In this document: positions 1 through 64,000 of the stretch, in pieces
How the letters are laid out: each line of letters starts with the position of its first letter
How positions within the stretch are numbered: position 1 is the stretch's first letter
From: Ignavibacteriales bacterium
Lineage (GTDB): Bacteria > Bacteroidota > Ignavibacteria > Ignavibacteriales > Ignavibacteriaceae
Direction: 5' to 3'
Length of the DNA: 64,000 nt
NCBI GenBank assembly: GCA_015709675.1
Contig: CP054182.1
Coordinates: forward strand, 2,459,448-2,523,447
Made by a program: the position numbers and the translations under genes
Notes under the pieces: generated by a model
The model's database searches: none
What the model was told of the DNA's origin: nothing
What the model saw: the letters and a program-made list of their open reading frames with translations, nothing else

Positions 1-576
1 TTTGCACCCGATAAGATTCCATTCCTTGGTGAACTCAGCGGTGTCCTTTCCGAGGCAACAAACTGGAAAGTTGCGCGTGTACCGGGACTGATTCATGAAG
101 AAAATTTCTTTGAACTTCTCCGGCACAGGATTTTCCCGTCAACGGATTATATCCGCGGTAAGGAAGAACTGGATTATACTCCCGCCCCTGATCTTTTTCA
201 TGATATATTCGGGCACATGCCATTACTCACCAATCCTAATTTTGCGAACTTTTATCAGAAATTCGGAGAGGCAGCGCTAAAAGCAGAGGGTGAACAGCAT
301 ATCTGGCTCGAACGGTTTCACTGGTTCACCGCTGAATTCGGACTGATAAACACCAGCGAGGGGAGAAGGATATACGGAGCCGGAATCGTTTCATCACTTA
401 ATGAAGTGCAGCATGCATTATCAGCTGAAGTGGAAGTTAAACCGTTTGATCCTGAAGCAATCGTTAATCAGGAATATGAAGTATGGCATCTTCAGCCGGT
501 TCTCTTTGCTATTGAATCGTTTGAGCAGCTCGAGGAGGGCTTTGCACGTTGGACAAAGTCCCAGGGACTGTTTTAG
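1..576 (+). CDS. phhA: Phenylalanine 4-monooxygenase (aromatic amino acid hydroxylase), 5' truncated by window edge
   Basis: The reading frame is open from base 1 and stops at 574-576, so only the C-terminal 191 residues are visible. The motif PDLFHDIFGHMPLL holds the two iron-binding histidines (HDIFGH) of the pterin-dependent hydroxylase family, and HWFTAEFGL downstream supplies the glutamate ligand. The family converts phenylalanine to tyrosine with O2 and a tetrahydropterin, using a mononuclear non-heme Fe(II) in the cytoplasm. The next genes encode GTP cyclohydrolase I, a PTPS-like enzyme and an SDR, the expected makers of that cofactor, which supports the call. Tyrosine or tryptophan hydroxylase specificity cannot be excluded from this fragment, but in bacteria phenylalanine is the usual substrate. 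The gap to the next gene is 94 bases with no clear terminator, so it could share the transcript. Confidence 0.93.
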   Translation, partial: FAPDKIPFLGELSGVLSEATNWKVARVPGLIHEENFFELLRHRIFPSTDYIRGKEELDYTPAPDLFHDIFGHMPLLTNPNFANFYQKFGEAALKAEGEQHIWLERFHWFTAEFGLINTSEGRRIYGAGIVSSLNEVQHALSAEVEVKPFDPEAIVNQEYEVWHLQPVLFAIESFEQLEEGFARWTKSQGLF

Positions 577-670
577 TTATTTCGCCCCGGAAAGGAAAGA
601 CTCGGGAATTATCCATGATAAGGAACTAAACGCCGGGGCATGGGGTTAGTAAAAAGAAAAAAGGAAAAAA

Positions 671-1150
671 ATGAGTTTATCCGTAGGATCACCTGCACCC
701 GATTTTAGTCTTCACTGCCACAAAGGAGGCAAGGTTACTCTTTCAGAACTGAAAGGTCAGAATGTTGTGCTTTTGTTTTTCCCTTTTGCAAATACAGGCG
801 TCTGCACAAAAGAGATGTGTACCTTCAGAGATGGAATGTCTGTATATAATGACCTTAATGCAAAAGTGATTGGTATAAGTGTTGACAGTCCTTTCTCCTT
901 AGCTCTCTGGGCTGAGAAGAATGGTCTTCAGTTTGACCTGCTTTCCGATTTTAACAAAACAACTATTAAAGATTACGATTCAGTGTTTGATGTTTTTGGC
1001 GCGGGCAAGTGGGACTTCGCCGGAGTATCAAAGCGCTCAGCGTTTGTTGTTGATAAAGATGGAATAATCAGATATATGGAAATTCTCCCTTCACCCGGAG
1101 ATGAACCGAATTATGATGCGATTAAAAAAACAGTAGAATCACTTTCCTGA
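671..1150 (+). CDS. Peroxiredoxin, AhpC/TSA superfamily (AhpE/Bcp-like)
   Basis: This 159-residue protein is a cytoplasmic thiol peroxidase with a thioredoxin fold. The peroxidatic site reads PFANTGVCTKEMCTFRD, giving Cys45 as the attacking cysteine in the family P-x3-T-x2-C context and Cys50 as a possible resolving cysteine five residues later, as in Bcp proteins. The body (VIGISVDSPFSLALWAEKNG, then FDLLSDFN) matches AhpE-like one-domain peroxiredoxins. A purine-rich ribosome binding site (aaaaggaaaaaa) precedes the ATG. It starts a run of six genes with spacings of about 1-12 bases or 4-base overlaps, so it is probably the first gene of an operon or joined to phhA. It is distinct from the Bcp protein two genes downstream, so the cell has two peroxiredoxins here. 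Confidence 0.9.
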   Translation: MSLSVGSPAPDFSLHCHKGGKVTLSELKGQNVVLLFFPFANTGVCTKEMCTFRDGMSVYNDLNAKVIGISVDSPFSLALWAEKNGLQFDLLSDFNKTTIKDYDSVFDVFGAGKWDFAGVSKRSAFVVDKDGIIRYMEILPSPGDEPNYDAIKKTVESLS

Positions 1151-1151
1151 A

Positions 1152-1472
1152 ATGTTCCTCAGAATTGAGCCTTCTGCCGCGGCAGAAGCATTAAAAAATG
1201 AAAACAATGTCATGCTCCTTGACGTGAGAGAGCAATGGGAGTATGACATTGTTCATATAAAAGAATCAGTCCTGATCCCTCTCCGCACACTGCCTACCCG
1301 GCTCGATGAACTCAGAGTATATAACAAAATATTTGTATTGTGCCATCATGGATTCCGCAGTATTTCAGCATGTGAATATCTTTTAAGCGAAGGTATAAAA
1401 ACAGTTTACAATGTTGACGGAGGAATAGACCGGTGGGCTGATGAAGCAGATACAACTCTCGAAAAATATTAA
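1152..1472 (+). CDS. Rhodanese-like domain protein
   Basis: A single rhodanese domain of 106 residues. The active-site loop is CHHGFRS with Cys64, the CxxGxRS pattern of single-domain sulfurtransferases of the GlpE/PspE kind, and the N-terminal part has the usual LLDVREQWEYDIVHIKES segment. Such proteins carry a persulfide on the cysteine and pass sulfur to thiols or cyanide. There is no signal peptide, so it should be cytoplasmic. It begins one base after the stop of the upstream peroxiredoxin and precedes Bcp by 12 bases, which points to a thiol or sulfur redox role along with them. The physiological acceptor cannot be read from the sequence. Confidence 0.92.
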   Translation: MFLRIEPSAAAEALKNENNVMLLDVREQWEYDIVHIKESVLIPLRTLPTRLDELRVYNKIFVLCHHGFRSISACEYLLSEGIKTVYNVDGGIDRWADEADTTLEKY

Positions 1473-1484
1473 AAGGATTATGTC

Positions 1485-1940
1485 ATGTTAGAACCCGGCA
1501 AAAAAGCACCCGCATTTACTTTAAAAAACCAGGATGGAAAATCAGTTTCGCTGAAAGATTTTACCGGCAAACAGGTTATCCTTTATTTTTATCCCAAGGA
1601 TATGACAAGCGGTTGTACTCAGGAGGCTTGTGATTTCAGAGACCGTTTTGACCATGTAAAAACCGCGAAAGCTGTTATACTGGGAGTTAGTCCTGATTCA
1701 GTGGCGATGCATAAGAAATTTGCCGAAAAATACGAACTTCCGTTTGATCTTCTCAGTGATGAATCAAAAGAAATGCTTATGAAATACGGTGTATGGAAAG
1801 AAAAGAGCATGTACGGCAAAAAATATATGGGAGTAGAACGGACAACGGTTATCATTGACAAAGAAGGAAAGATAAAACAGATTTTCCCAAAGGTTAAAGT
1901 TAATGGTCACGCTGACGAAGTCCTGAAAGCATTGAAATAG
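1485..1940 (+). CDS. bcp: Thioredoxin-dependent thiol peroxidase Bcp (PrxQ type)
   Basis: This 151-residue protein has the PrxQ/Bcp signature YFYPKDMTSGCTQEACDFRD, with Cys44 peroxidatic and Cys49 resolving. The length is that of E. coli Bcp. The C-terminal part (YMGVERTTVIIDKEGKIKQIF) is also typical. The family reduces hydrogen peroxide and organic hydroperoxides using thioredoxin. It lies 12 bases after the rhodanese gene and 3 bases before the PTPS-like gene, so it is embedded in the pterin operon. An attractive inference is protection of oxidation-prone tetrahydropterins and of the oxygenase site; this is context only. Confidence 0.94.
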   Translation: MLEPGKKAPAFTLKNQDGKSVSLKDFTGKQVILYFYPKDMTSGCTQEACDFRDRFDHVKTAKAVILGVSPDSVAMHKKFAEKYELPFDLLSDESKEMLMKYGVWKEKSMYGKKYMGVERTTVIIDKEGKIKQIFPKVKVNGHADEVLKALK

Positions 1941-1943
1941 CCG

Positions 1944-2348
1944 ATGGTTTATATAACGAGAAGAGAAACCTTCGCTGCATCCCATAGACTGTATAATCCG
2001 GGATGGAGTGATGAAAAGAATAATGAAGTTTATGATAAGTGCGCCAATAAAAACGGGCACGGGCATAACTATGTTCTCGAAGTAGTGGTAAAAGGTGAAA
2101 TTGACCCTGAAACCGGTTACCTCCTGGACTTAAAGATCTTAAAAGATATTATCAAAAAAAATGTAATTGCCATCGTTGATCACAAGCATCTTAATTTTGA
2201 TGTCCCTTTCCTGGAAGGCATAATTCCGACAGCTGAAAACATTGCCATTGGTATCTGGAATCAGCTTGTTGATAAACTGCCGGCGGGTGAACTGCATGCA
2301 GTAAAACTGTATGAAACCGAGAACAATTACGTTGAATATAAAGGATGA
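1944..2348 (+). CDS. 6-pyruvoyl-tetrahydropterin synthase / QueD family protein
   Basis: A 134-residue protein of the PTPS/QueD family. The zinc ligands are visible as His14 (AASHRL) and His39/His41 (NGHGHNY), with the catalytic cysteine at Cys33 in the preceding segment. The VDHKHLN stretch and the C-terminal ETENNYVEY glutamate complete the active site. The family acts on 7,8-dihydroneopterin triphosphate, giving 6-pyruvoyl-tetrahydropterin (tetrahydrobiopterin route) or 6-carboxy-tetrahydropterin (queuosine route). The neighbours favour the tetrahydropterin route: folE overlaps its end, an SDR follows and phenylalanine hydroxylase is upstream. The other queuosine genes queC and queE are absent here, although a queuosine-precursor transporter gene lies about 26 kb away. 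Family is sure; the branch is inferred. Confidence 0.88.
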
Positions 2349-2926
2349 CCCATATGAATCATGATGCGATGAAATCGCTGGTTAAGGATATGCTGGTTGA
2401 AATTGGCGAGGATCCCAAAAGAGAAGGACTTCTCAGTACACCAAAACGGGTAGCAAAAGCATACGAATTTCTTACAAGCGGATATAAAAAAGATATCCAC
2501 GAGGTTCTGAATAATGCCATTTTTGAAGAAAAGTATGATGAGATGGTCATTGTTAAGAATATAGATTTTTACAGTCTTTGTGAGCATCACATGCTTCCTT
2601 TCTGGGGCAAGGTGCATGTTGCATATATACCAAACGGCAAAATTGTCGGGCTCAGCAAAATACCAAGACTGGTTGATGTATTTGCCCGCAGGTTACAAGT
2701 GCAGGAAAGGATGACGCAGCAGATTGCACAGGTGATTGATGAGTATCTGTCACCGATCGGAGTTGCCGTAGTTTCAGAAGCCAATCATATGTGTATGATG
2801 ATGCGAGGTGTTGAGAAACAAAACTCATCAGCAACAGCAAGCGCCATGATCGGCCAATTTAAAGAAGATGCAAGAACACGGGCTGAATTTCTCTCATTAG
2901 TAAGACTTGGTAAAATCCGTTCATGA
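2345..2926 (+). CDS. folE: GTP cyclohydrolase I
   Basis: The 193-residue protein makes 7,8-dihydroneopterin triphosphate from GTP, the first step of folate and biopterin synthesis. Zinc ligands are Cys79 and His82 in [20 protein letters not shown] and Cys150 in [12 protein letters not shown]. The length is that of a bacterial FolE without extension. The ATG at 2345 overlaps the upstream stop in an ATGA arrangement, which decides this start over the ATG nine bases later. The last four bases overlap the SDR start in the same way. Translational coupling with the PTPS-like and SDR genes suggests dedicated pterin cofactor synthesis. Confidence 0.96.
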
Positions 2927-3621
2927 AGCAGGAAATCGTGTGGGTAACGGGAGCCGGATCAGGAATAGGAAAGGGGATTGCTCTTACATTTGCCTCCCGC
3001 GGACACCGGGTTCTTGCAACAGGGAGAGATATCAAAAAGCTAATAATTGTTGAATCTCAGGGGGAAGGGAATATCATCACCGCTGCTTGTGATATGTCAT
3101 CCTATCATTCCATTACAACTTTTCTGAAAAGCAGTCCGTTTTGCGACGGTATTTCCATTCTCATTAATAATGCCGGTATTACCTCATTCACACTGGCCGA
3201 GGAAGATTCTCCTGAACTTGCGGAGAAAATGATTGCAACAAATCTTACCGGTGCGATTCATGCAATTCAGGGAGTATTACCGGGAATGATTTCCAGAAGA
3301 GACGGATTAATCGTCAATATTCTTTCAGTAATTACACAAAAGGTTTTTACACGAAGCAGTCTCTACTCGGCAACAAAATCCGGTCTGGAGGCTTACGCAA
3401 AAGTCCTGAGGGAAGAAGTACGCCGTTATAATATCAGAGTGATGAATGTTTCCCCCGGAGCTACAGATACCCCAATCTGGGCTGAGGAGATGAGGGAAAA
3501 ATATTCTGAAAGGATGATGCATCCTGATGCAATAGGGGAATTAGTTTATGAGTTATGCTTTTTGAAGGGGAATGCCGTGGCCGAAGAAATCGTCTTACGA
3601 CCGCCTCTGGGTGATCTATAA
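2923..3621 (+). CDS. Short-chain dehydrogenase/reductase, candidate sepiapterin-reductase-like
   Basis: A 232-residue classical SDR. The Rossmann nucleotide loop is TGAGSGIG at residues 9-16, the structural NNAG motif is present, and the catalytic pair is Tyr148 and Lys152 (YSATK). The protein is cytoplasmic and should use NADPH or NADH. It is translationally coupled to folE (ATGA overlap) and follows the PTPS-like gene, which is where sepiapterin reductase, the last enzyme of tetrahydrobiopterin synthesis, would be expected. SDR sequence alone does not give substrate, so sepiapterin reductase is an inference from context. It could instead be a dihydropteridine reductase or an unrelated ketoreductase. 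Confidence 0.85.
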
Positions 3622-3627
3622 AACCAG

Positions 3628-3695
3628 AGGGCTTTTCATTTATATCCTGAACAAGAGGAGTCGATAAATGTTCAGGTTCGTTTATGAAAAGCCCT
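3628..3695. terminator. Nested inverted repeat between convergent genes
   Basis: The outer arms AGGGCTTTTCAT (3628-3639) and ATGAAAAGCCCT (3684-3695) are perfectly complementary. A second pair, CCTGAAC (3646-3652) and GTTCAGG (3670-3676), lies inside. The element sits just after the SDR stop and before the stop of the minus-strand Spy-like gene, fitting a bidirectional terminator, although no long T tract follows. Confidence 0.6.
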
Positions 3696-3717
3696 TACTC
3701 CGGTTAACTACAGAAGT

Positions 3718-4209
3718 TTAATTATACCAGCACGGTCCAAACCCAGGCCCTCTTTTACCCGGACCGCGGCCGCCTCTTCTGAAATTTTTATTTCCTTCAA
3801 AACCCCATTTGCCGTGGTATTCTCTCCATATTTTTTTCTGGTCCGCATTCAGCTGATCATAGATGTCCATCTGGTGATTAGCCCGTGCTTTCTGCATTTT
3901 ATCTCTGGCCGCGTTTAATTTCTCCTCCTGGGCCAAATATGCTGAGCGGTTTAAGTTATCATTGCCCATCAGCTCCTTCATTGCTAATCTTTCTTTATCC
4001 AGGGCTGCTCTCAGATCAATCATCTGTTTCTGGTGGTCCAGCCGCAGCTGCTCAATCTTATCCTTTTGTGCATCTGAAAGATCCAGTTTCTCAATCATAT
4101 TATAACCGGGACGGGGACGGTCATCTCTCGGGCCGCGGCCCTGAGCATCAAGCGGAGCCTGCAGTACAAGAAATGCCAAGGCAAATGAGAATATCATGAA
4201 ATGTTTCAT
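3718..4209 (-). CDS. Spy/CpxP-like periplasmic LTxxQ-type protein
   Basis: A 163-residue protein with an N-terminal signal peptide (about 1-22, ending LDAQG). Two LTxxQ-like motifs, LDLSDAQKDKI and LNADQKKIW, bracket a long charged helical region, the pattern of Spy/CpxP periplasmic chaperones and metal-sensor relatives. The tail is very rich in Gly and Arg (RRGGRGPGKRGPGFGP), as in many Bacteroidota homologues. It is transcribed away from the ECF sigma operon starting 161 bases off, so it may be a target of that sigma factor. Family members bind unfolded envelope proteins or metals; which applies here is not shown. Confidence 0.75.
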   Translation of the reverse strand: MKHFMIFSFALAFLVLQAPLDAQGRGPRDDRPRPGYNMIEKLDLSDAQKDKIEQLRLDHQKQMIDLRAALDKERLAMKELMGNDNLNRSAYLAQEEKLNAARDKMQKARANHQMDIYDQLNADQKKIWREYHGKWGFEGNKNFRRGGRGPGKRGPGFGPCWYN

Positions 4210-4370
4210 AAGTATTTCCTTTAATTAAATTGTGATAGAATTTTTTTATTTGTCTGATTTATAGACAGAGGCCGGGGAGGGCGGGTTTAAATGGAAAACG
4301 ATAAATTTAATTTTCATGAGATTAAACTTTCTGGCTTAAACGATTGTCTTAAAAGAAACATTACAGGTAC

Positions 4371-4925
4371 ATGAAGGAACAGAAATCAGATAAGGAGCTA
4401 GTTGAGGAATTCCTGAAAGGGGATGAGTACTCTTTTAATCTGATTGTGAACCGGTACCGGGAAAAGATCTACTGGCATGCAAGAAGAATGACTGGAGATC
4501 ATTTTGATGCGGATGATATTGTTCAGGAAGTGCTGATTGTTCTTTATAAAAAACTGAAAGATTTCCGGTTTGATTCAGCGCTTTATACTTGGATTTTCAG
4601 GATTACCGCTACAAGAAGCATTAACCTGATAAAAAGAAAAAACATGAGAAGATTCCTGCCAATCGGGCAGGACATAAAACGAATATCAGATTCCGGAACC
4701 GATATTGTCAGAGATATTGAAAATAAAGAACGGCTGAAAAAACTTGATACCGTACTGCAAAAACTGCCGGTTAAACAAAGAGAGGTCTTTATTCTGAGAA
4801 ATTTTGATGAACTCAGCTATGAAGAAATTGCGGAAATAACAGGCAAATCAACCGGCGGTCTCAAAGCAAACTATTTTCATGCAGTTAAAAAAATTAATGA
4901 AATGATGGAAGATAAAGATGAATAA
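4371..4925 (+). CDS. ECF-family RNA polymerase sigma factor
   Basis: This 184-residue protein has the two-domain ECF layout. Sigma region 2 covers about residues 15-85 (IVNRYREKIYWHARRMTGDH, DADDIVQEVLIVLYKKL, YTWIFRITATRSINLIKR). Sigma region 4 covers about 120-175 (LPVKQREVFILRNFDELSYE, then EIAEITGKSTGGLKANYFHA). It directs RNA polymerase to stress-specific promoters. The last eight bases overlap the next gene, which encodes a one-TM protein expected to hold it inactive, and the third gene encodes a periplasmic Spy-like protein. This gene order resembles the metal-responsive cnr type, though the sequence gives no signal specificity. Confidence 0.94.
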   Translation: MKEQKSDKELVEEFLKGDEYSFNLIVNRYREKIYWHARRMTGDHFDADDIVQEVLIVLYKKLKDFRFDSALYTWIFRITATRSINLIKRKNMRRFLPIGQDIKRISDSGTDIVRDIENKERLKKLDTVLQKLPVKQREVFILRNFDELSYEEIAEITGKSTGGLKANYFHAVKKINEMMEDKDE

Positions 4926-5484
4926 GAAAATATTTAGCGCATTAGACGGAGATCTTGAAGCGAGGCGTTCACTGTCTTCTTCCGAGGAAGCCAGGCTGCA
5001 AATGATGGCAGAAAAACTGAAGAATCTTAAAGAGGATTCCTTTATGCCTTCTGATACTGCTTATTTTGAAACGATACTTCCAAGATTCAGAAACCGGATT
5101 GAAGGAAGTAGACCGGCTAAACAATCTGTATTTTCTCCTTACGGATTTATGCGTCTTGCTGCGGGGGCTGTTTTACCGGTGTTTTTAGTTTTCTATTTAT
5201 TTCACCTGCAGAGCAGCCGACCAGAAGTTATGACAACCGATGAAATTACTGAAATAGTAAGTATCAATCAGTATCAGACTATTGAAGAAATGATAATTGA
5301 AAGTCCGGAAGCAGTCAATGAAACGGTTGATAATTCATTCCGCGAAATTATCTCGGTGGAGACTGAAGACCTTCACACAGTGCTCAGAGAGTCTCCCGCA
5401 ACCGAGGATGAACTTGAACAGCTTCTTCAGGACAGCGACCTCGATGAAATAATCGCTCAATTGGAAAAAAAGAAAATACTATAG
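4918..5484 (+). CDS. Putative membrane anti-sigma factor
   Basis: A 188-residue protein of no recognised family. The N-terminal 70 residues are charged and cytoplasmic in type. One membrane segment (about 75-96, FMRLAAGAVLPVFLVFYLFH) is followed by an acidic extracytoplasmic part. No zinc-binding HxxxCxxC anti-sigma motif is seen. It overlaps the ECF sigma gene by eight bases, the usual setting of the cognate anti-sigma factor. It is followed by a short periplasmic-type protein. The function therefore rests on context and single-pass topology. Confidence 0.62.
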   Translation: MNKKIFSALDGDLEARRSLSSSEEARLQMMAEKLKNLKEDSFMPSDTAYFETILPRFRNRIEGSRPAKQSVFSPYGFMRLAAGAVLPVFLVFYLFHLQSSRPEVMTTDEITEIVSINQYQTIEEMIIESPEAVNETVDNSFREIISVETEDLHTVLRESPATEDELEQLLQDSDLDEIIAQLEKKKIL

Positions 5485-5491
5485 GTTATTT

Positions 5492-5965
5492 ATGCAATTA
5501 GTAAGAATTCACTATATAATCATACTGTTATTTTTCCCGCTTCTCTTTCTTGCAGCGCAGCCCAAAATGGAAAAGCGTGCGCTGAAAAGAATTGATCAGC
5601 TTGAAAAAGTAAAACTGCTGGAGATTCTTGATATGAATGAAGAATCCAGTGTGAAGTTTTTCGTAAGAAGAAAAGAATTTAAACAGCGCCAGCGTCAGAT
5701 GCAGGATGCAGTTGACAGTCTGCATGAAAACCTGCACCGGCAGCTTGAAGCAGGGGGGAAAACAGATTATAAAACTCTCATCAATGAAATTATTCAGAAG
5801 GAAGATGATTTGATGAAATCCCGGATGGAATATATCCGCAGCCAGGAGGATATCCTAAATGATGAACAGATAGCAAAACTGATTATTTTTGAGAGAGAAT
5901 TCAGGAAAGAACTTCAGGATCTCCTCTTCAAGCGGGGAGGCAAACGCGCAAGGCCTGATTTTTAA
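5492..5965 (+). CDS. Spy-like/periplasmic helical sensor protein of the sigma operon
   Basis: A 157-residue protein with an N-terminal hydrophobic signal or anchor (about 7-22, ending LAAQPK). The rest is charged, mostly helical sequence rich in Lys, Arg, Glu and Gln. A terminal LNDEQIAKLIIFEREF segment resembles the LTxxQ motif of Spy/CpxP/CnrX proteins. It starts seven bases after the anti-sigma candidate. The arrangement suggests an envelope sensor that modulates the anti-sigma factor. Sequence identity to CnrX is not claimed; membership is by motif and architecture. Confidence 0.55.
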   Translation: MQLVRIHYIIILLFFPLLFLAAQPKMEKRALKRIDQLEKVKLLEILDMNEESSVKFFVRRKEFKQRQRQMQDAVDSLHENLHRQLEAGGKTDYKTLINEIIQKEDDLMKSRMEYIRSQEDILNDEQIAKLIIFEREFRKELQDLLFKRGGKRARPDF

Positions 5966-5987
5966 AGAAGAATCTGCACTGAATAAT

Positions 5988-6022
5988 GCGGAGCTGAATG
6001 GGGATTTCAGCTCCGCTTTTTT
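5988..6022 (+). terminator. Rho-independent terminator after sigma operon
   Basis: Arms GCGGAGCTGAA and TTCAGCTCCGC form an 11-bp stem with a short loop, followed by a T run. It lies 22 bases after the stop of the sensor gene and directly before the stop of the convergent peptidase gene. Confidence 0.85.
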
Positions 6023-6026
6023 GTTT

Positions 6027-7220
6027 TTAGGCCAATAGTGCGGGGACAAACTGCTGGGGAGCGCCTCCGGTTATTTCCGGAACTTCGTTCCAGTCAACAA
6101 ACACGTCTATTTCACTTCTGATTCCAAAGTCACCGCGCAGATAGATGCCTGGTTCAATTGAAAAAGAAACACCCGGCAGTAAAAGCCGTTCATCCCGGGT
6201 CTCAAAATTATCAATGTGAGGTCCTGTGCCATGAAGCTGCGTTGTTATCGAATGTCCGGTCCTGTGGAAGAAATATTCTCCGTATCCCGCTTTTTCAATT
6301 ATGTTTCTTGCGGCATCATCAACCTCAAATCCCATGATGTTCTGTTTATTCTTCAGGCGGTCAACCACCAGATTATAGGCAGCATCACGTCCCTGTTTAA
6401 CTATTTCAAAAACATTGCTGTATTTTTCAGGGACAGATGTATCCGCATGGGCTACCCAGGTAATGTCAGACCAGACTGATTCCTCCCGTTCGGTTTTTGC
6501 CCAGAGATCAATCAGCACAAAATCACCTTTTTTTATCTGCTTTGATGATTCAGGTGATGGGGTATAATGAGGATTTGCCGAGTTTTCGTTAACACTGCAA
6601 TTGGGGTCGTGGTCTGTCCACATACCCTTTTCTTTAAAGCGTTTAAGTATATACTCCTGTACCCCCCATTCTGTTATCTGAGTGCCGGACTTGACTGAAT
6701 CTCCGATCAGTTTAAAAGCGTCCTGGCAAATAAGATGCAGGTTTTTGGCTACGGACTTGTTTTCTTCATATTGCTCCTTTGACCAGATTGCATCCAGCAA
6801 GGTGATCAGGTTTGCGCTGGAATGAAGTTCAACTCCGAATGAACTCAGGTATTCAATAGTTCCTGCATCAACACGGGAGCAATAGGGAATCGCATTGAGC
6901 GGGGAATACTCACATGCAAGTTTCTTAAATCCTTTCAGAGTCCTGCCCAGGGCATCAGTCAAGGACTTATGTGATGAATAGCGAATTTCATCTCCGGGAA
7001 GATGTGCCATATTGTGTGCTTCAATTGCATTCACAATTCTGACAGGAGTTCCTGAAGCAGGAACAAAGTAAAACATTCTTCGGGTCAAATGGGTTTTTGG
7101 TGAGATATCCATGATAGCCAGAGCAAGGTCATTGCTGCCCCGAAAATCGTAGAGTATCCATCCGTCAAATTTCATTGACCTGAGAATTTCCTGAACTTTA
7201 CTAAGGTTAAATTTACCCAT
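6027..7220 (-). CDS. M24 family metallopeptidase (Xaa-Pro aminopeptidase-like)
   Basis: The 397-residue protein has a creatinase-like N-terminal domain (about 1-150) and a pita-bread M24 catalytic domain (about 155-390). Metal-site segments are visible: DFVLIDLWAK gives the first aspartate, SDITWVAH the second, HRTGHSI the histidine, SFSIEPGIY a glutamate and GIRSEIDVF the last glutamate. Such enzymes cleave N-terminal residues before proline or act on dipeptides using two metal ions. There is no signal peptide, so it is cytoplasmic. It is a single gene facing away from the RND operon; substrate is not known. Confidence 0.88.
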   Translation of the reverse strand: MGKFNLSKVQEILRSMKFDGWILYDFRGSNDLALAIMDISPKTHLTRRMFYFVPASGTPVRIVNAIEAHNMAHLPGDEIRYSSHKSLTDALGRTLKGFKKLACEYSPLNAIPYCSRVDAGTIEYLSSFGVELHSSANLITLLDAIWSKEQYEENKSVAKNLHLICQDAFKLIGDSVKSGTQITEWGVQEYILKRFKEKGMWTDHDPNCSVNENSANPHYTPSPESSKQIKKGDFVLIDLWAKTEREESVWSDITWVAHADTSVPEKYSNVFEIVKQGRDAAYNLVVDRLKNKQNIMGFEVDDAARNIIEKAGYGEYFFHRTGHSITTQLHGTGPHIDNFETRDERLLLPGVSFSIEPGIYLRGDFGIRSEIDVFVDWNEVPEITGGAPQQFVPALLA

Positions 7221-7335
7221 AGAATTGCCTGTTTTTTAATTATTTTTGAACTTATGTTTGAAATTAAGTGTTTTCCGGCTAATTCTGCAAGATATTTGAA
7301 GAAACCTGCCCATTTTTCGCATTGAGAATCAGAGT

Positions 7336-8418
7336 ATGAAATTTTCTAAGAAAGCTATTGTCATATTTTCAGTTGTGCTCATTATTGCACTGCTGATCAT
7401 CCTGAAATTAACGGTTTACAGTAAACCTGAGGAGGCCGCTGGCCCCAAGAGGGGGGGACCAGGAGGAAGAACGCTCAAGGTTAATATTACCGTGGTTCAG
7501 CCAACTGAATTATCCGGCTCTGTAAGAACGGTCGGTACAATTCTTCCAAATGAAGAGGTAACACTGGTGAGTGAGGTGAATGGCAGGGTGACCGCTATTC
7601 ATTTCCGGGAAGGAACCTCTGTCAGGAAAGGGGAGCTGTTAGTAAAAATCAATGATTCTGAACTTCAGGCGCAATATGAAAAAGCTCTTTCGAGAAAAAA
7701 AATCCTGGAGGACAGGGAGTACAGAGAAAGAATTCTTCTGGAAAAAAATGCAACCAGCCGGGAACTTTATGATGCTGCCCTTAATGAACTGAATGCAAAT
7801 AAAGCAGATATTGATCTGATTGCCGCACAGATTGAAAAAACGGAAATTCGCGCACCTTTTTACGGTACAACAGGATTGAGATATATAAGTGAGGGAGCGT
7901 ATGTTAATCCGACAATTAAGATTACCACTCTTCAGAAAATGGACTCTGTAAAAATTGATTTTTCTCTTCCGGAAAGATATTTCGGAATCGTAAAAAACGG
8001 GGACAGAATTACCTTTACTCTTGATGGCGTGAAGGGAAAGTTTAATGCAAAAGTCTATGCAATAGAACCAAAGATAGATTTCACAACCAGAAGCCTTAAG
8101 GCCCGGGCTGTTGCTGTCAATCCCGGATATACCATTCCCGGCGGAGCATTTGCCGATATTGAACTTCCGATGATGCGATCCTCCGGTTCTATTGTGCTTC
8201 CTGCAGAAGTGCTCACCCCCGATGTGCTCGGGTACAAGGTTTTTATATATGATAATGGCAGGGCTGTAACCCGTCCGGTTGAAATCGGGTTCCGGGATGA
8301 GAAACAGGTGATAATTACTTCAGGTTTGAAAGCCGGTGATACAGTTATCACATCAGGTATCATTAATCTGCGTCCCAATTCGCCTGTAACACTAGGCGAA
8401 GTATCAGTAAGAGAATAA
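7336..8418 (+). CDS. RND efflux periplasmic adaptor (membrane fusion protein)
   Basis: A 360-residue adaptor with an N-terminal membrane anchor (about 7-25). A Gly/Pro/Arg-rich stretch follows, then the HlyD-type biotinyl-lipoyl halves (VSEVNGRVTAIHFREGTSVR early, IEKTEIRAPFYGTTGLRYIS after the hairpin) around a coiled-coil hairpin (about 110-160). A beta-barrel region comes after. These adaptors link an inner-membrane RND pump to an outer-membrane channel. The pump gene begins one base after its stop. No TolC-family gene is adjacent, so the outer-membrane partner must be encoded elsewhere. Confidence 0.92.
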   Translation: MKFSKKAIVIFSVVLIIALLIILKLTVYSKPEEAAGPKRGGPGGRTLKVNITVVQPTELSGSVRTVGTILPNEEVTLVSEVNGRVTAIHFREGTSVRKGELLVKINDSELQAQYEKALSRKKILEDREYRERILLEKNATSRELYDAALNELNANKADIDLIAAQIEKTEIRAPFYGTTGLRYISEGAYVNPTIKITTLQKMDSVKIDFSLPERYFGIVKNGDRITFTLDGVKGKFNAKVYAIEPKIDFTTRSLKARAVAVNPGYTIPGGAFADIELPMMRSSGSIVLPAEVLTPDVLGYKVFIYDNGRAVTRPVEIGFRDEKQVIITSGLKAGDTVITSGIINLRPNSPVTLGEVSVRE

Positions 8419-8419
8419 T

Positions 8420-11400
8420 ATGAGTCTTTATAAGCTAAGTATTGACCGGCCCGTACTTGCCGTTGTTATCTCTCTTTTTATCGTAATTTTTGGTGTTCTT
8501 GGATACAATTATCTTGGTGTGAGGGAATATCCCAATGTTGATCCTCCTATTGTAAATGTCAATACCAGTTTTACGGGAGCAAGTGCTGATGTTATTGAAT
8601 CGCAGATAACTGAACCGCTTGAAGAATCAATAAACGGTATCGCAGGAATTCGCTCCCTCACTTCATCCAGCAGAGACGGAAGAAGCTCTATCACCGTTGA
8701 GTTTGAACTCAGTATTGATATGGAAGCAGCCGCAAACGATGTGAGAGACAGAGTAGCACGTGCGATTTCATTACTCCCTCCCGATGCAGATCCACCCATT
8801 GTTGCAAAGGCGGATGCTGATGCTATTCCCATTGTGTTCTTAAATGTCAAAAGTGAAAAGAGGAGTATACTTGAATTAAGTGCCATTGCGAACAACTTCT
8901 TCAAGGAACGGCTGCAAACCATCCCGGGCGTATCACAGGTTCAGATCTGGGGTGAGCGCCGTTACGCCATGCGTATCTGGCTTGATCCGGTAAAACTTGC
9001 GTCTTATAAACTTACACCGCTTGAGGTTTTTCAGGCAATCGGAACAGAAAATCTTGAACTTCCCTCTGGCAGACTTGAGGGCAGAAGTACTGAATTAACA
9101 ATCAGAACGATCGGCTTATTAAAAACCCCTGAGGATTTTAATAATCTTATTGTATCCACCGGAAATAATACTCTTGTTCGCCTTAAAGATGTTGGGTATG
9201 CAGAACTTGGCGCTGAAAATGAGAGGACAATCCTCCGGCGGGATGGAATTGCAATGGTTGGTGTGGTCTTAGTACCCCAGCCGGGTTCAAATCATATTCA
9301 GATTGTTGATGAGTTTTACCGGAGACTGGAAATATTAAAAAAAGATATGCCGCAGGATCTTGAACTGGGAATCGGGTTTGATGTAACCCGGTTCATCAGG
9401 AAATCAATCGCCGAGGTTGAAGAAACTATCCTGCTCGCTTTCGGTCTGGTTATTTTGATCATTTTCCTTTTCCTGCGTGACTGGAGAAGTACGTTTATCC
9501 CGGTCATCGTTATCCCGATATCTCTGATAGGCACATTCTTTATTTTATATTTGATGGATTTCTCGATCAATGTGCTAACGCTGCTGGGGATCGTGCTGGC
9601 GATCGGGCTTGTGGTTGATGACGCGATTGTGGTGCTTGAGAATATTTATGCAAAAATTGAAGCGGGTGTTGAATCTAAAACAGCAGGTTATGAGGGGACT
9701 AAAGAAATCTTTTTTGCAGTAATTTCCACAACTGCTGCTCTTATCTCAGTTTTTCTGCCGCTGTTATTTCTTCAGGGTCTCACTGGACGGCTCTTCAAAG
9801 AGTTTGGAATCATGATCGGTTCAGCTGTTGCGATCTCATCATTGATTGCTCTTACGCTTACGCCAATGCTGGTCTCAAGGTTTTTCAGGAATAAGACAAA
9901 GCACTCACGGTTTTATTACGCTACAGAGCCGGTATTCACCGGAATGAATAAAAACTACGAATGGATTCTTAAAGGCTTTTTAAAGAGGCCTTTGGCAACC
10001 ATTGGTATTCTGCTCTTTGCCTTCGGATCAATTTATTTCTTTGGTTCCACGTTGCAGAGCGAACTTGCACCAACCGAGGACCGAAGCCAGCTTCGCGTGC
10101 AGGTAACCGGATTTGAGGGTGCCACATTTGAATATATGGATGACTACCTGGCTGACATGCTCGCTACAGCACAGGATGCAACCCAGGAAGAAACTGAAGC
10201 ATATATATCAGTTACGGCACCGGGATTCGGCGGGGGTTCAGTTAACTCCGGTTTTATCCGGCTGATTCTTAAAGATCCCGAAGAGAGGAAAAGAACGCAG
10301 CAGGAAATATTTACTGATCTGAGCAAACGGCTTGCACAGTACACGGATGTCCGCGCGATAATTATTCAGGAACCTTCAATTGCGACCCGGGGCAGCAGAG
10401 GACTGCCGGTTCAGTATGTAATTCAGGCAAGTGAATTGGAGAAACTCAGGAAAGTTATTCCGAAATTCATGGAGGAGGTTGGTAAAAGTCCGGTCTTTGC
10501 TGTGTCAGATATCAATCTCAAGTTTAATAAACCGGAAATCGTGATTGATATTAACAGAAATAAGGCAAAAGATATGGGGGTCTCAGTTCAGGACGTTGCC
10601 AGGACCCTTCAGCTTGCTTACAGTGGCAGAAGATTCGGCTACTATGTGCAGGATGGAAAACAATATCAGATTCTCGGACAAATGGCAAGGTATAACAGGG
10701 CGGATCCCCAGGATTTGAAGGTTCTGTACGTCCGCAGTAAAAGCGGTGAATTGATTCAGCTTGATAATATTGTGACGATGAGAGAATCCAGTAACCCTCC
10801 TCAGCTTTACAGGTTTAATCGTTATGTTTCAGCTACAGTGTCGGCAGGACTTGCCCCCGGTAAAACAATATCCGATGGTATTACCGAAATGGACAGAATA
10901 GCCAAACTGGTGCTGGATGATACTTTTTCCACAGCCCTGGATGGAGCATCAAAGGACTTTAAAGAGAGTTCTTCTTCGATAGCTTTTATCTTTCTTTTGG
11001 CATTAATTCTAATTTATCTGGTGCTCAGCGCCCAATTTGAGAGTTTCCGGTCTCCGTTTATCATTATGTTTACCGTACCGCTGGCACTCAGCGGAGCATT
11101 GCTGAGTCTCTGGTATTTTAATCAGACCCTTAACATTTTCAGTCAGATTGGCATGGTTATGCTGATTGGATTGGTAACCAAAAATGGTATTCTGATCGTG
11201 GAATTTGCCAATCAGAGAAGAGATCAGGGTTTTTCAGTCTATGATGCGGTGGTGAATGCATCAGTTGCCCGCCTTCGTCCGATCCTCATGACCAGTCTTT
11301 CAACCATACTTGGCATTCTCCCGATTGCGCTCGCACTCGGAGCCGGGTCTGAAAGCCGTGTTTCCATGGGAATTGCGGTTGTCGGAGGGATGATTTTTGC

Positions 11401-11470
11401 CACTGCCTTAACACTTTTTGTGATTCCATCCCTGTATCTTTGGATTTCGCCGAAAGAAAAGGCGAAATAA
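8420..11470 (+). CDS. RND multidrug efflux transporter, AcrB/MexB (HAE1) family
   Basis: This 1016-residue protein has the length and internal duplication of AcrB-like pumps. TM1 is at about 10-30 and two large periplasmic loops sit at about 35-330 and 560-850. The TM4 segment GIVLAIGLVVDDAIVVLENI carries the paired aspartates of the proton relay. The second half repeats the pattern with IGMVMLIGLVTKNGILIVEF. The family exports drugs, detergents or lipids using the proton motive force. It follows its adaptor gene by one base. The substrate cannot be told. The presence of the DD pair favours the HAE1 drug/solvent branch rather than CzcA metal pumps. Confidence 0.95.
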   Translation: MSLYKLSIDRPVLAVVISLFIVIFGVLGYNYLGVREYPNVDPPIVNVNTSFTGASADVIESQITEPLEESINGIAGIRSLTSSSRDGRSSITVEFELSIDMEAAANDVRDRVARAISLLPPDADPPIVAKADADAIPIVFLNVKSEKRSILELSAIANNFFKERLQTIPGVSQVQIWGERRYAMRIWLDPVKLASYKLTPLEVFQAIGTENLELPSGRLEGRSTELTIRTIGLLKTPEDFNNLIVSTGNNTLVRLKDVGYAELGAENERTILRRDGIAMVGVVLVPQPGSNHIQIVDEFYRRLEILKKDMPQDLELGIGFDVTRFIRKSIAEVEETILLAFGLVILIIFLFLRDWRSTFIPVIVIPISLIGTFFILYLMDFSINVLTLLGIVLAIGLVVDDAIVVLENIYAKIEAGVESKTAGYEGTKEIFFAVISTTAALISVFLPLLFLQGLTGRLFKEFGIMIGSAVAISSLIALTLTPMLVSRFFRNKTKHSRFYYATEPVFTGMNKNYEWILKGFLKRPLATIGILLFAFGSIYFFGSTLQSELAPTEDRSQLRVQVTGFEGATFEYMDDYLADMLATAQDATQEETEAYISVTAPGFGGGSVNSGFIRLILKDPEERKRTQQEIFTDLSKRLAQYTDVRAIIIQEPSIATRGSRGLPVQYVIQASELEKLRKVIPKFMEEVGKSPVFAVSDINLKFNKPEIVIDINRNKAKDMGVSVQDVARTLQLAYSGRRFGYYVQDGKQYQILGQMARYNRADPQDLKVLYVRSKSGELIQLDNIVTMRESSNPPQLYRFNRYVSATVSAGLAPGKTISDGITEMDRIAKLVLDDTFSTALDGASKDFKESSSSIAFIFLLALILIYLVLSAQFESFRSPFIIMFTVPLALSGALLSLWYFNQTLNIFSQIGMVMLIGLVTKNGILIVEFANQRRDQGFSVYDAVVNASVARLRPILMTSLSTILGILPIALALGAGSESRVSMGIAVVGGMIFATALTLFVIPSLYLWISPKEKAK

Positions 11471-11575
11471 TTCCCTATAAAAAAAGGCCTCTAATTAGCG
11501 GATTTTTAATATATTTTGCAGAGAGGCATAAAAAGTTTTTAATTCATTATTCATTTTTTCTTCGAGGAGGTTGGA

Positions 11576-14479
11576 ATGCTGATGCGTTTCATACTATTTT
11601 TATTTTTACCGCTGCTGGTATTTTCTCCGGCTATGGCACAGTCACTCTATCAGGGTCCTGCTGCCGGAAGTGTCCCCAGCGGTACAACCACTTCAACTTA
11701 TACTTTTAATAAATCGGTCATCAATCCTCCGAAGCCGGTTGCGACAAAGAATAAGGATAATCCGCTCATAGAAGCATCTTATTACTCTTTTCCTACTCCG
11801 GGTGTTGATCCAATGAGCATTTATGTTCAGGATCCTAATGCGGGTGCTGACAATCCGGTAAACACAGAGGAAACTCTCCTTCTGAAATCCTTTAACGGTA
11901 TGACGGAGACAAACAGCATTCCACCTGATCCTTACCTGGCTGTCGGTCCGACTCACATTGTTTCGACCGTTAACTCAAATTTTGCGATTTATGACAAGCA
12001 GGGAAATCTTGTTCAGACAATCAGCGCAGACACCTGGTATGCTACCACACTTTCAGGCCCTGGTGCATTTGATCCGAAAGTTCTTTATGATCATTATGCT
12101 AAACGCTGGATTCAGGTATGGCTTGATCAGAGCGACAGTCCTCAGAGAGGGTACTTTCTGATCTCCGTATCAGATGATTCAATTCCGACCGGCACCTGGT
12201 ATAACTGGGCCATCCCTTCAACAACCAATGGATCAACTGTTACCTCGACATGGGGTGATTATCAGGGTGTTGGTTATGATGAAAACTGCCTGTATATCAC
12301 TTCTAATCAGTTCCAGTTCGGCGGATCATTCCAGGGTGTAAAGATCAGAATCATTAAAAAAAGTGAATTATACGCCGATCAGGCAGGTCAGCTTTCCTGG
12401 AACGACCTCTGGGATATACGCTATCCTCAGCAGCTCGGCAGCAGGGTATTTAATATCCGCCCATCCATTAAATATACCTCAGGCGGAAGTTATCCGCTTC
12501 TTCATGCACCAAGCGGCGGCGCAAATTATATGGTCGTATATAAGATCAATGATCCTGCGGGCACCCCAAGCATGACAGGGCAGCTTGTGCAGGTTGCACA
12601 ATATTCTAATGCTCCGAACGCCAACCAGCTCGGGGGAAGCACCATACTGCTTGAAGGCGCCGGTGCTGCAATCCGCAATGAACCCAAAGTATGGGGAGAT
12701 AAAATGTGGGCAGTCCACAGCGTTGGTACACCGGGTGCAGGTACTTATTCTTCATTCCATTATGTTAGGATAAACACAAACACGATGACTACGGAGCACC
12801 AGCAGATTTATGGAGCGCCGGGATTTTGGCATATATATGCTGCTCTTGAAGTTGACAAAATGGAAAACGTGGCCGTTACGTTCAGCCGTTCTGGTACCAC
12901 AGAATACGTCGGTGCTTTTGTAGCGGGAAAACGTAACGATATCAGTGAATTCGGACCGAGCATACAGCTCGCTGCCGGCCAGGGCAATTACGTTAAGGAT
13001 TTTGGTTCTGGCAGAAACAGATGGGGTGATTATAACGGCATCTGGCTTGATCCTGTTAATCAGTTAAATATGTGGGTATTTACTGAATATGTTGCCAGAA
13101 CAAATACCTGGGGCACCTGGTTTGCTGAAATCAGACTGGAACCATATGCAGGAGCGTCAATATATCCTTTTAATTCAAAACTCAATTTCACCCCGGTTGA
13201 ACTTGGATTTTCAAGCGCACCATTTGCTACCGGATTTGCTAATTACGGTTGGGATGATCTTGTGGTTGACAGTATTAGTTCAAGAACCGGTCAGTTTTCA
13301 ATAGTTGAGAATATGACTTTTCCGATGACCCTGGCTACTTACGACTCAGTGTCATTTAATGTGGTTTTTACACCTAACACCGCTGCAATTGCTAATGACA
13401 CCCTTTATATCTACAGCAATGATGCAGTATATAAAGGAATTCCTATTTCAGCGCGCGGATACGAAATCAATCCTGCCTCAGAAAGAGAATGGTATGCAGC
13501 AACCAAGTCAGGTAAAATCCTCAAACTGAATCCTGCATCTGGTGCCGGAACGGAATTCGGAACCGGTTCTAATTATAACGAAATTACATCTGTGGCAATC
13601 AATCCAAAGACTAAAATTGCTTATGGATTGTCAACTGGTGCTGCATCAACAGCACTTTTCAGACTTAACGGAACCGGCGGTGATGCCTATACTCTCTATA
13701 GCATACCTTCCACCTCACTTACCGGTATGTCCTTTGATACTTCCGGGACTCTTTATCTTGCCGGACGAGGCGGACAGATTTATTCATTTGACCTGGCCAA
13801 TGGTGCAATGGTTATGACTGATTCTGTTAAAACAAATCTTTCCGGAATTGCGTTTGATCCATTCACCAATGAGCTCTGGGCTACGGTTTACAGACCGGTT
13901 GGCAGCGGAAGAGACCGTGTAGTGAAAGTTGTGCGCGGAACCGGTGATACTTTGCTGGTTGGAGTTACAGGATTCAGTATTGTTACCAATGATATTGAAT
14001 TCGATGAAAACGGTGTACTTTACGGCGTAAAAGGATCAACTTCCCAGAACGGCGAACTATTCACCATTAATAAAACCACCGGGGCTGGTACTTTGATTGG
14101 CGCATCCGGTTTTAATGGACTTAACAGTATCGCATATCTGACAGGGACCCTGACATCAGTTAAGGAGGATCAGGTTTCTGCTGTTCCTGGTGACTTCAGA
14201 CTCGGCCAGAATTATCCGAATCCGTTCAATCCTGAAACAACCATTGAGTATTCACTGCCGGTTAATGGCAGCGTGCGGTTGGTAGTTTATAACATGCTTG
14301 GTCAGGTTATTAATGAACTGGTGAATGAGGTAAAAGCAGCAGGTTCCTACAAACTGAGCTGGAACGCCTCAAACCGTGCAGGCGAAAAACTGCCGAGCGG
14401 TATTTATTTCTATGAGCTTCAGTTCGAAGGATCAGGTAAAAAGTACTCAGAAATGAAGAAAATGGTTATCCTTAAATAA
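11576..14479 (+). CDS. Secreted T9SS cargo protein with propeller-like repeats and ASH-like domain
   Basis: A 967-residue secreted protein. It has a signal peptide (about 1-22, ending PAMAQ). A long beta-rich region (about 100-520) follows with propeller-like strands such as NSIPPDPYLAVGPTHIVS. An Ig/ASH-like domain (about 530-630, LNFTPVELGFSS) precedes a second set of repeats of the T9SS DUF4394-like style (KSGKILKLNPASGAG). The end (about 885-967) is a type A T9SS sorting domain beginning FRLGQNYPNPFNPETTIEYS and ending YSEMKKMVILK. A strong ribosome site (GAGGAGG) precedes the ATG. It should be exported across the outer membrane and anchored or released. No catalytic motif was recognised. 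Confidence 0.88.
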   Translation: MLMRFILFLFLPLLVFSPAMAQSLYQGPAAGSVPSGTTTSTYTFNKSVINPPKPVATKNKDNPLIEASYYSFPTPGVDPMSIYVQDPNAGADNPVNTEETLLLKSFNGMTETNSIPPDPYLAVGPTHIVSTVNSNFAIYDKQGNLVQTISADTWYATTLSGPGAFDPKVLYDHYAKRWIQVWLDQSDSPQRGYFLISVSDDSIPTGTWYNWAIPSTTNGSTVTSTWGDYQGVGYDENCLYITSNQFQFGGSFQGVKIRIIKKSELYADQAGQLSWNDLWDIRYPQQLGSRVFNIRPSIKYTSGGSYPLLHAPSGGANYMVVYKINDPAGTPSMTGQLVQVAQYSNAPNANQLGGSTILLEGAGAAIRNEPKVWGDKMWAVHSVGTPGAGTYSSFHYVRINTNTMTTEHQQIYGAPGFWHIYAALEVDKMENVAVTFSRSGTTEYVGAFVAGKRNDISEFGPSIQLAAGQGNYVKDFGSGRNRWGDYNGIWLDPVNQLNMWVFTEYVARTNTWGTWFAEIRLEPYAGASIYPFNSKLNFTPVELGFSSAPFATGFANYGWDDLVVDSISSRTGQFSIVENMTFPMTLATYDSVSFNVVFTPNTAAIANDTLYIYSNDAVYKGIPISARGYEINPASEREWYAATKSGKILKLNPASGAGTEFGTGSNYNEITSVAINPKTKIAYGLSTGAASTALFRLNGTGGDAYTLYSIPSTSLTGMSFDTSGTLYLAGRGGQIYSFDLANGAMVMTDSVKTNLSGIAFDPFTNELWATVYRPVGSGRDRVVKVVRGTGDTLLVGVTGFSIVTNDIEFDENGVLYGVKGSTSQNGELFTINKTTGAGTLIGASGFNGLNSIAYLTGTLTSVKEDQVSAVPGDFRLGQNYPNPFNPETTIEYSLPVNGSVRLVVYNMLGQVINELVNEVKAAGSYKLSWNASNRAGEKLPSGIYFYELQFEGSGKKYSEMKKMVILK

Positions 14480-14496
14480 GAAACCAGGTTTTCTAA

Positions 14497-14530
14497 AAAT
14501 GCCGCCCCGGTCAGGGGCGGCATTTTTTTT
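14497..14530 (+). terminator. Rho-independent terminator
   Basis: A GC-rich stem GCCGCCCC/GGGGCGGC with a five-base loop is extended by AAAT/ATTT and followed by eight T residues, just after the T9SS cargo gene. Confidence 0.92.
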
Positions 14531-14654
14531 TCATGAAGACCTGCCGTTTCCTATTATAAATAAGCGAAATTCTCCTCATTTATCAGCCGGGGTCAGAAAA
14601 ACAGTATCATGGTTCAAAAAAAATCACTATTTTAGGAAAAAGCAATTACAGAGA

Positions 14655-15659
14655 ATGATTCTAGAGACTCTTGATGTAAAGCAAAACGACATTTTTATTT
14701 ATTCTGAAAACCGGTTTGACCTGGATGACAATTTCAGACTGATAAATAAGGATGAAAAGATTAAGAAAACCGCGGGTATTCATTTTAATGATGTATGCGC
14801 TTTTGTGTATGATGAAAAGCCAAAAAGTCTTGTCGTTTACCGCCTGCTGACCAATTTCCCATCGTTTAATTCATCCTTGGTAAAATACGGGATTATTGTT
14901 AATGTTAACGGCGCTCCTGAGGTAATATATTTTGATCCTGTTTATGCCCTGCGTGAACTTGATGAATATTATGAGATGCAGAATTTTCCAGATTTACGGT
15001 TCAGGATTCAGCAGGTGGGACTCATTTCAAGCTTCAGAATTCAGGGTGAGGCGAATTTCCAGGAAGTCTATGCATTTGATTTGGAGGCGATTGAGGTTGA
15101 AAATCAGAATGACCGGGTATTTGCAGAATTGATATTTGCCTTCGAGGATATAGATTTTGACCGTATTGCTTCTTTCCGCAGCACAAGTTCGGGTCAGAAT
15201 GTGCAAAAGCAGCGGTTTACTACACTGAATGCAAATGATTTTCAGGGGCAAATATCAGAGGAATCTGAATATTCCGGCAAACAGGATTTTACCAGAAGAA
15301 ATGCAGTACCGGATAGTGAGCTAAAAAATGAAACTCCGAGAATGCAGCGGGTGGTGACTGTCCATGGAGATTTTACACCTCCAAAAAATGAAGTTAAACA
15401 GAAATTTTCAGCGCCGCCGCCGCCCAGGCTTGTGAAACTGGGGAGCGGTTCTGCAGAAGCACCAGCTGATTCAACTGCAGGGAAGAAACCAAAATTTTCG
15501 GATTTCCTTTCCAAAGTAAAAAATGAAACACAACAAGGGCAGGAAACTGAAGCTGATAATCAGCGCAGAGTGATAGACCTCTTTAAATCAACTACGGGGA
15601 TGAAAGACTTTGTTGTTGAACGGGAAAAGAAACAGGTTATTCTTAAACTAAAAAAATAA
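14655..15659 (+). CDS. Uncharacterised protein with proline-rich linker
   Basis: I do not recognise this protein of about 334 residues. The frame is open back to 14499, but that part crosses the upstream terminator, so the ATG at 14655 (MILETLDVKQ) is the better start; its ribosome site is weak. The first 200 residues are a mixed alpha/beta globular region with no signal peptide. Residues about 225-300 are low complexity and include SAPPPPRLVKLGSG. The last 50 residues (VIDLFKSTTGMKDFVVEREK) look like a small folded end. The neighbours (T9SS cargo, then convergent glycosyltransferases) give no functional clue. Confidence 0.7.
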   Translation: MILETLDVKQNDIFIYSENRFDLDDNFRLINKDEKIKKTAGIHFNDVCAFVYDEKPKSLVVYRLLTNFPSFNSSLVKYGIIVNVNGAPEVIYFDPVYALRELDEYYEMQNFPDLRFRIQQVGLISSFRIQGEANFQEVYAFDLEAIEVENQNDRVFAELIFAFEDIDFDRIASFRSTSSGQNVQKQRFTTLNANDFQGQISEESEYSGKQDFTRRNAVPDSELKNETPRMQRVVTVHGDFTPPKNEVKQKFSAPPPPRLVKLGSGSAEAPADSTAGKKPKFSDFLSKVKNETQQGQETEADNQRRVIDLFKSTTGMKDFVVEREKKQVILKLKK

Positions 15660-15680
15660 AAATCCGGTAATGCCGGGGTA

Positions 15681-16796
15681 TTAGGACTTTAGTTTTTTCC
15701 TGATCAGAGATTCCACGGTTGCAGGGGAAATCAGGTCCATGCAATTCGGCTTAAAATCACATTCGGGTTTATAGCACACCAGACATTCCATATCAGGTAC
15801 CACTTTTGTAATTCTGCCATAATCCTCAATTTCGGCTGATGATGTAGGGCCAAAAAGGCAAATTACTTCCTTTTTGAGGGCAGTGGCAGCGTGTAATCCC
15901 AGTGTGTCACCGGTGAGGATAATATCAGATATATCAAGCAGTGAAAAAAAATGTCGGAGGGAATTTTCCGTACCAGTGTCAATAACAAACGGAAATTTTT
16001 CTTTAAGGCTTTTATTTCTTTCTTTTTCCTCAGGACCGCCGTATAGAAGAATTCCTGCTTCTGATTGATCTTTAAATGAAGAAATGAGTGTTTCAAGATG
16101 ATGCTGATGCCACTGTTTGAGCCGCCATCTCGCGCTGGCACCGGTGTTCAGTCCGATGATTTTTTTGAAGCGGGAGATATTGTGTTTTTGTTTGAACGCA
16201 TCACGGAATTCTTTTTCATTTTTGGAAAGAAAAAGCTGAATTTCATCTCTCTTATATTCCAGTTCGCATATATCATGCAGGATTTCCTGATAACTTCTCC
16301 TGTTTTCTTTTTTACGTTTATCAAATGCTCCCATTTCAAGCCATCCGGAGGCGGCTTCATTCATGGGGCTGACATTGCCTTGTGAATCAGTGATGAAACC
16401 AAATTTCTTTTTTGCGTTAACCAGAGAAGCCATGCTTCCGCTTGCAGGATTTGAGTCGGGATGAATGAGGATGTCATATTTCTCATTCATCACTTTCATA
16501 AGAGTTTCAGGTTTTTCAAAAACAGCAACATGATGAACGAGCGGATTATTCCTGAATAGATCTGCAGCATTCTGACGGGTTACCCAGGTGATTTCATACC
16601 CGGGATACTTTCTGTGCAGAGCAGGTAAAATTGAAGTTGAACGCAGCACATCTCCGACTGCGTCTAATTTGATTATCAGAATCCTGCCTGATGGTGATAT
16701 ATAATAGGGACAATCAGTGCACTCCTGTCCGGTTTCTTTGTTAAATCTGCACGGACGGTCACCCGGGAAGTGGATGCAGTCAGTTTTTAGTATCAT
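15681..16796 (-). CDS. Glycosyltransferase family 9 (heptosyltransferase-like)
   Basis: The 371-residue protein has the GT9 hallmarks. The N-terminal domain begins ILIIKLDAVGDVLRSTSILP, the acceptor side of ADP-heptose:LPS heptosyltransferases. The donor domain has GLNTGASARWRLKQWH and GDTLGLHAATALKKEVICLF. Cysteine clusters at the N-terminus (CRFNKETGQECTDC) and C-terminus (CLVCYKPECDFKPNC) are an unusual addition and might bind a metal or form disulfides. The family builds LPS core or other surface glycans at the inner membrane. The start overlaps the stop of the GT4 gene by four bases. Confidence 0.88.
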   Translation of the reverse strand: MILKTDCIHFPGDRPCRFNKETGQECTDCPYYISPSGRILIIKLDAVGDVLRSTSILPALHRKYPGYEITWVTRQNAADLFRNNPLVHHVAVFEKPETLMKVMNEKYDILIHPDSNPASGSMASLVNAKKKFGFITDSQGNVSPMNEAASGWLEMGAFDKRKKENRRSYQEILHDICELEYKRDEIQLFLSKNEKEFRDAFKQKHNISRFKKIIGLNTGASARWRLKQWHQHHLETLISSFKDQSEAGILLYGGPEEKERNKSLKEKFPFVIDTGTENSLRHFFSLLDISDIILTGDTLGLHAATALKKEVICLFGPTSSAEIEDYGRITKVVPDMECLVCYKPECDFKPNCMDLISPATVESLIRKKLKS

Positions 16797-17944
16797 GAAT
16801 GGCTGCTTTCAGTAATTTCTTCAAAGAGTGCGCTGATGCTGTTAAAGCTGTTGCTGCCCACCCGTCTGCGTATATGCGACGTAAAATCAGTTTCCTTTTT
16901 TAATGCAAAGAATTTCTTAACGCCGCGGGTAATTTCATCAGGATTCTCCGGCTTAACGATAACGCCCGTTTTATCTTCATCAACAAACTCTGCCAAACCA
17001 CCAACATCGGTAATCAGCACCGGCTTCAGGAAACCATATGCAACATTAAGAATTCCGCTCTGTGTGGCACTGCGGTAGGGGAGAATCACTAAATCTGAAA
17101 TGCCGTAATAATTACCGACTTCTTCGTTAGAAATAAATTTATTCACAACTTTTACTTTGTCAGCATGGCCGGAATCAGAAATTAATTTCAGGTAATAGTC
17201 CTGCTCATCATAAAACTCCCCAGCAACCAGAATCCGGATTGACGGGTCATCTTTTGCAAGTGCCGGGAGAGCTTTAAGCAGGATGTCCAGTCCCTTATAT
17301 TTTCTGACATATCCAAAAAAGAGGAGAATTTTATCTTCCGGGGAGTAATCCATTGATTCCCGGATCCTCAATTCATCCGCTTTCTCCATTTCATAGCAGT
17401 CATAGACAGGCAGTTCCGACCTGAAAACCTTCTTACGATGGTTTAGTTCCTGGAGTTCCTTTTCAACCTTGGCAGAAAGGCAGAGGAATGCTGATGCGTT
17501 TGAAAGTCCGAGCCGGGTTAGGGCCTTATCAATAAAATTGCCTTCATGCGAGACAAAATTTTCTGTAATAAAGAGGATTTTGTCCTTAAATCTTTTCTGG
17601 ATGAAAGAGGAAATGAAAAAATGGCAAGGCCCGAAAAACGGATGCCACCAGTCGAAAACTATCAGGTCGGGTTTAAGGGCATTTATCCGTGAGGCGACAT
17701 AAATCCAGTTAAATGGATTTATTGAGTTAATAATCCTCTCATTCGGAGCCTTCATTAGGGCTGTATTGCTCTGATCATACTGTGTGGTGCCGGGGAAAAG
17801 AAATGACGGGTACAGCAGTTTGTAGTTGAAAAGGGTAACCTCAAATTTATCAGCCAGGGCATGATACAGGTGCGAAATAAAGAGGGAGTTCCCCCCTCTA
17901 TAGGGAAAGGCCGGGCCTAATATTACGATCTTTTTTTTACTCAT
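16793..17944 (-). CDS. Glycosyltransferase family 4 (GT-B)
   Basis: About 383 residues. I use the ATG at 17944 (MSKKKIVILGPAFPYRGGNS); the frame extends seven codons upstream only through a TTG. The GT-B fold has the N-terminal Rossmann start with the PYRGGN loop. The C-terminal donor domain shows LFFGYVRKYKGLDILLKALP and the nucleotide-sugar site SATQSGILNVAYGFLKPVLI, followed by TDVGGLAEFV. It would transfer a sugar from a nucleotide donor to a glycan in cell envelope synthesis. It is translationally coupled to the GT9 gene. Donor and acceptor are unknown. Confidence 0.88.
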   Translation of the reverse strand: MSKKKIVILGPAFPYRGGNSLFISHLYHALADKFEVTLFNYKLLYPSFLFPGTTQYDQSNTALMKAPNERIINSINPFNWIYVASRINALKPDLIVFDWWHPFFGPCHFFISSFIQKRFKDKILFITENFVSHEGNFIDKALTRLGLSNASAFLCLSAKVEKELQELNHRKKVFRSELPVYDCYEMEKADELRIRESMDYSPEDKILLFFGYVRKYKGLDILLKALPALAKDDPSIRILVAGEFYDEQDYYLKLISDSGHADKVKVVNKFISNEEVGNYYGISDLVILPYRSATQSGILNVAYGFLKPVLITDVGGLAEFVDEDKTGVIVKPENPDEITRGVKKFFALKKETDFTSHIRRRVGSNSFNSISALFEEITESSHS

Positions 17945-18093
17945 TCTTCCAAAAATAAAAGCCAAAGATACGATTTTAGGGGGGTGTGCGCAAAGAATTC
18001 AGGGAATAAGCCTGTCTTCGGTTCATGTAGTCACGGGGGGATTATGCTCACGGGGATGTGATACAGTTGTTACGGGAATAATTTTCTTTTGAG

Positions 18094-18117
18094 GAGAAGA
18101 AAAACTTCTCTATTTTT
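18094..18117. other. Small hairpin with T tract, orphan
   Basis: GAGAAG and CTTCTC flank five A residues and are followed by a short T-rich run (tattttttcc). No plus-strand gene ends upstream, so a terminator or 5' leader role for the next gene is only possible. The remaining bases of the 17945-18208 gap show no gene. Confidence 0.3.
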
Positions 18118-18208
18118 TCCGGTAAGGGAAAATGAATTTGCGGAATAAAAAAACTTGACCGGCTTTTGCCAGAGTGTGGAAGACTGCAATAATTGAAATC
18201 CTAGCTCA

Positions 18209-21200
18209 TTGACAGTCCGGTTACCCCGTAATCAAGGAGGATTAAAGATTCCGGGGCATATTGAAGAAAGGTATTTGGTTTTGTTGTACTGTGGCCTTCT
18301 GATCTTCATCTTATTCCTTCTGTCGCCTGAAGTTTCAGGTAAGTCCCGTTTTGTGCCATCCGGATATAATACCATCCAAAAAGCAATTGATGCATCATCA
18401 GTAAATGACACGGTTATTATTGAACCTGGAATCTATTATGAAAACCTTGTTCTAACGAAGAATATCATTCTTGCAAGCAGGTTTATTCAGGATGGGAATC
18501 CTGATCATATTCAAAAAACAATAATTGATGGAAGCAGGGGAGTTGATCCGAAGCGTGCTTCGACTATATACATAAGCGGGGAGTGTGATTCGGGGTGTAT
18601 TATTACGGGACTTACCATTAGAGGCGGCATGGGCTCCATATTATATGATCCTGAGGATATTTTGTTCCCTTACTGGAATATCGGAGGGGGCATCTGTCTG
18701 ATAAACGCGGGAGCAACTATTGAAAAAAATATTATAACTGCAAACTTTATAAAACCCAATAAATATACTGAATTCACTGCAGGAGGTGCAATAGGTTCAT
18801 GCTCACCTCCGACACAGCAATTAGCTGAAATTAAATTAATCATCCGGGATAATATTATCACAGGCAATGAATCCACAGGCAAGTGGAGCGAGGGAGGAGG
18901 AATTGCCGTTGGCCAGACATCTGAAATAAGCCGTAATATTATTACAAAAAACCGGACCTTTTCCGTAACACGATCAGCCGGAGGGGGAGTCGCGTTGTAT
19001 CTGCAAAAAAAAATTACCATAAGAGTATTCGGAAACTATATATCTCAAAATTCAGCGGGAATTGGGGCAGGACTTCTTGCCGGGGGCGGTAAGAAAAGGA
19101 CGGGCGAACTGCTCGCATATAATAATATCATTTCAGATAATAACGCGATAGAAGTGGGCGGCGGGGTTCATATTGCCAGAAATGCTATGGCTGTCCTTTA
19201 TCATAATACCATAACCGGTAATAAAACAAAAGCACCCGGAGGCGGGATTAACCTTGCCGATGGTGCATATACCGTATTAAACAATAATATACTCTGGAAG
19301 AACATCCCTGACCAGATTTATGAATGGGGGAGGATTCAGGTGAATTACAATCTTATTGAAGGGGGCTACCATGGAGTGGGGAATATTGATGCCGATCCAG
19401 GATTTATTCCGGATGACACACTTTTCCGGATCTCAACGAACAGCCCTTGTATAGCAGCTGGGTTAAAAAGGTTTACTCTTGCTGGCAGAAAAATAGAATT
19501 GCCTGAGTATGACTACAGCGGGAAAAAGAGAATTCAGCCAATTTCAAGCAATCCGGATCTGGGTGCGCATGAATCTGAGGCGAACATACCAGCGCATGAG
19601 CATTCCATGTATACTGAGGAAAATTATATTAAGCTGTTGTTCAATATAAAACAATCAGGTGTGCAGCGAACAGACCCGGCAACCGGAGAGATAATCGAGG
19701 CGGGGAAAATGCTTTATACCATGGAAGTAAATGACAATGGTGCGCCTCTGGCAGAATCGGATGAGGAGCAAAGGATCTTTACACTTCCTGCTGGAGAGAA
19801 TACCATTGATATTGAGATTATAGCACGCGGCAGGGATTCAATGAAGAATCTGCTTGCATATATCATGCTGGAAGGGGTTGATCAGAGAGCTATTCAGCAC
19901 ACCTCCCAGCATGATATTTTCTTTAACCGATGGAGCAATCTTAAACCCGGAACATATTATCTTTCCATTCTTCCGCAGGATGATAATAATATTATAGGAG
20001 GCGTAAATCTAATCAAATGCAAAATCATTGTGTTGCCCTTCTGGTATCAGACCTGGTGGGCTTTTTTGTTATATACTCTGGCAGTTTTCTTTGCTGCATT
20101 TGTTTATATGCGGATCAGGATAAGCAGTATAAAATCGAAAAATGAACTTAACATAAAACAAAATGAGCTTGGCAAATTGTCAGAACTTGACAAACTTAAG
20201 TCCCGTTTTCTTGCCAACGTTGCTCATGAACTTCGCACACCATTAACGCTCATCCTCGGTCCGGCCGAGACACTCACAAAAATGAAATTAAAAAAAGAGG
20301 CCGGTGAACATATTCAGCTCATCAGGCGAAGCGCGCACAGGTTATTACGGCAAGTTGACACTCTTTTACAATTCTCAAGAGTTGAATCAGGCAGCGCCAG
20401 ACTTAAAGTTTTTAACCATAATATTGTACCCCACATAGCAAGAGTAGTAAGTTATTTTGCAAGTCCTGCTGCCAGAAAAAATGTAACGATATCATTTAAC
20501 GCCGTCACAAAAGAAATCCATGGTCAGTTTGATCATGAAATAATCGAAGAAATAGTTCAGAATTTGATGTCTAATGCGGTAAAATTCACTCAATCCGGCG
20601 GTTCTGTGCAAGCCGAAGTGAAGGAAGAATCAGGATTCCTGAACATCAGAATAGCCGACACCGGGATGGGTATATCTGATCAGGATAAGCCGCATATTTT
20701 TGAAAGATTTTTCAGAGCTGATACGACTCATAAAACGGAGGGAACAGGAATAGGACTTTCGCTTACAAAAGAGCTTACTGAACTTCACCATGGCAGGATT
20801 TCAATTGAAAGCTATTATGGTGAGGGAACCACGGTTACTGTTTCCATACCATTGAGCGGATATCTGCCTCATGAAACGGGTGAACCCGTTACGGAAGTAA
20901 CTGAGGAATATCCTGATGATTCTGTTCTTACTCCGTCCGAGAATGATACAGAAGCTGCTGATGGAGGGGAGAAGCAGATTATTCTTGTCGCCGAGGATAA
21001 TGCTGATACCCGTATATATCTCCGATCCATCTTACAGAAATTTTATACGGTTATCGAGTCGGAAGACGGAGCCAGGGCGCTTGAAAAGACAAGAATCACT
21101 ATACCTGACCTGATTATTACCGATATAATGATGCCCGATATGGATGGTATTGAACTGTGTCACGCAATAAAGAATGATGAGCGTACCAGCCACATACCGG

Positions 21201-21751
21201 TTATTATTTTATCGGCTCTCGCGGAGAAGAAAGACAAACTCAACGGCCTGCATGAAGGGGCGGATGACTATCTCCTTAAACCTTTTGATTCAGAGGAACT
21301 GTTATCAAGGGTAGAAAATCTGCTTGAAAACCGGAGAAAGTTACGGGAAAGTTTCAGCCGTAAAGTTATGCTTCAGCCGGGTGAAGTGAGTTTTGTATCT
21401 CTTGATGAAAAATTTATGAGGAGGGCGATAGAGGTAGCAGAAAAACATTTGTCCGATGAGAAATTTGGGGTTGACCAGCTCGCCCACGAGATGTTCCTGA
21501 GCTATGCTCAGTTTTACAGGAAAATCAAGGCCCTTACAAATCTATCCCCCGTGGACTTCATCCGGATCCTGAGACTGGAGCGGGCAAAGAAACTGCTTGA
21601 AACTAACTGGGGCAGTATCGCTGATGTTGCTGATGAAGTTGGGTTTATCAACCACTCCTATTTCGCCAAATGCTTCCATGACAGGTTTGGTATTCACCCG
21701 CATGATGTACCGGTTAAAAGGGGGAACTCAAGTGAGAAAATAAAGGAGTAA
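18209..21751 (+). CDS. Hybrid two-component regulator: beta-helix sensor, histidine kinase, receiver, AraC DNA-binding domain
   Basis: A single polypeptide of up to 1180 residues. After a signal/anchor (about 24-45) comes a right-handed parallel beta-helix region (about 45-440), beginning FVPSGYNTIQKAIDASSVND and rich in ITGN/IISDN-type turns. A beta-sandwich follows (about 470-605), then a TM helix (about 615-637). The kinase has HisKA (ANVAHELRTPLT, His about 673) and an ATPase with LMSNAVKFT and EGTGIGLSLTKEL. The receiver (PDLIITDIMMPDMDG, Asp about 972) and a C-terminal AraC HTH (about 1088-1170) complete it. This is the HTCS plan, with a beta-helix replacing the usual beta-propeller sensor. 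The start is uncertain: AAGGAGG at 18234-18240 sits seven bases before an in-frame ATT at 18248, and TTG at 18275 is also possible. Confidence 0.9.
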   Translation: MTVRLPRNQGGLKIPGHIEERYLVLLYCGLLIFILFLLSPEVSGKSRFVPSGYNTIQKAIDASSVNDTVIIEPGIYYENLVLTKNIILASRFIQDGNPDHIQKTIIDGSRGVDPKRASTIYISGECDSGCIITGLTIRGGMGSILYDPEDILFPYWNIGGGICLINAGATIEKNIITANFIKPNKYTEFTAGGAIGSCSPPTQQLAEIKLIIRDNIITGNESTGKWSEGGGIAVGQTSEISRNIITKNRTFSVTRSAGGGVALYLQKKITIRVFGNYISQNSAGIGAGLLAGGGKKRTGELLAYNNIISDNNAIEVGGGVHIARNAMAVLYHNTITGNKTKAPGGGINLADGAYTVLNNNILWKNIPDQIYEWGRIQVNYNLIEGGYHGVGNIDADPGFIPDDTLFRISTNSPCIAAGLKRFTLAGRKIELPEYDYSGKKRIQPISSNPDLGAHESEANIPAHEHSMYTEENYIKLLFNIKQSGVQRTDPATGEIIEAGKMLYTMEVNDNGAPLAESDEEQRIFTLPAGENTIDIEIIARGRDSMKNLLAYIMLEGVDQRAIQHTSQHDIFFNRWSNLKPGTYYLSILPQDDNNIIGGVNLIKCKIIVLPFWYQTWWAFLLYTLAVFFAAFVYMRIRISSIKSKNELNIKQNELGKLSELDKLKSRFLANVAHELRTPLTLILGPAETLTKMKLKKEAGEHIQLIRRSAHRLLRQVDTLLQFSRVESGSARLKVFNHNIVPHIARVVSYFASPAARKNVTISFNAVTKEIHGQFDHEIIEEIVQNLMSNAVKFTQSGGSVQAEVKEESGFLNIRIADTGMGISDQDKPHIFERFFRADTTHKTEGTGIGLSLTKELTELHHGRISIESYYGEGTTVTVSIPLSGYLPHETGEPVTEVTEEYPDDSVLTPSENDTEAADGGEKQIILVAEDNADTRIYLRSILQKFYTVIESEDGARALEKTRITIPDLIITDIMMPDMDGIELCHAIKNDERTSHIPVIILSALAEKKDKLNGLHEGADDYLLKPFDSEELLSRVENLLENRRKLRESFSRKVMLQPGEVSFVSLDEKFMRRAIEVAEKHLSDEKFGVDQLAHEMFLSYAQFYRKIKALTNLSPVDFIRILRLERAKKLLETNWGSIADVADEVGFINHSYFAKCFHDRFGIHPHDVPVKRGNSSEKIKE

Positions 21752-21781
21752 ATATTGCGGAGAGACAGGGATTCGAACCCT
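21750..21781. repeat. 32-bp direct repeat, left copy (attachment-site-like tRNA-Ser 3' fragment)
   Basis: These 32 bases are identical to 22565-22596, the T-arm and acceptor 3' strand of the tRNA-Ser(CGA) gene plus eight bases of 3' flank. The copy is not a tRNA by itself. It begins at the last two bases of the stop codon of the kinase gene and defines an 815-bp unit. Confidence 0.9.
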
Positions 21782-21844
21782 AAGAAAAAAGTTTAATTAT
21801 TCCAATATTTTAACCAATTAATTTACTATTCAGACTTACTGCAA

Positions 21845-22192
21845 TTACAGACCAAATATTTCCAAGCAGAACTTCTTTGCTGAACTTTGGTCATTTAAGA
21901 ATTCTTTGATCTTTTCGGCGTGGTCGGTTAAAATACCGGCGATTTGATTGGTCGATGTATTGCCGGTTCTCAGCCATATTATTTTTGGAGGCATACCATT
22001 GATTAATGCGTAATCATAAAAATCTGAATCAAACGTCACAATAGAATATCCCTGAATTTTGGCAAATTCCCAGATTTTTTGATCTGATGCTCCATTTAAC
22101 CCCAGTTGGGTCACTTGTTTTGAATCAGGGTAAAGATGTTGGATTTTTTTTACAATCCTGAATGAAATATTCTGATCAAATAACAGTTTCAT
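21845..22192 (-). CDS. DUF5615 family PIN-like protein, probable toxin
   Basis: A 115-residue PIN-like protein of the DUF5615 type. It starts MKLLFDQNISFRIVKKI, with Asp6 at the first acidic position, and has FDSDFYDYA, where further acids sit, as in Mut7-C-like nucleases. The frequent partner of this family is a DUF433 protein, and the upstream gene is one, overlapping by four bases. This supports a toxin-antitoxin pair with the DUF5615 protein as likely ribonuclease toxin; activity is inferred. It lies inside the att-bounded insertion. Confidence 0.85.
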   Translation of the reverse strand: MKLLFDQNISFRIVKKIQHLYPDSKQVTQLGLNGASDQKIWEFAKIQGYSIVTFDSDFYDYALINGMPPKIIWLRTGNTSTNQIAGILTDHAEKIKEFLNDQSSAKKFCLEIFGL

Positions 22193-22410
22193 AGAGCAAT
22201 TTGTAAGCGATGCTCCCTATCTGCTGCATATGCGAGACACGCCTGGATATCAGTCCTGTCCAGTTCTGGGAAATCCTCAAGAATTTCTTCAACTGACATT
22301 CCTGAAGCAAGCCAGTTCAGGACATCATAAACAGTGATTCTCGTATCTCTTATGCATGGTTTTCCGAATCTTTTTTCACTCTGAATGGTAATTATTTTAT
22401 CATAAGACAT
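22189..22410 (-). CDS. DUF433 domain protein, probable antitoxin
   Basis: A 73-residue DUF433 protein with the family core GKPCIRDTRITVYDVLNWLA, SGMSVEEILEDFPEL and DIQACLAYAADRE. The fold is a winged helix-turn-helix, so it may bind its own promoter. The four-base overlap with the DUF5615 gene downstream gives the standard antitoxin-first order. Confidence 0.87.
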   Translation of the reverse strand: MSYDKIITIQSEKRFGKPCIRDTRITVYDVLNWLASGMSVEEILEDFPELDRTDIQACLAYAADREHRLQIAL

Positions 22411-22564
22411 TTAAAACTCAATTAAAATGATTGGTAGGACAATATAATTAAGGGAAACAAAATATAAATGGTAAAACGGGTGTGAAAATTAATCAGGGTA
22501 AGCGAAGGTGAAAATAATCTAAGGGGTCTCACGGATTATTTCCAAGATGTCAAAAAATTCCAAG

Positions 22565-22596
22565 AAATATTGCGGAGAGACAGGGATTCGAACCCT
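22565..22596. repeat. 32-bp direct repeat, right copy (within tRNA-Ser(CGA))
   Basis: This is the second copy of the 32-bp repeat. It covers the 3' 24 bases of the tRNA gene and eight flanking bases, and is a perfect match to 21750-21781. Confidence 0.9.
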
Positions 22597-22659
22597 GGGT
22601 ACCCTGACGGGCACAACGGTTTTCGAGACCGCCCCATTCAACCACTCTGGCATCTCTCC
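22573..22659 (-). tRNA. tRNA-Ser(CGA)
   Basis: On the minus strand the gene reads GGAGAGA...TCTCTCC for the acceptor with discriminator G. The anticodon loop is CTCGAAA (anticodon CGA), there is a long class II variable arm, and the T arm is CAGGG-TTCGAAT-CCCTG. The 87-base length fits tRNA-Ser. A full CCA is not encoded (CA follows the discriminator). Its 3' part is duplicated at 21750-21781, and its 5' part resembles the repeat array at 22691-23043. Confidence 0.95.
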
Positions 22660-22690
22660 GGTTAACAATTCATCTCTTCTGTTATATCGA

Positions 22691-23043
22691 CCCATTCAAT
22701 CCCGACTCTTCGGGACATCTCTCCGGTTATATCGCCCGATTCAATCCCGACTCGTCGGGACATCTCTCCGGTTATCAATCGCCCCATTCAATCCCGACTT
22801 GTCGGGACATCTCTCCTGTTATATCAAACTTTTCGGGACACTTTCCCGTTATTTTTGCCCCATTCAATCCCGACTTGTCGGGACATCTCTCCTGTTATAT
22901 CAAACTTTTCGGGACACTTTCCCGTTATTTTTGCCCCATCCAATCCCGACTTGTCGGGACATCTCTCCGGTTATATCAAACTTTTCGGGACACTTTCCCA
23001 TTATTTTGCCCCATTCAATCCCGACTTGTCGGGACATCTCTCC
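22691..23043. repeat. Tandem palindromic repeats derived from the tRNA-Ser 5' region
   Basis: Six copies of a 34-36 base unit begin at about 22691, 22734, 22781, 22857, 22933 and 23008. The last four lie at 75-76-base periods, separated by near-identical 39-40-base segments, so these are not CRISPR spacers. Each unit holds a palindrome with arms TCCCGA/TCGGGA; the loop varies (CTCT, CTCG, CTTG) while the arms are kept. On the minus strand the flanks read GGAGAGATG and TTGAATGGGGC, the same as the tRNA-Ser(CGA) sequence around its D arm, with the palindrome in place of nine tRNA bases. The region 22661-23150 holds no credible gene. Confidence 0.88.
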
Positions 23044-23150
23044 GTTTAACAATTGCCCCAAAACTTCGATATTTCAGCCTCAAATGTAAGGATTTTCTGG
23101 GGAATTTTAATATATTTGCAGTCTATTTTGAAATCAGCTATTCGATTGAC

Positions 23151-23240
23151 GGAAAGATGCAGGAGTGGCTGAACTGGCTCGCCTGGAAAGCGGGTGAACG
23201 GGAAACCGTTCCGTGGGTTCGAATCCCACTCTTTCCGCCA
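23151..23240 (+). tRNA. tRNA-Ser(GGA)
   Basis: The acceptor GGAAAGA pairs with TCTTTCC, followed by G and an encoded CCA. The anticodon stem-loop CTCGC-CTGGAAA-GCGGG gives anticodon GGA. A long variable arm and the T arm GTGGG-TTCGAAT-CCCAC make a class II serine tRNA of 90 bases. The 3' half is repeated twice downstream in degenerate form. Confidence 0.95.
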
Positions 23241-23438
23241 TTATTTACGAATTGTGACTTGATTTGAAAGCGGTTTGCGGGAAACCGTACCATGGGTTCT
23301 CCTCAGGACACTGCGCGGAATTCCACTCTTTCAGCCATTATTTACGAATTGTTGCTTGATTTGAAAGCGATTTGCGGGAAACCGTACCATGGGTTCTCCA
23401 TAGGACGCTGCGCGGAATCCCACTCTTTCTGCCATTAT
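23241..23438 (+). repeat. Two degenerate 97-bp tandem copies of the tRNA-Ser(GGA) 3' half
   Basis: The 3' half of the tRNA plus its flank (GCCATTATTTACGAATT) recurs at an exact 97-base period: the GCCA ends fall at 23237, 23334 and 23431. In both copies the T loop is split after GGGTTC by 18 extra bases (TCCTCAGGACACTGCGCG in the first, TCCATAGGACGCTGCGCG in the second) before GAAT resumes. The copies lack the 5' half and cannot make a tRNA. Confidence 0.88.
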
Positions 23439-23454
23439 TTTGCTGACCGGATAC

Positions 23455-24702
23455 TCACAAGATTCCGGTTAGATGTTCCAACCAGATAACTCCCATTGAG
23501 ATTATGAAACCGGTAATTGTTGCCGGAATCCCATATTTTAGAAATTCTCCAAACTTTATCTCAATCCCATACCTGAGAGCAATTTCCGCTACAATCAGAT
23601 TCGCCATAGCGCCAATCAGCGTCAGATTTCCGGCTATAGTTGCGGCTGAAGCAAGTGCAATCCACAGCATTTCTCCCGCGCCAGAGGCTTTCATCAGAGG
23701 CAGAATAAGTATCGTGAAGGGAACATTACTGACGATCTGAGAAAGCATAAGTGACAGAGAATGCAGTATCGCAATACCATAAAAATCATTTTGTAACTTC
23801 ACGCCGTCCGTGAATATTACAAGCAGATTTTCTTTTTCAACTGCGTGAATAACTATGAATAAAGAGGCAAAAAATAAAAGGAGCACCCAGTCAACCTCTT
23901 TAATTATTTTCGAAGGCTTTATTTTTCCAAAAAGCAGGATGGCGGCACTGCCGAGCAGTGCTATTTCCGGATATGAAAGCCCGATTGGTTTACTGAGAAA
24001 GAAAAGCAAAATTACAGCAGCAAAAATCGGTACTGAAAACTTCATTGAAGTAAAATTATAACCTTGGCTTTGCTCCTGAAATACCAGTTTTTCAGTCTGC
24101 CTGAACTCCTTCTTATCAATCAGAATAATAAGCCAGTATATACTCAGCATTCCTATAACAGAAACCGGAAGCAGAATCAGCAGAAATCTGCCGTAAGAAA
24201 TACCGGAGGCAATGCCTATGAGCATATTCTGGGGATTGCCCGTTATGGACATGGCACTTCCTGTATTGGAAGCAAGGATTTCGCCAATCAGATAGGGAAG
24301 AGGATTTATTTTCGCGGATCGGCAGACTGCAATAACCACCGGTGTAAAGAGGAGCACTACAGCATCATTCACCAGGAAAGCACTTGCGAATCCTGTTACC
24401 AGTATGATATTGAGCAGCAGCCCTTTTCTTGTTGAAGAATAAGCAATGGTCTTCTCAGCAATGAACGTGAAAAATCCATCCAGTTCAAGCACCGCGATAA
24501 TTATCATCATACCCAGTAAAAGCCCGATGGTATTAAAATCAATTGCGGAAACTGCATCGTTTAACGGCAAAATACCTGTGATTATCATAAGTACTGCACC
24601 CGCGAATGCAGCGGATGGACGGTCTATGTTAACACCGGGTATCCTGGTAAAGATAATTCCTGTGTATGTAAGCAGGAATATGATAAGGGTCAGATTTTCC
24701 AA
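23455..24702 (-). CDS. ArsB/SLC13-type anion permease (ion transporter superfamily)
   Basis: A 415-residue integral membrane protein with about 11-12 TM helices. The segment FASAFLVNDAVVLLFTPVVI and the later ASNTGSAMSITGNPQNMLIG are the two hallmark loops of the IT superfamily (ArsB, P protein, SLC13). NPQN is the conserved turn in the first half, and NLTLIGAMANLIVAE is its counterpart in the second half. The substrate may be arsenite, sodium/dicarboxylate or another anion. No ars gene is adjacent, so arsenic resistance is not supported. Confidence 0.85.
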   Translation of the reverse strand: MENLTLIIFLLTYTGIIFTRIPGVNIDRPSAAFAGAVLMIITGILPLNDAVSAIDFNTIGLLLGMMIIIAVLELDGFFTFIAEKTIAYSSTRKGLLLNIILVTGFASAFLVNDAVVLLFTPVVIAVCRSAKINPLPYLIGEILASNTGSAMSITGNPQNMLIGIASGISYGRFLLILLPVSVIGMLSIYWLIILIDKKEFRQTEKLVFQEQSQGYNFTSMKFSVPIFAAVILLFFLSKPIGLSYPEIALLGSAAILLFGKIKPSKIIKEVDWVLLLFFASLFIVIHAVEKENLLVIFTDGVKLQNDFYGIAILHSLSLMLSQIVSNVPFTILILPLMKASGAGEMLWIALASAATIAGNLTLIGAMANLIVAEIALRYGIEIKFGEFLKYGIPATITGFIISMGVIWLEHLTGIL

Positions 24703-24733
24703 TAATTAACGTATTTTTCTTTAACGAAATTTA

Positions 24734-26137
24734 ATGAATGTAAACCGGAGAAAATCCCTGAAATTTCTAAAAAAGTATCATTATCACATCAAGCAGACCA
24801 TGCGGCTTGCTGTACCTGTTGTGATTGGCCAGGTGGGGCATGTCATGATGGGAGTGGTTGATAATGCAATGGTCGGAAGAGTCGGGCCGGTTCCGCTTGC
24901 GGCAGCAGCTATTGGCAATAGTCTTTTCTTTACGGTAATGGTTGTAGGAATTGGTATGTCTTATGCACTTTCTCCGCTCACAGCAATGGCAGCAGGCAGA
25001 AAGGATACCGAGGAGTGCGGAACGGTATTCAGGCAGGCTTTCTACATCAACGCGCTTACGGCAGCAGTACTGCTTAGCGTTACTTATTTCGGGGCATATC
25101 TCATTGTATATCTGGATCAGCCCGCAGAGGTAAGGGAACTTGCCATTCCATATATGCAGACTCTTGCTTTTTCAGCAGTCCCTCTGATGCTCTTTCAGCA
25201 GCTCAGACAGTTTATTGAGGGCCTCTCGATAATGAAACCTGCAATGTATATAACACTGCTTGCGAACGGCGTGAATGCATTTGCCAACTGGATTCTCATC
25301 TACGGTAATCTTGGTTTCCCTGAATTCGGACTTGTCGGGGCGGGATATGCCACCATAGTATCCAGGGTCTTTATGGCATTGATGATTACCGGTTTTGTTG
25401 TATCCAATCATAAGTTCAGGATATACTCTCTCAATCCGTTTCCGGTCAAAATTGAACGGAAGCAGAGTCTTCGAATACTAAAACTTGGAGGGGGTAGCGC
25501 ATCGCAGTACTTTTTCGAAGTTACTGCTTTTTCATTAGCTGCGGTGATGGTCGGCTGGCTCGGGGCAATTCAGCTTGCTTCCCATCAGATAGCAATAAGT
25601 ATTGCTTCAGTAACCTATATGATTACGGTGGGGATATCTTCTGCTGCTGCAATCAGAGTTGGTAATTATCTTGGGCAGGGGAATCCCGGAGAAACCCGTT
25701 CGGCGGGAATTGCCGCACTGATCCTCGGTGCATCTGTCATGGCCGGATTTGCGGTCATTCTGGTGATATTAAATACGTTTTTACCAACCCTGTATATTTC
25801 AGACAGGGAGGTTATAGTTCAGGCAAGTATTCTTCTCCTGATAGCAGCACTTTTCCAGGTCTTTGACGGAACTCAGGCAGTAGGGCTAGGAGTTTTGAGA
25901 GGTATTGCCGATGTAAAAATTCCAACGATAATTACATTTGTTGCATATTGGGCTATCGGTTTACCCGGAGCATATCTTCTCGGATTCACCTTCTCTTTTG
26001 GGGTAGAGGGGATTTGGGCAGCTTTATCCTTGGCTTTGGCCGTATCAGCCGGCCTGCTAACAAGAAGGTTTCTCAAAATGACCAAATTGAGGGAAAATCG
26101 CACAATTTATGAGACCGTTCATGACGGTAAAAGGTGA
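24734..26137 (+). CDS. MATE family efflux transporter
   Basis: The 467-residue protein has about 12 TM helices in two related halves, the length of NorM-type MATE pumps. Typical segments are RLAVPVVIGQVGHVMMGVVD, then NAMVGRVGPVPLAAAAIGNS, in the first half and LASHQIAISIASVTYMITVG followed by GISSAAAIRVGNYLG in the second. MATE proteins export cationic drugs or metabolites with a sodium or proton gradient. It stands alone, 31 bases from the divergent permease gene. Confidence 0.94.
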   Translation: MNVNRRKSLKFLKKYHYHIKQTMRLAVPVVIGQVGHVMMGVVDNAMVGRVGPVPLAAAAIGNSLFFTVMVVGIGMSYALSPLTAMAAGRKDTEECGTVFRQAFYINALTAAVLLSVTYFGAYLIVYLDQPAEVRELAIPYMQTLAFSAVPLMLFQQLRQFIEGLSIMKPAMYITLLANGVNAFANWILIYGNLGFPEFGLVGAGYATIVSRVFMALMITGFVVSNHKFRIYSLNPFPVKIERKQSLRILKLGGGSASQYFFEVTAFSLAAVMVGWLGAIQLASHQIAISIASVTYMITVGISSAAAIRVGNYLGQGNPGETRSAGIAALILGASVMAGFAVILVILNTFLPTLYISDREVIVQASILLLIAALFQVFDGTQAVGLGVLRGIADVKIPTIITFVAYWAIGLPGAYLLGFTFSFGVEGIWAALSLALAVSAGLLTRRFLKMTKLRENRTIYETVHDGKR

Positions 26138-26232
26138 TTACACAATTGGAAAAAGCCGTTTGTCCGATAAACCGATTATTGCCAGCAGGGCTGTTTATAT
26201 TTGAACCGTAACAAAAATGAAAAGGTGATGTC

Positions 26233-26682
26233 ATGAAACGAAGATTATACAGATCAACCAGAGAAAAAATGCTCGCGGGTGTAGCCGGCGGGTTGGCAGA
26301 ATACTTTGAAGTTGACCCGGTTCTCGTCCGGCTTGCATTTGTACTGCTCTTTTTCTTTAACGGAGTAGGCCTCTTGCTTTATATCGTGGCCATCTTTATC
26401 ATACCGCGTGATGATGCTGCCTATCGTATTGCGCCTGAGAATGTTTCATCGGAATCATCTCAGGAGGGTGAAATAAAGAGCCAGAACGAGCAGGAATCAG
26501 AAAAAAAAAGTAAATCCAGAATGATTTTCGGAGCTATACTTATGGTTGTCGGAGGACTTTTACTTTTGAGTGATGTATTTCCTTCAGTTGATTTTGGTGA
26601 TATACTTCCTCTGGTTCTGTTAGGCCTTGGAAGCTGGCTTGTCTATCCATATCTTTCTTCGCGTAAGGAGGTAAACCAATGA
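26233..26682 (+). CDS. PspC domain membrane protein
   Basis: The 149-residue protein begins with a PspC domain (about 1-60: RRLYRSTREKMLAGVAGGLA, EYFEVDPVLVRLAFVLLFFF) with one TM helix. A charged linker rich in Glu, Ser and Lys follows, then two further TM helices (about 95-145) like the membrane part of LiaF-type proteins. PspC proteins sense membrane stress. It is coupled to the next gene, which is LiaF-like, by a four-base overlap, suggesting a joint envelope-stress unit. Confidence 0.9.
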   Translation: MKRRLYRSTREKMLAGVAGGLAEYFEVDPVLVRLAFVLLFFFNGVGLLLYIVAIFIIPRDDAAYRIAPENVSSESSQEGEIKSQNEQESEKKSKSRMIFGAILMVVGGLLLLSDVFPSVDFGDILPLVLLGLGSWLVYPYLSSRKEVNQ

Positions 26683-27581
26683 AAACCAAGCAGATGTTTT
26701 GGGGTATTTTCTTCTTAACGATAGGAATACTCCTTTTATTAAATAATATTCTGGAGCAGGGAATTTCCCTTGATGGTGTTTATGAATACTGGCCGATCCT
26801 GCTGATTCTTGCAGGCGCCTCCATCATGGTAAAAAACACAACCCTTAAGATAGTGCTCTCAGGATTAAACGGACTGATACTGGCAATTATGCTCTACTCA
26901 CTAGTCAGTGCTCCGTTCGGCTTTTTCCGCTGGGATAATGACACTTCGTATGACTATAGCAGCGCTGCCGAACACCTTATGGATTATGACAGCACAATTC
27001 AGTCAGTTACACTGAATCTTGAGGCCGGCGCGGGTGCATTTGCAGTAAACAGTGACAGTGAAAAACAGTATAGTGTTGACGGTAAGGGTATTTTTAAGGT
27101 CTCCACTCATCAGACGGATTCTGCGTTGGACCTCATAGTAAGGCAGGATGAAATAGATATTCAGCTTGGCGATGGAAAAGAGATACAAAACTTTATAAAT
27201 ATTGCATTACACAATAACCCCGAATATTCGTTTAATCTTGCTCTTGGCGCGGCTACTGCAAACCTGAATCTCGGTAATCTTAAACTGAAGGACTTCAGTC
27301 TTAAAACGGGTGCTACTTCAATTGACCTGACTCTCGGTATGCCTTCCCGCACAATTTACGATGCAACAATTGAGATGGGTATGGGTTCGGTAAGTATCCG
27401 TGTACCGAAGGAAGCAGGAGTTAAACTTGATATGGAACTGCCGCTCAGTGCCACAGATTTAAGTGACTTCACAAAAGTTAAAGACAACACCTGGCAGACC
27501 GATAATTACGGCACTGCCCCTCAGAAGATTCATTTGAAAATCTCAGGCGGCTTTTCATCTTTGCGCGTTTCCCGCTTTTAA
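26679..27581 (+). CDS. LiaF-like membrane protein (DUF5668 / LiaF C-terminal domain)
   Basis: The 300-residue protein has about four N-terminal TM helices (1-85, beginning MKTKQMFWGIFFLTIGILLL). A large beta-rich domain (about 110-300) carries regular short strands with repeats such as LNLGNLKLKDFSLKTGATSI and GMGSVSIRVPKEAG, as in cell wall-active antibiotic response (LiaF/YvqF) proteins. The preceding PspC gene overlaps it. In Firmicutes LiaF restrains the LiaRS system; no such kinase is adjacent here. Confidence 0.8.
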   Translation: MKTKQMFWGIFFLTIGILLLLNNILEQGISLDGVYEYWPILLILAGASIMVKNTTLKIVLSGLNGLILAIMLYSLVSAPFGFFRWDNDTSYDYSSAAEHLMDYDSTIQSVTLNLEAGAGAFAVNSDSEKQYSVDGKGIFKVSTHQTDSALDLIVRQDEIDIQLGDGKEIQNFINIALHNNPEYSFNLALGAATANLNLGNLKLKDFSLKTGATSIDLTLGMPSRTIYDATIEMGMGSVSIRVPKEAGVKLDMELPLSATDLSDFTKVKDNTWQTDNYGTAPQKIHLKISGGFSSLRVSRF

Positions 27582-27601
27582 CCCTCAAGAACCATTTACA
27601 A

Positions 27602-27635
27602 GCCGGATTTTACTCTCTTAAAATCCGGCATTTTT
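27602..27635 (+). terminator. Rho-independent terminator
   Basis: The stem GCCGGATTTTA/TAAAATCCGGC with a six-base loop is followed by ATTTTT, directly after the PspC/LiaF-like operon. Confidence 0.9.
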
Positions 27636-27711
27636 ACCGGTGCATCCGAAATCACATCATTATTAATCAGCTTTTCCTTATTTTACCATTACTAACAAAA
27701 TTGTCTCGGGT

Positions 27712-28425
27712 TTGGGTAAAAAGCAAAAGACAGATATCATTCAGTTTAATTATCTTTTCCGCTTCGAAAATGGCAAGGAAAAGAAATTTATCCTGCGGCT
27801 CAGAAGGGATGATTTAAGCTATATCCTTCCGGATATGAAAGAGATACCTGATTGGGCTCTGCTTAAAAACTTCCGCTGTGAGCATTGTCCTCTTGATGAG
27901 GCAGTGGTAAAATATTGCCCGGTTGCGGTGAATATTGTTGATATTATTAACGAATTCCATGATCTCCCCTCATTTGAAAATGCTGAAGTTCTGGTTCAGT
28001 CAGCGCATCGCAGCTATCATAAAAAAACTTCACTGCAGAGCGGTGTAAGCAGCATGATGGGGATTCGTATGGTTAGTTCAGGATGCCCGGTTATGGGTAA
28101 ATTAAAACCCATGCTTCATTTTCATTTACCATTTGCTACACTCGAAGAAACCCAGGTAAGGGCTCTTTCTATCTATTTGCTTGCTCAGTATGTGAAGGCA
28201 AAGAAGGGAGGAGGACCGGATTGGGAAATGGAGGGCTTAGTTAAGATTTACGAGGATATACGTCATCTTAACCTGAATGTATCCCGGAAAATTGCTGATC
28301 TGGAAGATAAGGATACCAGCATTAATTCTCTGGTCATTCTGAATAATTTTGCAGACTATGTAACCTTCACAATTGACGAATTCATGATAGATGATCTCGT
28401 GAATTATGTCAGGGAATTTATGTAA
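27712..28425 (+). CDS. Uncharacterised protein with conserved-looking cysteine motifs
   Basis: The 237-residue protein starts at TTG in this frame (TTG GGT AAA AAG); no in-frame ATG is near. I cannot assign it firmly; it recalls a family annotated DUF6901. The first part is beta-rich (IQFNYLFRFENGKEKKFILR), then FRCEHCPLDEAVVKYCPVAV has a CxxC pair and a further Cys-Pro. SSGCPVMGKLKPMLHFHLPF adds another Cys-Pro and two histidines, a possible metal site. The C-terminal half is helical. It is a single gene before the queuosine transporter. Confidence 0.72.
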   Translation: MGKKQKTDIIQFNYLFRFENGKEKKFILRLRRDDLSYILPDMKEIPDWALLKNFRCEHCPLDEAVVKYCPVAVNIVDIINEFHDLPSFENAEVLVQSAHRSYHKKTSLQSGVSSMMGIRMVSSGCPVMGKLKPMLHFHLPFATLEETQVRALSIYLLAQYVKAKKGGGPDWEMEGLVKIYEDIRHLNLNVSRKIADLEDKDTSINSLVILNNFADYVTFTIDEFMIDDLVNYVREFM

Positions 28426-28468
28426 TCAGTATCTTGTTGTCCAAGAAAATATGAAATAAGGACAGCAA

Positions 28469-29230
28469 ATGAACCAAAAATCGGTGCGCCTGTTTTACCT
28501 CCTGGGCGCTTTTTTCGTTGCAAACGCACTTCTTGCTGAGTTTGTCGGGGTTAAGATATTCTCTCTTGAAAAGACGCTTGGTATCCCGCCTTTTTCTTTC
28601 TCATTCTTCGGTGTTGAAAACCTTTCATTTAATCTTACTGCCGGAGTGCTGCTCTGGCCGGTGGTTTTCATCATGACGGACATCATAAATGAGTATTTCG
28701 GAAAAAAAGGGGTACGTTTGATGTCCTATACTGCTGCAGGACTAATTTCGTATGCATACGTTATGATCTATTTCTCAATAGCCATTCAGCCGGCTGATTT
28801 CTGGATTGGCACCGGAGAAACAAAAGGTGTACCGGATATGGATGCAGCGTTCAGGGCAATTTTTGGGCAGGGGCTCTGGATTATTATCGGATCTCTCATT
28901 GCCTTTCTTATTGGCCAGCTGGTTGATGTAATCGTATTTCATATTCTGCGGAGAAAAACCGGTGAAGGAAAGATCTGGCTGAGGGCTACCGGCTCAACAC
29001 TTGTCTCCCAATTTATTGATTCTTTTGTGGTTCTTTTTGTTGCGTTCTATATAGGTGCTGACTGGAATCTCTCGCTCGTTCTGGCGATAGGTGTCATGAA
29101 TTATCTTTATAAATTTATCGTTGCCGTGGCGCTCACCCCTCTGTTATATATCATTCATGGTGTAATTGACCGGTATCTTGGAAAGGAAGAATCATCAAAA
29201 CTTATGGAGCAGGCAGCAGCTGAATCCTGA
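28469..29230 (+). CDS. Queuosine precursor transporter (VUT/YhhQ family)
   Basis: A 253-residue inner-membrane protein with about six TM helices. The family signatures TDIINEYFGKKGVRLMSYTA and GSTLVSQFIDSFVVLFVAFY are present. YhhQ-type proteins take up preQ0 or preQ1 for tRNA queuosine modification, letting the cell salvage rather than synthesise. The window has a PTPS/QueD-family gene but it sits in the pterin cluster. The next gene starts 32 bases downstream and may be cotranscribed. Confidence 0.9.
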   Translation: MNQKSVRLFYLLGAFFVANALLAEFVGVKIFSLEKTLGIPPFSFSFFGVENLSFNLTAGVLLWPVVFIMTDIINEYFGKKGVRLMSYTAAGLISYAYVMIYFSIAIQPADFWIGTGETKGVPDMDAAFRAIFGQGLWIIIGSLIAFLIGQLVDVIVFHILRRKTGEGKIWLRATGSTLVSQFIDSFVVLFVAFYIGADWNLSLVLAIGVMNYLYKFIVAVALTPLLYIIHGVIDRYLGKEESSKLMEQAAAES

Positions 29231-29262
29231 TCCGACAGCTTAAATAATTTTTAACCGGTATT

Positions 29263-30552
29263 GTGAAAATATATACACCCCCTCAGGAAGTCTCAAAGAT
29301 TTTTCAACGGCTGAAGCAGCAGGCGGGAATGATTTCAGAGGATGATACGCTCATTATTCTCTATGATCTAGCAATGATAAGTGAACGGATGGAATCAGTT
29401 CATAACGCCTTTCCTTCCGGCTCTTTGCATACTGCAGCAGTAAAGGCAAATCCTTTAGTCCGGATCCTTCAAAAGGCAATTGACCAGGGATTTGGACTCG
29501 AAGCCGCCAGCAGAGGAGAACTTGCTCTGTCAGAAAGCGCAGGTGCACCCGCATCAAAGATTGTTTTTGATTCACCGGCTAAAACCATTCAGGAAATCAG
29601 ACATGCTCTTGGGATGGGAATATACCTTAATACTGATTCCTTTGCTGAGATAGACAGGGTAGCGGCCTTGGCAGAAGAATTTCCTATTAAAGCGGGAGTG
29701 GGTGTGCGGGTTAATCCTCAGGTTGGTATGGGGGCTATTTCTTCAACAAGTGTTGCAGGTCAGATTTCAAAATTTGGCATCCCTCTGCAGGAGCGGGAAA
29801 AGTTGAAAGAGTACTATCTAAAATTTTCGTTCTTAAATGGCATACATCTCCATATCGGATCTCAGGGTTGTCCTCTGGAAATGCTGGTTCAGGGAGTTAA
29901 GAAGGCGGCAGATTTTGCGGAGGAAGTTAATAATGATCCTCAGTTTAAGAACAAACAACAAAGAATTACACATTTTGATCTGGGCGGGGGACTGCCTGTT
30001 GGGTATCACCATCAGCACAAGCCGGTTACATTGGAAAATTACACCGAACTGCTGAGAAAAGAAGTGCCTGTACTTTTTTCAGGAAAGTACCGTTTAATCA
30101 CTGAATTCGGACGCTATTTATACGCGAATGCCGGGACAGTGATAACCAGGATCGAGTATGTTAAGAATTTTACTGATGCCAGAATAATTATGAATCACGC
30201 GGGAGCTGATCTTTTCCTGAGAAAAAGCTATCATCCTGATGACTGGCATCACGAAATAGCATTGATGGATGCAAGCGGTACAATTAAGTCCGGAGGAAAA
30301 AAGCAGTCATATATGATTGCCGGGCCTTTATGTTTTGCCGGTGATATTATTGAACGGAATGTGATACTGCCTGAGGCGGAAGAAGGCGATTATCTTATAA
30401 TTCATGATGCCGGCGCTTACAATCTGAGTGCGTGGTCCCGGTACAACAGCAGGCAGATACCACTTGTGATCGGGTATCATCCCTTATCAGAAGAGGTTGA
30501 AGTACTTCGTAAAAGGGAGACTCTTCAGGATATTGTATCCTTCTGGAGTTAG
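29263..30552 (+). CDS. Fold-type III PLP decarboxylase (Orn/Lys/DAP decarboxylase-like)
   Basis: The 429-residue protein (GTG start) has the alanine-racemase-like barrel followed by the beta domain of group IV decarboxylases. The PLP lysine lies in AAVKANPLVRIL; GLEAASRGELALSES and HLHIGSQGC are barrel motifs; FDLGGGLPVGY binds the phosphate. TEFGRYLYANAGTVITRI precedes the C-terminal domain, where AGPLCFAGDIIERN holds the catalytic cysteine and HDAGAYNLSAWSRYN the tyrosine. Substrates in the family are diaminopimelate, ornithine, carboxyspermidine and others. The sequence is not close enough to lysA by eye to name it. Confidence 0.85.
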   Translation: MKIYTPPQEVSKIFQRLKQQAGMISEDDTLIILYDLAMISERMESVHNAFPSGSLHTAAVKANPLVRILQKAIDQGFGLEAASRGELALSESAGAPASKIVFDSPAKTIQEIRHALGMGIYLNTDSFAEIDRVAALAEEFPIKAGVGVRVNPQVGMGAISSTSVAGQISKFGIPLQEREKLKEYYLKFSFLNGIHLHIGSQGCPLEMLVQGVKKAADFAEEVNNDPQFKNKQQRITHFDLGGGLPVGYHHQHKPVTLENYTELLRKEVPVLFSGKYRLITEFGRYLYANAGTVITRIEYVKNFTDARIIMNHAGADLFLRKSYHPDDWHHEIALMDASGTIKSGGKKQSYMIAGPLCFAGDIIERNVILPEAEEGDYLIIHDAGAYNLSAWSRYNSRQIPLVIGYHPLSEEVEVLRKRETLQDIVSFWS

Positions 30553-30566
30553 TTTCTCTGCACGTT

Positions 30567-32393
30567 TTACTTCAGCAATATAATCTTAAGTGACTTATAA
30601 GATTTACTGCCGGCGGCTCTGAGCAAATAGGTTCCGCTGGCAAGCCCCGCTGCATGTATCTGGAAAGTGTGCTTTCCTGCTTCCATCTGGCCGCTTTCCT
30701 GAATCACCCGTACTTTCCTTCCAATCATATCGAATAAATCCAGTGAAACGATATCTTTTTCAGGTATTGTTAAAGTAACTGTCGTAACCGGATTAAAAGG
30801 ATTAGGGAAGGCCTGCAAAGAAAAATCAGTGACGGTTAACTCATCATTCGCTGAAACAACCGGAAAAATTGGTATGATTTCGGGAGCGCTTTCATTCCAC
30901 AAGCGGTCAGCGGATGTTATCAGGTATATAAACGGATTTGCTGAATCAATAACCGTTGCGTGAGTATAGGAAGTAGCTTCCTTCCGGATAATTGCTACAA
31001 TGTCTTCAGCTTTCCTCTGGTAATTAGCAATGCTGTCAGGATGCGCGGTACCAGTATATTTGTACAATATATACCGGAAAGGAAGATCACCGTCTGATGC
31101 AGCAGGAGGATGAGACCAGGTTACTCTTACGGAAAGGGGAGTAACGGTAAACTCTCCCGGCACAGGAGGCAGGGAAGGAACGGAATCCAGCCACGGCATA
31201 GGAGGAATAAGGGAAGGATATTTATATAAATCGTTCCTCAGTGAATCCTGAACTCCAAGAAGATTATTTGTAATGGATTTTGAACTGAAGAATACACTTC
31301 CTTTAACATTTTCATAAGTTCGTATGAGACGAATCTGATTACCCATCTGAGTCGGGTTAAGCCAGGTTGTGTCCTGAGAGCCGTTGCCAATTTTGTATGC
31401 TGCGTGCCCAACAAATACCTGTCGCTCATAAGCATTATTATTCCACCAGGGTGTGAGAACCTCAAATCTTGCCGGCGGAAAACCGATATTCCAGTAAATT
31501 TGAGGATTAATGTAGTCAACCCATCCTTCCTGAATCCATTTTCTGGAATCGGCAAAAACCTGGTCATAGCTCTGGAATCCGCTGGTGGCTGATCCGTTTG
31601 GATCAGTGGACTGATTTCTCCAGATGCCAAAAGGACTTATTCCGAATTTGACATGCTTCTTTACAGATTTAATACTGTCATGAACCATCTTTACCAGCAT
31701 ATTTACGTTGTTTCTTCTCCAGTCATCTTTGTTGGTGAATCCTCTTGGATACAGGATGAAAGTAGAATCATCTTCGAAAGTTACATTTGTCTGCGGATAG
31801 GGATAGAAATAATCGTCAAAATGAATTCCGTCAATATCATACCTTCTGACAACATCCATTATAACCGAAGTAACATAATCCATTACCTCAGGATTTCCCG
31901 GATCAAGCCATTTATATACACCGTATTCTTTAACCCACTGTGGTTTTCTCTTGCTGACATGCGAACTATGAACACTGCTGGTATTCTTATTGAGAACCGC
32001 ACGGTAAGGATTAACCCACGCATGCAGTTCCATCCCCCTTTTATGTGCCTCCTCTATCATAAAGGTAAGGGGATCGTAAAGGGGATTAGGAGGTGTGCCC
32101 TGGGTTCCTGTCAGCCATTCGCTCCAGGGTTCAATACTGCTGATGTAAAATGCATCGCAAGTAGGACGGATTTGAGCGATAATTGTGTTAATTCCATTCT
32201 GTTTGTGACGGTCAAGAAGCGTTATAAACTCGCTTCTTTGCTGCGCCGGAGTCAGATTTTTGCTTGTCGGCCAGTCAATATTGGTCACTGATGCTACCCA
32301 GACAGCCCTGACTTCCTTCAGAGGTGAGGGGGATTGAGCATAATGCCCAATATTACAGAGTAAAAAAACGCACAAAAGCGGGAATAATTTCAT
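30567..32393 (-). CDS. Family 10-like glycosyl hydrolase (GHL10/DUF187) with T9SS sorting domain
   Basis: About 608 residues from the ATG at 32393, which gives a signal peptide (MKLFPLLCVFLLCNIGHYAQ); the frame extends 30 codons upstream without one. The catalytic barrel (about 25-380) has the GHL10 marks EVRAVWVASVTNIDWPTS, MELHAWVNPYRAVLN and YDIDGIHFDDYFYPYP, where the acidic pair sits. A fibronectin-like domain (about 420-500) and a type A T9SS sorting domain (about 530-608, LQAFPNPFNPVTTVTLTIPE) follow. It is expected to be exported to the cell surface and to cut a polysaccharide or peptidoglycan glycan; the substrate is not known. Confidence 0.88.
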   Translation of the reverse strand: MKLFPLLCVFLLCNIGHYAQSPSPLKEVRAVWVASVTNIDWPTSKNLTPAQQRSEFITLLDRHKQNGINTIIAQIRPTCDAFYISSIEPWSEWLTGTQGTPPNPLYDPLTFMIEEAHKRGMELHAWVNPYRAVLNKNTSSVHSSHVSKRKPQWVKEYGVYKWLDPGNPEVMDYVTSVIMDVVRRYDIDGIHFDDYFYPYPQTNVTFEDDSTFILYPRGFTNKDDWRRNNVNMLVKMVHDSIKSVKKHVKFGISPFGIWRNQSTDPNGSATSGFQSYDQVFADSRKWIQEGWVDYINPQIYWNIGFPPARFEVLTPWWNNNAYERQVFVGHAAYKIGNGSQDTTWLNPTQMGNQIRLIRTYENVKGSVFFSSKSITNNLLGVQDSLRNDLYKYPSLIPPMPWLDSVPSLPPVPGEFTVTPLSVRVTWSHPPAASDGDLPFRYILYKYTGTAHPDSIANYQRKAEDIVAIIRKEATSYTHATVIDSANPFIYLITSADRLWNESAPEIIPIFPVVSANDELTVTDFSLQAFPNPFNPVTTVTLTIPEKDIVSLDLFDMIGRKVRVIQESGQMEAGKHTFQIHAAGLASGTYLLRAAGSKSYKSLKIILLK

Positions 32394-32620
32394 TTCATAA
32401 ACCGGGAATTTTATGGATTTAAAATAACCAGAGAAGCAGGTTATTGCAAGCAACAAACATCTGAGGTACATAATCGGGATCATTATATTGTGATTTGCTG
32501 ATAGTCATGAATAATACCCCCCTGTCCCTGAATATTTCCGGAAATACCAATAAATTATTTGAGTTAAACGGAATTTCTAATTTAGTGATGCAGATTATCA
32601 ACATTAAAAGAGGTCAAGAA

Positions 32621-33025
32621 ATGAAAAATTTCACGCTTCCGTTTCTCCTGTTATTCCTTCTTCTCACAACAGGTTTTCTCCATGCCGGCAGCCCTTCAGG
32701 CAGTGTTTCAGCAGCACAGAAAGATGTGATTGTTAAAAGTCTTCTGAATGGTATTGCTTCAGGTAATATGGGACTGATGGTAAGTTCAGCACAGTTCCTC
32801 GCTGAATATAAATCCGTCCGTTCAGTTATTCCGCTGATGGAAATGCTCCATGAGGCAGAAAATGAAGAATCAAGAATTGCTGCTGCTCTTGCATTAATAA
32901 AAATAGGTGATTCCCGGGGTGTATTTGCCGTAAGACAGGCAGCTCACTTCGACGACAGCGAACATGTCCGAAATATGTGTATGAAATTCTATTGCGCGTA
33001 TTTATGCGGAAAGACTGATCAGTGA
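32621..33025 (+). CDS. Secreted HEAT-repeat-like small protein
   Basis: The 134-residue protein starts at the ATG at 32621, preceded by a purine-rich site (agaggtcaag) and giving a signal peptide (FLLLFLLLTTGFLHAGS). The mature part has two or three helical repeats of HEAT type: VRSVIPLMEMLHEAENEESR, then IAAALALIKIGDSRGVFAVR. It is short and has no catalytic motif, so a binding role in the envelope is likely. The frame extends upstream to 32495 but that part has no ribosome site or signal peptide. Confidence 0.75.
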   Translation: MKNFTLPFLLLFLLLTTGFLHAGSPSGSVSAAQKDVIVKSLLNGIASGNMGLMVSSAQFLAEYKSVRSVIPLMEMLHEAENEESRIAAALALIKIGDSRGVFAVRQAAHFDDSEHVRNMCMKFYCAYLCGKTDQ

Positions 33026-33036
33026 AGCGGATATGG

Positions 33037-33077
33037 TAATCAGCCGGATGTATATTCCTGAAATATCCGGCTGATTA
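33037..33077. terminator. Bidirectional terminator-like inverted repeat
   Basis: TAATCAGCCGGAT (33037-33049) and ATCCGGCTGATTA (33065-33077) form a perfect 13-bp stem between two convergent genes, with a T-rich tract on the plus side. Confidence 0.8.
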
Positions 33078-33084
33078 TCCTTTT

Positions 33085-34470
33085 CTATTCAAAACCTTCT
33101 TCACTGAGTAAAAGAGTTAAAATCGTAATAGCCGCGCTGCCAAGCGCAAATTCCCTCGGATTTACTTCCTTGAAAACATCATTGGCGGAATGATGATAAT
33201 CAAAGTATCTTTGATCGTCAGGAACATATCCGATAAGAGCGCGGGTATTTTTAAGAAATGAAATATCAACGCCGCTCCCTCCTTTTCTGATCCATTCTAT
33301 TCCTGTTCTGTTCAGGAGAGGAAGCCATTTCTGCATATATGCAATAGTAGCTGAATCAGCATCAACACTAAATCCCCGTGGTGTAAACGCGCCCCGGTCA
33401 GATTCAATTGCCGCATAATGCTTTTCCGATGCTGAGTGGGCATAATCTGCATAGGTTTTTGCTCCGCGAACGCCATTTTCTTCATTCATATAGAATATAC
33501 AGCGCAGTGTTCGCATGGGACGGATTTGCAGTTTTTTAACGATATATAAAGCTTCCAGGCTCTGGGCGCAGCCTGCAGCATCATCATGTGCGCCGTCTCC
33601 CTGATCCCAGGAATCATAATGTCCGCTGACGATCACTACTTCTTCAGGAAAGACACGTCCCTTAATTTCACCAATCAGGTTGTACGACTCAATATCGGAT
33701 CTTGTTTCGCAATTAAGACGTAAATGGATTTTTGAGTCTGCATCACGGGATATACTTTCGCTCAGCAGATTTGCATCCTGTATTCCAATTGCCACAAAAG
33801 GAATTTTAGCCACCGTTGAATCATACCGGATCATGCCGACATGCGGAGTATTATCATTTCTTGTCGTGATTGAGCGAAGTATAGCCCCGACCGCACCGTA
33901 TTTTGCTGCTTCGATTGCTCCTGTTGAACGGAACCGGACTGCTTTACCGTAACCCGCGAAGGTATTTACAAGACTATGATCAAAATGGACATTATAAAAT
34001 ACAATTTTACCCTTCACCTCGGCCGCTCTTGCCTGAAGTTCTTCATAACTTGAAACTTCAATAACCTCCGCGCTGATGCCGTTTTTCGGCGTAGCAATAC
34101 TTCCACCCAATGCGGCGATACGCAGTTTCTGTTTCTTTTTACCTTTTGTTAAAAGAAAAGCTTCTTCTACAGTACCTCTCACCCAGTGGGGCACCATAGT
34201 CTTTTGAAGCCAGACAGTATCAAGCCCCATCTGCTCCATTTTTTGTTTTGCAAACATAATAGCCTTTATGGACTCGTCAGAGCCGCTCAGACGCGGACCA
34301 ATTTTGCAGATTTCCTCAAGCAGTTTATAACCGGTTAATTCGGTTAAGGCAAGAGAAATTACGGAATCTGCAAGAGATTTGGTTATTTTAACGGGTGCCT
34401 GAGGTTGTTCGCTAAATCCTGACTTGCCCAAAATGAGGCAAAGCATGAGCATGAGAGATGTAAATTTCAT
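33085..34470 (-). CDS. M28 family zinc aminopeptidase
   Basis: About 461 residues from the ATG at 34470, which gives a signal peptide (MKFTSLMLMLCLILGKSGFS). A PA-like insert (about 110-230) precedes the M28 catalytic core. Zinc-site motifs are VSGHYDSWDQGDGAHDDAAG (His and bridging Asp) and YMNEENGVRGAKTYADYA (catalytic Glu pair), with the last histidine in YFDYHHSANDVF. Such enzymes remove N-terminal residues from peptides in the periplasm. The 5' end nearly abuts the divergent cupin gene, so their promoters must lie close to or within the genes. Confidence 0.9.
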   Translation of the reverse strand: MKFTSLMLMLCLILGKSGFSEQPQAPVKITKSLADSVISLALTELTGYKLLEEICKIGPRLSGSDESIKAIMFAKQKMEQMGLDTVWLQKTMVPHWVRGTVEEAFLLTKGKKKQKLRIAALGGSIATPKNGISAEVIEVSSYEELQARAAEVKGKIVFYNVHFDHSLVNTFAGYGKAVRFRSTGAIEAAKYGAVGAILRSITTRNDNTPHVGMIRYDSTVAKIPFVAIGIQDANLLSESISRDADSKIHLRLNCETRSDIESYNLIGEIKGRVFPEEVVIVSGHYDSWDQGDGAHDDAAGCAQSLEALYIVKKLQIRPMRTLRCIFYMNEENGVRGAKTYADYAHSASEKHYAAIESDRGAFTPRGFSVDADSATIAYMQKWLPLLNRTGIEWIRKGGSGVDISFLKNTRALIGYVPDDQRYFDYHHSANDVFKEVNPREFALGSAAITILTLLLSEEGFE

Positions 34471-34518
34471 CTGGTTGATTATATTGAGCTTATTCTTAAA
34501 TAGTGAAAATGAAGTAGG

Positions 34519-35016
34519 ATGCAAAATAGCAATGCTGATCTTTTTATAAAAGAACTGGGATTAATTCCTCATCCGGAAGGGGGATATTTCAGGGAGGTTT
34601 ACCGCTCTGTGGACAGTTTTATTCCGGAGAACACCGGGACGGAGAGAAATTACATGACTTCCATCTATTTTCTGTTAAAATCCGGGCAGTTCTCAGCATT
34701 TCACCGGCTGAAGAGTGATGAACTCTGGTACTTTCATGAGGGGGCTGCTGTCACAATTTTTATTATTAGCCCTTCAGGAAAACTCGAACAGTATATTTTG
34801 GGAAGAAATATTGCAAATGGCGAGAAGTTGCAGGTGATTTTCAATAAGGGGGATTGGTTTGCTGCAACACCGGCTGTCAGTGAGGGATTTTCACTGTTTG
34901 GATGTGCGGTAGCCCCGGGTTTTCATTTTGATGATTTTGAACTGGCACACAGGGAGAATCTCATAAAAGAATTTCCTCAGCATACTGAAATTATCAGGAA
35001 ATTCTCTCTGGACTAA
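34519..35016 (+). CDS. Cupin DUF985 family protein
   Basis: The 165-residue protein matches the DUF985 cupin pattern: IPHPEGGYFREVYRS, then TSIYFLLKSGQFSAFHRLKS with the metal-binding His, DELWYFHEGAAVTIFIISP, WFAATPAVSEGFSLFGCAVA and the end APGFHFDDFELAHRENL. The fold is a small beta barrel; no reaction is firmly established for the family. It ends two bases from the convergent ABC permease gene. Confidence 0.9.
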   Translation: MQNSNADLFIKELGLIPHPEGGYFREVYRSVDSFIPENTGTERNYMTSIYFLLKSGQFSAFHRLKSDELWYFHEGAAVTIFIISPSGKLEQYILGRNIANGEKLQVIFNKGDWFAATPAVSEGFSLFGCAVAPGFHFDDFELAHRENLIKEFPQHTEIIRKFSLD

Positions 35017-35017
35017 T

Positions 35018-36715
35018 TCAGACGACTATATCTCTTCTGTAGGCCCGTAATCCTGCAATGATACCCGCGGCTGATAATGTTACAGAGACAAAGAGGAATA
35101 TGCCTGTGGTGTTGAAAATTACCGATTGGTTAAAAATCCCTCCCCCTGGTCCCTGAGTCTGAAAATAATGCCGGATGTTAGGCGCGAGCAGAAGAAGTTC
35201 AAGCATAATATATCCCATTGAAATCAGAAAAGAAATTGATGCGCCGGAGGAAGAAGAAATGCGGATAGGATTCTTTTCCTTAAACTGAGGGAACAGGCCC
35301 CCCATTCCAAAGTTTATGGCTGCAACAGTAAATGCGGTAATTATGGTAGCTGCAAGGGAAAAATAGTATAATTCTCCTTCAAATCTTCTGTTTGCAAAAT
35401 GGGTCAGAGCCAGACTTAGAAGCAATATACCTGTTATGAGTACCGCAAACTTGGAGCCGGCATATCTGTATATATTAACCGGAGCAGACCGGAGCCGCCA
35501 CAACGTTTCACCTTCAAGACTTAAATGGGGAAAAATAAACCGCAGTGCCAGAGTCACAATCATAAACTGAATGAAAAGCAAGAATACCAGATAGACAGTC
35601 GTCTGAGTTCCGGGATCATAACTGAGAAACATTCTGAATGGCCGTCCGCCAATGCTTCCGGTAAAAAGTATGATTAAAAAAATTAGCAATGCAAGATGAA
35701 GAACCTGCACCGGCTCCCGCAGGAAAAGCAGATATTCCTTTCTGAACAGACTTCCGGTTTTCGGCGAAGTATATGAGTCAGCCGGCTTCCAGACCGGAAT
35801 ACTCACCGTTGTATTCTTCTTTCCCGCAGATAGTTCTGCCACGGTCTGATAACTGCGGTAAAAATACTTTTCTGCAATTAAAATGAGAGCGATAAAAAAC
35901 GCGGCGGTAAGCGAAATAACTATCACAATATATGAGGCGGCAAGATTATGAAGATCCCGCTGAATCCAGTAGAGTGCATCTGCGACCCAGATACCAGGGA
36001 AAATCTTAATATACGCGGAATCAAGCGCAGTGAGGTATAAACTCAGCCGCGCCTCAATATATGATGCCTGAGCAACAAGTTCCACCGGATCATTCAATTT
36101 GAAAAAGAGAGCGGTAACGGCTATATATCCGGCTGCAATAATACCGATGGTTATTTTAGGACCAATTGCTTCTGCAATCCTTACGATAAGGAAGAGAATC
36201 AGAACTCCAAGAATACCCGCAAGAAGCAGAAAGGGGAGTATCAATCCTCCCAGGACTGTTATATAAAATCCGAACGACTGTTTAAAATAATTTCCATAAG
36301 CAAGCAGTGCTGCGCAGATTATCAAAAACAGCGTGCCGGAAGAATAGAAGAAATTGTCAATAAATTTGATTAAGAATACATGCCTAAAGGATACCGGCTT
36401 GGAGAGCAGAAAATTTACTTCCCTTGAGCGGTAAAAGGTAGCAAAGCCCACCAGAATATTCCCGGCACTTACCGTAAGGAAAACCATGAACAGTATGATT
36501 GCAGCAAAACGGTGAAAAAAGAAGAGACCAATCCTGTAATCCTCAAGAAGCAGTATTATTACCTTCTCCGTAAAAAGATACATGCCTGATGCAAAACCAG
36601 CATAAACGGCAAGAAGAGCTATATTTTTAAGAATTTCCGCGGGGGTAAAATCAGTTTTGCTGACTCTTATGTTAGAGAGAAATTTATAAAAGAAAAGATG
36701 ACGAAAAATATTCAT
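35018..36715 (-). CDS. ABC-type exporter permease
   Basis: A 565-residue membrane protein with about 12 hydrophobic helices, without an ATPase domain. It resembles large ABC-2-like permeases in which two six-helix halves are fused (for instance FHRFAAIILFMVFLTVSAGN early and YLVFLLFIQFMIVTLALRFI late). The start overlaps the end of the ATPase gene by four bases, so the two should form one exporter. Substrate is unknown. Confidence 0.8.
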   Translation of the reverse strand: MNIFRHLFFYKFLSNIRVSKTDFTPAEILKNIALLAVYAGFASGMYLFTEKVIILLLEDYRIGLFFFHRFAAIILFMVFLTVSAGNILVGFATFYRSREVNFLLSKPVSFRHVFLIKFIDNFFYSSGTLFLIICAALLAYGNYFKQSFGFYITVLGGLILPFLLLAGILGVLILFLIVRIAEAIGPKITIGIIAAGYIAVTALFFKLNDPVELVAQASYIEARLSLYLTALDSAYIKIFPGIWVADALYWIQRDLHNLAASYIVIVISLTAAFFIALILIAEKYFYRSYQTVAELSAGKKNTTVSIPVWKPADSYTSPKTGSLFRKEYLLFLREPVQVLHLALLIFLIILFTGSIGGRPFRMFLSYDPGTQTTVYLVFLLFIQFMIVTLALRFIFPHLSLEGETLWRLRSAPVNIYRYAGSKFAVLITGILLLSLALTHFANRRFEGELYYFSLAATIITAFTVAAINFGMGGLFPQFKEKNPIRISSSSGASISFLISMGYIMLELLLLAPNIRHYFQTQGPGGGIFNQSVIFNTTGIFLFVSVTLSAAGIIAGLRAYRRDIVV

Positions 36716-37431
36716 TTAACCAGTTCGAGGAAGAACTCTTCAAGTGAAAGAAAATTCTTCTCCTGAAAATCTCTGAATGCTTCACGGGGACCATCAAAGA
36801 TCAATTTTCCGTCTTTAAGAATTCCTATTCTTGTGCAGACTTCTTCAGCGATATTCAGACTATGGGTTGTCATAAGAACTGATGAACCATTTTCTACCAG
36901 GGACTGAAAGGTTTCTTTCACAAGTTTTGCACTTTGCGGATCCAGCCCTACCATTGGTTCGTCAACCAGAACAAGTCCCGGATTATGAAGAATTGAAGAT
37001 GCAATTGAAATTCTTTGTTTCATCCCCTGCGAATAGGTTTCAGTGCGTCGGTCGATCCAGCTGCCTATCCTGAGAGTTTCCGTTATACGCTCAATGCGAT
37101 CCTGCAATTCATGATGGGGGATATTGAAAAGACCGCCTGAAAAAAAGAGGAACTCACGGCCAGTAAGTTTTTCATATAAAAAGGGCTGATCGGGTATATA
37201 TCCGAGCCGGTATTTGGCTGCATCGGGTTTTGAATCGAGGTCATGTCCGTCAATAAAAATCTTTCCGGCAGTTGGACGGAGCAGGCCGGAAATCAGTTTA
37301 ATGGTGGTTGTTTTGCCTGCACCGTTAGGGCCGAGAAAGCCAAAAAACTCACCCGGATTAATCTGCAGATTCAGTTTGTCCAGTGCTGTAAAATTACCGT
37401 AACTTTTGTTCAGATTTTGTAGTGTAAGCAT
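36712..37431 (-). CDS. ABC transporter ATP-binding protein
   Basis: The 239-residue ATPase has Walker A GPNGAGKTTTIKLI, the signature YSQGMKQRISIA, Walker B LVLVDEPMVGLD and the switch MTTHSL. It is of the DrrA/CcmA-like ABC-2 exporter type. It lies 44 bases downstream of the triple-AAA+ gene on the same strand and overlaps the permease gene, so all three could be one transcript. Confidence 0.94.
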   Translation of the reverse strand: MLTLQNLNKSYGNFTALDKLNLQINPGEFFGFLGPNGAGKTTTIKLISGLLRPTAGKIFIDGHDLDSKPDAAKYRLGYIPDQPFLYEKLTGREFLFFSGGLFNIPHHELQDRIERITETLRIGSWIDRRTETYSQGMKQRISIASSILHNPGLVLVDEPMVGLDPQSAKLVKETFQSLVENGSSVLMTTHSLNIAEEVCTRIGILKDGKLIFDGPREAFRDFQEKNFLSLEEFFLELVK

Positions 37432-37475
37432 AAAAACTTAACAGAAGATAACGGGAGAGGGTTCCGGCAGAAATT

Positions 37476-40400
37476 TTATCCCTCTATAACCCTTACATCT
37501 TCAGATGTAATGGTTATGAGGTCCTGATCGGTAAGGTTAGACACGGTAAGAATCCGTTCCTCCTGATTGCTTATCGCTTTATAGAGAACATTCCTGACGG
37601 TTCGCGCGTTGCCAAAGTTCTTATCCCTTGCGTTATACAGCATAGTGAAATAAACCAGCAGAGAGCGGGAGGCTCCTTCATCAAGTTTATATCCGCTCTT
37701 AACGGCGATGGAGGTTGCAATATTCAGCATTTGTTTTGGATCGTAATCTTCAAACTCGAAGAAATTAGTGAAACGGCTTCTCATGCCGGGATTGGCATCC
37801 AGGAACTCCTGCATTTCATTTGTGTATCCAGCAACAATGACAACCAGCGAATCCTTAAAATCTTCCATTCTCTTCAGGAGTGTATCAATTGCTTCCTGAC
37901 CAAAGTCATTTCCGCCGCGGGCCAGGGTATAGGCTTCATCAATGAAGAGTGTGCCTCCAAGGGCTTTCTGAATTACTTCTTCGGTTTTTGCTGATGTCTG
38001 GCCCTGATAACCGGCAACTAACGCGGCCCGGTCAACTTCCACAAGATGCCCTTTCTCAAGAAGCCCCATTTCCTTATATACCTTGCTGAGAAGACGTGCT
38101 ACAGTAGTTTTACCGGTGCCCGGATTACCAAGAAATGCCGCATGCAGATTTTTCCGTAATACGGTAAGTCCGCGGGCCTCCCGCATTTTTGCGACTTTAA
38201 GGCCTGAAATAAGTTTGTCAACTGATTTCTTAACGGAGTCTAGGCCGGTCAGTTCATTCAGTTCCGCGAGATGTTTTTCCAGCAGTTCTTTATTGCCTTC
38301 TACAGCAACAACTTTTTTCTCTTCGGGTTTGTTTTTACCTATACCTGATATATCTGCCGGAAGAACAACGCTGGTATTTTCAGGTGTGCGCTCATCCTTT
38401 GGTATATCTGCAACTCTGAGCAAATGATTTCTTGCTGTAGAATCAACCAGATTTCTTACCAGCCGTGCATTACCGAAATTTTTATCACGCTGGCGGTAGA
38501 GTTCATTAAAATGAATCTTAACGGCTTCTTCAGCTTCCGGACTCATGGTGAGCCCCTTGCTCTTAAAAATGCTGCGGGCTATTTCCATAAGTTCATCAGG
38601 AGCATAATCCTCAAAGAGAATCTGCTTGGTAAATCTTGACTGCAGTCCGGGATTGCTGTCCAGGAACTTTCGCATATCATCGGTATATCCGGCTGCAATA
38701 CAGATAAACTTGCCTCTGTCATCTTCCATTCTTTTGAGCAGAGTATCAATTGCTTCTTTGCCAAAATCATTTTCGCCGCCTTTAACCAGTGTATATGCCT
38801 CATCTATAAAAAGTGTTCCTCCCATAGACTGGTTAATAAGTTCAGTAGTTTTTTCTGCGGTTTTACCTACGTAGGAAGCTACAAGCTGCTGTCGGTCTGC
38901 TTCAATGAGATGCCCTTTAGGGAGAAGACCCAACGCCGAGAATATCTGGCTCACGATTCTTGCAACGGTGGTTTTACCGGTACCAGGATTTCCGAGGAAG
39001 AGAATGTGATCGGCAAATCTGCTTTGTATACTTTCTCCCTGCTCCACATAATAGCGCGCAAGTTTTACCAGCTCATTAATCTCTTTCTTCACAGTGGGGA
39101 GCCCTGTAAGTCCGTTAAGCTGCGCAAGGTATTTAGTGAGATTTTCCTCATCAACTCCTGCCTTCACTTCTGTTTTAGCAGTGTGTTTCAGGATTTCAGC
39201 AATATCTTCCTCTTTGATGGTAGTCAGCGCGCTCTTATCTCTCAGCTTTTCAGGGAGTTTTAAGTACCGTTTACTGAGTGCCATTTTAGCGTCATTAAAG
39301 CTGTTCCGCACAAGACGTGCGTTACCAAAAGTTTTATCCCGTTTTCTGTAGAGATTGGTAAAATGTTTTTTCAAAAGATCAACGGCGCCCAGTTCAACCG
39401 AATATTCTTCTTTTTCAGCCATGATCTTAAATATTTCGATCAGTTCGTCCGGATTGTAATCTTCAAAATCAAAGAAATGAGTGAACCGGGATTTCATTCC
39501 GGGGTTTGATGAAAGGAAGTCATTCATTTCATCCGGATAACCGGCTGCAATTACCGCAAACTGGCCGGCTTTGTCTTCCATCTTTTTCAGGAGTGTATCA
39601 ATTGCCTCCTGGCCGAAATCCTGTCCGCTGCCTCCTTTTTTGACGAGTGTATATGCTTCGTCAATAAAGAGCAGCCCGCCCATTGAGTCTTCAATAATTT
39701 TTTCTGTTTTCTGTGCTGTTTCACCTATATACTGACCAACCAGTGCACCACGGTCTACTTCAATTATGTGTCCTTTTTCAAGAATGCCCATCGCCTTAAA
39801 GATTTTGCCAAGCACTCTTGCAATTGTTGTTTTACCGGTTCCGGGGTTACCGAGGAATACCGAGTTGACAGATAAATTACCTGCAGTTTTAAGTCCGGAT
39901 TTTTTTCTCTCCCTGATAAATTCAAGATAGTCAACAAAGTCACGCATTGACTGCTTAACGGATTTTAAACCGGTAAAGCTGTCCAACTGAGCAAGCAGAT
40001 CAACCAGTGATTCTTCGCCTTCCGGAACGGCAGGGGAGTCTTTTGGCTTTTCACCGGTCTTATGAACCGAGGCTTTCTTAGCAAGTTCTGCCTCAATCTG
40101 GTTAACGTCTATTTCTTCCGTATTTGGTATATCACTGATACCAACAAGGAACCAGCGCTCACATACTTTCTGATCATGAAGATATATCTCGACACGTGCC
40201 TGACCTCTCTGCCAGTATCCGGGGGAATCTGTTCCCCAGCTCTCAACAAAGACGATATTTTTCCATTCTCTGTCAACTGCTACTTCAAAGTCATGATGTC
40301 CTGCTTCTTCATTGCCCATGTACCAGACCGCGGTGCCGTTTAGCACAGCGTCTTTTACATTATAATAGGGGTTCAGGATAATCACTTCAACGCCTATATA

Positions 40401-41582
40401 TTGAGCACGGTTTTCCGCGAACTGAAGCATATAAATACGCTCACCGGTTTGCAGATCTCTGCTCATATCAAACATTTTAGCATAAAGGGCAGTGACAATT
40501 GCCGAGTCACCCCGTTCGAAATCTGTACGTTTCTTTAGAGTAAGAATAGAACTTTTGCCTGAGCGCATATCCTGAGCAGATGCAGCGGGCGCTGAATCAT
40601 TGTCAAGTTTTCTCAGATCAATGATCTTAAGGTTGCGGTGCTCTTCACGAACGGTCTTGAAATCATCCTTTGTCTCCTCTGAAAGACTAAGTGATTTCAC
40701 ATTATCACTTTTCGGAGCCGCTGGTTCTGTTTCGGTAGTCTCCTTAGCAGCCTGGCGGTTTTCGAGGTTAAGCAGTTTGTTATATATTGCCGTGAATTTT
40801 TCCTCTCCCTCAAATTCATCCTTATAACTTTGTGCTTTAAGGATTGCAGGCCGGAGCTGGAAGAGGGCAATCATAGTTTCCAGTTCGAGCAGTTTTGCTT
40901 TTTTATGGATGGTGACCAGTGACTGATCCTGCAGAATCTTCCTGATTGCCCAGCCGCAGTACCAGTACTCTTTCATCTTAAAAGCTTCCAGAGCTTCATC
41001 CATGAGCTGCGTATCAGGACCTTCATTTTCCTTTTTTACCAGTTTATTCAGGAAAGTAGTCCTCTGAGGCTGGGCGGCAGCGCCGCCGTTAGCTGCATTT
41101 CTGAACCACTCACGCAGCTTAGGGTAAAACTTATTATTCCCTTTATCCTCTTTTATCGCTAATTCAAATTCTTCAAGTGCCTCAGGATATTTACCCATAC
41201 CCGCAAGGGCCTTCGCTTTGAGGTGATGAGCCCAGGCCAGCGGCTGAGCCCCCTTTGCAATTACCACATCCAGATCAGCAATAGCGCCCTGAAATATCCC
41301 GATACGCATTAAAATAAAACCGCGGTATAACCGGGTCTGCGGATATTCGCCGCCAAGATTAACCGCGATGTCAGCGTTTTCAAGAGCCAGATTTGGCTCG
41401 TTATTTTCGAGGTGTGCCCAGGCAAGGCAGATAGCTGCACGAAAATCTCCCGGGCGGGCATCAAAAACTCTCTGCGCTGTCTGCAGAGCGATTCTGAACC
41501 TGCCTTCAGTGAGATGCTCGAAGGACTCTTTCAGGAGTTCTTCGGTCTCTTCGCTTGTCAGCATCCTGGTGCGGTCTTGCAT
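37476..41582 (-). CDS. TPR protein with three CbxX/CfqX-type AAA+ domains
   Basis: A 1368-residue protein. TPR-like helices fill about 1-150 (AQRVFDARPGDFRAAICLAW). A helical linker, then a beta-rich domain (about 350-490, containing WYMGNEEAGHHDFEVAVDRE) precede three AAA+ modules about 288 residues apart. Walker A motifs GNPGTGKTT occur at about 577, 866 and 1152, each with LFIDEAYTL as Walker B. All three keep the key Walker residues. This is the CbbX/SpoVK/EccA class, whose known members remodel Rubisco or serve type VII secretion; no Rubisco gene is present. A second protein of the same plan starts at 60639. The target is unknown. Confidence 0.9.
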   Translation of the reverse strand: MQDRTRMLTSEETEELLKESFEHLTEGRFRIALQTAQRVFDARPGDFRAAICLAWAHLENNEPNLALENADIAVNLGGEYPQTRLYRGFILMRIGIFQGAIADLDVVIAKGAQPLAWAHHLKAKALAGMGKYPEALEEFELAIKEDKGNNKFYPKLREWFRNAANGGAAAQPQRTTFLNKLVKKENEGPDTQLMDEALEAFKMKEYWYCGWAIRKILQDQSLVTIHKKAKLLELETMIALFQLRPAILKAQSYKDEFEGEEKFTAIYNKLLNLENRQAAKETTETEPAAPKSDNVKSLSLSEETKDDFKTVREEHRNLKIIDLRKLDNDSAPAASAQDMRSGKSSILTLKKRTDFERGDSAIVTALYAKMFDMSRDLQTGERIYMLQFAENRAQYIGVEVIILNPYYNVKDAVLNGTAVWYMGNEEAGHHDFEVAVDREWKNIVFVESWGTDSPGYWQRGQARVEIYLHDQKVCERWFLVGISDIPNTEEIDVNQIEAELAKKASVHKTGEKPKDSPAVPEGEESLVDLLAQLDSFTGLKSVKQSMRDFVDYLEFIRERKKSGLKTAGNLSVNSVFLGNPGTGKTTIARVLGKIFKAMGILEKGHIIEVDRGALVGQYIGETAQKTEKIIEDSMGGLLFIDEAYTLVKKGGSGQDFGQEAIDTLLKKMEDKAGQFAVIAAGYPDEMNDFLSSNPGMKSRFTHFFDFEDYNPDELIEIFKIMAEKEEYSVELGAVDLLKKHFTNLYRKRDKTFGNARLVRNSFNDAKMALSKRYLKLPEKLRDKSALTTIKEEDIAEILKHTAKTEVKAGVDEENLTKYLAQLNGLTGLPTVKKEINELVKLARYYVEQGESIQSRFADHILFLGNPGTGKTTVARIVSQIFSALGLLPKGHLIEADRQQLVASYVGKTAEKTTELINQSMGGTLFIDEAYTLVKGGENDFGKEAIDTLLKRMEDDRGKFICIAAGYTDDMRKFLDSNPGLQSRFTKQILFEDYAPDELMEIARSIFKSKGLTMSPEAEEAVKIHFNELYRQRDKNFGNARLVRNLVDSTARNHLLRVADIPKDERTPENTSVVLPADISGIGKNKPEEKKVVAVEGNKELLEKHLAELNELTGLDSVKKSVDKLISGLKVAKMREARGLTVLRKNLHAAFLGNPGTGKTTVARLLSKVYKEMGLLEKGHLVEVDRAALVAGYQGQTSAKTEEVIQKALGGTLFIDEAYTLARGGNDFGQEAIDTLLKRMEDFKDSLVVIVAGYTNEMQEFLDANPGMRSRFTNFFEFEDYDPKQMLNIATSIAVKSGYKLDEGASRSLLVYFTMLYNARDKNFGNARTVRNVLYKAISNQEERILTVSNLTDQDLITITSEDVRVIEG

Positions 41583-41666
41583 CTTAAATTTTCAGCAAAT
41601 TCGGTTAATCATTGTTTTAATTTACTAAAAAAGCAATTTATTTCAGTCTATTAAGTGGAAAAGCCG

Positions 41667-42956
41667 TCAGGATTCGGCCTTTGCACTCATAATAACTTTA
41701 TCAATTCTTGGCCCGTCACGGTCAGCTATTTCAAAATGGTAACCGTCTATTAGAATTTTTTCCCCGACTTCAGGGATTCTTCCGGTGAGATTAAGAATCA
41801 GTCCTGCTATTGTTGAATATTCAGCGGAAAGGGGGAGTTTGATCCCCAGGGCATCATTAACTTCTTCAACGCGGAGATCACCGGATAAAAACACCGATCC
41901 GTCATCCCGTTTCTTTATGCGGTCGCTTTCTGCCTCATCAAACTCAGGAAATGCCCCAAGAATACTTTCAATGAGATCATGCAGTGTGGTTACCCCCTGC
42001 AGATTGCCATATTCGTCAATTACTACTCCGAAATGAATTTTCGAACTCTTGAAGATATCCAGCGCTTTAATTGCAGGAGTCTGTTTCAGGAAATATGCAG
42101 GTTCGGTAAGAATCTGTTTGTTCAGCTTTTCCGAGGTAGAGTGAAGCAGCTCTTCGTAAAAATCTTTTACTTCAAGTATGCCTATGATATTATCTTCCCG
42201 TCCATCATAAACCGGGTAGCGGGAATAGCCGTGAGTTCTGATAATGGCTTTGATAGATTCGACTGAATCATCCGCATTAAGCGAGACAATTTTATTCTTG
42301 TGAGTCATGGTCACAAAAACACTTTTATCACCAAAAGCAAAAACCTGATTGAGTATTTCAGACTCTCTTTTGTCAAGAGAGCCGGAAGTCATGCCCTGTT
42401 GTATATAGAACTTCAGTTCTTCCTCAGTCACCGGTTTTTCTTCATTCATATCAACCTTGAACAGTTTCAGAACAGAGGAGGTTGATTTACTGAATATCCA
42501 GACAAAAGGAAGTGAAAACTTCAGAATCAGTTTCATAAAAGGTGAAAGAATCGCGGCAATCTTTTCTGGATTCTTAAATGCGATTGCTTTCGGAATAAGT
42601 TCGCCGATTACAACAGAAAAATAAGTCAGAAGGCTTACAACAACCAGATAGGAAACTTCCTCAGCGTATTTACCAATGAGTTCAAAACCGGCGAAAAAGG
42701 GGATAAGGTCATCAGCTATGGATACACCACCCACTACGCCCGCGACAATACCGATAAGTGTAATACCGATTTGAACAGTAGAGAGAAATTTTTCCGGTTC
42801 CTGCAGAAGATCAAGCGCATCAGAAGCACCTTTGCTCCCTTTATTCTTCATTTGCAGGAGATTAAGCTTTGTGGAAGATACAATGGCAATTTCTGCCATG
42901 GCAAATATTCCGTTCAGCAAAAGAAGGAAAAAAGCGGCTAAAAGTTCAGTTGACAT
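41667..42956 (-). CDS. CNNM/CorC-type membrane protein with CBS pair (hemolysin family)
   Basis: The 429-residue protein has a DUF21 membrane domain (about 1-190, four TM helices, with LLLLNGIFAMAEIAIVSSTK at the start). Two CBS domains (about 205-330, MTHKNKIVSLNADDSVESIK) and a CorC/HlyC C-terminal domain (about 345-425, AEYSTIAGLILNLTGRIPEV) follow. Such proteins take part in Mg or Co transport or membrane integrity. A terminator separates it from groEL upstream. Confidence 0.92.
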   Translation of the reverse strand: MSTELLAAFFLLLLNGIFAMAEIAIVSSTKLNLLQMKNKGSKGASDALDLLQEPEKFLSTVQIGITLIGIVAGVVGGVSIADDLIPFFAGFELIGKYAEEVSYLVVVSLLTYFSVVIGELIPKAIAFKNPEKIAAILSPFMKLILKFSLPFVWIFSKSTSSVLKLFKVDMNEEKPVTEEELKFYIQQGMTSGSLDKRESEILNQVFAFGDKSVFVTMTHKNKIVSLNADDSVESIKAIIRTHGYSRYPVYDGREDNIIGILEVKDFYEELLHSTSEKLNKQILTEPAYFLKQTPAIKALDIFKSSKIHFGVVIDEYGNLQGVTTLHDLIESILGAFPEFDEAESDRIKKRDDGSVFLSGDLRVEEVNDALGIKLPLSAEYSTIAGLILNLTGRIPEVGEKILIDGYHFEIADRDGPRIDKVIMSAKAES

Positions 42957-42989
42957 AAATATGGTTTAATGACATCTTTAAATATATAA

Positions 42990-43020
42990 AAAAAGGCAGT
43001 CCCGCCTGCGGGACTGCCTT
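42990..43020 (-). terminator. Rho-independent terminator of groEL
   Basis: Read on the minus strand, AAGGCAGTCCCG and CGGGACTGCCTT form a perfect 12-bp stem with a four-base loop followed by a run of T, 27 bases after the groEL stop. Confidence 0.93.
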
Positions 43021-43046
43021 TAGAACTCAGATGGAGGATACTAATT

Positions 43047-44702
<1,656 letters not shown>

Positions 44703-44714
44703 TTAGTTTAATAA

Positions 44715-45011
44715 TTACTTTATAATTGCAAAAATGTCTGACTCGCGCATCATCAGGTATTCTTCACCATCAACTGATACTTCGGTTCCGCTGTATTTGC
44801 CGTAAAGAACCTTATCACCAACTTTTACAGTCAGAGGAAGGGTTTTACCATCTTCGGTAACTTTGCCGGTACCGACTGCAACAACGGTGCCTTCGATTGG
44901 CTTTTCTTTTGCGGTGTCAGGAAGATAGAGACCACTCTTGGTCTTCTCTTCAGCTTCTTTTGCCTTTACTACGACTCTGTCATGCAGAGGCTGGATATTG
45001 AGTTTGCTCAT
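44715..45011 (-). CDS. groES: 10-kDa co-chaperonin GroES
   Basis: The protein is 98 residues from the ATG at 45011 ([20 protein letters not shown]), which has GGAGA just upstream; the frame extends 15 codons further, into the CIRCE region, and is not the real start. The mobile loop [14 protein letters not shown] is present. It caps GroEL. Confidence 0.98.
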
Positions 45012-45045
45012 GTTTTTCTCCATTAGTTTATTTTTTGTAAAATTA

Positions 45046-45072
45046 TTAGCACTCAAAAAAGACGAGTGCTAA
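45046..45072 (-). promoter_or_regulatory. CIRCE operator (HrcA binding site) for groESL
   Basis: The arms TTAGCACTC (45046-45054) and GAGTGCTAA (45064-45072) are a perfect inverted repeat with a nine-base spacer, the canonical CIRCE sequence. It overlaps the -10 box of the groESL promoter, so HrcA would block initiation and heat would relieve it. No hrcA gene is in the window. Confidence 0.97.
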
Positions 45073-45099
45073 TATAGGGGGTTTTGACCAATTTGTCAA
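45071..45099 (-). promoter_or_regulatory. Sigma-70-like promoter of groESL
   Basis: On the minus strand TTGACA (45099-45094) and TATATT (45076-45071) are spaced by 17 bases and lie directly upstream of and overlapping CIRCE. Confidence 0.8.
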
Positions 45100-45275
45100 G
45101 ATTTTTCGATATTAAGATTCTGTTATGAAGGTTAAAACCAGTCTCCGAAGGGGATAAAACCGATTCCTGATCCGGAGCAGATGAATCCCATACGTTCTGC
45201 CGATGATGATGGTCACATACCGTCCGATTTCCTGAAAGGAAATGAGGGAAGTTTGCTAAATTGTCAGGGAGGTTT

Positions 45276-47150
45276 ATGATGAATTTGCGGCTTTATTGTC
45301 AGTTTTTAGTCAGGAAAAAGGGGTTTTTTATCCTTTTCCTGAGCGTTTTTTCGTTTTTCTTATACTCCTGCGAAGAAACCCCTCCGGAGCGTATCCCAAC
45401 TTTAAATGAGAGAATGGGATATGACAAGGATATCTTTATGCTTCAGATCGAATCATGCCTTAACCAGGAGCAGAGCAATATCTTTCACGATTCAGTAACC
45501 GCGGCTGAAAGGGATTCGATAATCAGTTTTTACCGCTCCCGGCATTTTACTCCGGCTCTCCTTTTTAGTTTCGAAGATACCTCACTCTTTAACTTTCTGC
45601 TAACCTCCCTTAAAGGGGCAGGCAGCCACGGATTAAAACCGGAAGAATATAACACCTTAAAGATTTCCGCTTTTTTTGAAAATGCTTTTAGCAGGGATAG
45701 TCTGCCCCCCGATGAAAGGCATAAGTTTCTGGCGCTTGCAGAACTTTCCATGGCATCTGGTCTGGCAAAGTATGTATCGCATCTCCGTTACGGAAGGCTG
45801 AATCCAAAAAATATATTTGACAGCGATTATGCAATTCCGGTTATTGACAGTGCTGACCGGGTTTTTCTGGAACCGCTGCAATCTGACAATATCAAAGAGC
45901 TGCTTCAGCAAACCGAATTCAGAGACGAGCGATACAATAGTCTCAGGATGGCAGTACCATATTATGCAGAGTTAAAAACGCATGAATGGAAGAAGATACC
46001 TTACTTCAGCAGGAAAATGAAAGCGGGGGACAGAGATTCAGATTTTCCGCTTATTGCAGAGCGGCTGAATCAGCTTGATTTTTTTGATACAACCGGCATT
46101 GATATACGCAGTCAGGTGATTTATGATTCGAATCTGGTTAAGGCACTTACGCAGTTTCAGGAGGAACGTGGACTTGTGCCTGACGGAATTCCCGGCAAAT
46201 CAACCATTGACTGGCTCAATGTTACGCCTGATGAATATCTGCAGAAGATATATCTTTCACTTGAACGTTACCGCTGGACAACCTATACTGACAGCTCAGA
46301 CTATCTTCTGGTAAATATACCCGCATTTACGGTATATATGCATGAGGGGGGAACAGTATCAGGGGAGATAAAAGTCTGCACCGGAAAAAAGCGTTCAAAA
46401 TATTATCAGGATCAGCTGGACCGTTATAAAAAGACGCTGAAGTTAAAACACAAACCGGAAGACTGGGAGACTCCGCAGCTTTATGCAGAAATCTCTCATG
46501 TGGTGCTGAACCCCACCTGGACGGTTCCACCCAGTATCATCCGTGAAGAACTCTACAGTGAATACAGGAAAGATACTACCTATCTGGTGAGAAAAAAATT
46601 CAAAGTGTACCGTGATAATGAGGAGATGGATATATCACAAATTGATCTTCGCAATTATGATCCGGAGAACATACCCTACAGCTTTGTGCAAAGTCCTGAT
46701 CCGTTTAACGCGCTTGGTAAACTTAAGTTCATCTTTCAGAACAGGTTTGGCGTTTATCTGCATGATACCCCAACCCGCGCGCCGTTTGGATACGCAAACC
46801 GGGCGGTCAGTCATGGATGCGTAAGAGTTGAAAAGCCTTATATGCTTGCAGAATATTTATTGCGGAATCACTCAAAGTGGAATCTGGATTATGTGAAGAT
46901 TGAAACGGGAGTGAAGGTCGCGGATAAAGATATTGTAAAGGAATATTATCAGAACCGTAAACAGCTGAGGCAGGTTGATAATAAGGAAAAGACAACTACT
47001 GTCAAACTTGACAAAAAGGTAATCCTGTTTATTGATTACTATACTGCGTGGGTTGATCAGAATGGAAAGGTGCAGTTCAGGGAGGATGTATATAATAAAG
47101 ATTTAATTCTGAGCGGCGCGCTGTTTAACCCAGCAGGCGTTCAATCCTGA
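45276..47150 (+). CDS. L,D-transpeptidase (YcbB-like), predicted lipoprotein
   Basis: About 624 residues. The frame opens at a TTG at 45261, but GGGAGG at 45267-45272 serves the ATG at 45276 or 45279. A signal peptide ends in LYSCEE, a lipobox-like site. After an N-terminal helical domain there is a peptidoglycan-binding region (LTQFQEERGLVPDGIPGKST). The YkuD catalytic domain (about 330-560) has the active-site HDTPTRAPFGYANRAV followed by SHGCVRVEKP with the catalytic Cys. YcbB-type enzymes make 3-3 crosslinks in peptidoglycan. Its end overlaps the convergent kinase gene by ten bases. Confidence 0.92.
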   Translation: MMNLRLYCQFLVRKKGFFILFLSVFSFFLYSCEETPPERIPTLNERMGYDKDIFMLQIESCLNQEQSNIFHDSVTAAERDSIISFYRSRHFTPALLFSFEDTSLFNFLLTSLKGAGSHGLKPEEYNTLKISAFFENAFSRDSLPPDERHKFLALAELSMASGLAKYVSHLRYGRLNPKNIFDSDYAIPVIDSADRVFLEPLQSDNIKELLQQTEFRDERYNSLRMAVPYYAELKTHEWKKIPYFSRKMKAGDRDSDFPLIAERLNQLDFFDTTGIDIRSQVIYDSNLVKALTQFQEERGLVPDGIPGKSTIDWLNVTPDEYLQKIYLSLERYRWTTYTDSSDYLLVNIPAFTVYMHEGGTVSGEIKVCTGKKRSKYYQDQLDRYKKTLKLKHKPEDWETPQLYAEISHVVLNPTWTVPPSIIREELYSEYRKDTTYLVRKKFKVYRDNEEMDISQIDLRNYDPENIPYSFVQSPDPFNALGKLKFIFQNRFGVYLHDTPTRAPFGYANRAVSHGCVRVEKPYMLAEYLLRNHSKWNLDYVKIETGVKVADKDIVKEYYQNRKQLRQVDNKEKTTTVKLDKKVILFIDYYTAWVDQNGKVQFREDVYNKDLILSGALFNPAGVQS

Positions 47151-48292
47151 GCGAGAGGAATATCAAACGAGAAGCTGCTTCCTTTACCCTCCTCGCTTAC
47201 TAACACAAGTTTTCCACCGTTTTTTTCAATAAACTCTTTGCATAGAAGCAGGCCCAGTCCGGTGCTTGCTTCTCCTTCGGTACCTTCTGTTCTGAACTTT
47301 GCGTCTATTCTGAAGATTTTTTCCTGATTTTCAGGTGAAATACCAACACCAGAGTCAGTAACAGTTATTAGTGCTTTGTTATCAGCCCTTTTGGCGGAAA
47401 TGAAGATACTTCCTTTCCGGTTTGTAAATTTAATCGCATTAGAAATCAGATTACGGAGAACCGTCTGTATCATATTCATATCAGCAACCGCTGATAAACC
47501 TTTTTCAACTTCATGCCTGATGGTGATTTCCTTAAACAGCGCCACTGAAACAAACTGATGTAAAACCGCATTGATCAGCTCTTCAACTGATATTCTTGCT
47601 GAGTTTTGCACGATAGTATTCCGCTGTATCTGTGTCCATTGCAGAAGATCTTCGAGAAGTGAATAGAGACTACGTGCAGTTTTGTTGAGTGAAGCCGAAT
47701 ATCTTCTGAAATCCTTTTCCGTGAAAGAACTCTCTTCATCCGCGAGCATTTCTGTAAGTCCCATAAATCCCTGGAAAGGTGAGCGGAGGTCATGCGCAAT
47801 AATGGAAAAGAACTTATCCTTTGTGTTATTCAGGGTTATAAGTTCTTTGTTGGCTTCTTCAAGTTTTTTCAGGGCAATTTCGAGAGCGATTTTTTCATCA
47901 ATTACTTTACGCTGAAGATCCGAAATTTCCTGATTAAGGGAAAACATTACAGCATTCTGATTAATCATCTGCTCTACGTCAACTCCGCCTGCAACAAGTA
48001 TTTCATTATCTTTCTTATAGACTTTTGCAAGAAGTGATGTATTTAACCTGGAATCCGAAAGAAAGGTTATATATCCCTGAAATATAACACCCTCCAAAGA
48101 GGGCGAACTGACAAGGGTTGTGAAATCCGGATTCAGAAATGAGGCTGTTCCTTTATTACCAACCAGTCCCTCCATAAAACAATTGGCATACTTTAGTTCC
48201 CCGTCAAGAGAAAACCATCCAAGAGCTATAGAGTTGCTGCAGTGAAGATGATCTTTCAGCTGCTCACTCCAGAAGGGCAGGAAGGTATTCAT
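47141..48292 (-). CDS. Sensor histidine kinase of the B12 module
   Basis: A 383-residue kinase without membrane segments. The first 120 residues look like a PAS-type domain (ALGWFSLDGELKYANCFMEG). A coiled coil (about 125-170) leads to HisKA with FFSIIAHDLRSPFQGFMGLT and an ATPase with LRNLISNAIKFTNR, VTDSGVGISPENQEKIF and EASTGLGLLLC. It should autophosphorylate in the cytoplasm in response to its partners. Its start overlaps the stop of the 149-residue gene by four bases. No response regulator gene is adjacent on this strand, so the phosphoacceptor may be among the plus-strand receivers downstream. Confidence 0.9.
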   Translation of the reverse strand: MNTFLPFWSEQLKDHLHCSNSIALGWFSLDGELKYANCFMEGLVGNKGTASFLNPDFTTLVSSPSLEGVIFQGYITFLSDSRLNTSLLAKVYKKDNEILVAGGVDVEQMINQNAVMFSLNQEISDLQRKVIDEKIALEIALKKLEEANKELITLNNTKDKFFSIIAHDLRSPFQGFMGLTEMLADEESSFTEKDFRRYSASLNKTARSLYSLLEDLLQWTQIQRNTIVQNSARISVEELINAVLHQFVSVALFKEITIRHEVEKGLSAVADMNMIQTVLRNLISNAIKFTNRKGSIFISAKRADNKALITVTDSGVGISPENQEKIFRIDAKFRTEGTEGEASTGLGLLLCKEFIEKNGGKLVLVSEEGKGSSFSFDIPLAQD

Positions 48293-48738
48293 TCTTCTTC
48301 AGGATATTCAGTTACATAAGCATCCATCTGAGCTAGCCGGGCTTCAATCCACTGATAGAATGGAAGTATTTCTTTGACAGCATTGCTGCTAAGTTCTGCC
48401 TGAAGAATGGTTATCCAGCTGCTTATCTGTGCCGGCCAGTAGCTGATACTAAAACCATGGCTTTTATATGTGCGGAGTACCCACAGGATTGTTTCGACCA
48501 GTATCCGGGGATTAAAATTCTTCATGATGGCAGTCATGAACCTGACATGATTAGTGTGGTTGCTAAACATCATCTGCAGGTTATCCTTGCCGATGAGTGT
48601 ATATAGATCCGGTCTGCTTTGCATATGATTGTTTATTAAAACAATCAGGATATCGGATTTTTTTTCATATTCGGCAAGAGCTTCTGCAGAAATCGGTTTG
48701 AGGGATTCTGCTCCGGTAATAAAATCATTCCTTGTCAT
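48289..48738 (-). CDS. Uncharacterised helical protein between B12 sensor and kinase
   Basis: The 149-residue protein is predicted mostly helical and has no signal peptide. It has the segment YKSHGFSISYWPAQISSWIT and the end EILPFYQWIEARLAQMDAYV, which recalls globin-like or phycobilisome-like sensory helices, but I do not recognise the family with confidence. It overlaps the genes on both sides by four bases, so it should be made in step with the B12 protein and the kinase, perhaps linking the two. Confidence 0.75.
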   Translation of the reverse strand: MTRNDFITGAESLKPISAEALAEYEKKSDILIVLINNHMQSRPDLYTLIGKDNLQMMFSNHTNHVRFMTAIMKNFNPRILVETILWVLRTYKSHGFSISYWPAQISSWITILQAELSSNAVKEILPFYQWIEARLAQMDAYVTEYPEEE

Positions 48739-49394
48739 ACTGTTTCAAGTTCATAAGACTGAATAAATTCTTCGAGAGTGTTAAGGTCGGGCAGATAGGT
48801 CACATTACTGAACTGCTTTAGCATTTCCTCTCCGCCGTGAAGGAAACCTTGCCCGCCGGCAAGAATTGGTATATCCTCGAGTTCTTGCCGGAAGGCAGTC
48901 AGCATATTTTCAAGTATATTAAGATGGGAATAAATGCTGAACGATACGGCTATAATATCCGGCTTTATGGATTTTGCAAGAGATACCACACTTGCAGCAG
49001 GAGTATTTGCTCCGAGGAAATAGGTTTCCCATCCGTTTTTTTCAAAGATATCACGAACCATTTTAATGCCGACCTGATGGAATTCATTTTCAAGGCAGGC
49101 TAGCACAGCGGTTCTTCCTGTTTTTTTCGTGCTTTTAATTTCGTTATAAAGTGAGTTCAAAATAGTTTCGGTAATAGCTGTTGCCAGATGCTCGGTGGCT
49201 ACACTGATCTGGTTTTTTTCCCACATACGTCCGATTTTATAGAGAGCGGGTTTAAAGACGGATTCATACAACTCTTTTATGCTGAGCCCTTCAGCGAGAA
49301 ACAGTTCGGAAATTCGGAAACACTCATCCTTTTTCCCTTTCAGGAGCGCATCAAAGAACTCATTAAAAAGATCTTTATTTATCTGGTGACTCAT
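48735..49394 (-). CDS. Cobalamin-binding protein with CarH-type photoreceptor motifs
   Basis: A 219-residue protein with an N-terminal four-helix bundle (about 1-90) and a B12-binding Rossmann domain (about 92-215). The bundle carries W58-x9-E68-H69 (MWEKNQISVATEH), the exact spacing of the CarH/LitR adenosylcobalamin light-sensor motif. The Rossmann domain carries E104-x-H106-x-x-G109 (NEFHQVG), the lower axial ligand motif. Unlike CarH there is no MerR DNA-binding domain. Output would run through the overlapping helical protein and histidine kinase. Methyltransferase-type corrinoid proteins share the fold, so light sensing is inferred from motifs. Confidence 0.88.
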   Translation of the reverse strand: MSHQINKDLFNEFFDALLKGKKDECFRISELFLAEGLSIKELYESVFKPALYKIGRMWEKNQISVATEHLATAITETILNSLYNEIKSTKKTGRTAVLACLENEFHQVGIKMVRDIFEKNGWETYFLGANTPAASVVSLAKSIKPDIIAVSFSIYSHLNILENMLTAFRQELEDIPILAGGQGFLHGGEEMLKQFSNVTYLPDLNTLEEFIQSYELETV

Positions 49395-50211
49395 AATGTT
49401 ACTTTTTTCGGGATTGTCCTGGACGAATCTGTCCGGCAGGGTGGGTAAAATATCGTTTCGAATTACTAAGTGAAACCGTCCGGGTTATCGGAGTGGTCCC
49501 TGAGTGAAAATTAGATTTACAAAGCTGCAGATGATTCACCGAACACCCCGGAGAAGATGCGACCATTGAAAAAGTTATCTTCCTGACAACGAAGCGCCGC
49601 TCTGAATGAGACAGTCTGCCTCGGCATCAATGAATTCATACCACTGTTCATTTGTGCAATTTTTTTAGCAATTGAATATAATCAATTATTCCGTAAAGAA
49701 AATATTTAAATAGTCCTGATCTCAGGATTTTGGACGAAGGAATCGGATAAGTTACCCTTGTGGAGTTGCACAAAATGCCGCCGGTTCTTATTGGCGTGCT
49801 TGGAATCCCAGAATTAGCGTCCTTTTACTTTGCCGTATTTAATAATATTTCACCGATTTCTACTTATCAGGAATCCTGACAGTACCCTGGTAAAGAATTC
49901 CGGAAAAACCGGGAGAATAAGCTCAGAACCTCCGGAATTATAGCTCAAAAACTGTTAAAATGGGGGTATTTTAAGAAGACCAAGGATTAAGATTTTTCCG
50001 GTAAAGTAAAAACTGGTACGAAATATGTATATTTCAGCATAATATAATTCCCTTTAAGCCCAGGAAGCGGGGAAGTATAATAGCGTTTTATACATGCTTC
50101 TGATGGTGTCTTATAGAGTGAACTGAGCCTCCGGGCTGCTAACTTTATTTGTGCTATTCAGATGTACGTAGTTATAAACGCGTGTGGTCAGGTTTCTCTC
50201 ATGCTTAGCTA
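49395..50211. other. Long gene-poor region between divergent signalling operons
   Basis: These 817 bases hold no credible ORF on either strand, no tRNA and no strong terminator. A small palindrome (TCAGG-AAT-CCTGA) is at about 49866-49878, and an AT-rich stretch (gcataatataatt) at about 50036-50048 could be a promoter core for the hybrid kinase operon. Both operons start here, so shared regulation or a small RNA is possible but not shown. Confidence 0.5.
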
Positions 50212-53200
50212 ATGTACATCATGAAAAGATCGCTTAAAGTCAAAATATTTCTGTTCACAGCCATTCCGGTTCTCCTGCTCCTGGGCATACATCAGGCTGT
50301 TCTGATCTCTGATCAGAAAAAACAGCTTATTGAGAGAACTGACAGGTTAATGTCTCATGAATCACACTCGTTGTCTGAAATTGTTGAGGCACAGTTAGAT
50401 TTTATCAGGGTGGTTGGCGATCTCGGGGCAGAATATGTGGAGTTTTCTGAGCGGGTTTCATTCGGGGAAGCTCTGCCTTATCTCGAGGCAAATATTGGGA
50501 AGGGGAAACTGCTAGTGGGGAGCCGGTTTGCGTTCGAACCTTTTTACAATAATGGGAGACCTTCTATGCCATCCGTTTCTATTGATAGGGATGGTACCAT
50601 TTTTCGAGCTGATTTAGCACCAAAGTTGAATTATCTGGACAGTACAGAACGCTGGTATTCTGTACCAAAGAAAACTTTACAATCTTATTGGGAAGAACCA
50701 TTTCGTGACAGGGAGACAGGTCTGCTGGTCTGCAGATATTCGGTCCCGATTTTGAAACAAGGGAAATTTCTCGGGGTCTCAACCGTTCAGTTTATTTTCG
50801 ATGAACTTACCAGTAAGGTACTTGAATCGGGTTTTCCCACATTCCGCTTTTTTCTGCTCTCTGACAAAGGGAAGTTTGTTTTTCATTCAACAAAAAACAA
50901 ATCAGGGTTAACGATTTTTGACAATAAAATGTCTCAGATGGATTCTATCGGCCGGATGGAATTAGCAGGAAAAATGCTCGGGGGAGGGACAGGTAAAATG
51001 GTAATTCCCTCGAATGATAATACCGGAAACCTATGGGTGTATTACAACACCATCCCGTTGAATAAATGGAGTATTGCCGTTGTTGTGGGTGAAGATGATG
51101 TTCTCGGTGAAGTTAATGATATTTTTGCAAAAGAGATCATTAAAGGTATCCTTTTATTACTCGGAATTCTACTCCTGACATTTATTATTGCCGGAAGTGT
51201 AACAAGACAATTGGCAGAAGTTACCCGTCAGGTAAATATTCTTACCGGGAGCAGGCACTTCAAGAAAATCACAACAAGTTCAAAGGATGAAATCGGGGTT
51301 TTGGTAAGTTCATTTAATGAACTGATACTGAACATTGATAACCGTGATCAGGAGATCAGGGAACTGAATCACCGATTTAAATACGCCTTTCAGGCCACAA
51401 ATGACGGCATATTCGACTGGTTTATCAAGACTGGCAATCTCTATTTCAGCGACCGTTTTTATGTTATGCTCGGATATCAGCCGGGTGAATTTAAACCGAC
51501 AGTAGAAAAATGGGCTCAGCTGAATCATCCCGAATACCGTCAGTTCTCGCTGCTGCAGGCTTACAGGGATCTTAAGAAAGAGGGAAGATACTCAAGGACA
51601 TTAAAAATGGTCCGCAAAGATGGCAGCTTGATCTGGGTACATGCAAAAGGTGCGGCAGCTGAATTTGATGAAAAGGGTAATCCTACGCGCGTTGTTGGCA
51701 CCATCTCTGATATTTCTAAACTCAGGGAATATGAAGATGAGGTTAGTAGCCTTAATAAATCTCTTGAAAGAAAAATTGCGGAAAGAACCGCTGAACTGAA
51801 TGTTCATGTTAAAGCGCTTGATGCTTCAACAATGACTTCCACTACAAACCTCCAGGGGGATATTATCTATGTCAATGATAACCTTTGTCTTATTTCCGGA
51901 TATTCACGTGAGGAACTGCTTGGCCGGAATCATCGTATCATTAACTCCGGCTATCACCCAACCGAATTCTGGGCTGAGGTTTGGAATACATTATTAGCTG
52001 GCAAAATCTGGCGCGGTGAGGTTCGGAATAAGGCAAAAAATGGAGAGTTTTTCTGGTGTGATACAGTCCTGGTGCCGATGCTTAATGAAAAGCAGGAGCC
52101 GGTGGAGTTTTATGCAATTAGAATTGATATTACTGAAAAGAAGAAACAGGAGGAGAATCAGGAAATATTCCGGATTCTGGTTAATTCCATCCCTGATATC
52201 GTAACTTTTAAGGATACAGCCGGAAGATATATATCGGTTAACAATTCGTTTACACAATTTAACGGATTTACGGAGGATCAGGTAAAAGGAAAACGCTCTG
52301 AAGAAATCTTTGATGAAGAAAAGGGAAGATTTTACTCAGATATGGATAAAAAGGCACTTGATTCTTCAGAGAATGTAGAGTCAGAGGAGTGGGTTGAAAC
52401 TAAAACAGGGCAGATGCGGCTGCTGCATACGAATAAATTTGTGGTTAAGGGAAAGGATAATCAGATACTGGGTATTATGGGTATATCCCGTGACATAACC
52501 GATCAAAAGCTTGCCGAGCAAAAAATTATTGATCAGGAGGAGAAGAGCAGAACAATTCTCTCATCGGTCTATGACGGCATTATGGTTATTGATACTTCGG
52601 GACATATTATCAAAATTAATCCGGCAGCCCTGACCATCATCGGATATAATGAAGATGAGGTATTAGGCGGTCATGCACATGAAATTACTCATCATCATTA
52701 TCCTGACGGCAGGCTGTTTCCTGCAATGGATTGCCCGATTGTAGACGTGGTTAAGTCCGGAAAATTTGTCCGCTCGGATTCTGATTATTTCTTCCGCAAG
52801 GATGGTTCGATGTTCCCGGTAGAGTTTTCAGCAGCGCCTATTATGCAGGAAGGTATGATAAGCGGTGCGGTGATTTCCTTTAGGGATATTACGGAAAGAA
52901 AGAAACTTCTTGCTGAGCGTAAAGCGGCCGAAGAAAATACTAAATCCATTCTCAAATCAGTTTATGACGGTATCTTCGGGACTAATGAAGACGGTTTAAT
53001 TACCTTTATTAATCCCGGCGTGGAAAGAATTCTGGGCTTTAAAGCAGAAGAACTGATCGGACAATCATCGCACTCAGTATTCCATCATCATTACCTTGAC
53101 GGCACGGAATATCCGGCAGAAAAGTGTGCAATCAGAAAAACACTGGATAAGGGGGTTGTATCCAGAGTGGACGATGAGGTATATTGGAAAAAAGACGGCA

Positions 53201-56200
53201 CACCTGTTGCAGTTGAATATACGGTAACCCCGATATTTAAAGGTGATTTTGTAATTGGTTCAGTTGTCAGTTTTAGTGATATAACCCGCAGAAAAGAACT
53301 GGAAAATGAACTGAAGCGGACTCTGGTGCTTGCGGACAATGCACTTGAGCTTTCTAATTCAGGTTTCTGGGATGTGGCTCTTGATGGTTCACAGACAATT
53401 TGGGAGTCTCCTAAAGCCGTTATGATATACGGATTCGAAGTTAATGAAGATGGCAGATATCCGATAGCAGAACTTGACAAGGGAGTAAGGGCAACTGATG
53501 AGGAACATGCAGATGTGGTCTTCAAAGCTTTTCTCTCTGTTGCCAACGGCGAAACAGACAGTTTTGACCAGACTCATAAGTTTTTAAGGCCTGTTGACGG
53601 CAAAGTTGTCTGGATACGCGCAATCGGAAATATTCAGGCAGATGAGCATGGTGTAAAACATATATATGGTGTTGTTACGGATATCACCGATAGAAAAAAC
53701 TATGAAGAACAGATAGCGCGGTCAAAAGCCGATACAGAAAGCATTCTCGATTCGATGATGATTCCGACCGCGGTTACCAGAATTAGCGATGACAAGGTAA
53801 TGCGCATTAATAAAGCTGCTGAAGATTTTCATCTTGCCTCTGAAGAAGTGATCAGGGATTCCAAATCAATTGAATGGTACGCTAATCCTGATGACAGGTT
53901 TTCGCTTATTGAAGAGTTGAAACGAACCGGAAAGATTGTCAATAAAGAAATTCAGTTTAAGCGTCTCGGTAATAACGAAGTGAGGGATGTTTCAGTATCC
54001 TATCTTCCGATCATATACGGGGGTGAACAGTGCCTTGTCGGCTCGCTTCTTGATCTGACGGAATTAAAAAATATCCAAAGAGATCTGGTGCACGCCAAAG
54101 AGATGGCTGACCGTCTGGTGGATGCAATGCCCATACCAACTTCGGTAACCAGAGTTGAAGACGGAAAAATTATCCGCTCAAATATTGCAATGGCAGAGTT
54201 TCATGGATTGTCAATGGAGGAATTGAACTCTACAAGGGCAAGTGACTGGTATGATAACCCTGAAGACCATAAAGCCCTGGTTGAGAATCTGCGAAGGGAT
54301 GGCTATGTAAGAGATTTTGAAGTTACATTCCAGAGATATAAAACACATGAAAGACGAAACGTGCTCCTGAGTTTTATTCCTCTTGAGTATAACGGAGAAG
54401 ATTGTCTTGTCGGCTCAGTAATTGATATTACCGATCTGAAAAAAATCCAGGATGAACTGAAATCTGCAAAAGAAACGGCAGAATCAGCTACGCTGGTTAA
54501 GAGCCAGTTCCTGGCAACCATGTCTCATGAAATAAGAACTCCCATGAATGCCATTATAGGGCTTTCACATCTGATCATGAAGACACAACTTGACAAGCGT
54601 CAGAAAGATTATATTGCTAAAATAGACCGGTCGGCACAGTCTCTGCTTGGCATTATTAATGATATATTGGATTTCTCCAAGATTGAAGCCGGCAAACTTG
54701 TGATCGAAGAAATTGAATTTGATCTTGAGACAATGTTCGATACGGTTTCAAATCTGATCGCGCACAGAGCGCAGGAAAAAGGTCTGGAATTTTCTATCTA
54801 TGTTGCCCCTGATGTGCCACACCATCTGAAAGGGGATCCGCTGCGTATCGGACAGATACTTACTAATTATTGCAGTAATGCCGTGAAGTTTACTGAGAAG
54901 GGTGATATAACCGTAAGGGTAAGACAGATAAGGAAAGTAGCAGATGCAATTAAACTGGAATTTGCAGTATCGGATACCGGTATCGGTATGAACGAGGAAC
55001 AGCTTGCAAAAATGTTTACCGCATTTCAGCAGGCAGATTCATCAACCACAAGAAAATTCGGCGGAACAGGGCTCGGACTTGCCATTTCGAAACGGCTCTC
55101 TGAACTTATGGGAGGTGAAGCCTGGGTTGAAAGTGAACCAGGAAAGGGAAGTACTTTCTATTTTACAGTAATAGCCAGGCAGGCAACTGAAAAGAAAACC
55201 AAAGAATTCCGTCCTTCACCTGATCTGAGGGGCATTAAAGTTCTGGTTGTTGATGATAATGAAACCAGCAGAATGATTTTAAACGAAGCGCTTGTATCAT
55301 TTTCCTTCAGAGTGAAGACGGTAGATTCAGGCATAAAAGCAATCCGTGAACTGGAAAGCGCATTGAGAGAACCATATCAACTGGTACTTATGGACTGGAA
55401 GATGCCTGATATGGATGGCCTTGAGACCTCACGGCTTATTCGAATGAACAGCGGTATTAAAACGCCAGCAATTATTATGGTCACTGCTTTCGGCAAGGAA
55501 GAAATTGCGCACAGAGCAAGTGAAATTGGCATTAACGGATTCCTTACAAAGCCGGTTAATCATTCCATCCTGTTTGATTCTATTATGCAGGTCTTTGGAA
55601 AGACCGGAGAGAGGATAGTGGAAACCGAACAAACAGGTACTGCTTATTCCGGTATTGAAGAAATAAAAGGGGCAAGAGTGCTGCTCACTGAGGATAACGA
55701 AATAAATCAGCAGGTTGCTACTGAACTCCTTGAGGCAGCAGGTATGAGAGTTGAGATAGCAAACAATGGCGCCGAAGCTGTAGAGAAGATTAAGAATTCC
55801 GGAGTTCCGGGTAAATATGATCTGGTTTTCATGGATCTTCAGATGCCTGTAATGGATGGATATACGGCTACCATTGAAATCCGTAAATTGAAAGAATACA
55901 GCGAACTTCCGATAGTTGCAATGACTGCTGATGCTATGTCCGGAGTAAAAGAAAAATGCATTATGCTTGGCATGAAAGGATTTATATCTAAGCCAATAAA
56001 TCCTGATGAAGTTTACCAGGCTCTTGTTACGTGGATAAAGCCAGGCAAAAGAGTTTCTGATGCAGCCCCGGCTGAAAATAAACCTGCAGCTGAGGTTGAA
56101 CTGCCGGCACTGCAATTTGTAAATATTGAAGAAGGGCTGAAGCGCGTTAATAATAATAAGAAACTGTATCTGAATCTTCTTACCAAATTCAGTGAGAGCC

Positions 56201-56691
56201 AAAACAATACAGTTGAGAACATTAAGTCAGCCATCAGGAACGGCGACATTGAACTCGCCATCAGACTTGCCCATACTCTTAAAGGAGTGGCAGGTAATCT
56301 TGGAGCAAAATCAGTCCAGGAAATCAGCGGCAGAGTGGAGTACACCCTGCGTGATAACAGATTAGATGAAACATTACCTTTGATTTATGAAATGCAATCT
56401 CAATTAGAACCGGCACTGACTGAAATAACTGAATGGCTTAATTCGATGAAAAAGACTCAACCAGCTGTCAGCGGTGAACTAGATAAGGTGCGTTTTACAA
56501 ATCTGCTCAATGAACTTGCAGAACTGCTCAGACAGGATGATTTTGAGTCATATAAAAAAATTGATGAAATAGAAGCACTGCCGGGTGTTGCAGAATTCCA
56601 CGGACAGCTTCAGGAAATCCAAAAGGATATAAAAAACTTCTCATTTGAAGAAGCTCTTCAAAAAGTGAATCAGGTTGTAAAGAAAATTTAA
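50212..56691 (+). CDS. Giant multi-PAS hybrid histidine kinase with two receivers and HPt
   Basis: A 2159-residue membrane kinase. TM1 (about 12-28), a Cache-like periplasmic domain (about 35-300) and TM2 (about 311-333) are followed by HAMP. About eight PAS domains occupy 390-1420; two of them (HHHYPDGRLFPAMDCPI and HHHYLDGTEYPAEKCAI) and the last two (IPTAVTRISDDKV, IPTSVTRVEDGKI) are evident duplications. HisKA has FLATMSHEIRTPMNAIIGLS (His about 1440), then an ATPase with GGTGLGLAISKRL. Receivers follow with Asp about 1727 (MDWKMPDMDG) and 1874 (MDLQMPVMDG), and an HPt with LAHTLKGVAGNLGA (His about 2021). It can run a full phosphorelay. An alternative start is the ATG at 50221. It leads a seven-gene operon. 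Confidence 0.93.
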   Translation: MYIMKRSLKVKIFLFTAIPVLLLLGIHQAVLISDQKKQLIERTDRLMSHESHSLSEIVEAQLDFIRVVGDLGAEYVEFSERVSFGEALPYLEANIGKGKLLVGSRFAFEPFYNNGRPSMPSVSIDRDGTIFRADLAPKLNYLDSTERWYSVPKKTLQSYWEEPFRDRETGLLVCRYSVPILKQGKFLGVSTVQFIFDELTSKVLESGFPTFRFFLLSDKGKFVFHSTKNKSGLTIFDNKMSQMDSIGRMELAGKMLGGGTGKMVIPSNDNTGNLWVYYNTIPLNKWSIAVVVGEDDVLGEVNDIFAKEIIKGILLLLGILLLTFIIAGSVTRQLAEVTRQVNILTGSRHFKKITTSSKDEIGVLVSSFNELILNIDNRDQEIRELNHRFKYAFQATNDGIFDWFIKTGNLYFSDRFYVMLGYQPGEFKPTVEKWAQLNHPEYRQFSLLQAYRDLKKEGRYSRTLKMVRKDGSLIWVHAKGAAAEFDEKGNPTRVVGTISDISKLREYEDEVSSLNKSLERKIAERTAELNVHVKALDASTMTSTTNLQGDIIYVNDNLCLISGYSREELLGRNHRIINSGYHPTEFWAEVWNTLLAGKIWRGEVRNKAKNGEFFWCDTVLVPMLNEKQEPVEFYAIRIDITEKKKQEENQEIFRILVNSIPDIVTFKDTAGRYISVNNSFTQFNGFTEDQVKGKRSEEIFDEEKGRFYSDMDKKALDSSENVESEEWVETKTGQMRLLHTNKFVVKGKDNQILGIMGISRDITDQKLAEQKIIDQEEKSRTILSSVYDGIMVIDTSGHIIKINPAALTIIGYNEDEVLGGHAHEITHHHYPDGRLFPAMDCPIVDVVKSGKFVRSDSDYFFRKDGSMFPVEFSAAPIMQEGMISGAVISFRDITERKKLLAERKAAEENTKSILKSVYDGIFGTNEDGLITFINPGVERILGFKAEELIGQSSHSVFHHHYLDGTEYPAEKCAIRKTLDKGVVSRVDDEVYWKKDGTPVAVEYTVTPIFKGDFVIGSVVSFSDITRRKELENELKRTLVLADNALELSNSGFWDVALDGSQTIWESPKAVMIYGFEVNEDGRYPIAELDKGVRATDEEHADVVFKAFLSVANGETDSFDQTHKFLRPVDGKVVWIRAIGNIQADEHGVKHIYGVVTDITDRKNYEEQIARSKADTESILDSMMIPTAVTRISDDKVMRINKAAEDFHLASEEVIRDSKSIEWYANPDDRFSLIEELKRTGKIVNKEIQFKRLGNNEVRDVSVSYLPIIYGGEQCLVGSLLDLTELKNIQRDLVHAKEMADRLVDAMPIPTSVTRVEDGKIIRSNIAMAEFHGLSMEELNSTRASDWYDNPEDHKALVENLRRDGYVRDFEVTFQRYKTHERRNVLLSFIPLEYNGEDCLVGSVIDITDLKKIQDELKSAKETAESATLVKSQFLATMSHEIRTPMNAIIGLSHLIMKTQLDKRQKDYIAKIDRSAQSLLGIINDILDFSKIEAGKLVIEEIEFDLETMFDTVSNLIAHRAQEKGLEFSIYVAPDVPHHLKGDPLRIGQILTNYCSNAVKFTEKGDITVRVRQIRKVADAIKLEFAVSDTGIGMNEEQLAKMFTAFQQADSSTTRKFGGTGLGLAISKRLSELMGGEAWVESEPGKGSTFYFTVIARQATEKKTKEFRPSPDLRGIKVLVVDDNETSRMILNEALVSFSFRVKTVDSGIKAIRELESALREPYQLVLMDWKMPDMDGLETSRLIRMNSGIKTPAIIMVTAFGKEEIAHRASEIGINGFLTKPVNHSILFDSIMQVFGKTGERIVETEQTGTAYSGIEEIKGARVLLTEDNEINQQVATELLEAAGMRVEIANNGAEAVEKIKNSGVPGKYDLVFMDLQMPVMDGYTATIEIRKLKEYSELPIVAMTADAMSGVKEKCIMLGMKGFISKPINPDEVYQALVTWIKPGKRVSDAAPAENKPAAEVELPALQFVNIEEGLKRVNNNKKLYLNLLTKFSESQNNTVENIKSAIRNGDIELAIRLAHTLKGVAGNLGAKSVQEISGRVEYTLRDNRLDETLPLIYEMQSQLEPALTEITEWLNSMKKTQPAVSGELDKVRFTNLLNELAELLRQDDFESYKKIDEIEALPGVAEFHGQLQEIQKDIKNFSFEEALQKVNQVVKKI

Positions 56692-56700
56692 GTCATTACC

Positions 56701-57876
56701 ATGAACAATCGATCCAAGAAACCGACAATACTGATAGTGGATGATGTCCCTGAGAATATAGCAATACTCGGTGAGATTTTATCTGACTACCGCCTGAAAA
56801 TTGCGACAGGCGGGCATAAGGCAATTGAGTTAGCTACTGAAGAAATTGATTTGATTCTGCTTGATATTGTGATGCCTGACATGGATGGTTTTGATGTCAT
56901 CAAACGATTGAAAGCAAATCCGGTTACCAGTGAAATACCTGTAATATTTCTATCTGTAATGTCTAAGCCTGAAGAGAAAGTTAAAGGATTCCGTCTTGGC
57001 GCGGTTGATTACATCACTAAACCCTTTGATGCTGATGAAATAAAATTCAGAATTGCCGCACACATCAGTTCCAGTGCTTATCAGCGGCTTCTCCTGAACA
57101 TGAATGAAGAACTTGAACATCAGGTAAAACAGAGAACTCATGAACTGCTTCTTGAAAAACAGCGTGCTGAACAGGCAAGCCGTCTGAAATCAAGTTTTAT
57201 GGCTCTTATAAGCCATGAATTAAGGACACCTATGACCGGGATTCTTGGATCACTTGAAGTTTTACTTGCAGAGATTACCAATCCGGAACATCTGCTGTTT
57301 TTGAATGCGGTAAAAAAATCTGCAACGCGGCTTCACGAGACACTAGATTCCATTGTAAGCTTTTCTAATCTTGAAGCTTCAAGAATGTCACCTAATTACT
57401 CAAGATTCAGCTATAGAGAAAGAATTCAGGGAATTGTCCAGCAATTTATTCCGCTCATACAGCAGAAAAAACTTGAGTTATATATTGGTGAGAGTGAAGA
57501 TAATTATCCCGGTTATGCAGATCCGGTAATGTTTGATTTAATATTCAATAATCTTATCAGTAATGCTGTCAAGTACAGCAAAAGCGGTAAGATTAGTATA
57601 GTATTCATGCTTTCAGAATATCTTGGACACATTTCCGATGTTATTATTGTTATGGACAACGGAATAGGGATACCGGCAGAAAAAAAGAAGACCGTATTTG
57701 AAGAATTCAGACAGGCAGATGAAGGACTGAACCGGGCGTTTGAGGGTGTTGGCCTCGGTTTATCACTGACAAAGCGGCTGGTTGAATTGCACAGAGGCAA
57801 AATAACACTGGAAGATAATCCCGAAGGAGGTTCAGTTTTTTCTGTATTCCTGCCCCGGGCAGCCGAAGAAATATAA
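56701..57876 (+). CDS. Receiver-histidine kinase (REC-HisKA-HATPase)
   Basis: The 391-residue cytoplasmic protein begins with a receiver (about 8-128, TILIVDDVPENIAILGEIL, phosphoacceptor Asp55 in LLDIVMPDMDG, DYITKPFD near the end). A coiled coil leads to HisKA (FMALISHELRTPMTGILGSL) and an ATPase (NNLISNAVKYS, VMDNGIGIPAE, GVGLGLSLTKRL). It starts nine bases after the giant kinase and could receive phosphate from its HPt domain and pass a signal on. Its receiver is closely similar to those of the next two genes. Confidence 0.92.
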   Translation: MNNRSKKPTILIVDDVPENIAILGEILSDYRLKIATGGHKAIELATEEIDLILLDIVMPDMDGFDVIKRLKANPVTSEIPVIFLSVMSKPEEKVKGFRLGAVDYITKPFDADEIKFRIAAHISSSAYQRLLLNMNEELEHQVKQRTHELLLEKQRAEQASRLKSSFMALISHELRTPMTGILGSLEVLLAEITNPEHLLFLNAVKKSATRLHETLDSIVSFSNLEASRMSPNYSRFSYRERIQGIVQQFIPLIQQKKLELYIGESEDNYPGYADPVMFDLIFNNLISNAVKYSKSGKISIVFMLSEYLGHISDVIIVMDNGIGIPAEKKKTVFEEFRQADEGLNRAFEGVGLGLSLTKRLVELHRGKITLEDNPEGGSVFSVFLPRAAEEI

Positions 57877-57902
57877 TATCTATTAATTAACACGATCTGG
57901 AC

Positions 57903-58274
57903 ATGTCCGCAAAAACAATATTAATCGTTGATGATGCACCTGAGAATATTTCCATTCTCGCTGAAATACTTTCTGGGTATGATATTAAAGTTGCTACTAA
58001 CGGCGCAAAAGCACTTCAGATTGCGGAAAAGTTTCCTAACCTTGATTTGATTCTCCTGGATATCATTATGCCGAACATGAGCGGATTTGAGGTTGCAGAA
58101 AAATTAAAAGCCAATCCGCTAACAGCCCGGATTCCGATCATTTTTGTCACAGGTCAGTCTGATTCTGCAAGTTTTATCAGAGGATTTGAAGTTGGCGCGG
58201 AAGAATATATTATTAAACCATTTGATGCGGATGAAATCATTAACCTGGTGACACAAAAACTTACTGGCAAATGA
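57903..58274 (+). CDS. Single-domain response regulator receiver
   Basis: A 123-residue receiver without output domain. TILIVDDAPENISILAEIL has the acidic pair, Asp53 is in LLDIIMPNMSG, and EEYIIKPFDADE has the conserved lysine. It probably shuttles phosphoryl groups among the neighbouring kinases. The ATGA overlap couples it to the REC-PP2C gene. Confidence 0.93.
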   Translation: MSAKTILIVDDAPENISILAEILSGYDIKVATNGAKALQIAEKFPNLDLILLDIIMPNMSGFEVAEKLKANPLTARIPIIFVTGQSDSASFIRGFEVGAEEYIIKPFDADEIINLVTQKLTGK

Positions 58275-59992
58275 ATAAAAGTAACAGCACTATACTTATA
58301 GTTGACGATGCCCCGGAAAATATAACGATTCTGGGAGAGGTATTGCAGGGGTATAAAAAGCTTGTTGCTCTTAATGGTGAAAAAGCTCTTCAGATAATTC
58401 AGACAAAAAAGCCTGACTTAATTCTGCTTGATATTGTGATGCCGGGAATGGATGGTTTTGAAGTGTGCAGAAGACTGAAAGAGGACCCGGAGACAAAAGA
58501 TATACCTGTTATTTTTATTACGGGTCAGACGGATATTTCCGATGAAACCAGAGGATTGGATCTTGGAGCAGTGGATTTTATTCCGAAACCGATCTCAGCC
58601 CCTGTTGTGCTCGCGCGGGTTAATAACCATCTTGAACTTTCAATAAACAGACGTCAGCTTGCAGAACAGAACAAGAAGCTTGAACAGCACAATAAATTCA
58701 TTACCGACAGTATTAATTACGCAAAGCGCATTCAGCAGGCAATACTTCCGGCCAAAACTATTTTCGAAAAACTGTTTGCCGAAAGTTTTCTGATATTCAG
58801 ACCGAAAGACATTGTTTCGGGAGATTTTTACTGGGCCGGCGAAGTTCACGGAGAGAAAATTGTTGTGGTAGTTGACTGTACGGGGCACGGTGTGCCGGGT
58901 GCATTCATGTCCATGATTGGTAACACCCTGCTTAATGATATTGTTCTGGTGAAGGGTATCACCAGTCCCGGCAAAATACTTCATGCCCTTGATGAGGGAA
59001 TTATTCATGAACTCAATAAAGATACCCATGCAGAAACTTTTGACGGAATGGATGCAGCAGTATGCAAATTTGCAGCTGGTAAAAATGAAGTGATATTCGC
59101 CGGGGCCTACAGGCCAATGTATGTGGTTGAAGGTGAAGAACTGACTGAGTTTAAGGGGGATAAAAAATCTCTGGGTGATGTGAGGAAATCACTTACGTTT
59201 ACTGAACACAGGGTTCCCTATACTGGAAATACCTGTTTTTATGTATTCACGGATGGTATAACCGATCAAAATAATAATGAGAATATTAAGTTTGGTTCCG
59301 GGAATCTGAAACGTGTTCTTGTGCAGCTGCAGCATGAGCCGCTTATCAGGCAGAAAGAAAAAATCATTGAAATTTTGATGAATCACATGGGAGAGGAAAG
59401 TCAGCGGGACGATATAACATTTGTCGGCTTGCGGCCAGGCAGTTATAACCAATCCGGTAAAAAAAGCAGAATACGGCTTGAGCACGATACCATGGGAAAT
59501 CTTCTGCTGATTGACTATCAGGGAATCTGCGATCATGAACTGATAGAAGAGTTTACCGATATACTTGAGGCAGAAGTTTCTGAAAAACTTCCGCTGCCAC
59601 TTTATAAAATACTGCTTTTCAGTACAAATGAGATGATTCAGAATATCGGATTTTATTCAGCAGAACGGCTTGATGAGCGGCGGAACAGCGGTATTGGCAG
59701 TTTTTCCGTTGAGTTCAGTAATTCTGCATTCCTGATTACAACACGGAATAAGATTGATATCTCTAAATATATGATGATAAAAACAAAGATTGATGAATTT
59801 AATAATTTATCAGCTGAAGAGTTAAAGGCAGTATATAAGCAGAAGGTAAGATCAGCATCGGATGCTGAAAGCAAGGGGGGCGGTATTGGCATTATTGAAG
59901 TGCTGAGGAAAACCAAAAGTAAAATTACGGCTGATTTAGAGGCGGATACAAGTACAATGATATTACAGTTACAAATCAAACGAGGTGAATAA
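58271..59992 (+). CDS. REC-PP2C phosphatase fused to a SiaB-like kinase domain
   Basis: The 573-residue protein joins three parts. A receiver (about 7-127, Asp54 in LLDIVMPGMDG) is followed by a coiled coil (about 130-165). A SpoIIE/PP2C phosphatase (about 175-385) has VSGDFYWAGEVHGEK, VVDCTGHGVPGAFMSMIGN, FTDGITDQ and RDDITFVGL. The last 175 residues (about 398-573), with ELKAVYKQKVRSASDAESKG and GGIGIIEVLRKTKS, resemble SiaB/DUF6272 kinases of the SiaABCD biofilm system. Phosphatase and kinase for the same SiaC target are thus one polypeptide under receiver control, and the SiaC gene is the next one. The SiaB assignment is by pattern recall and needs a profile search. Confidence 0.88.
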   Translation: MNKSNSTILIVDDAPENITILGEVLQGYKKLVALNGEKALQIIQTKKPDLILLDIVMPGMDGFEVCRRLKEDPETKDIPVIFITGQTDISDETRGLDLGAVDFIPKPISAPVVLARVNNHLELSINRRQLAEQNKKLEQHNKFITDSINYAKRIQQAILPAKTIFEKLFAESFLIFRPKDIVSGDFYWAGEVHGEKIVVVVDCTGHGVPGAFMSMIGNTLLNDIVLVKGITSPGKILHALDEGIIHELNKDTHAETFDGMDAAVCKFAAGKNEVIFAGAYRPMYVVEGEELTEFKGDKKSLGDVRKSLTFTEHRVPYTGNTCFYVFTDGITDQNNNENIKFGSGNLKRVLVQLQHEPLIRQKEKIIEILMNHMGEESQRDDITFVGLRPGSYNQSGKKSRIRLEHDTMGNLLLIDYQGICDHELIEEFTDILEAEVSEKLPLPLYKILLFSTNEMIQNIGFYSAERLDERRNSGIGSFSVEFSNSAFLITTRNKIDISKYMMIKTKIDEFNNLSAEELKAVYKQKVRSASDAESKGGGIGIIEVLRKTKSKITADLEADTSTMILQLQIKRGE

Positions 59993-60364
59993 ATGGAAAA
60001 TCTGATTATATACAAAACCAAAAGCACACTGGCAGTTAATTTTGATGCAAGGACGGGTATTCTTGAATTATCCGGCTCATCTTATCCTGAGAATACGAGT
60101 GAATTCTTTCAGCCGCTGATAACATGGATTCAGAATTATTTTCTGCAGGTTACAAAACCGCTGACCCTGAATCTTAAAATTGATTATCTTAATTCAAGTT
60201 CCATTAAATTTCTGAGTGATATTATAAATAAACTGCAGCATTACTATAAGAGCGGCGGTGAGGTTGAGATCAACTGGTATTACAAGGAAGATGATGAGGA
60301 TATGAAAGAAATGGGTGAGGAAATTAAAGAAGATGTAGCATTTAAATTCAATCTTATTGTATAA
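59993..60364 (+). CDS. SiaC family (DUF1987) phosphoprotein
   Basis: The 123-residue protein has the DUF1987 pattern: LAVNFDARTGILELSGSSYP, ENTSEFFQPLITWIQNYF, LNLKIDYLNSSSIKFLSDII and EVEINWYYKEDDEDMKEMGE. The serine run at 68-70 (NSSS) sits where the phosphorylated Thr68 of P. aeruginosa SiaC is expected. SiaC is switched by SiaB kinase and SiaA phosphatase, both resembled by the protein encoded immediately upstream (stop and start are adjacent). In Pseudomonas the unphosphorylated form activates the diguanylate cyclase SiaD; no such gene is here. Confidence 0.88.
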   Translation: MENLIIYKTKSTLAVNFDARTGILELSGSSYPENTSEFFQPLITWIQNYFLQVTKPLTLNLKIDYLNSSSIKFLSDIINKLQHYYKSGGEVEINWYYKEDDEDMKEMGEEIKEDVAFKFNLIV

Positions 60365-60378
60365 TAAGGAAAAATTCC

Positions 60379-60636
60379 ATGGCATTCGACTCTGAAAAAC
60401 TTGATGAAAGTGAAAAACCGTTCATTGAACATTTTGAAATGATTGAGAAGGCAAAAGCGGTTTCTTCATCTATTCCAAACGATATTCGAAAGCTTATTGT
60501 TGAATATATGAAGCTGACTGAATCTTATGAAAAATTATTAAAAACAACCATCCGGATATCCAAAATGGGTGACAAGGCCCAGAAAAAGCTCATTAAGTAT
60601 AAAGAGCTAATGGATACTCTCAGAAATATAGAATAA
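60379..60636 (+). CDS. Small helical protein in the SiaC operon
   Basis: This 85-residue protein is predicted almost all helical, with heptad-like spacing in the second half (KLLKTTIRISKMGDKAQKKL). That part is like the signalling helix that precedes cyclase domains in other proteins, though no catalytic domain follows. It lies between SiaC and the AAA+ gene with gaps of 14 and two bases, so it may bridge the two. I do not recognise a named family. Confidence 0.75.
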   Translation: MAFDSEKLDESEKPFIEHFEMIEKAKAVSSSIPNDIRKLIVEYMKLTESYEKLLKTTIRISKMGDKAQKKLIKYKELMDTLRNIE

Positions 60637-60638
60637 CA

Positions 60639-63600
60639 ATGGAAGAGCGTTCAGTTCAGTCCTCCCGGCTGCAGGAGGCATTCGAACATCTGTGGAAAGG
60701 AAGATTCCGCCTTGCCTTTTCGCTATCGGAACAGATAAAGGATGAACTTCCGGATAATGCAGACGCGGCTATCTGTTATGCATGGGCTTCACTGGAAAAC
60801 GGAGATCCTTACACAGCCCAAAAATATCTTGACAGGTCGCGTAACTGCTCAGCACAAGGCACTCTTACGCAAATGTACCGGGGATATGTGCAGATGCGTC
60901 TCAGCAGTTTCGAAGCTGCTATCTATGATTTCAACATGACGGAAGGGAAGCAGAAAGAACTGCTTGCCTGGACCTATCTGAACAAAGCGAAGTCGCTGGC
61001 AAGCATCGGAGAGATTGACAGGGCAATGAGTTTTTATGAACTCGGGCTGATTATTGACAATAACGCAAACCCTGCATGGAAATCTCTCAGAAAGTATTTC
61101 AGTGCTATTCAGAAGTGCATAAGGGAAGGGGATAAATCCAATCCGGCTGATTATTACCAGATAACAGAGGATGCACTCAGACAAAAAGAATACTGGTGCT
61201 CGCTCTTTTTATCAAACAAACTAGCTGGCAAAGAAGGAACCGCTAAGAAAGAGTTTCAGCTGATTCAGCTTGAATCAATGCTGAAAATGAATCAGCTTTC
61301 AGTGCTTGAAAATAAAATAGAGGAATATGAATCAGAATTAGGGAATGAAGAGAAATTCCTGGCACTTACCTTTGCGCTCAATAAAATTAAAGAGAAGCAA
61401 CTATCAGAAGTTAAAACTGTAATACCTCAAAAAGAGGAAAATTTTTCTGATCCGCTGGAGATATATCACACTCCCGAAGCAATCGTAGAGAAAGTTCTTC
61501 TTTTTAATGCCTCTGAGGACAGGGATAATAAACAGTCGAAAAATCTTCTTGAATTTGATTTTAATAAAATGCCTGAAATAGGTATCCAGATTTTTCTGAA
61601 GAATCCGAACTATAGAAAAGCAGATTCTGAATTCAACTGTTTCTATGCATGGTTTCAGGATGAAGATATCATTGAACAGTCTTCAGTGACAGCAAAGATT
61701 CCTGCTGACTGGGAACAATATACACTTCCTGAGACAATACGGCTTTCAGACAACCATCTCTGGAAGAAGGGGAATGCGCGCTTTGAATTCTTTATTAATC
61801 GAAAGAAAGTACTAAGCCGAAGCTTCAGTCTGGGTAATTCAGAAGTACCCGTCCCTGAAAAGAAGCAGGAAAAAAATACTTCAGCTGAGACAACAGTCAC
61901 TTTCGAAGAGGTTTTTGAAGAACTGAACAGTATCATAGGACTTGGCAGTGTTAAGGAAAGCGTCAGGGCACTGGTTGATTATCTGGAAGTTGTGAAGGAG
62001 CGAAAAGAGCTTGGCCTTAAGGCACAGGAAAATATTAGTGTTCATGCAACATTTCTCGGCAATCCGGGAACCGGCAAAACAACCGTAGCCCGGCTGATGG
62101 GAAAAATATATAAAAGCATGGGGTTGCTGAGCAAGGGTGAGGTGATTGAAGTTGACCGGTCATCGCTTGTCGGGCAATATGTAGGTGAGACGGCACAAAA
62201 AACAGATAAGATTATAGAAGATGCTCTCGGAAATGTCCTATTTATTGATGAAGCTTATACTCTGGTCAAAAAAGGGCAGAGTAATGATTTTGGACAAGAG
62301 GCCATTGATATACTTCTAAAAAGAATGGAAGATAAAAAAGGGGAGTTCTTCGTAATTGCGGCAGGATATCCGGATGAGATGAATGACTTTCTTGAGGCAA
62401 ATCCTGGTTTGAAATCCCGTTTCACGCATCATTTCATGTTTGAAGACTATACACCTGACGAGATGATGCAGATATTCAGGAAAATGATAGCTGATGAAGA
62501 TTACCGGATTACTGAAGAAGCAGAGACCGATTTACAAAAAGCGTTTACCAGACTCTACCGCTCAAGAGATAAAAATTTTGGCAATGCCAGAACGGTGCGG
62601 AAGGTTTTTGAAGATGCTAAAATGCAGGTAAGCCGCCGGTATTTAAAACTGACGAAGATAGACAGAACCAAAGAAAAGCTCACTACTATCAGCAGTGAAG
62701 ACATTCTTGAAATATTTTCTGCAGGATCTGCAAAAAAGAGTTATCAGGCTCCGTTAAATGAAGAACAGCTTTCTGAAGCAATGACTGAACTGAACCGCCT
62801 GACGGGACTTTCATCAGTTAAGCGTGATGTGGCTGAGATGATAAAACTTGCGAAGTTTTACAGGGAGTCAGGTGAGGATCTGGGGAATAAATTTTCTTCA
62901 CATATTTTATTTCTCGGGAATCCAGGCACGGGAAAAACAACCGTTGCCCGCATCATCAGCAAAATATATTCAGCGCTTGGTATTCTTCCGGCAGGGCAGT
63001 TAATTGAGACAGACAGGCAGGGGATGGTTGCGGTTCATGTAGGGGAAACTGCCCAGAAAACCACTTCTCTTATCAATAAATCCATGGGAGGAACTCTCTT
63101 TATTGATGAAGCATATACACTTGTAAAGAAAGGAAGCAGCGGAGATTTTGGGCAGGAGGCCATTGATGTGCTGCTTAAAAGGATGGAGGATGACAGGGGT
63201 AAGTTTATCGTAATAGCCGCGGGATATACGGAAGAGATGAAATCATTTTTGGAAAGCAACCCGGGGTTAAAATCCCGTTTTACGAGAATTTTCACTTTTG
63301 AAGATTATACAACTCAGGAGATGATGGAAATTTTTGACCGTATGTGTAAATCCTCCAGAGTGAAACTGAATGATGAAGCAAGAACAATGCTTGCTAATCA
63401 TTTTAATGAATTATACAGAAGCAGAGATAAAAACTTTGGCAATGCACGCCTGGTCAGGAACACCTTTGACCAGGTAATACGGGAGATGAATTTGCGTCTC
63501 AGTGAGATGGATGTGACATTACTGACAGATGAAGCTAAATCCTCCATTCTTCCGGAAGATATTAAAACAGTTCTGCCTCAGACGGCTAAACCCTCAACAG

Positions 63601-64000
63601 GTGCTGTTGAAGGTGATCCTGTTAAACTGATGAAGCTTATAGATGATCTACATTCACTTACTGGTCTTGAATCAGTGAAAGCGGAAGTGGATAAACTGAT
63701 TAATAGTCTGAAGATAGCAAAGGTCAGAAAGGAAAGAGGACTGCAGGTAATACAAAAACCATTGCATTCTGTTTTCCTTGGCAATCCCGGTACAGGTAAA
63801 ACCACAGTTGCCCGGCTCATGAGCAGTATATTCAAAGAACTTGGCATTATTGAGAGAGGGCAGCTTATTGAGGTTGACCGTGCACAACTGGTTGCCGGTT
63901 ATTCCGGACAGACCGCACTCAAAACAGATGAGGTAATTACGAAAGCTCTCGGCGGAACTCTCTTTATTGATGAGGCATATACGCTTGCAAGAGGAGGAAG
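60639..64000 (+). CDS. TPR protein with three CbxX-type AAA+ domains, 3' truncated by window edge
   Basis: The ATG at 60639 opens a frame that runs off the window after about 1120 codons. The architecture repeats that of the 1368-residue protein at 37476-41582: TPR-like helices (about 1-150), a linker and beta-rich region (about 300-410), then AAA+ modules with Walker A at about 473, 762 and 1049. LFIDEAYTL Walker B motifs follow; the third is at about 1109, just before the edge. It belongs to the CbbX/SpoVK/EccA class. It is the last gene seen in the SiaC operon, two bases after the helical protein, and so is a candidate output of that switch. Confidence 0.92.
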   Translation, partial: MEERSVQSSRLQEAFEHLWKGRFRLAFSLSEQIKDELPDNADAAICYAWASLENGDPYTAQKYLDRSRNCSAQGTLTQMYRGYVQMRLSSFEAAIYDFNMTEGKQKELLAWTYLNKAKSLASIGEIDRAMSFYELGLIIDNNANPAWKSLRKYFSAIQKCIREGDKSNPADYYQITEDALRQKEYWCSLFLSNKLAGKEGTAKKEFQLIQLESMLKMNQLSVLENKIEEYESELGNEEKFLALTFALNKIKEKQLSEVKTVIPQKEENFSDPLEIYHTPEAIVEKVLLFNASEDRDNKQSKNLLEFDFNKMPEIGIQIFLKNPNYRKADSEFNCFYAWFQDEDIIEQSSVTAKIPADWEQYTLPETIRLSDNHLWKKGNARFEFFINRKKVLSRSFSLGNSEVPVPEKKQEKNTSAETTVTFEEVFEELNSIIGLGSVKESVRALVDYLEVVKERKELGLKAQENISVHATFLGNPGTGKTTVARLMGKIYKSMGLLSKGEVIEVDRSSLVGQYVGETAQKTDKIIEDALGNVLFIDEAYTLVKKGQSNDFGQEAIDILLKRMEDKKGEFFVIAAGYPDEMNDFLEANPGLKSRFTHHFMFEDYTPDEMMQIFRKMIADEDYRITEEAETDLQKAFTRLYRSRDKNFGNARTVRKVFEDAKMQVSRRYLKLTKIDRTKEKLTTISSEDILEIFSAGSAKKSYQAPLNEEQLSEAMTELNRLTGLSSVKRDVAEMIKLAKFYRESGEDLGNKFSSHILFLGNPGTGKTTVARIISKIYSALGILPAGQLIETDRQGMVAVHVGETAQKTTSLINKSMGGTLFIDEAYTLVKKGSSGDFGQEAIDVLLKRMEDDRGKFIVIAAGYTEEMKSFLESNPGLKSRFTRIFTFEDYTTQEMMEIFDRMCKSSRVKLNDEARTMLANHFNELYRSRDKNFGNARLVRNTFDQVIREMNLRLSEMDVTLLTDEAKSSILPEDIKTVLPQTAKPSTGAVEGDPVKLMKLIDDLHSLTGLESVKAEVDKLINSLKIAKVRKERGLQVIQKPLHSVFLGNPGTGKTTVARLMSSIFKELGIIERGQLIEVDRAQLVAGYSGQTALKTDEVITKALGGTLFIDEAYTLARGG

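Follow-up and report, generated by a model that had tools for sequence, protein, structure and literature searches.

A receiver-PP2C-SiaB fusion followed by SiaC and a free-standing stalk-like protein in an Ignavibacteriales genome: a probable variant of the SiaABC partner switch

The window analyzed here, a stretch of 64,000 nucleotides from the genome of an Ignavibacteriales bacterium, carries a run of genes (Table 1) that starts with a large sensor hybrid histidine kinase and continues with a second histidine kinase and a stand-alone receiver, whose gene shares 4 bases with the next. The latter encodes a single chain in which a receiver, a PP2C phosphatase domain, and a SiaB-family kinase domain are united. 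The gene for SiaC follows without any gap, and is itself succeeded by a small protein resembling the helical stalk of SiaD and by a triple-AAA ATPase, for which the complete gene in the genome (locus L041) encodes 1260 residues. The earlier note on this DNA had given the same coordinates and lengths for the fusion and for SiaC; its description of the module as ‘self-contained’ does not hold, with both histidine kinases and the stand-alone receiver lying upstream, and the stalk-like protein and the ATPase, the likely output that the note had passed over, downstream.

Table 1. Genes and features of the SiaC locus, in window coordinates
Feature	Position	Strand	Basis
Sensor hybrid histidine kinase, 2159 aa: PDC sensor, several PAS, HisKA, HATPase_c, two receivers, Hpt	50212..56691	+	Pfam
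Receiver-HisKA-HATPase_c histidine kinase, 391 aa	56701..57876	+	Pfam
Stand-alone receiver, 123 aa	57903..58274	+	Pfam Response_reg 3.9e-27
Receiver-PP2C-SiaB fusion, 573 aa	58271..59992	+	ORF list, Pfam, NCBIfam
Receiver domain, residues 8-117	58292..58621	+	Pfam
PP2C domain with helical entry, residues 125-388	58643..59434	+	NF038263 stretch 125-388; 6k4e_A E=1.3e-42
SiaB-family kinase domain, residues 405-559	59483..59947	+	NF038262, conservation, 6kko_A, fold
SiaC, 123 aa	59993..60364	+	PF09345, fold, Ser68 aligned to T68
Free-standing SiaD-stalk-like protein, 85 aa, proposed SiaC target	60379..60636	+	Homology to N-terminal stalks of GGDEF, cyclase, HK, PP2C proteins
Stalk motif KMGDKAQKKL, where SiaD has the SiaC-binding motif RISDRYQ	60562..60591	+	Aligned to SiaD 7e6g_A
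Triple-AAA ATPase, weak TPR-like N-terminus, possible effector	60639..63998, open at window end	+	AAA PF00004, three stretches

Along the fusion, Pfam places Response_reg at residues 8-117 (E=7.3e-28), SpoIIE at 197-388 (E=1.3e-18), and DUF6272 at 452-558 (E=2e-22; score 79.7 bits, cut-off 26.6). The receiver displays the acidic pair D12/D13, the phospho-acceptor D54, T84, and K106, residues with generally known roles in receivers. The SiaA equivalog model NF038263, of 658 positions, scores 195.7 bits and does not reach its cut-off of 700, being matched only over positions 390-656, which correspond to the PP2C part. Within this part, residues D185, D202, C203, G205, D328, G329, and D332 correspond, by motif rather than by computed alignment, to D457, D474, C475, G477, D600, G601, and D604 of SiaA, as named in a passage of PMC7647112. 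An assembly or frameshift artefact, or a chance reading frame, can be ruled out, since the fusion is one unbroken frame in a genome assembled as a single contig of 4.21 Mb and the three-domain architecture is seen again in five other loci. The same genome also encodes a Rec-PP2C paralogue that is 61% identical and lacks a SiaB domain (L002).

The assignment of the C-terminal region to the SiaB family (DUF6272) is firm at the sequence level: the NCBIfam model SiaB_fam_kinase (NF038262) scores 92.6 bits, above its cut-off of 85, and a SiaB profile run against the PDB recovers crystallized SiaB (6kko_A, E=3.9e-36). The nucleotide-site residues of the family are all present, namely E454, Q457, and N458 in the N-box, N493, and G536, G538, and G540 in the G-box; in an alignment of 21 rows (A4), E454, N458, N493, and G540 are invariant, while Q457, G536, and G538 occur in at least 90%. 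E454 aligns with what is, by our count, E61 of SiaB, the predicted catalytic residue named in a section of PMC7647112. The fold is GHKL-like, and similar to SiaB and to the SpoIIAB/RsbW kinases alike. A read-through model of SiaB with SiaC reached a mean pLDDT of 90.6 and a pTM of 0.75, both values being for the model as a whole. A search of the genome with the SiaB profile gave this one match and no second SiaB.

The adjoining 123-residue protein is matched by the Pfam SiaC family (PF09345) over residues 6-122 (E=1.5e-42; 144.5 bits against a cut-off of 24.5), and its model superposes on apo-SiaC (6kkp) with a Z of 22.4 and 0.9 Å across 121 residues. It is regarded here as a member of the family and not as the same protein, because its score against the NCBIfam equivalog NF038265 (126.9 bits) lies below the cut-off of 150. 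Ser68 (codon 60194-60196) aligns with T68 of Pseudomonas SiaC and is the predicted phosphosite. The positions through which SiaC touches the SiaD stalk are conserved in part (Y65, N67, S68, S69, I71, E110, D114), with M75, D79, and R103 of the Pseudomonas protein being replaced by S, N, and D. No other copy of SiaC was found in the genome. These results bear out much of what the earlier note had read from the letters: one chain that combines a receiver, a SiaB domain, and a PP2C domain bearing the metal-site motifs, directly followed by SiaC, whose predicted phosphosite falls within Ser68-70. The two objections that the note had named against its own reading do not apply, since the C-terminal domain belongs by sequence to DUF6272/SiaB and retains the nucleotide-site residues of that family.

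The 85-residue protein that comes after SiaC is homologous to stalks that elsewhere stand ahead of GGDEF, class III cyclase, histidine-kinase, and PP2C domains, and itself contains no cyclase or GGDEF domain detectable with Pfam. Its D-x-x-Q motif is nearly constant among 24 aligned stalk rows (D65 in all 24, Q68 in 23), and lies where SiaD bears a motif whose contacts with SiaC are described in part of PMC8457831. The best PDB match of the stalk profile (A2) is SiaD, at both SiaC-binding motifs, with a weak E of 0.044; a profile of the nine free-standing stalks alone gave no SiaD match up to E=10. A stalk-GGDEF protein adjoining SiaC, as in a SiaABCD-type operon, is absent, and the only GGDEF match in the genome (39.9 bits) lies away from the locus. 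The stalk profile likewise finds a single match in the genome. In the order, the stalk gene is located directly 3' of SiaC in all 11 loci examined, and in a sample of 296 genomes of the phylum, stalk matches occur in 13 of the 18 SiaC-positive genomes versus 1 of the 278 SiaC-negative ones. A read-through model of SiaC with the stalk, from a Thiomargarita locus (L087), reached a pTM of 0.49; in the corresponding alignment (A7) the motif is in register, while most stalk rows are out of register in their N-terminal halves, as are the SiaC rows in their tails. Homology and gene order thus point to the 85-residue protein as the most likely output target of SiaC, to which it would bind.

The connection of the stalk with the ATPase is looser. 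The eight AAA proteins closest to that of the window are all encoded in SiaC-stalk operons; the flanks of the twelve next-best loci (L222-L233) gave no profile match to stalk, SiaC, SiaB, or PP2C, over flanks that are short, reaching some 0.9-1.5 kb before the gene and 127 bases in L225. The notion that the AAA gene is a fixed partner of the stalk is weakened, since 126 of the order's 164 genomes contain the family, against 9 with SiaB, and since in three of the 11 SiaC loci the gene does not adjoin the stalk; in genome G341, which keeps the stalk, a search with the N-terminal part of the ATPase gave no match.

The fusion, with all three Pfam domains above cut-off, was found again in genomes G341, G419, G314, and G343, as well as in G160, which belongs to another family of the class. 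Within the order, SiaB loci are fused in five cases, and another five have Rec-PP2C and SiaB as adjacent separate genes; the fusion thus joins neighboring genes. A second fused copy in G343 (L181) has a damaged G-box. In the phylum sample, SiaB and SiaC are above cut-off in the same 18 genomes, counts from which sub-cut-off DUF6272 matches were left out (6 genomes in this sample, 3 in the search of the order); two such loci, L057 and L058, had no profile match to SiaB, SiaC, or PP2C. Outside the phylum, no fusion was seen among 76 SiaB ORFs in 80 loci, the best 80 of at least 475 relatives. A single origin of all fusions is possible but not supported by the sequence trees: the fused/separate label needs to change three times in the SiaB tree, where starred branches force at least two changes, twice in the Rec-PP2C tree, and three times in the SiaC tree, where in each of the latter two they force only one. 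Starred branches are few, and rows L044, L181 and, in the Rec-PP2C tree, L087 are long.

The locus as a whole is probably explained by a SiaABC-type partner switch in which the kinase and the phosphatase of SiaC have become one response regulator, with an output through the stalk and the AAA ATPase. The upstream sensor kinases would pass phosphate to the receivers, and the state of the fusion’s receiver would bias the balance, in one direction or the other, between dephosphorylation of SiaC Ser68 by the PP2C domain and its phosphorylation by the SiaB domain, a control proposed by analogy with HsbR. Unphosphorylated SiaC would then bind the helical stalk, here a separate protein not joined to a diguanylate cyclase, and its state would most likely be relayed to the co-encoded ATPase. 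A wider proposal, held with somewhat less than even confidence, is that SiaC is a general, exchangeable switch and the stalk a portable input that occurs on diguanylate cyclases, class III cyclases, histidine kinases, and PP2C proteins, and that in this order of Ignavibacteria may have become a free adaptor placing a triple-AAA ATPase under receiver-PP2C-SiaB control without a cyclic-di-GMP step.

Alternatively, the fusion could be a working kinase and phosphatase of a SiaC whose true target lies elsewhere, the 85-residue protein being a decoy that sequesters SiaC, or unrelated to output; the weak PDB-level likeness to SiaD, which vanishes for the free stalks alone, the low pTM of the SiaC-stalk model, and the presence of the stalk in G341, where no AAA homologue was detected, are all consistent with this, and SiaC may indeed have other targets, because 5 of the 18 SiaC-positive genomes have no stalk match. 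Such a reading is nevertheless unlikely given the position of the stalk gene directly after SiaC in 11 of 11 loci, the homology of its product to stalks that form part of effector proteins encoded near SiaC, and its being the sole stalk match in the genome.

It is also conceivable that the SiaB domain serves only in docking or regulation, and that the protein is mainly a receiver-controlled phosphatase like its Rec-PP2C paralogue, whose existence, along with the damaged G-box of the second G343 copy, speaks for this possibility. It is improbable, however, for a domain that carries the conserved nucleotide-site residues, in a genome where no other SiaB was found to phosphorylate SiaC. A regulator of the HsbR/CrsR type, with a kinase part that sequesters a sigma factor, would share the order of receiver, PP2C, and GHKL-fold kinase and a partner with a STAS-like fold; this is very improbable here, where the kinase is of the DUF6272 family and its partner of the SiaC family, Pfam lists neither HATPase_c_2 nor STAS for them at E up to 1, and the genes after SiaC are the stalk and the AAA gene.

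DUF1987 proteins are widespread and have been suggested, in a part of PMC8457831, to modulate adjacent proteins; the stalk signature would allow candidates for such targets to be named from sequence, including cyclases, kinases, phosphatases, and the AAA-linked adaptor. The fusion would in addition couple two-component phosphorelays directly to a Ser/Thr switch, and as a one-protein system it should allow its opposing activities to be measured together. In the open-access papers searched, neither a receiver-PP2C-SiaB fusion nor a SiaC stalk on other effectors was found. The proposed action on the stalk resembles the RsbT-RsbU linker mechanism, in which a partner protein makes a helical linker a coiled coil and thereby activates a dimeric effector; here, the partner would be SiaC and the linker a SiaD-type stalk, which is likewise carried by class III cyclases and exists as a protein of its own. 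The main text of the RsbT-RsbU linker paper does not mention SiaC.

In Pseudomonas aeruginosa, as described in passages of PMC7647112 and PMC8457831, SiaA is a PP2C phosphatase, SiaB a DUF6272 kinase, and SiaC a DUF1987 phosphoprotein that binds a helical stalk, and these three families are all present at the locus studied here. In P. aeruginosa, however, the phosphatase is a membrane HAMP-PP2C protein and the kinase is separate, while here both are one response regulator; the phosphosite is Thr68 there and Ser68 here; and SiaC activates SiaD, a second-messenger enzyme, whereas here the stalk is free-standing, without GGDEF, and adjoins a triple-AAA ATPase. A receiver, a PP2C domain, and a GHKL kinase in a single chain, with a small phosphorylatable partner, are also described, in a portion of PMC6482189, for HsbR-HsbA of P. 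aeruginosa and CrsR-CrsA of Shewanella oneidensis, a precedent that the earlier note does not name. In those systems the kinase is also an anti-sigma domain (RsbW-type) and the partner an anti-sigma-factor antagonist (STAS), in contrast to the SiaB-family kinase and SiaC of the window; the sequence families differ, while the folds of kinase and partner are alike. The receiver-PP2C-kinase principle is thus already known from HsbR and CrsR, and the SiaB/SiaC version is a variant of it.

Seven genes on one strand form a run that starts at window position 50212 (window G000:C1:2459448-2523447, within a single contig of 4,212,902 bases), with intergenic gaps of 9, 26, -4, 0, 14 and 2 bases, in order (see table). 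The fourth and fifth encode the receiver-PP2C-SiaB fusion and SiaC, and both the ORF positions and the curated domain cut-offs passed agree with the coordinates, length and content that the earlier note gave for this pair.

Genes of the run in the window, domains that follow the stalk in other loci, and hemerythrin genes
Feature	Location	Strand	Match
Gene 1 of run	50212-56691	+	
Gene 2 of run	56701-57876	+	
Gene 3 of run	57903-58274	+	
Gene 4 of run, 573-aa fusion	58271-59992	+	Receiver, SpoIIE/PP2C, DUF6272, each over curated cut-off
Gene 5 of run, SiaC	59993-60364	+	Family match
Gene 6 of run, 85-aa stalk protein	60379-60636	+	
Gene 7 of run, AAA gene	60639 to past window end	+	
GGDEF after stalk	L187, L189		Pfam
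Class III cyclase after stalk	L047, L048, L134, L087 3393-5060, L203, L204, L206, L208		Pfam
Histidine kinase after stalk	L088, L186, L187, L209, L211-L213		Pfam
PP2C after stalk	L046, L087 2312-3316		Pfam
GGDEF	L054, L055, L088, L090		Sequence pattern
Hemerythrin HHE gene	L040 9476-9883		
Hemerythrin HHE gene	L042 13144-13563		
Hemerythrin HHE gene	L175 4087-4494		
Hemerythrin HHE gene	L176 10881-11288		

The proposal that the fusion joins a PP2C phosphatase with intact metal motifs to a SiaB-like kinase domain is also borne out. The C-terminal domain scores 92.6 bits with the NCBIfam SiaB kinase subfamily model, whose cut-off is 85; the sole PDB sequence that answers to the C-terminal slice alone is 6kko_A, SiaB of the SiaB-SiaC crystal (E=2.7e-6), which is matched by a profile of 21 SiaB domains at E=3.9e-36. 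With an AlphaFold model that continues from the SiaB domain into SiaC (mean pLDDT 90.6, pTM 0.75), Foldseek ranks the SiaB chains 6kko_A (E=2.1e-6) and 6kko_B (3.6e-5) at the top after the SiaC chains, and VIA-align, applied to the SiaB domain of the model, returns SpoIIAB/RsbW-type kinases with Z of 11.2 to 13.0. These matches predict a GHKL-like fold, like that of anti-sigma kinases, for a domain whose sequence places it in the SiaB family. The nucleotide-binding residues of that family are present, E454, N458, N493 and G540 (numbered as in the fusion) being invariant across the 21 aligned domains (the window's included) and Q457, G536 and G538 being kept in at least 90% of them; E454 aligns with the SiaB glutamate that, counted along the profile-6kko_A alignment, is E61, described as the predicted catalytic residue (PMC7647112). 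The receiver carries D12/D13, D54, T84 and K106; in the PP2C domain the metal-site motifs of SiaA are retained, the correspondence being by motif. The fusion is a real protein that, judged by its conserved residues, is probably active; it is a variant within an already known kind of regulator, the variant itself being new.

SiaB passes its cut-off in nine of 164 genomes of the order, at ten places; the open frame is 569-586 aa long at five of these and 185-199 aa long at the other five. The unfused operons (L042, L043, L175, L176, L177) have adjacent Rec-PP2C and SiaB genes in the order of the fused halves, an arrangement also seen in a named Ignavibacteriaceae MAG (L086, with gene sizes as in L177). 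The SiaB tree places the window domain beside all five unfused domains, at a fork of weak support (87/74); the remaining four fused loci of the order make up a group of their own (88/90), and G160, from another family of the class, lies outside. Starred branches of this tree force at least two changes of fused/unfused label. The SiaC tree, where unfused loci are the rows nearest the window's, without resolution, and the Rec-PP2C tree, where the window's place is likewise without resolution, each force at most one, a pattern from which more than one fusion event, or fusion plus re-splitting, appears likely, though not proven. The fused form occurs in two (G000, the window's own genome, and G160) of the 18 genomes of the phylum sample with SiaB over cut-off, and no fused SiaB was found among 76 SiaB ORFs of 80 named loci, the best 80 of at least 475 relatives.

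Several related arrangements were also observed. A second fused copy in G343 (L181 2977-4698), most of the G-box of which is gone from its SiaB part, may be a phosphatase whose kinase domain no longer works. A paralogous Rec-PP2C in G000 (L002 / L040 9998-11173), 61% identical to the fusion across residues 4-394 of the latter, has neither SiaB nor SiaC alongside. In G045, a 364-aa protein with a tandem SiaB pair is followed by SiaC (L049 4720-5814). By profile search of L086-L165, again the best 80 of at least 475 relatives, most SiaB-SiaC pairs of Bacteroidota MAGs have no PP2C or stalk in neighbouring genes.

The earlier note left out the likely output, the 85-aa stalk gene downstream of SiaC, found here by homology to SiaC-adjacent proteins. 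The stalk is a more surprising part than the fusion, as it makes candidate SiaC targets recognisable from sequence. The 85-aa protein has no family match over cut-off in Pfam or NCBIfam and, alone, nothing below E=0.4 among PDB sequences; it shares homology with the N-terminal region of SiaC-adjacent proteins in other genomes. All of 24 stalks share one Asp, with a Gln three residues on in 23, and SiaD likewise has an Asp and, three residues later, a Gln in its SiaC-binding motif, S82-D83-R84-Y85-Q86 (PMC8457831). The top match of the stalk profile among 177,635 PDB sequences is SiaD (7e6g_A, E=0.044), aligned over both SiaC-binding motifs, with a designed helical protein close behind at 0.045; when the profile is restricted to the nine free-standing stalks, SiaD is absent from the PDB matches up to E=10, and the stalk-SiaD link therefore runs via the fused forms.

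In the SiaC that adjoins the fusion, Ser68 aligns with T68, the residue that is phosphorylated in P. aeruginosa SiaC. This position is Ser in all 11 aligned loci of the order and, among 83 SiaC ORFs of named loci (best 80 of at least 475 relatives), Thr in 75 and Ser in three, the other five not fitting the residue pattern used for scoring. The residues touching the SiaD stalk, as defined from the 7e6g crystal (PMC8457831), are retained in the window SiaC at Y65, N67, Ser/Thr68, S69, I71, E110 and D114, and replaced at M75 (by S), D79 (by N) and R103 (by D).

In the phylum sample of 296 genomes, the same 18 have both SiaB and SiaC over cut-off, and the stalk is present in 14, namely 13 of the 18 SiaC-positive genomes and one of the 278 SiaC-negative ones (G280; Fisher p=7e-18, ten of the stalk genomes having supplied profile rows). 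With these ten removed, three of four stalk-positive genomes fall among the eight SiaC-positive of 286 (p=6e-5), the three sharing genera with profile genomes and not being independent. When a profile built from 16 rows was tested against 83 held-out loci (1273 ORFs), 11 matches fell below 1e-4 and the next came at E=0.35; ten of the 11 lie at most three genes from SiaC, as do 471 of the 1273 ORFs, and the eleventh (L189) follows an annotated DUF1987 gene. Since all 83 loci were picked for SiaC or SiaB, this test addresses specificity among neighbours only. A free stalk stands directly 3' of SiaC in 11 of 11 examined SiaC loci of the order. G000 has one SiaC, one SiaB and one stalk, and its single GGDEF match (39.9 bits) lies in another region, so that no stalk-GGDEF cyclase, the output of the Pseudomonas system, turned up in searches of this genome; the stalk gene suggests an output without cyclic di-GMP. 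Elsewhere, stalk-cyclases or stalk-histidine kinases (L204, L206, L208, L211-L213) have no SiaC match in their 3.2-kb loci, their genomes carrying SiaC in other places, and are possible SiaC targets in trans.

The AAA gene comes next after the stalk in eight of the 11 examined loci. Its complete product, of 1260 aa, has three AAA stretches that match SpoVK/CbbX/EccA models, and matches to its N-terminal 403 residues turn up in 126 of the order's 164 genomes. The family thus extends beyond the link to SiaC. The eight top-scoring matches are the eight SiaC-stalk operon copies (the query, then 507 to 243 bits, 58-37% identity), the ninth reaching 231 bits and 34% identity; profiles detected no stalk, SiaC, SiaB or PP2C in the short flanks of the twelve next-best loci. 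G341 has fusion, SiaC and stalk, and no AAA homologue was found there with the N-terminal query. The ATPase is therefore a likely, not an obligatory, partner of the SiaC-stalk module. Another member of this family, of 1368 aa, lies in the window at 37476-41582 (-), the two N-termini matching each other, and the second SiaC locus of G184 (L182 5679-11308) encodes PP2C, SiaC and stalk together with an AAA protein of 979 aa, SiaB not being matched anywhere in the locus.

HsbR is described as associating kinase activity with its unphosphorylated form and phosphatase activity with its phosphorylated form (PMC6482189); SiaA and SiaB are reported to cycle SiaC at T68 (PMC7647112), and phosphorylation is reported to keep SiaC off the SiaD stalk (PMC8457831). 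By analogy with HsbR and SiaABC, sensor kinases would act on the receiver of the fusion, the state of which would let the phosphatase prevail over the kinase, leaving SiaC unphosphorylated to bind and order the 85-aa helix, which may in turn act on the AAA ATPase; the first and last of these steps are the least certain. In three SiaC operons, and also at the paralogous Rec-PP2C locus of G000, a gene for a hemerythrin HHE protein (135-139 aa) lies between the sensor kinase gene and the receiver or receiver-PP2C gene; a Thiomargarita stalk-cyclase (L087) has a C-terminal hemerythrin domain. These hemerythrins could provide a redox or oxygen link. For RsbT-RsbU, a partner-gated coiled-coil linker has been proposed, as have inputs common to phosphatases, cyclases and histidine kinases (PMC12143880), and the SiaC stalk looks like a second case.
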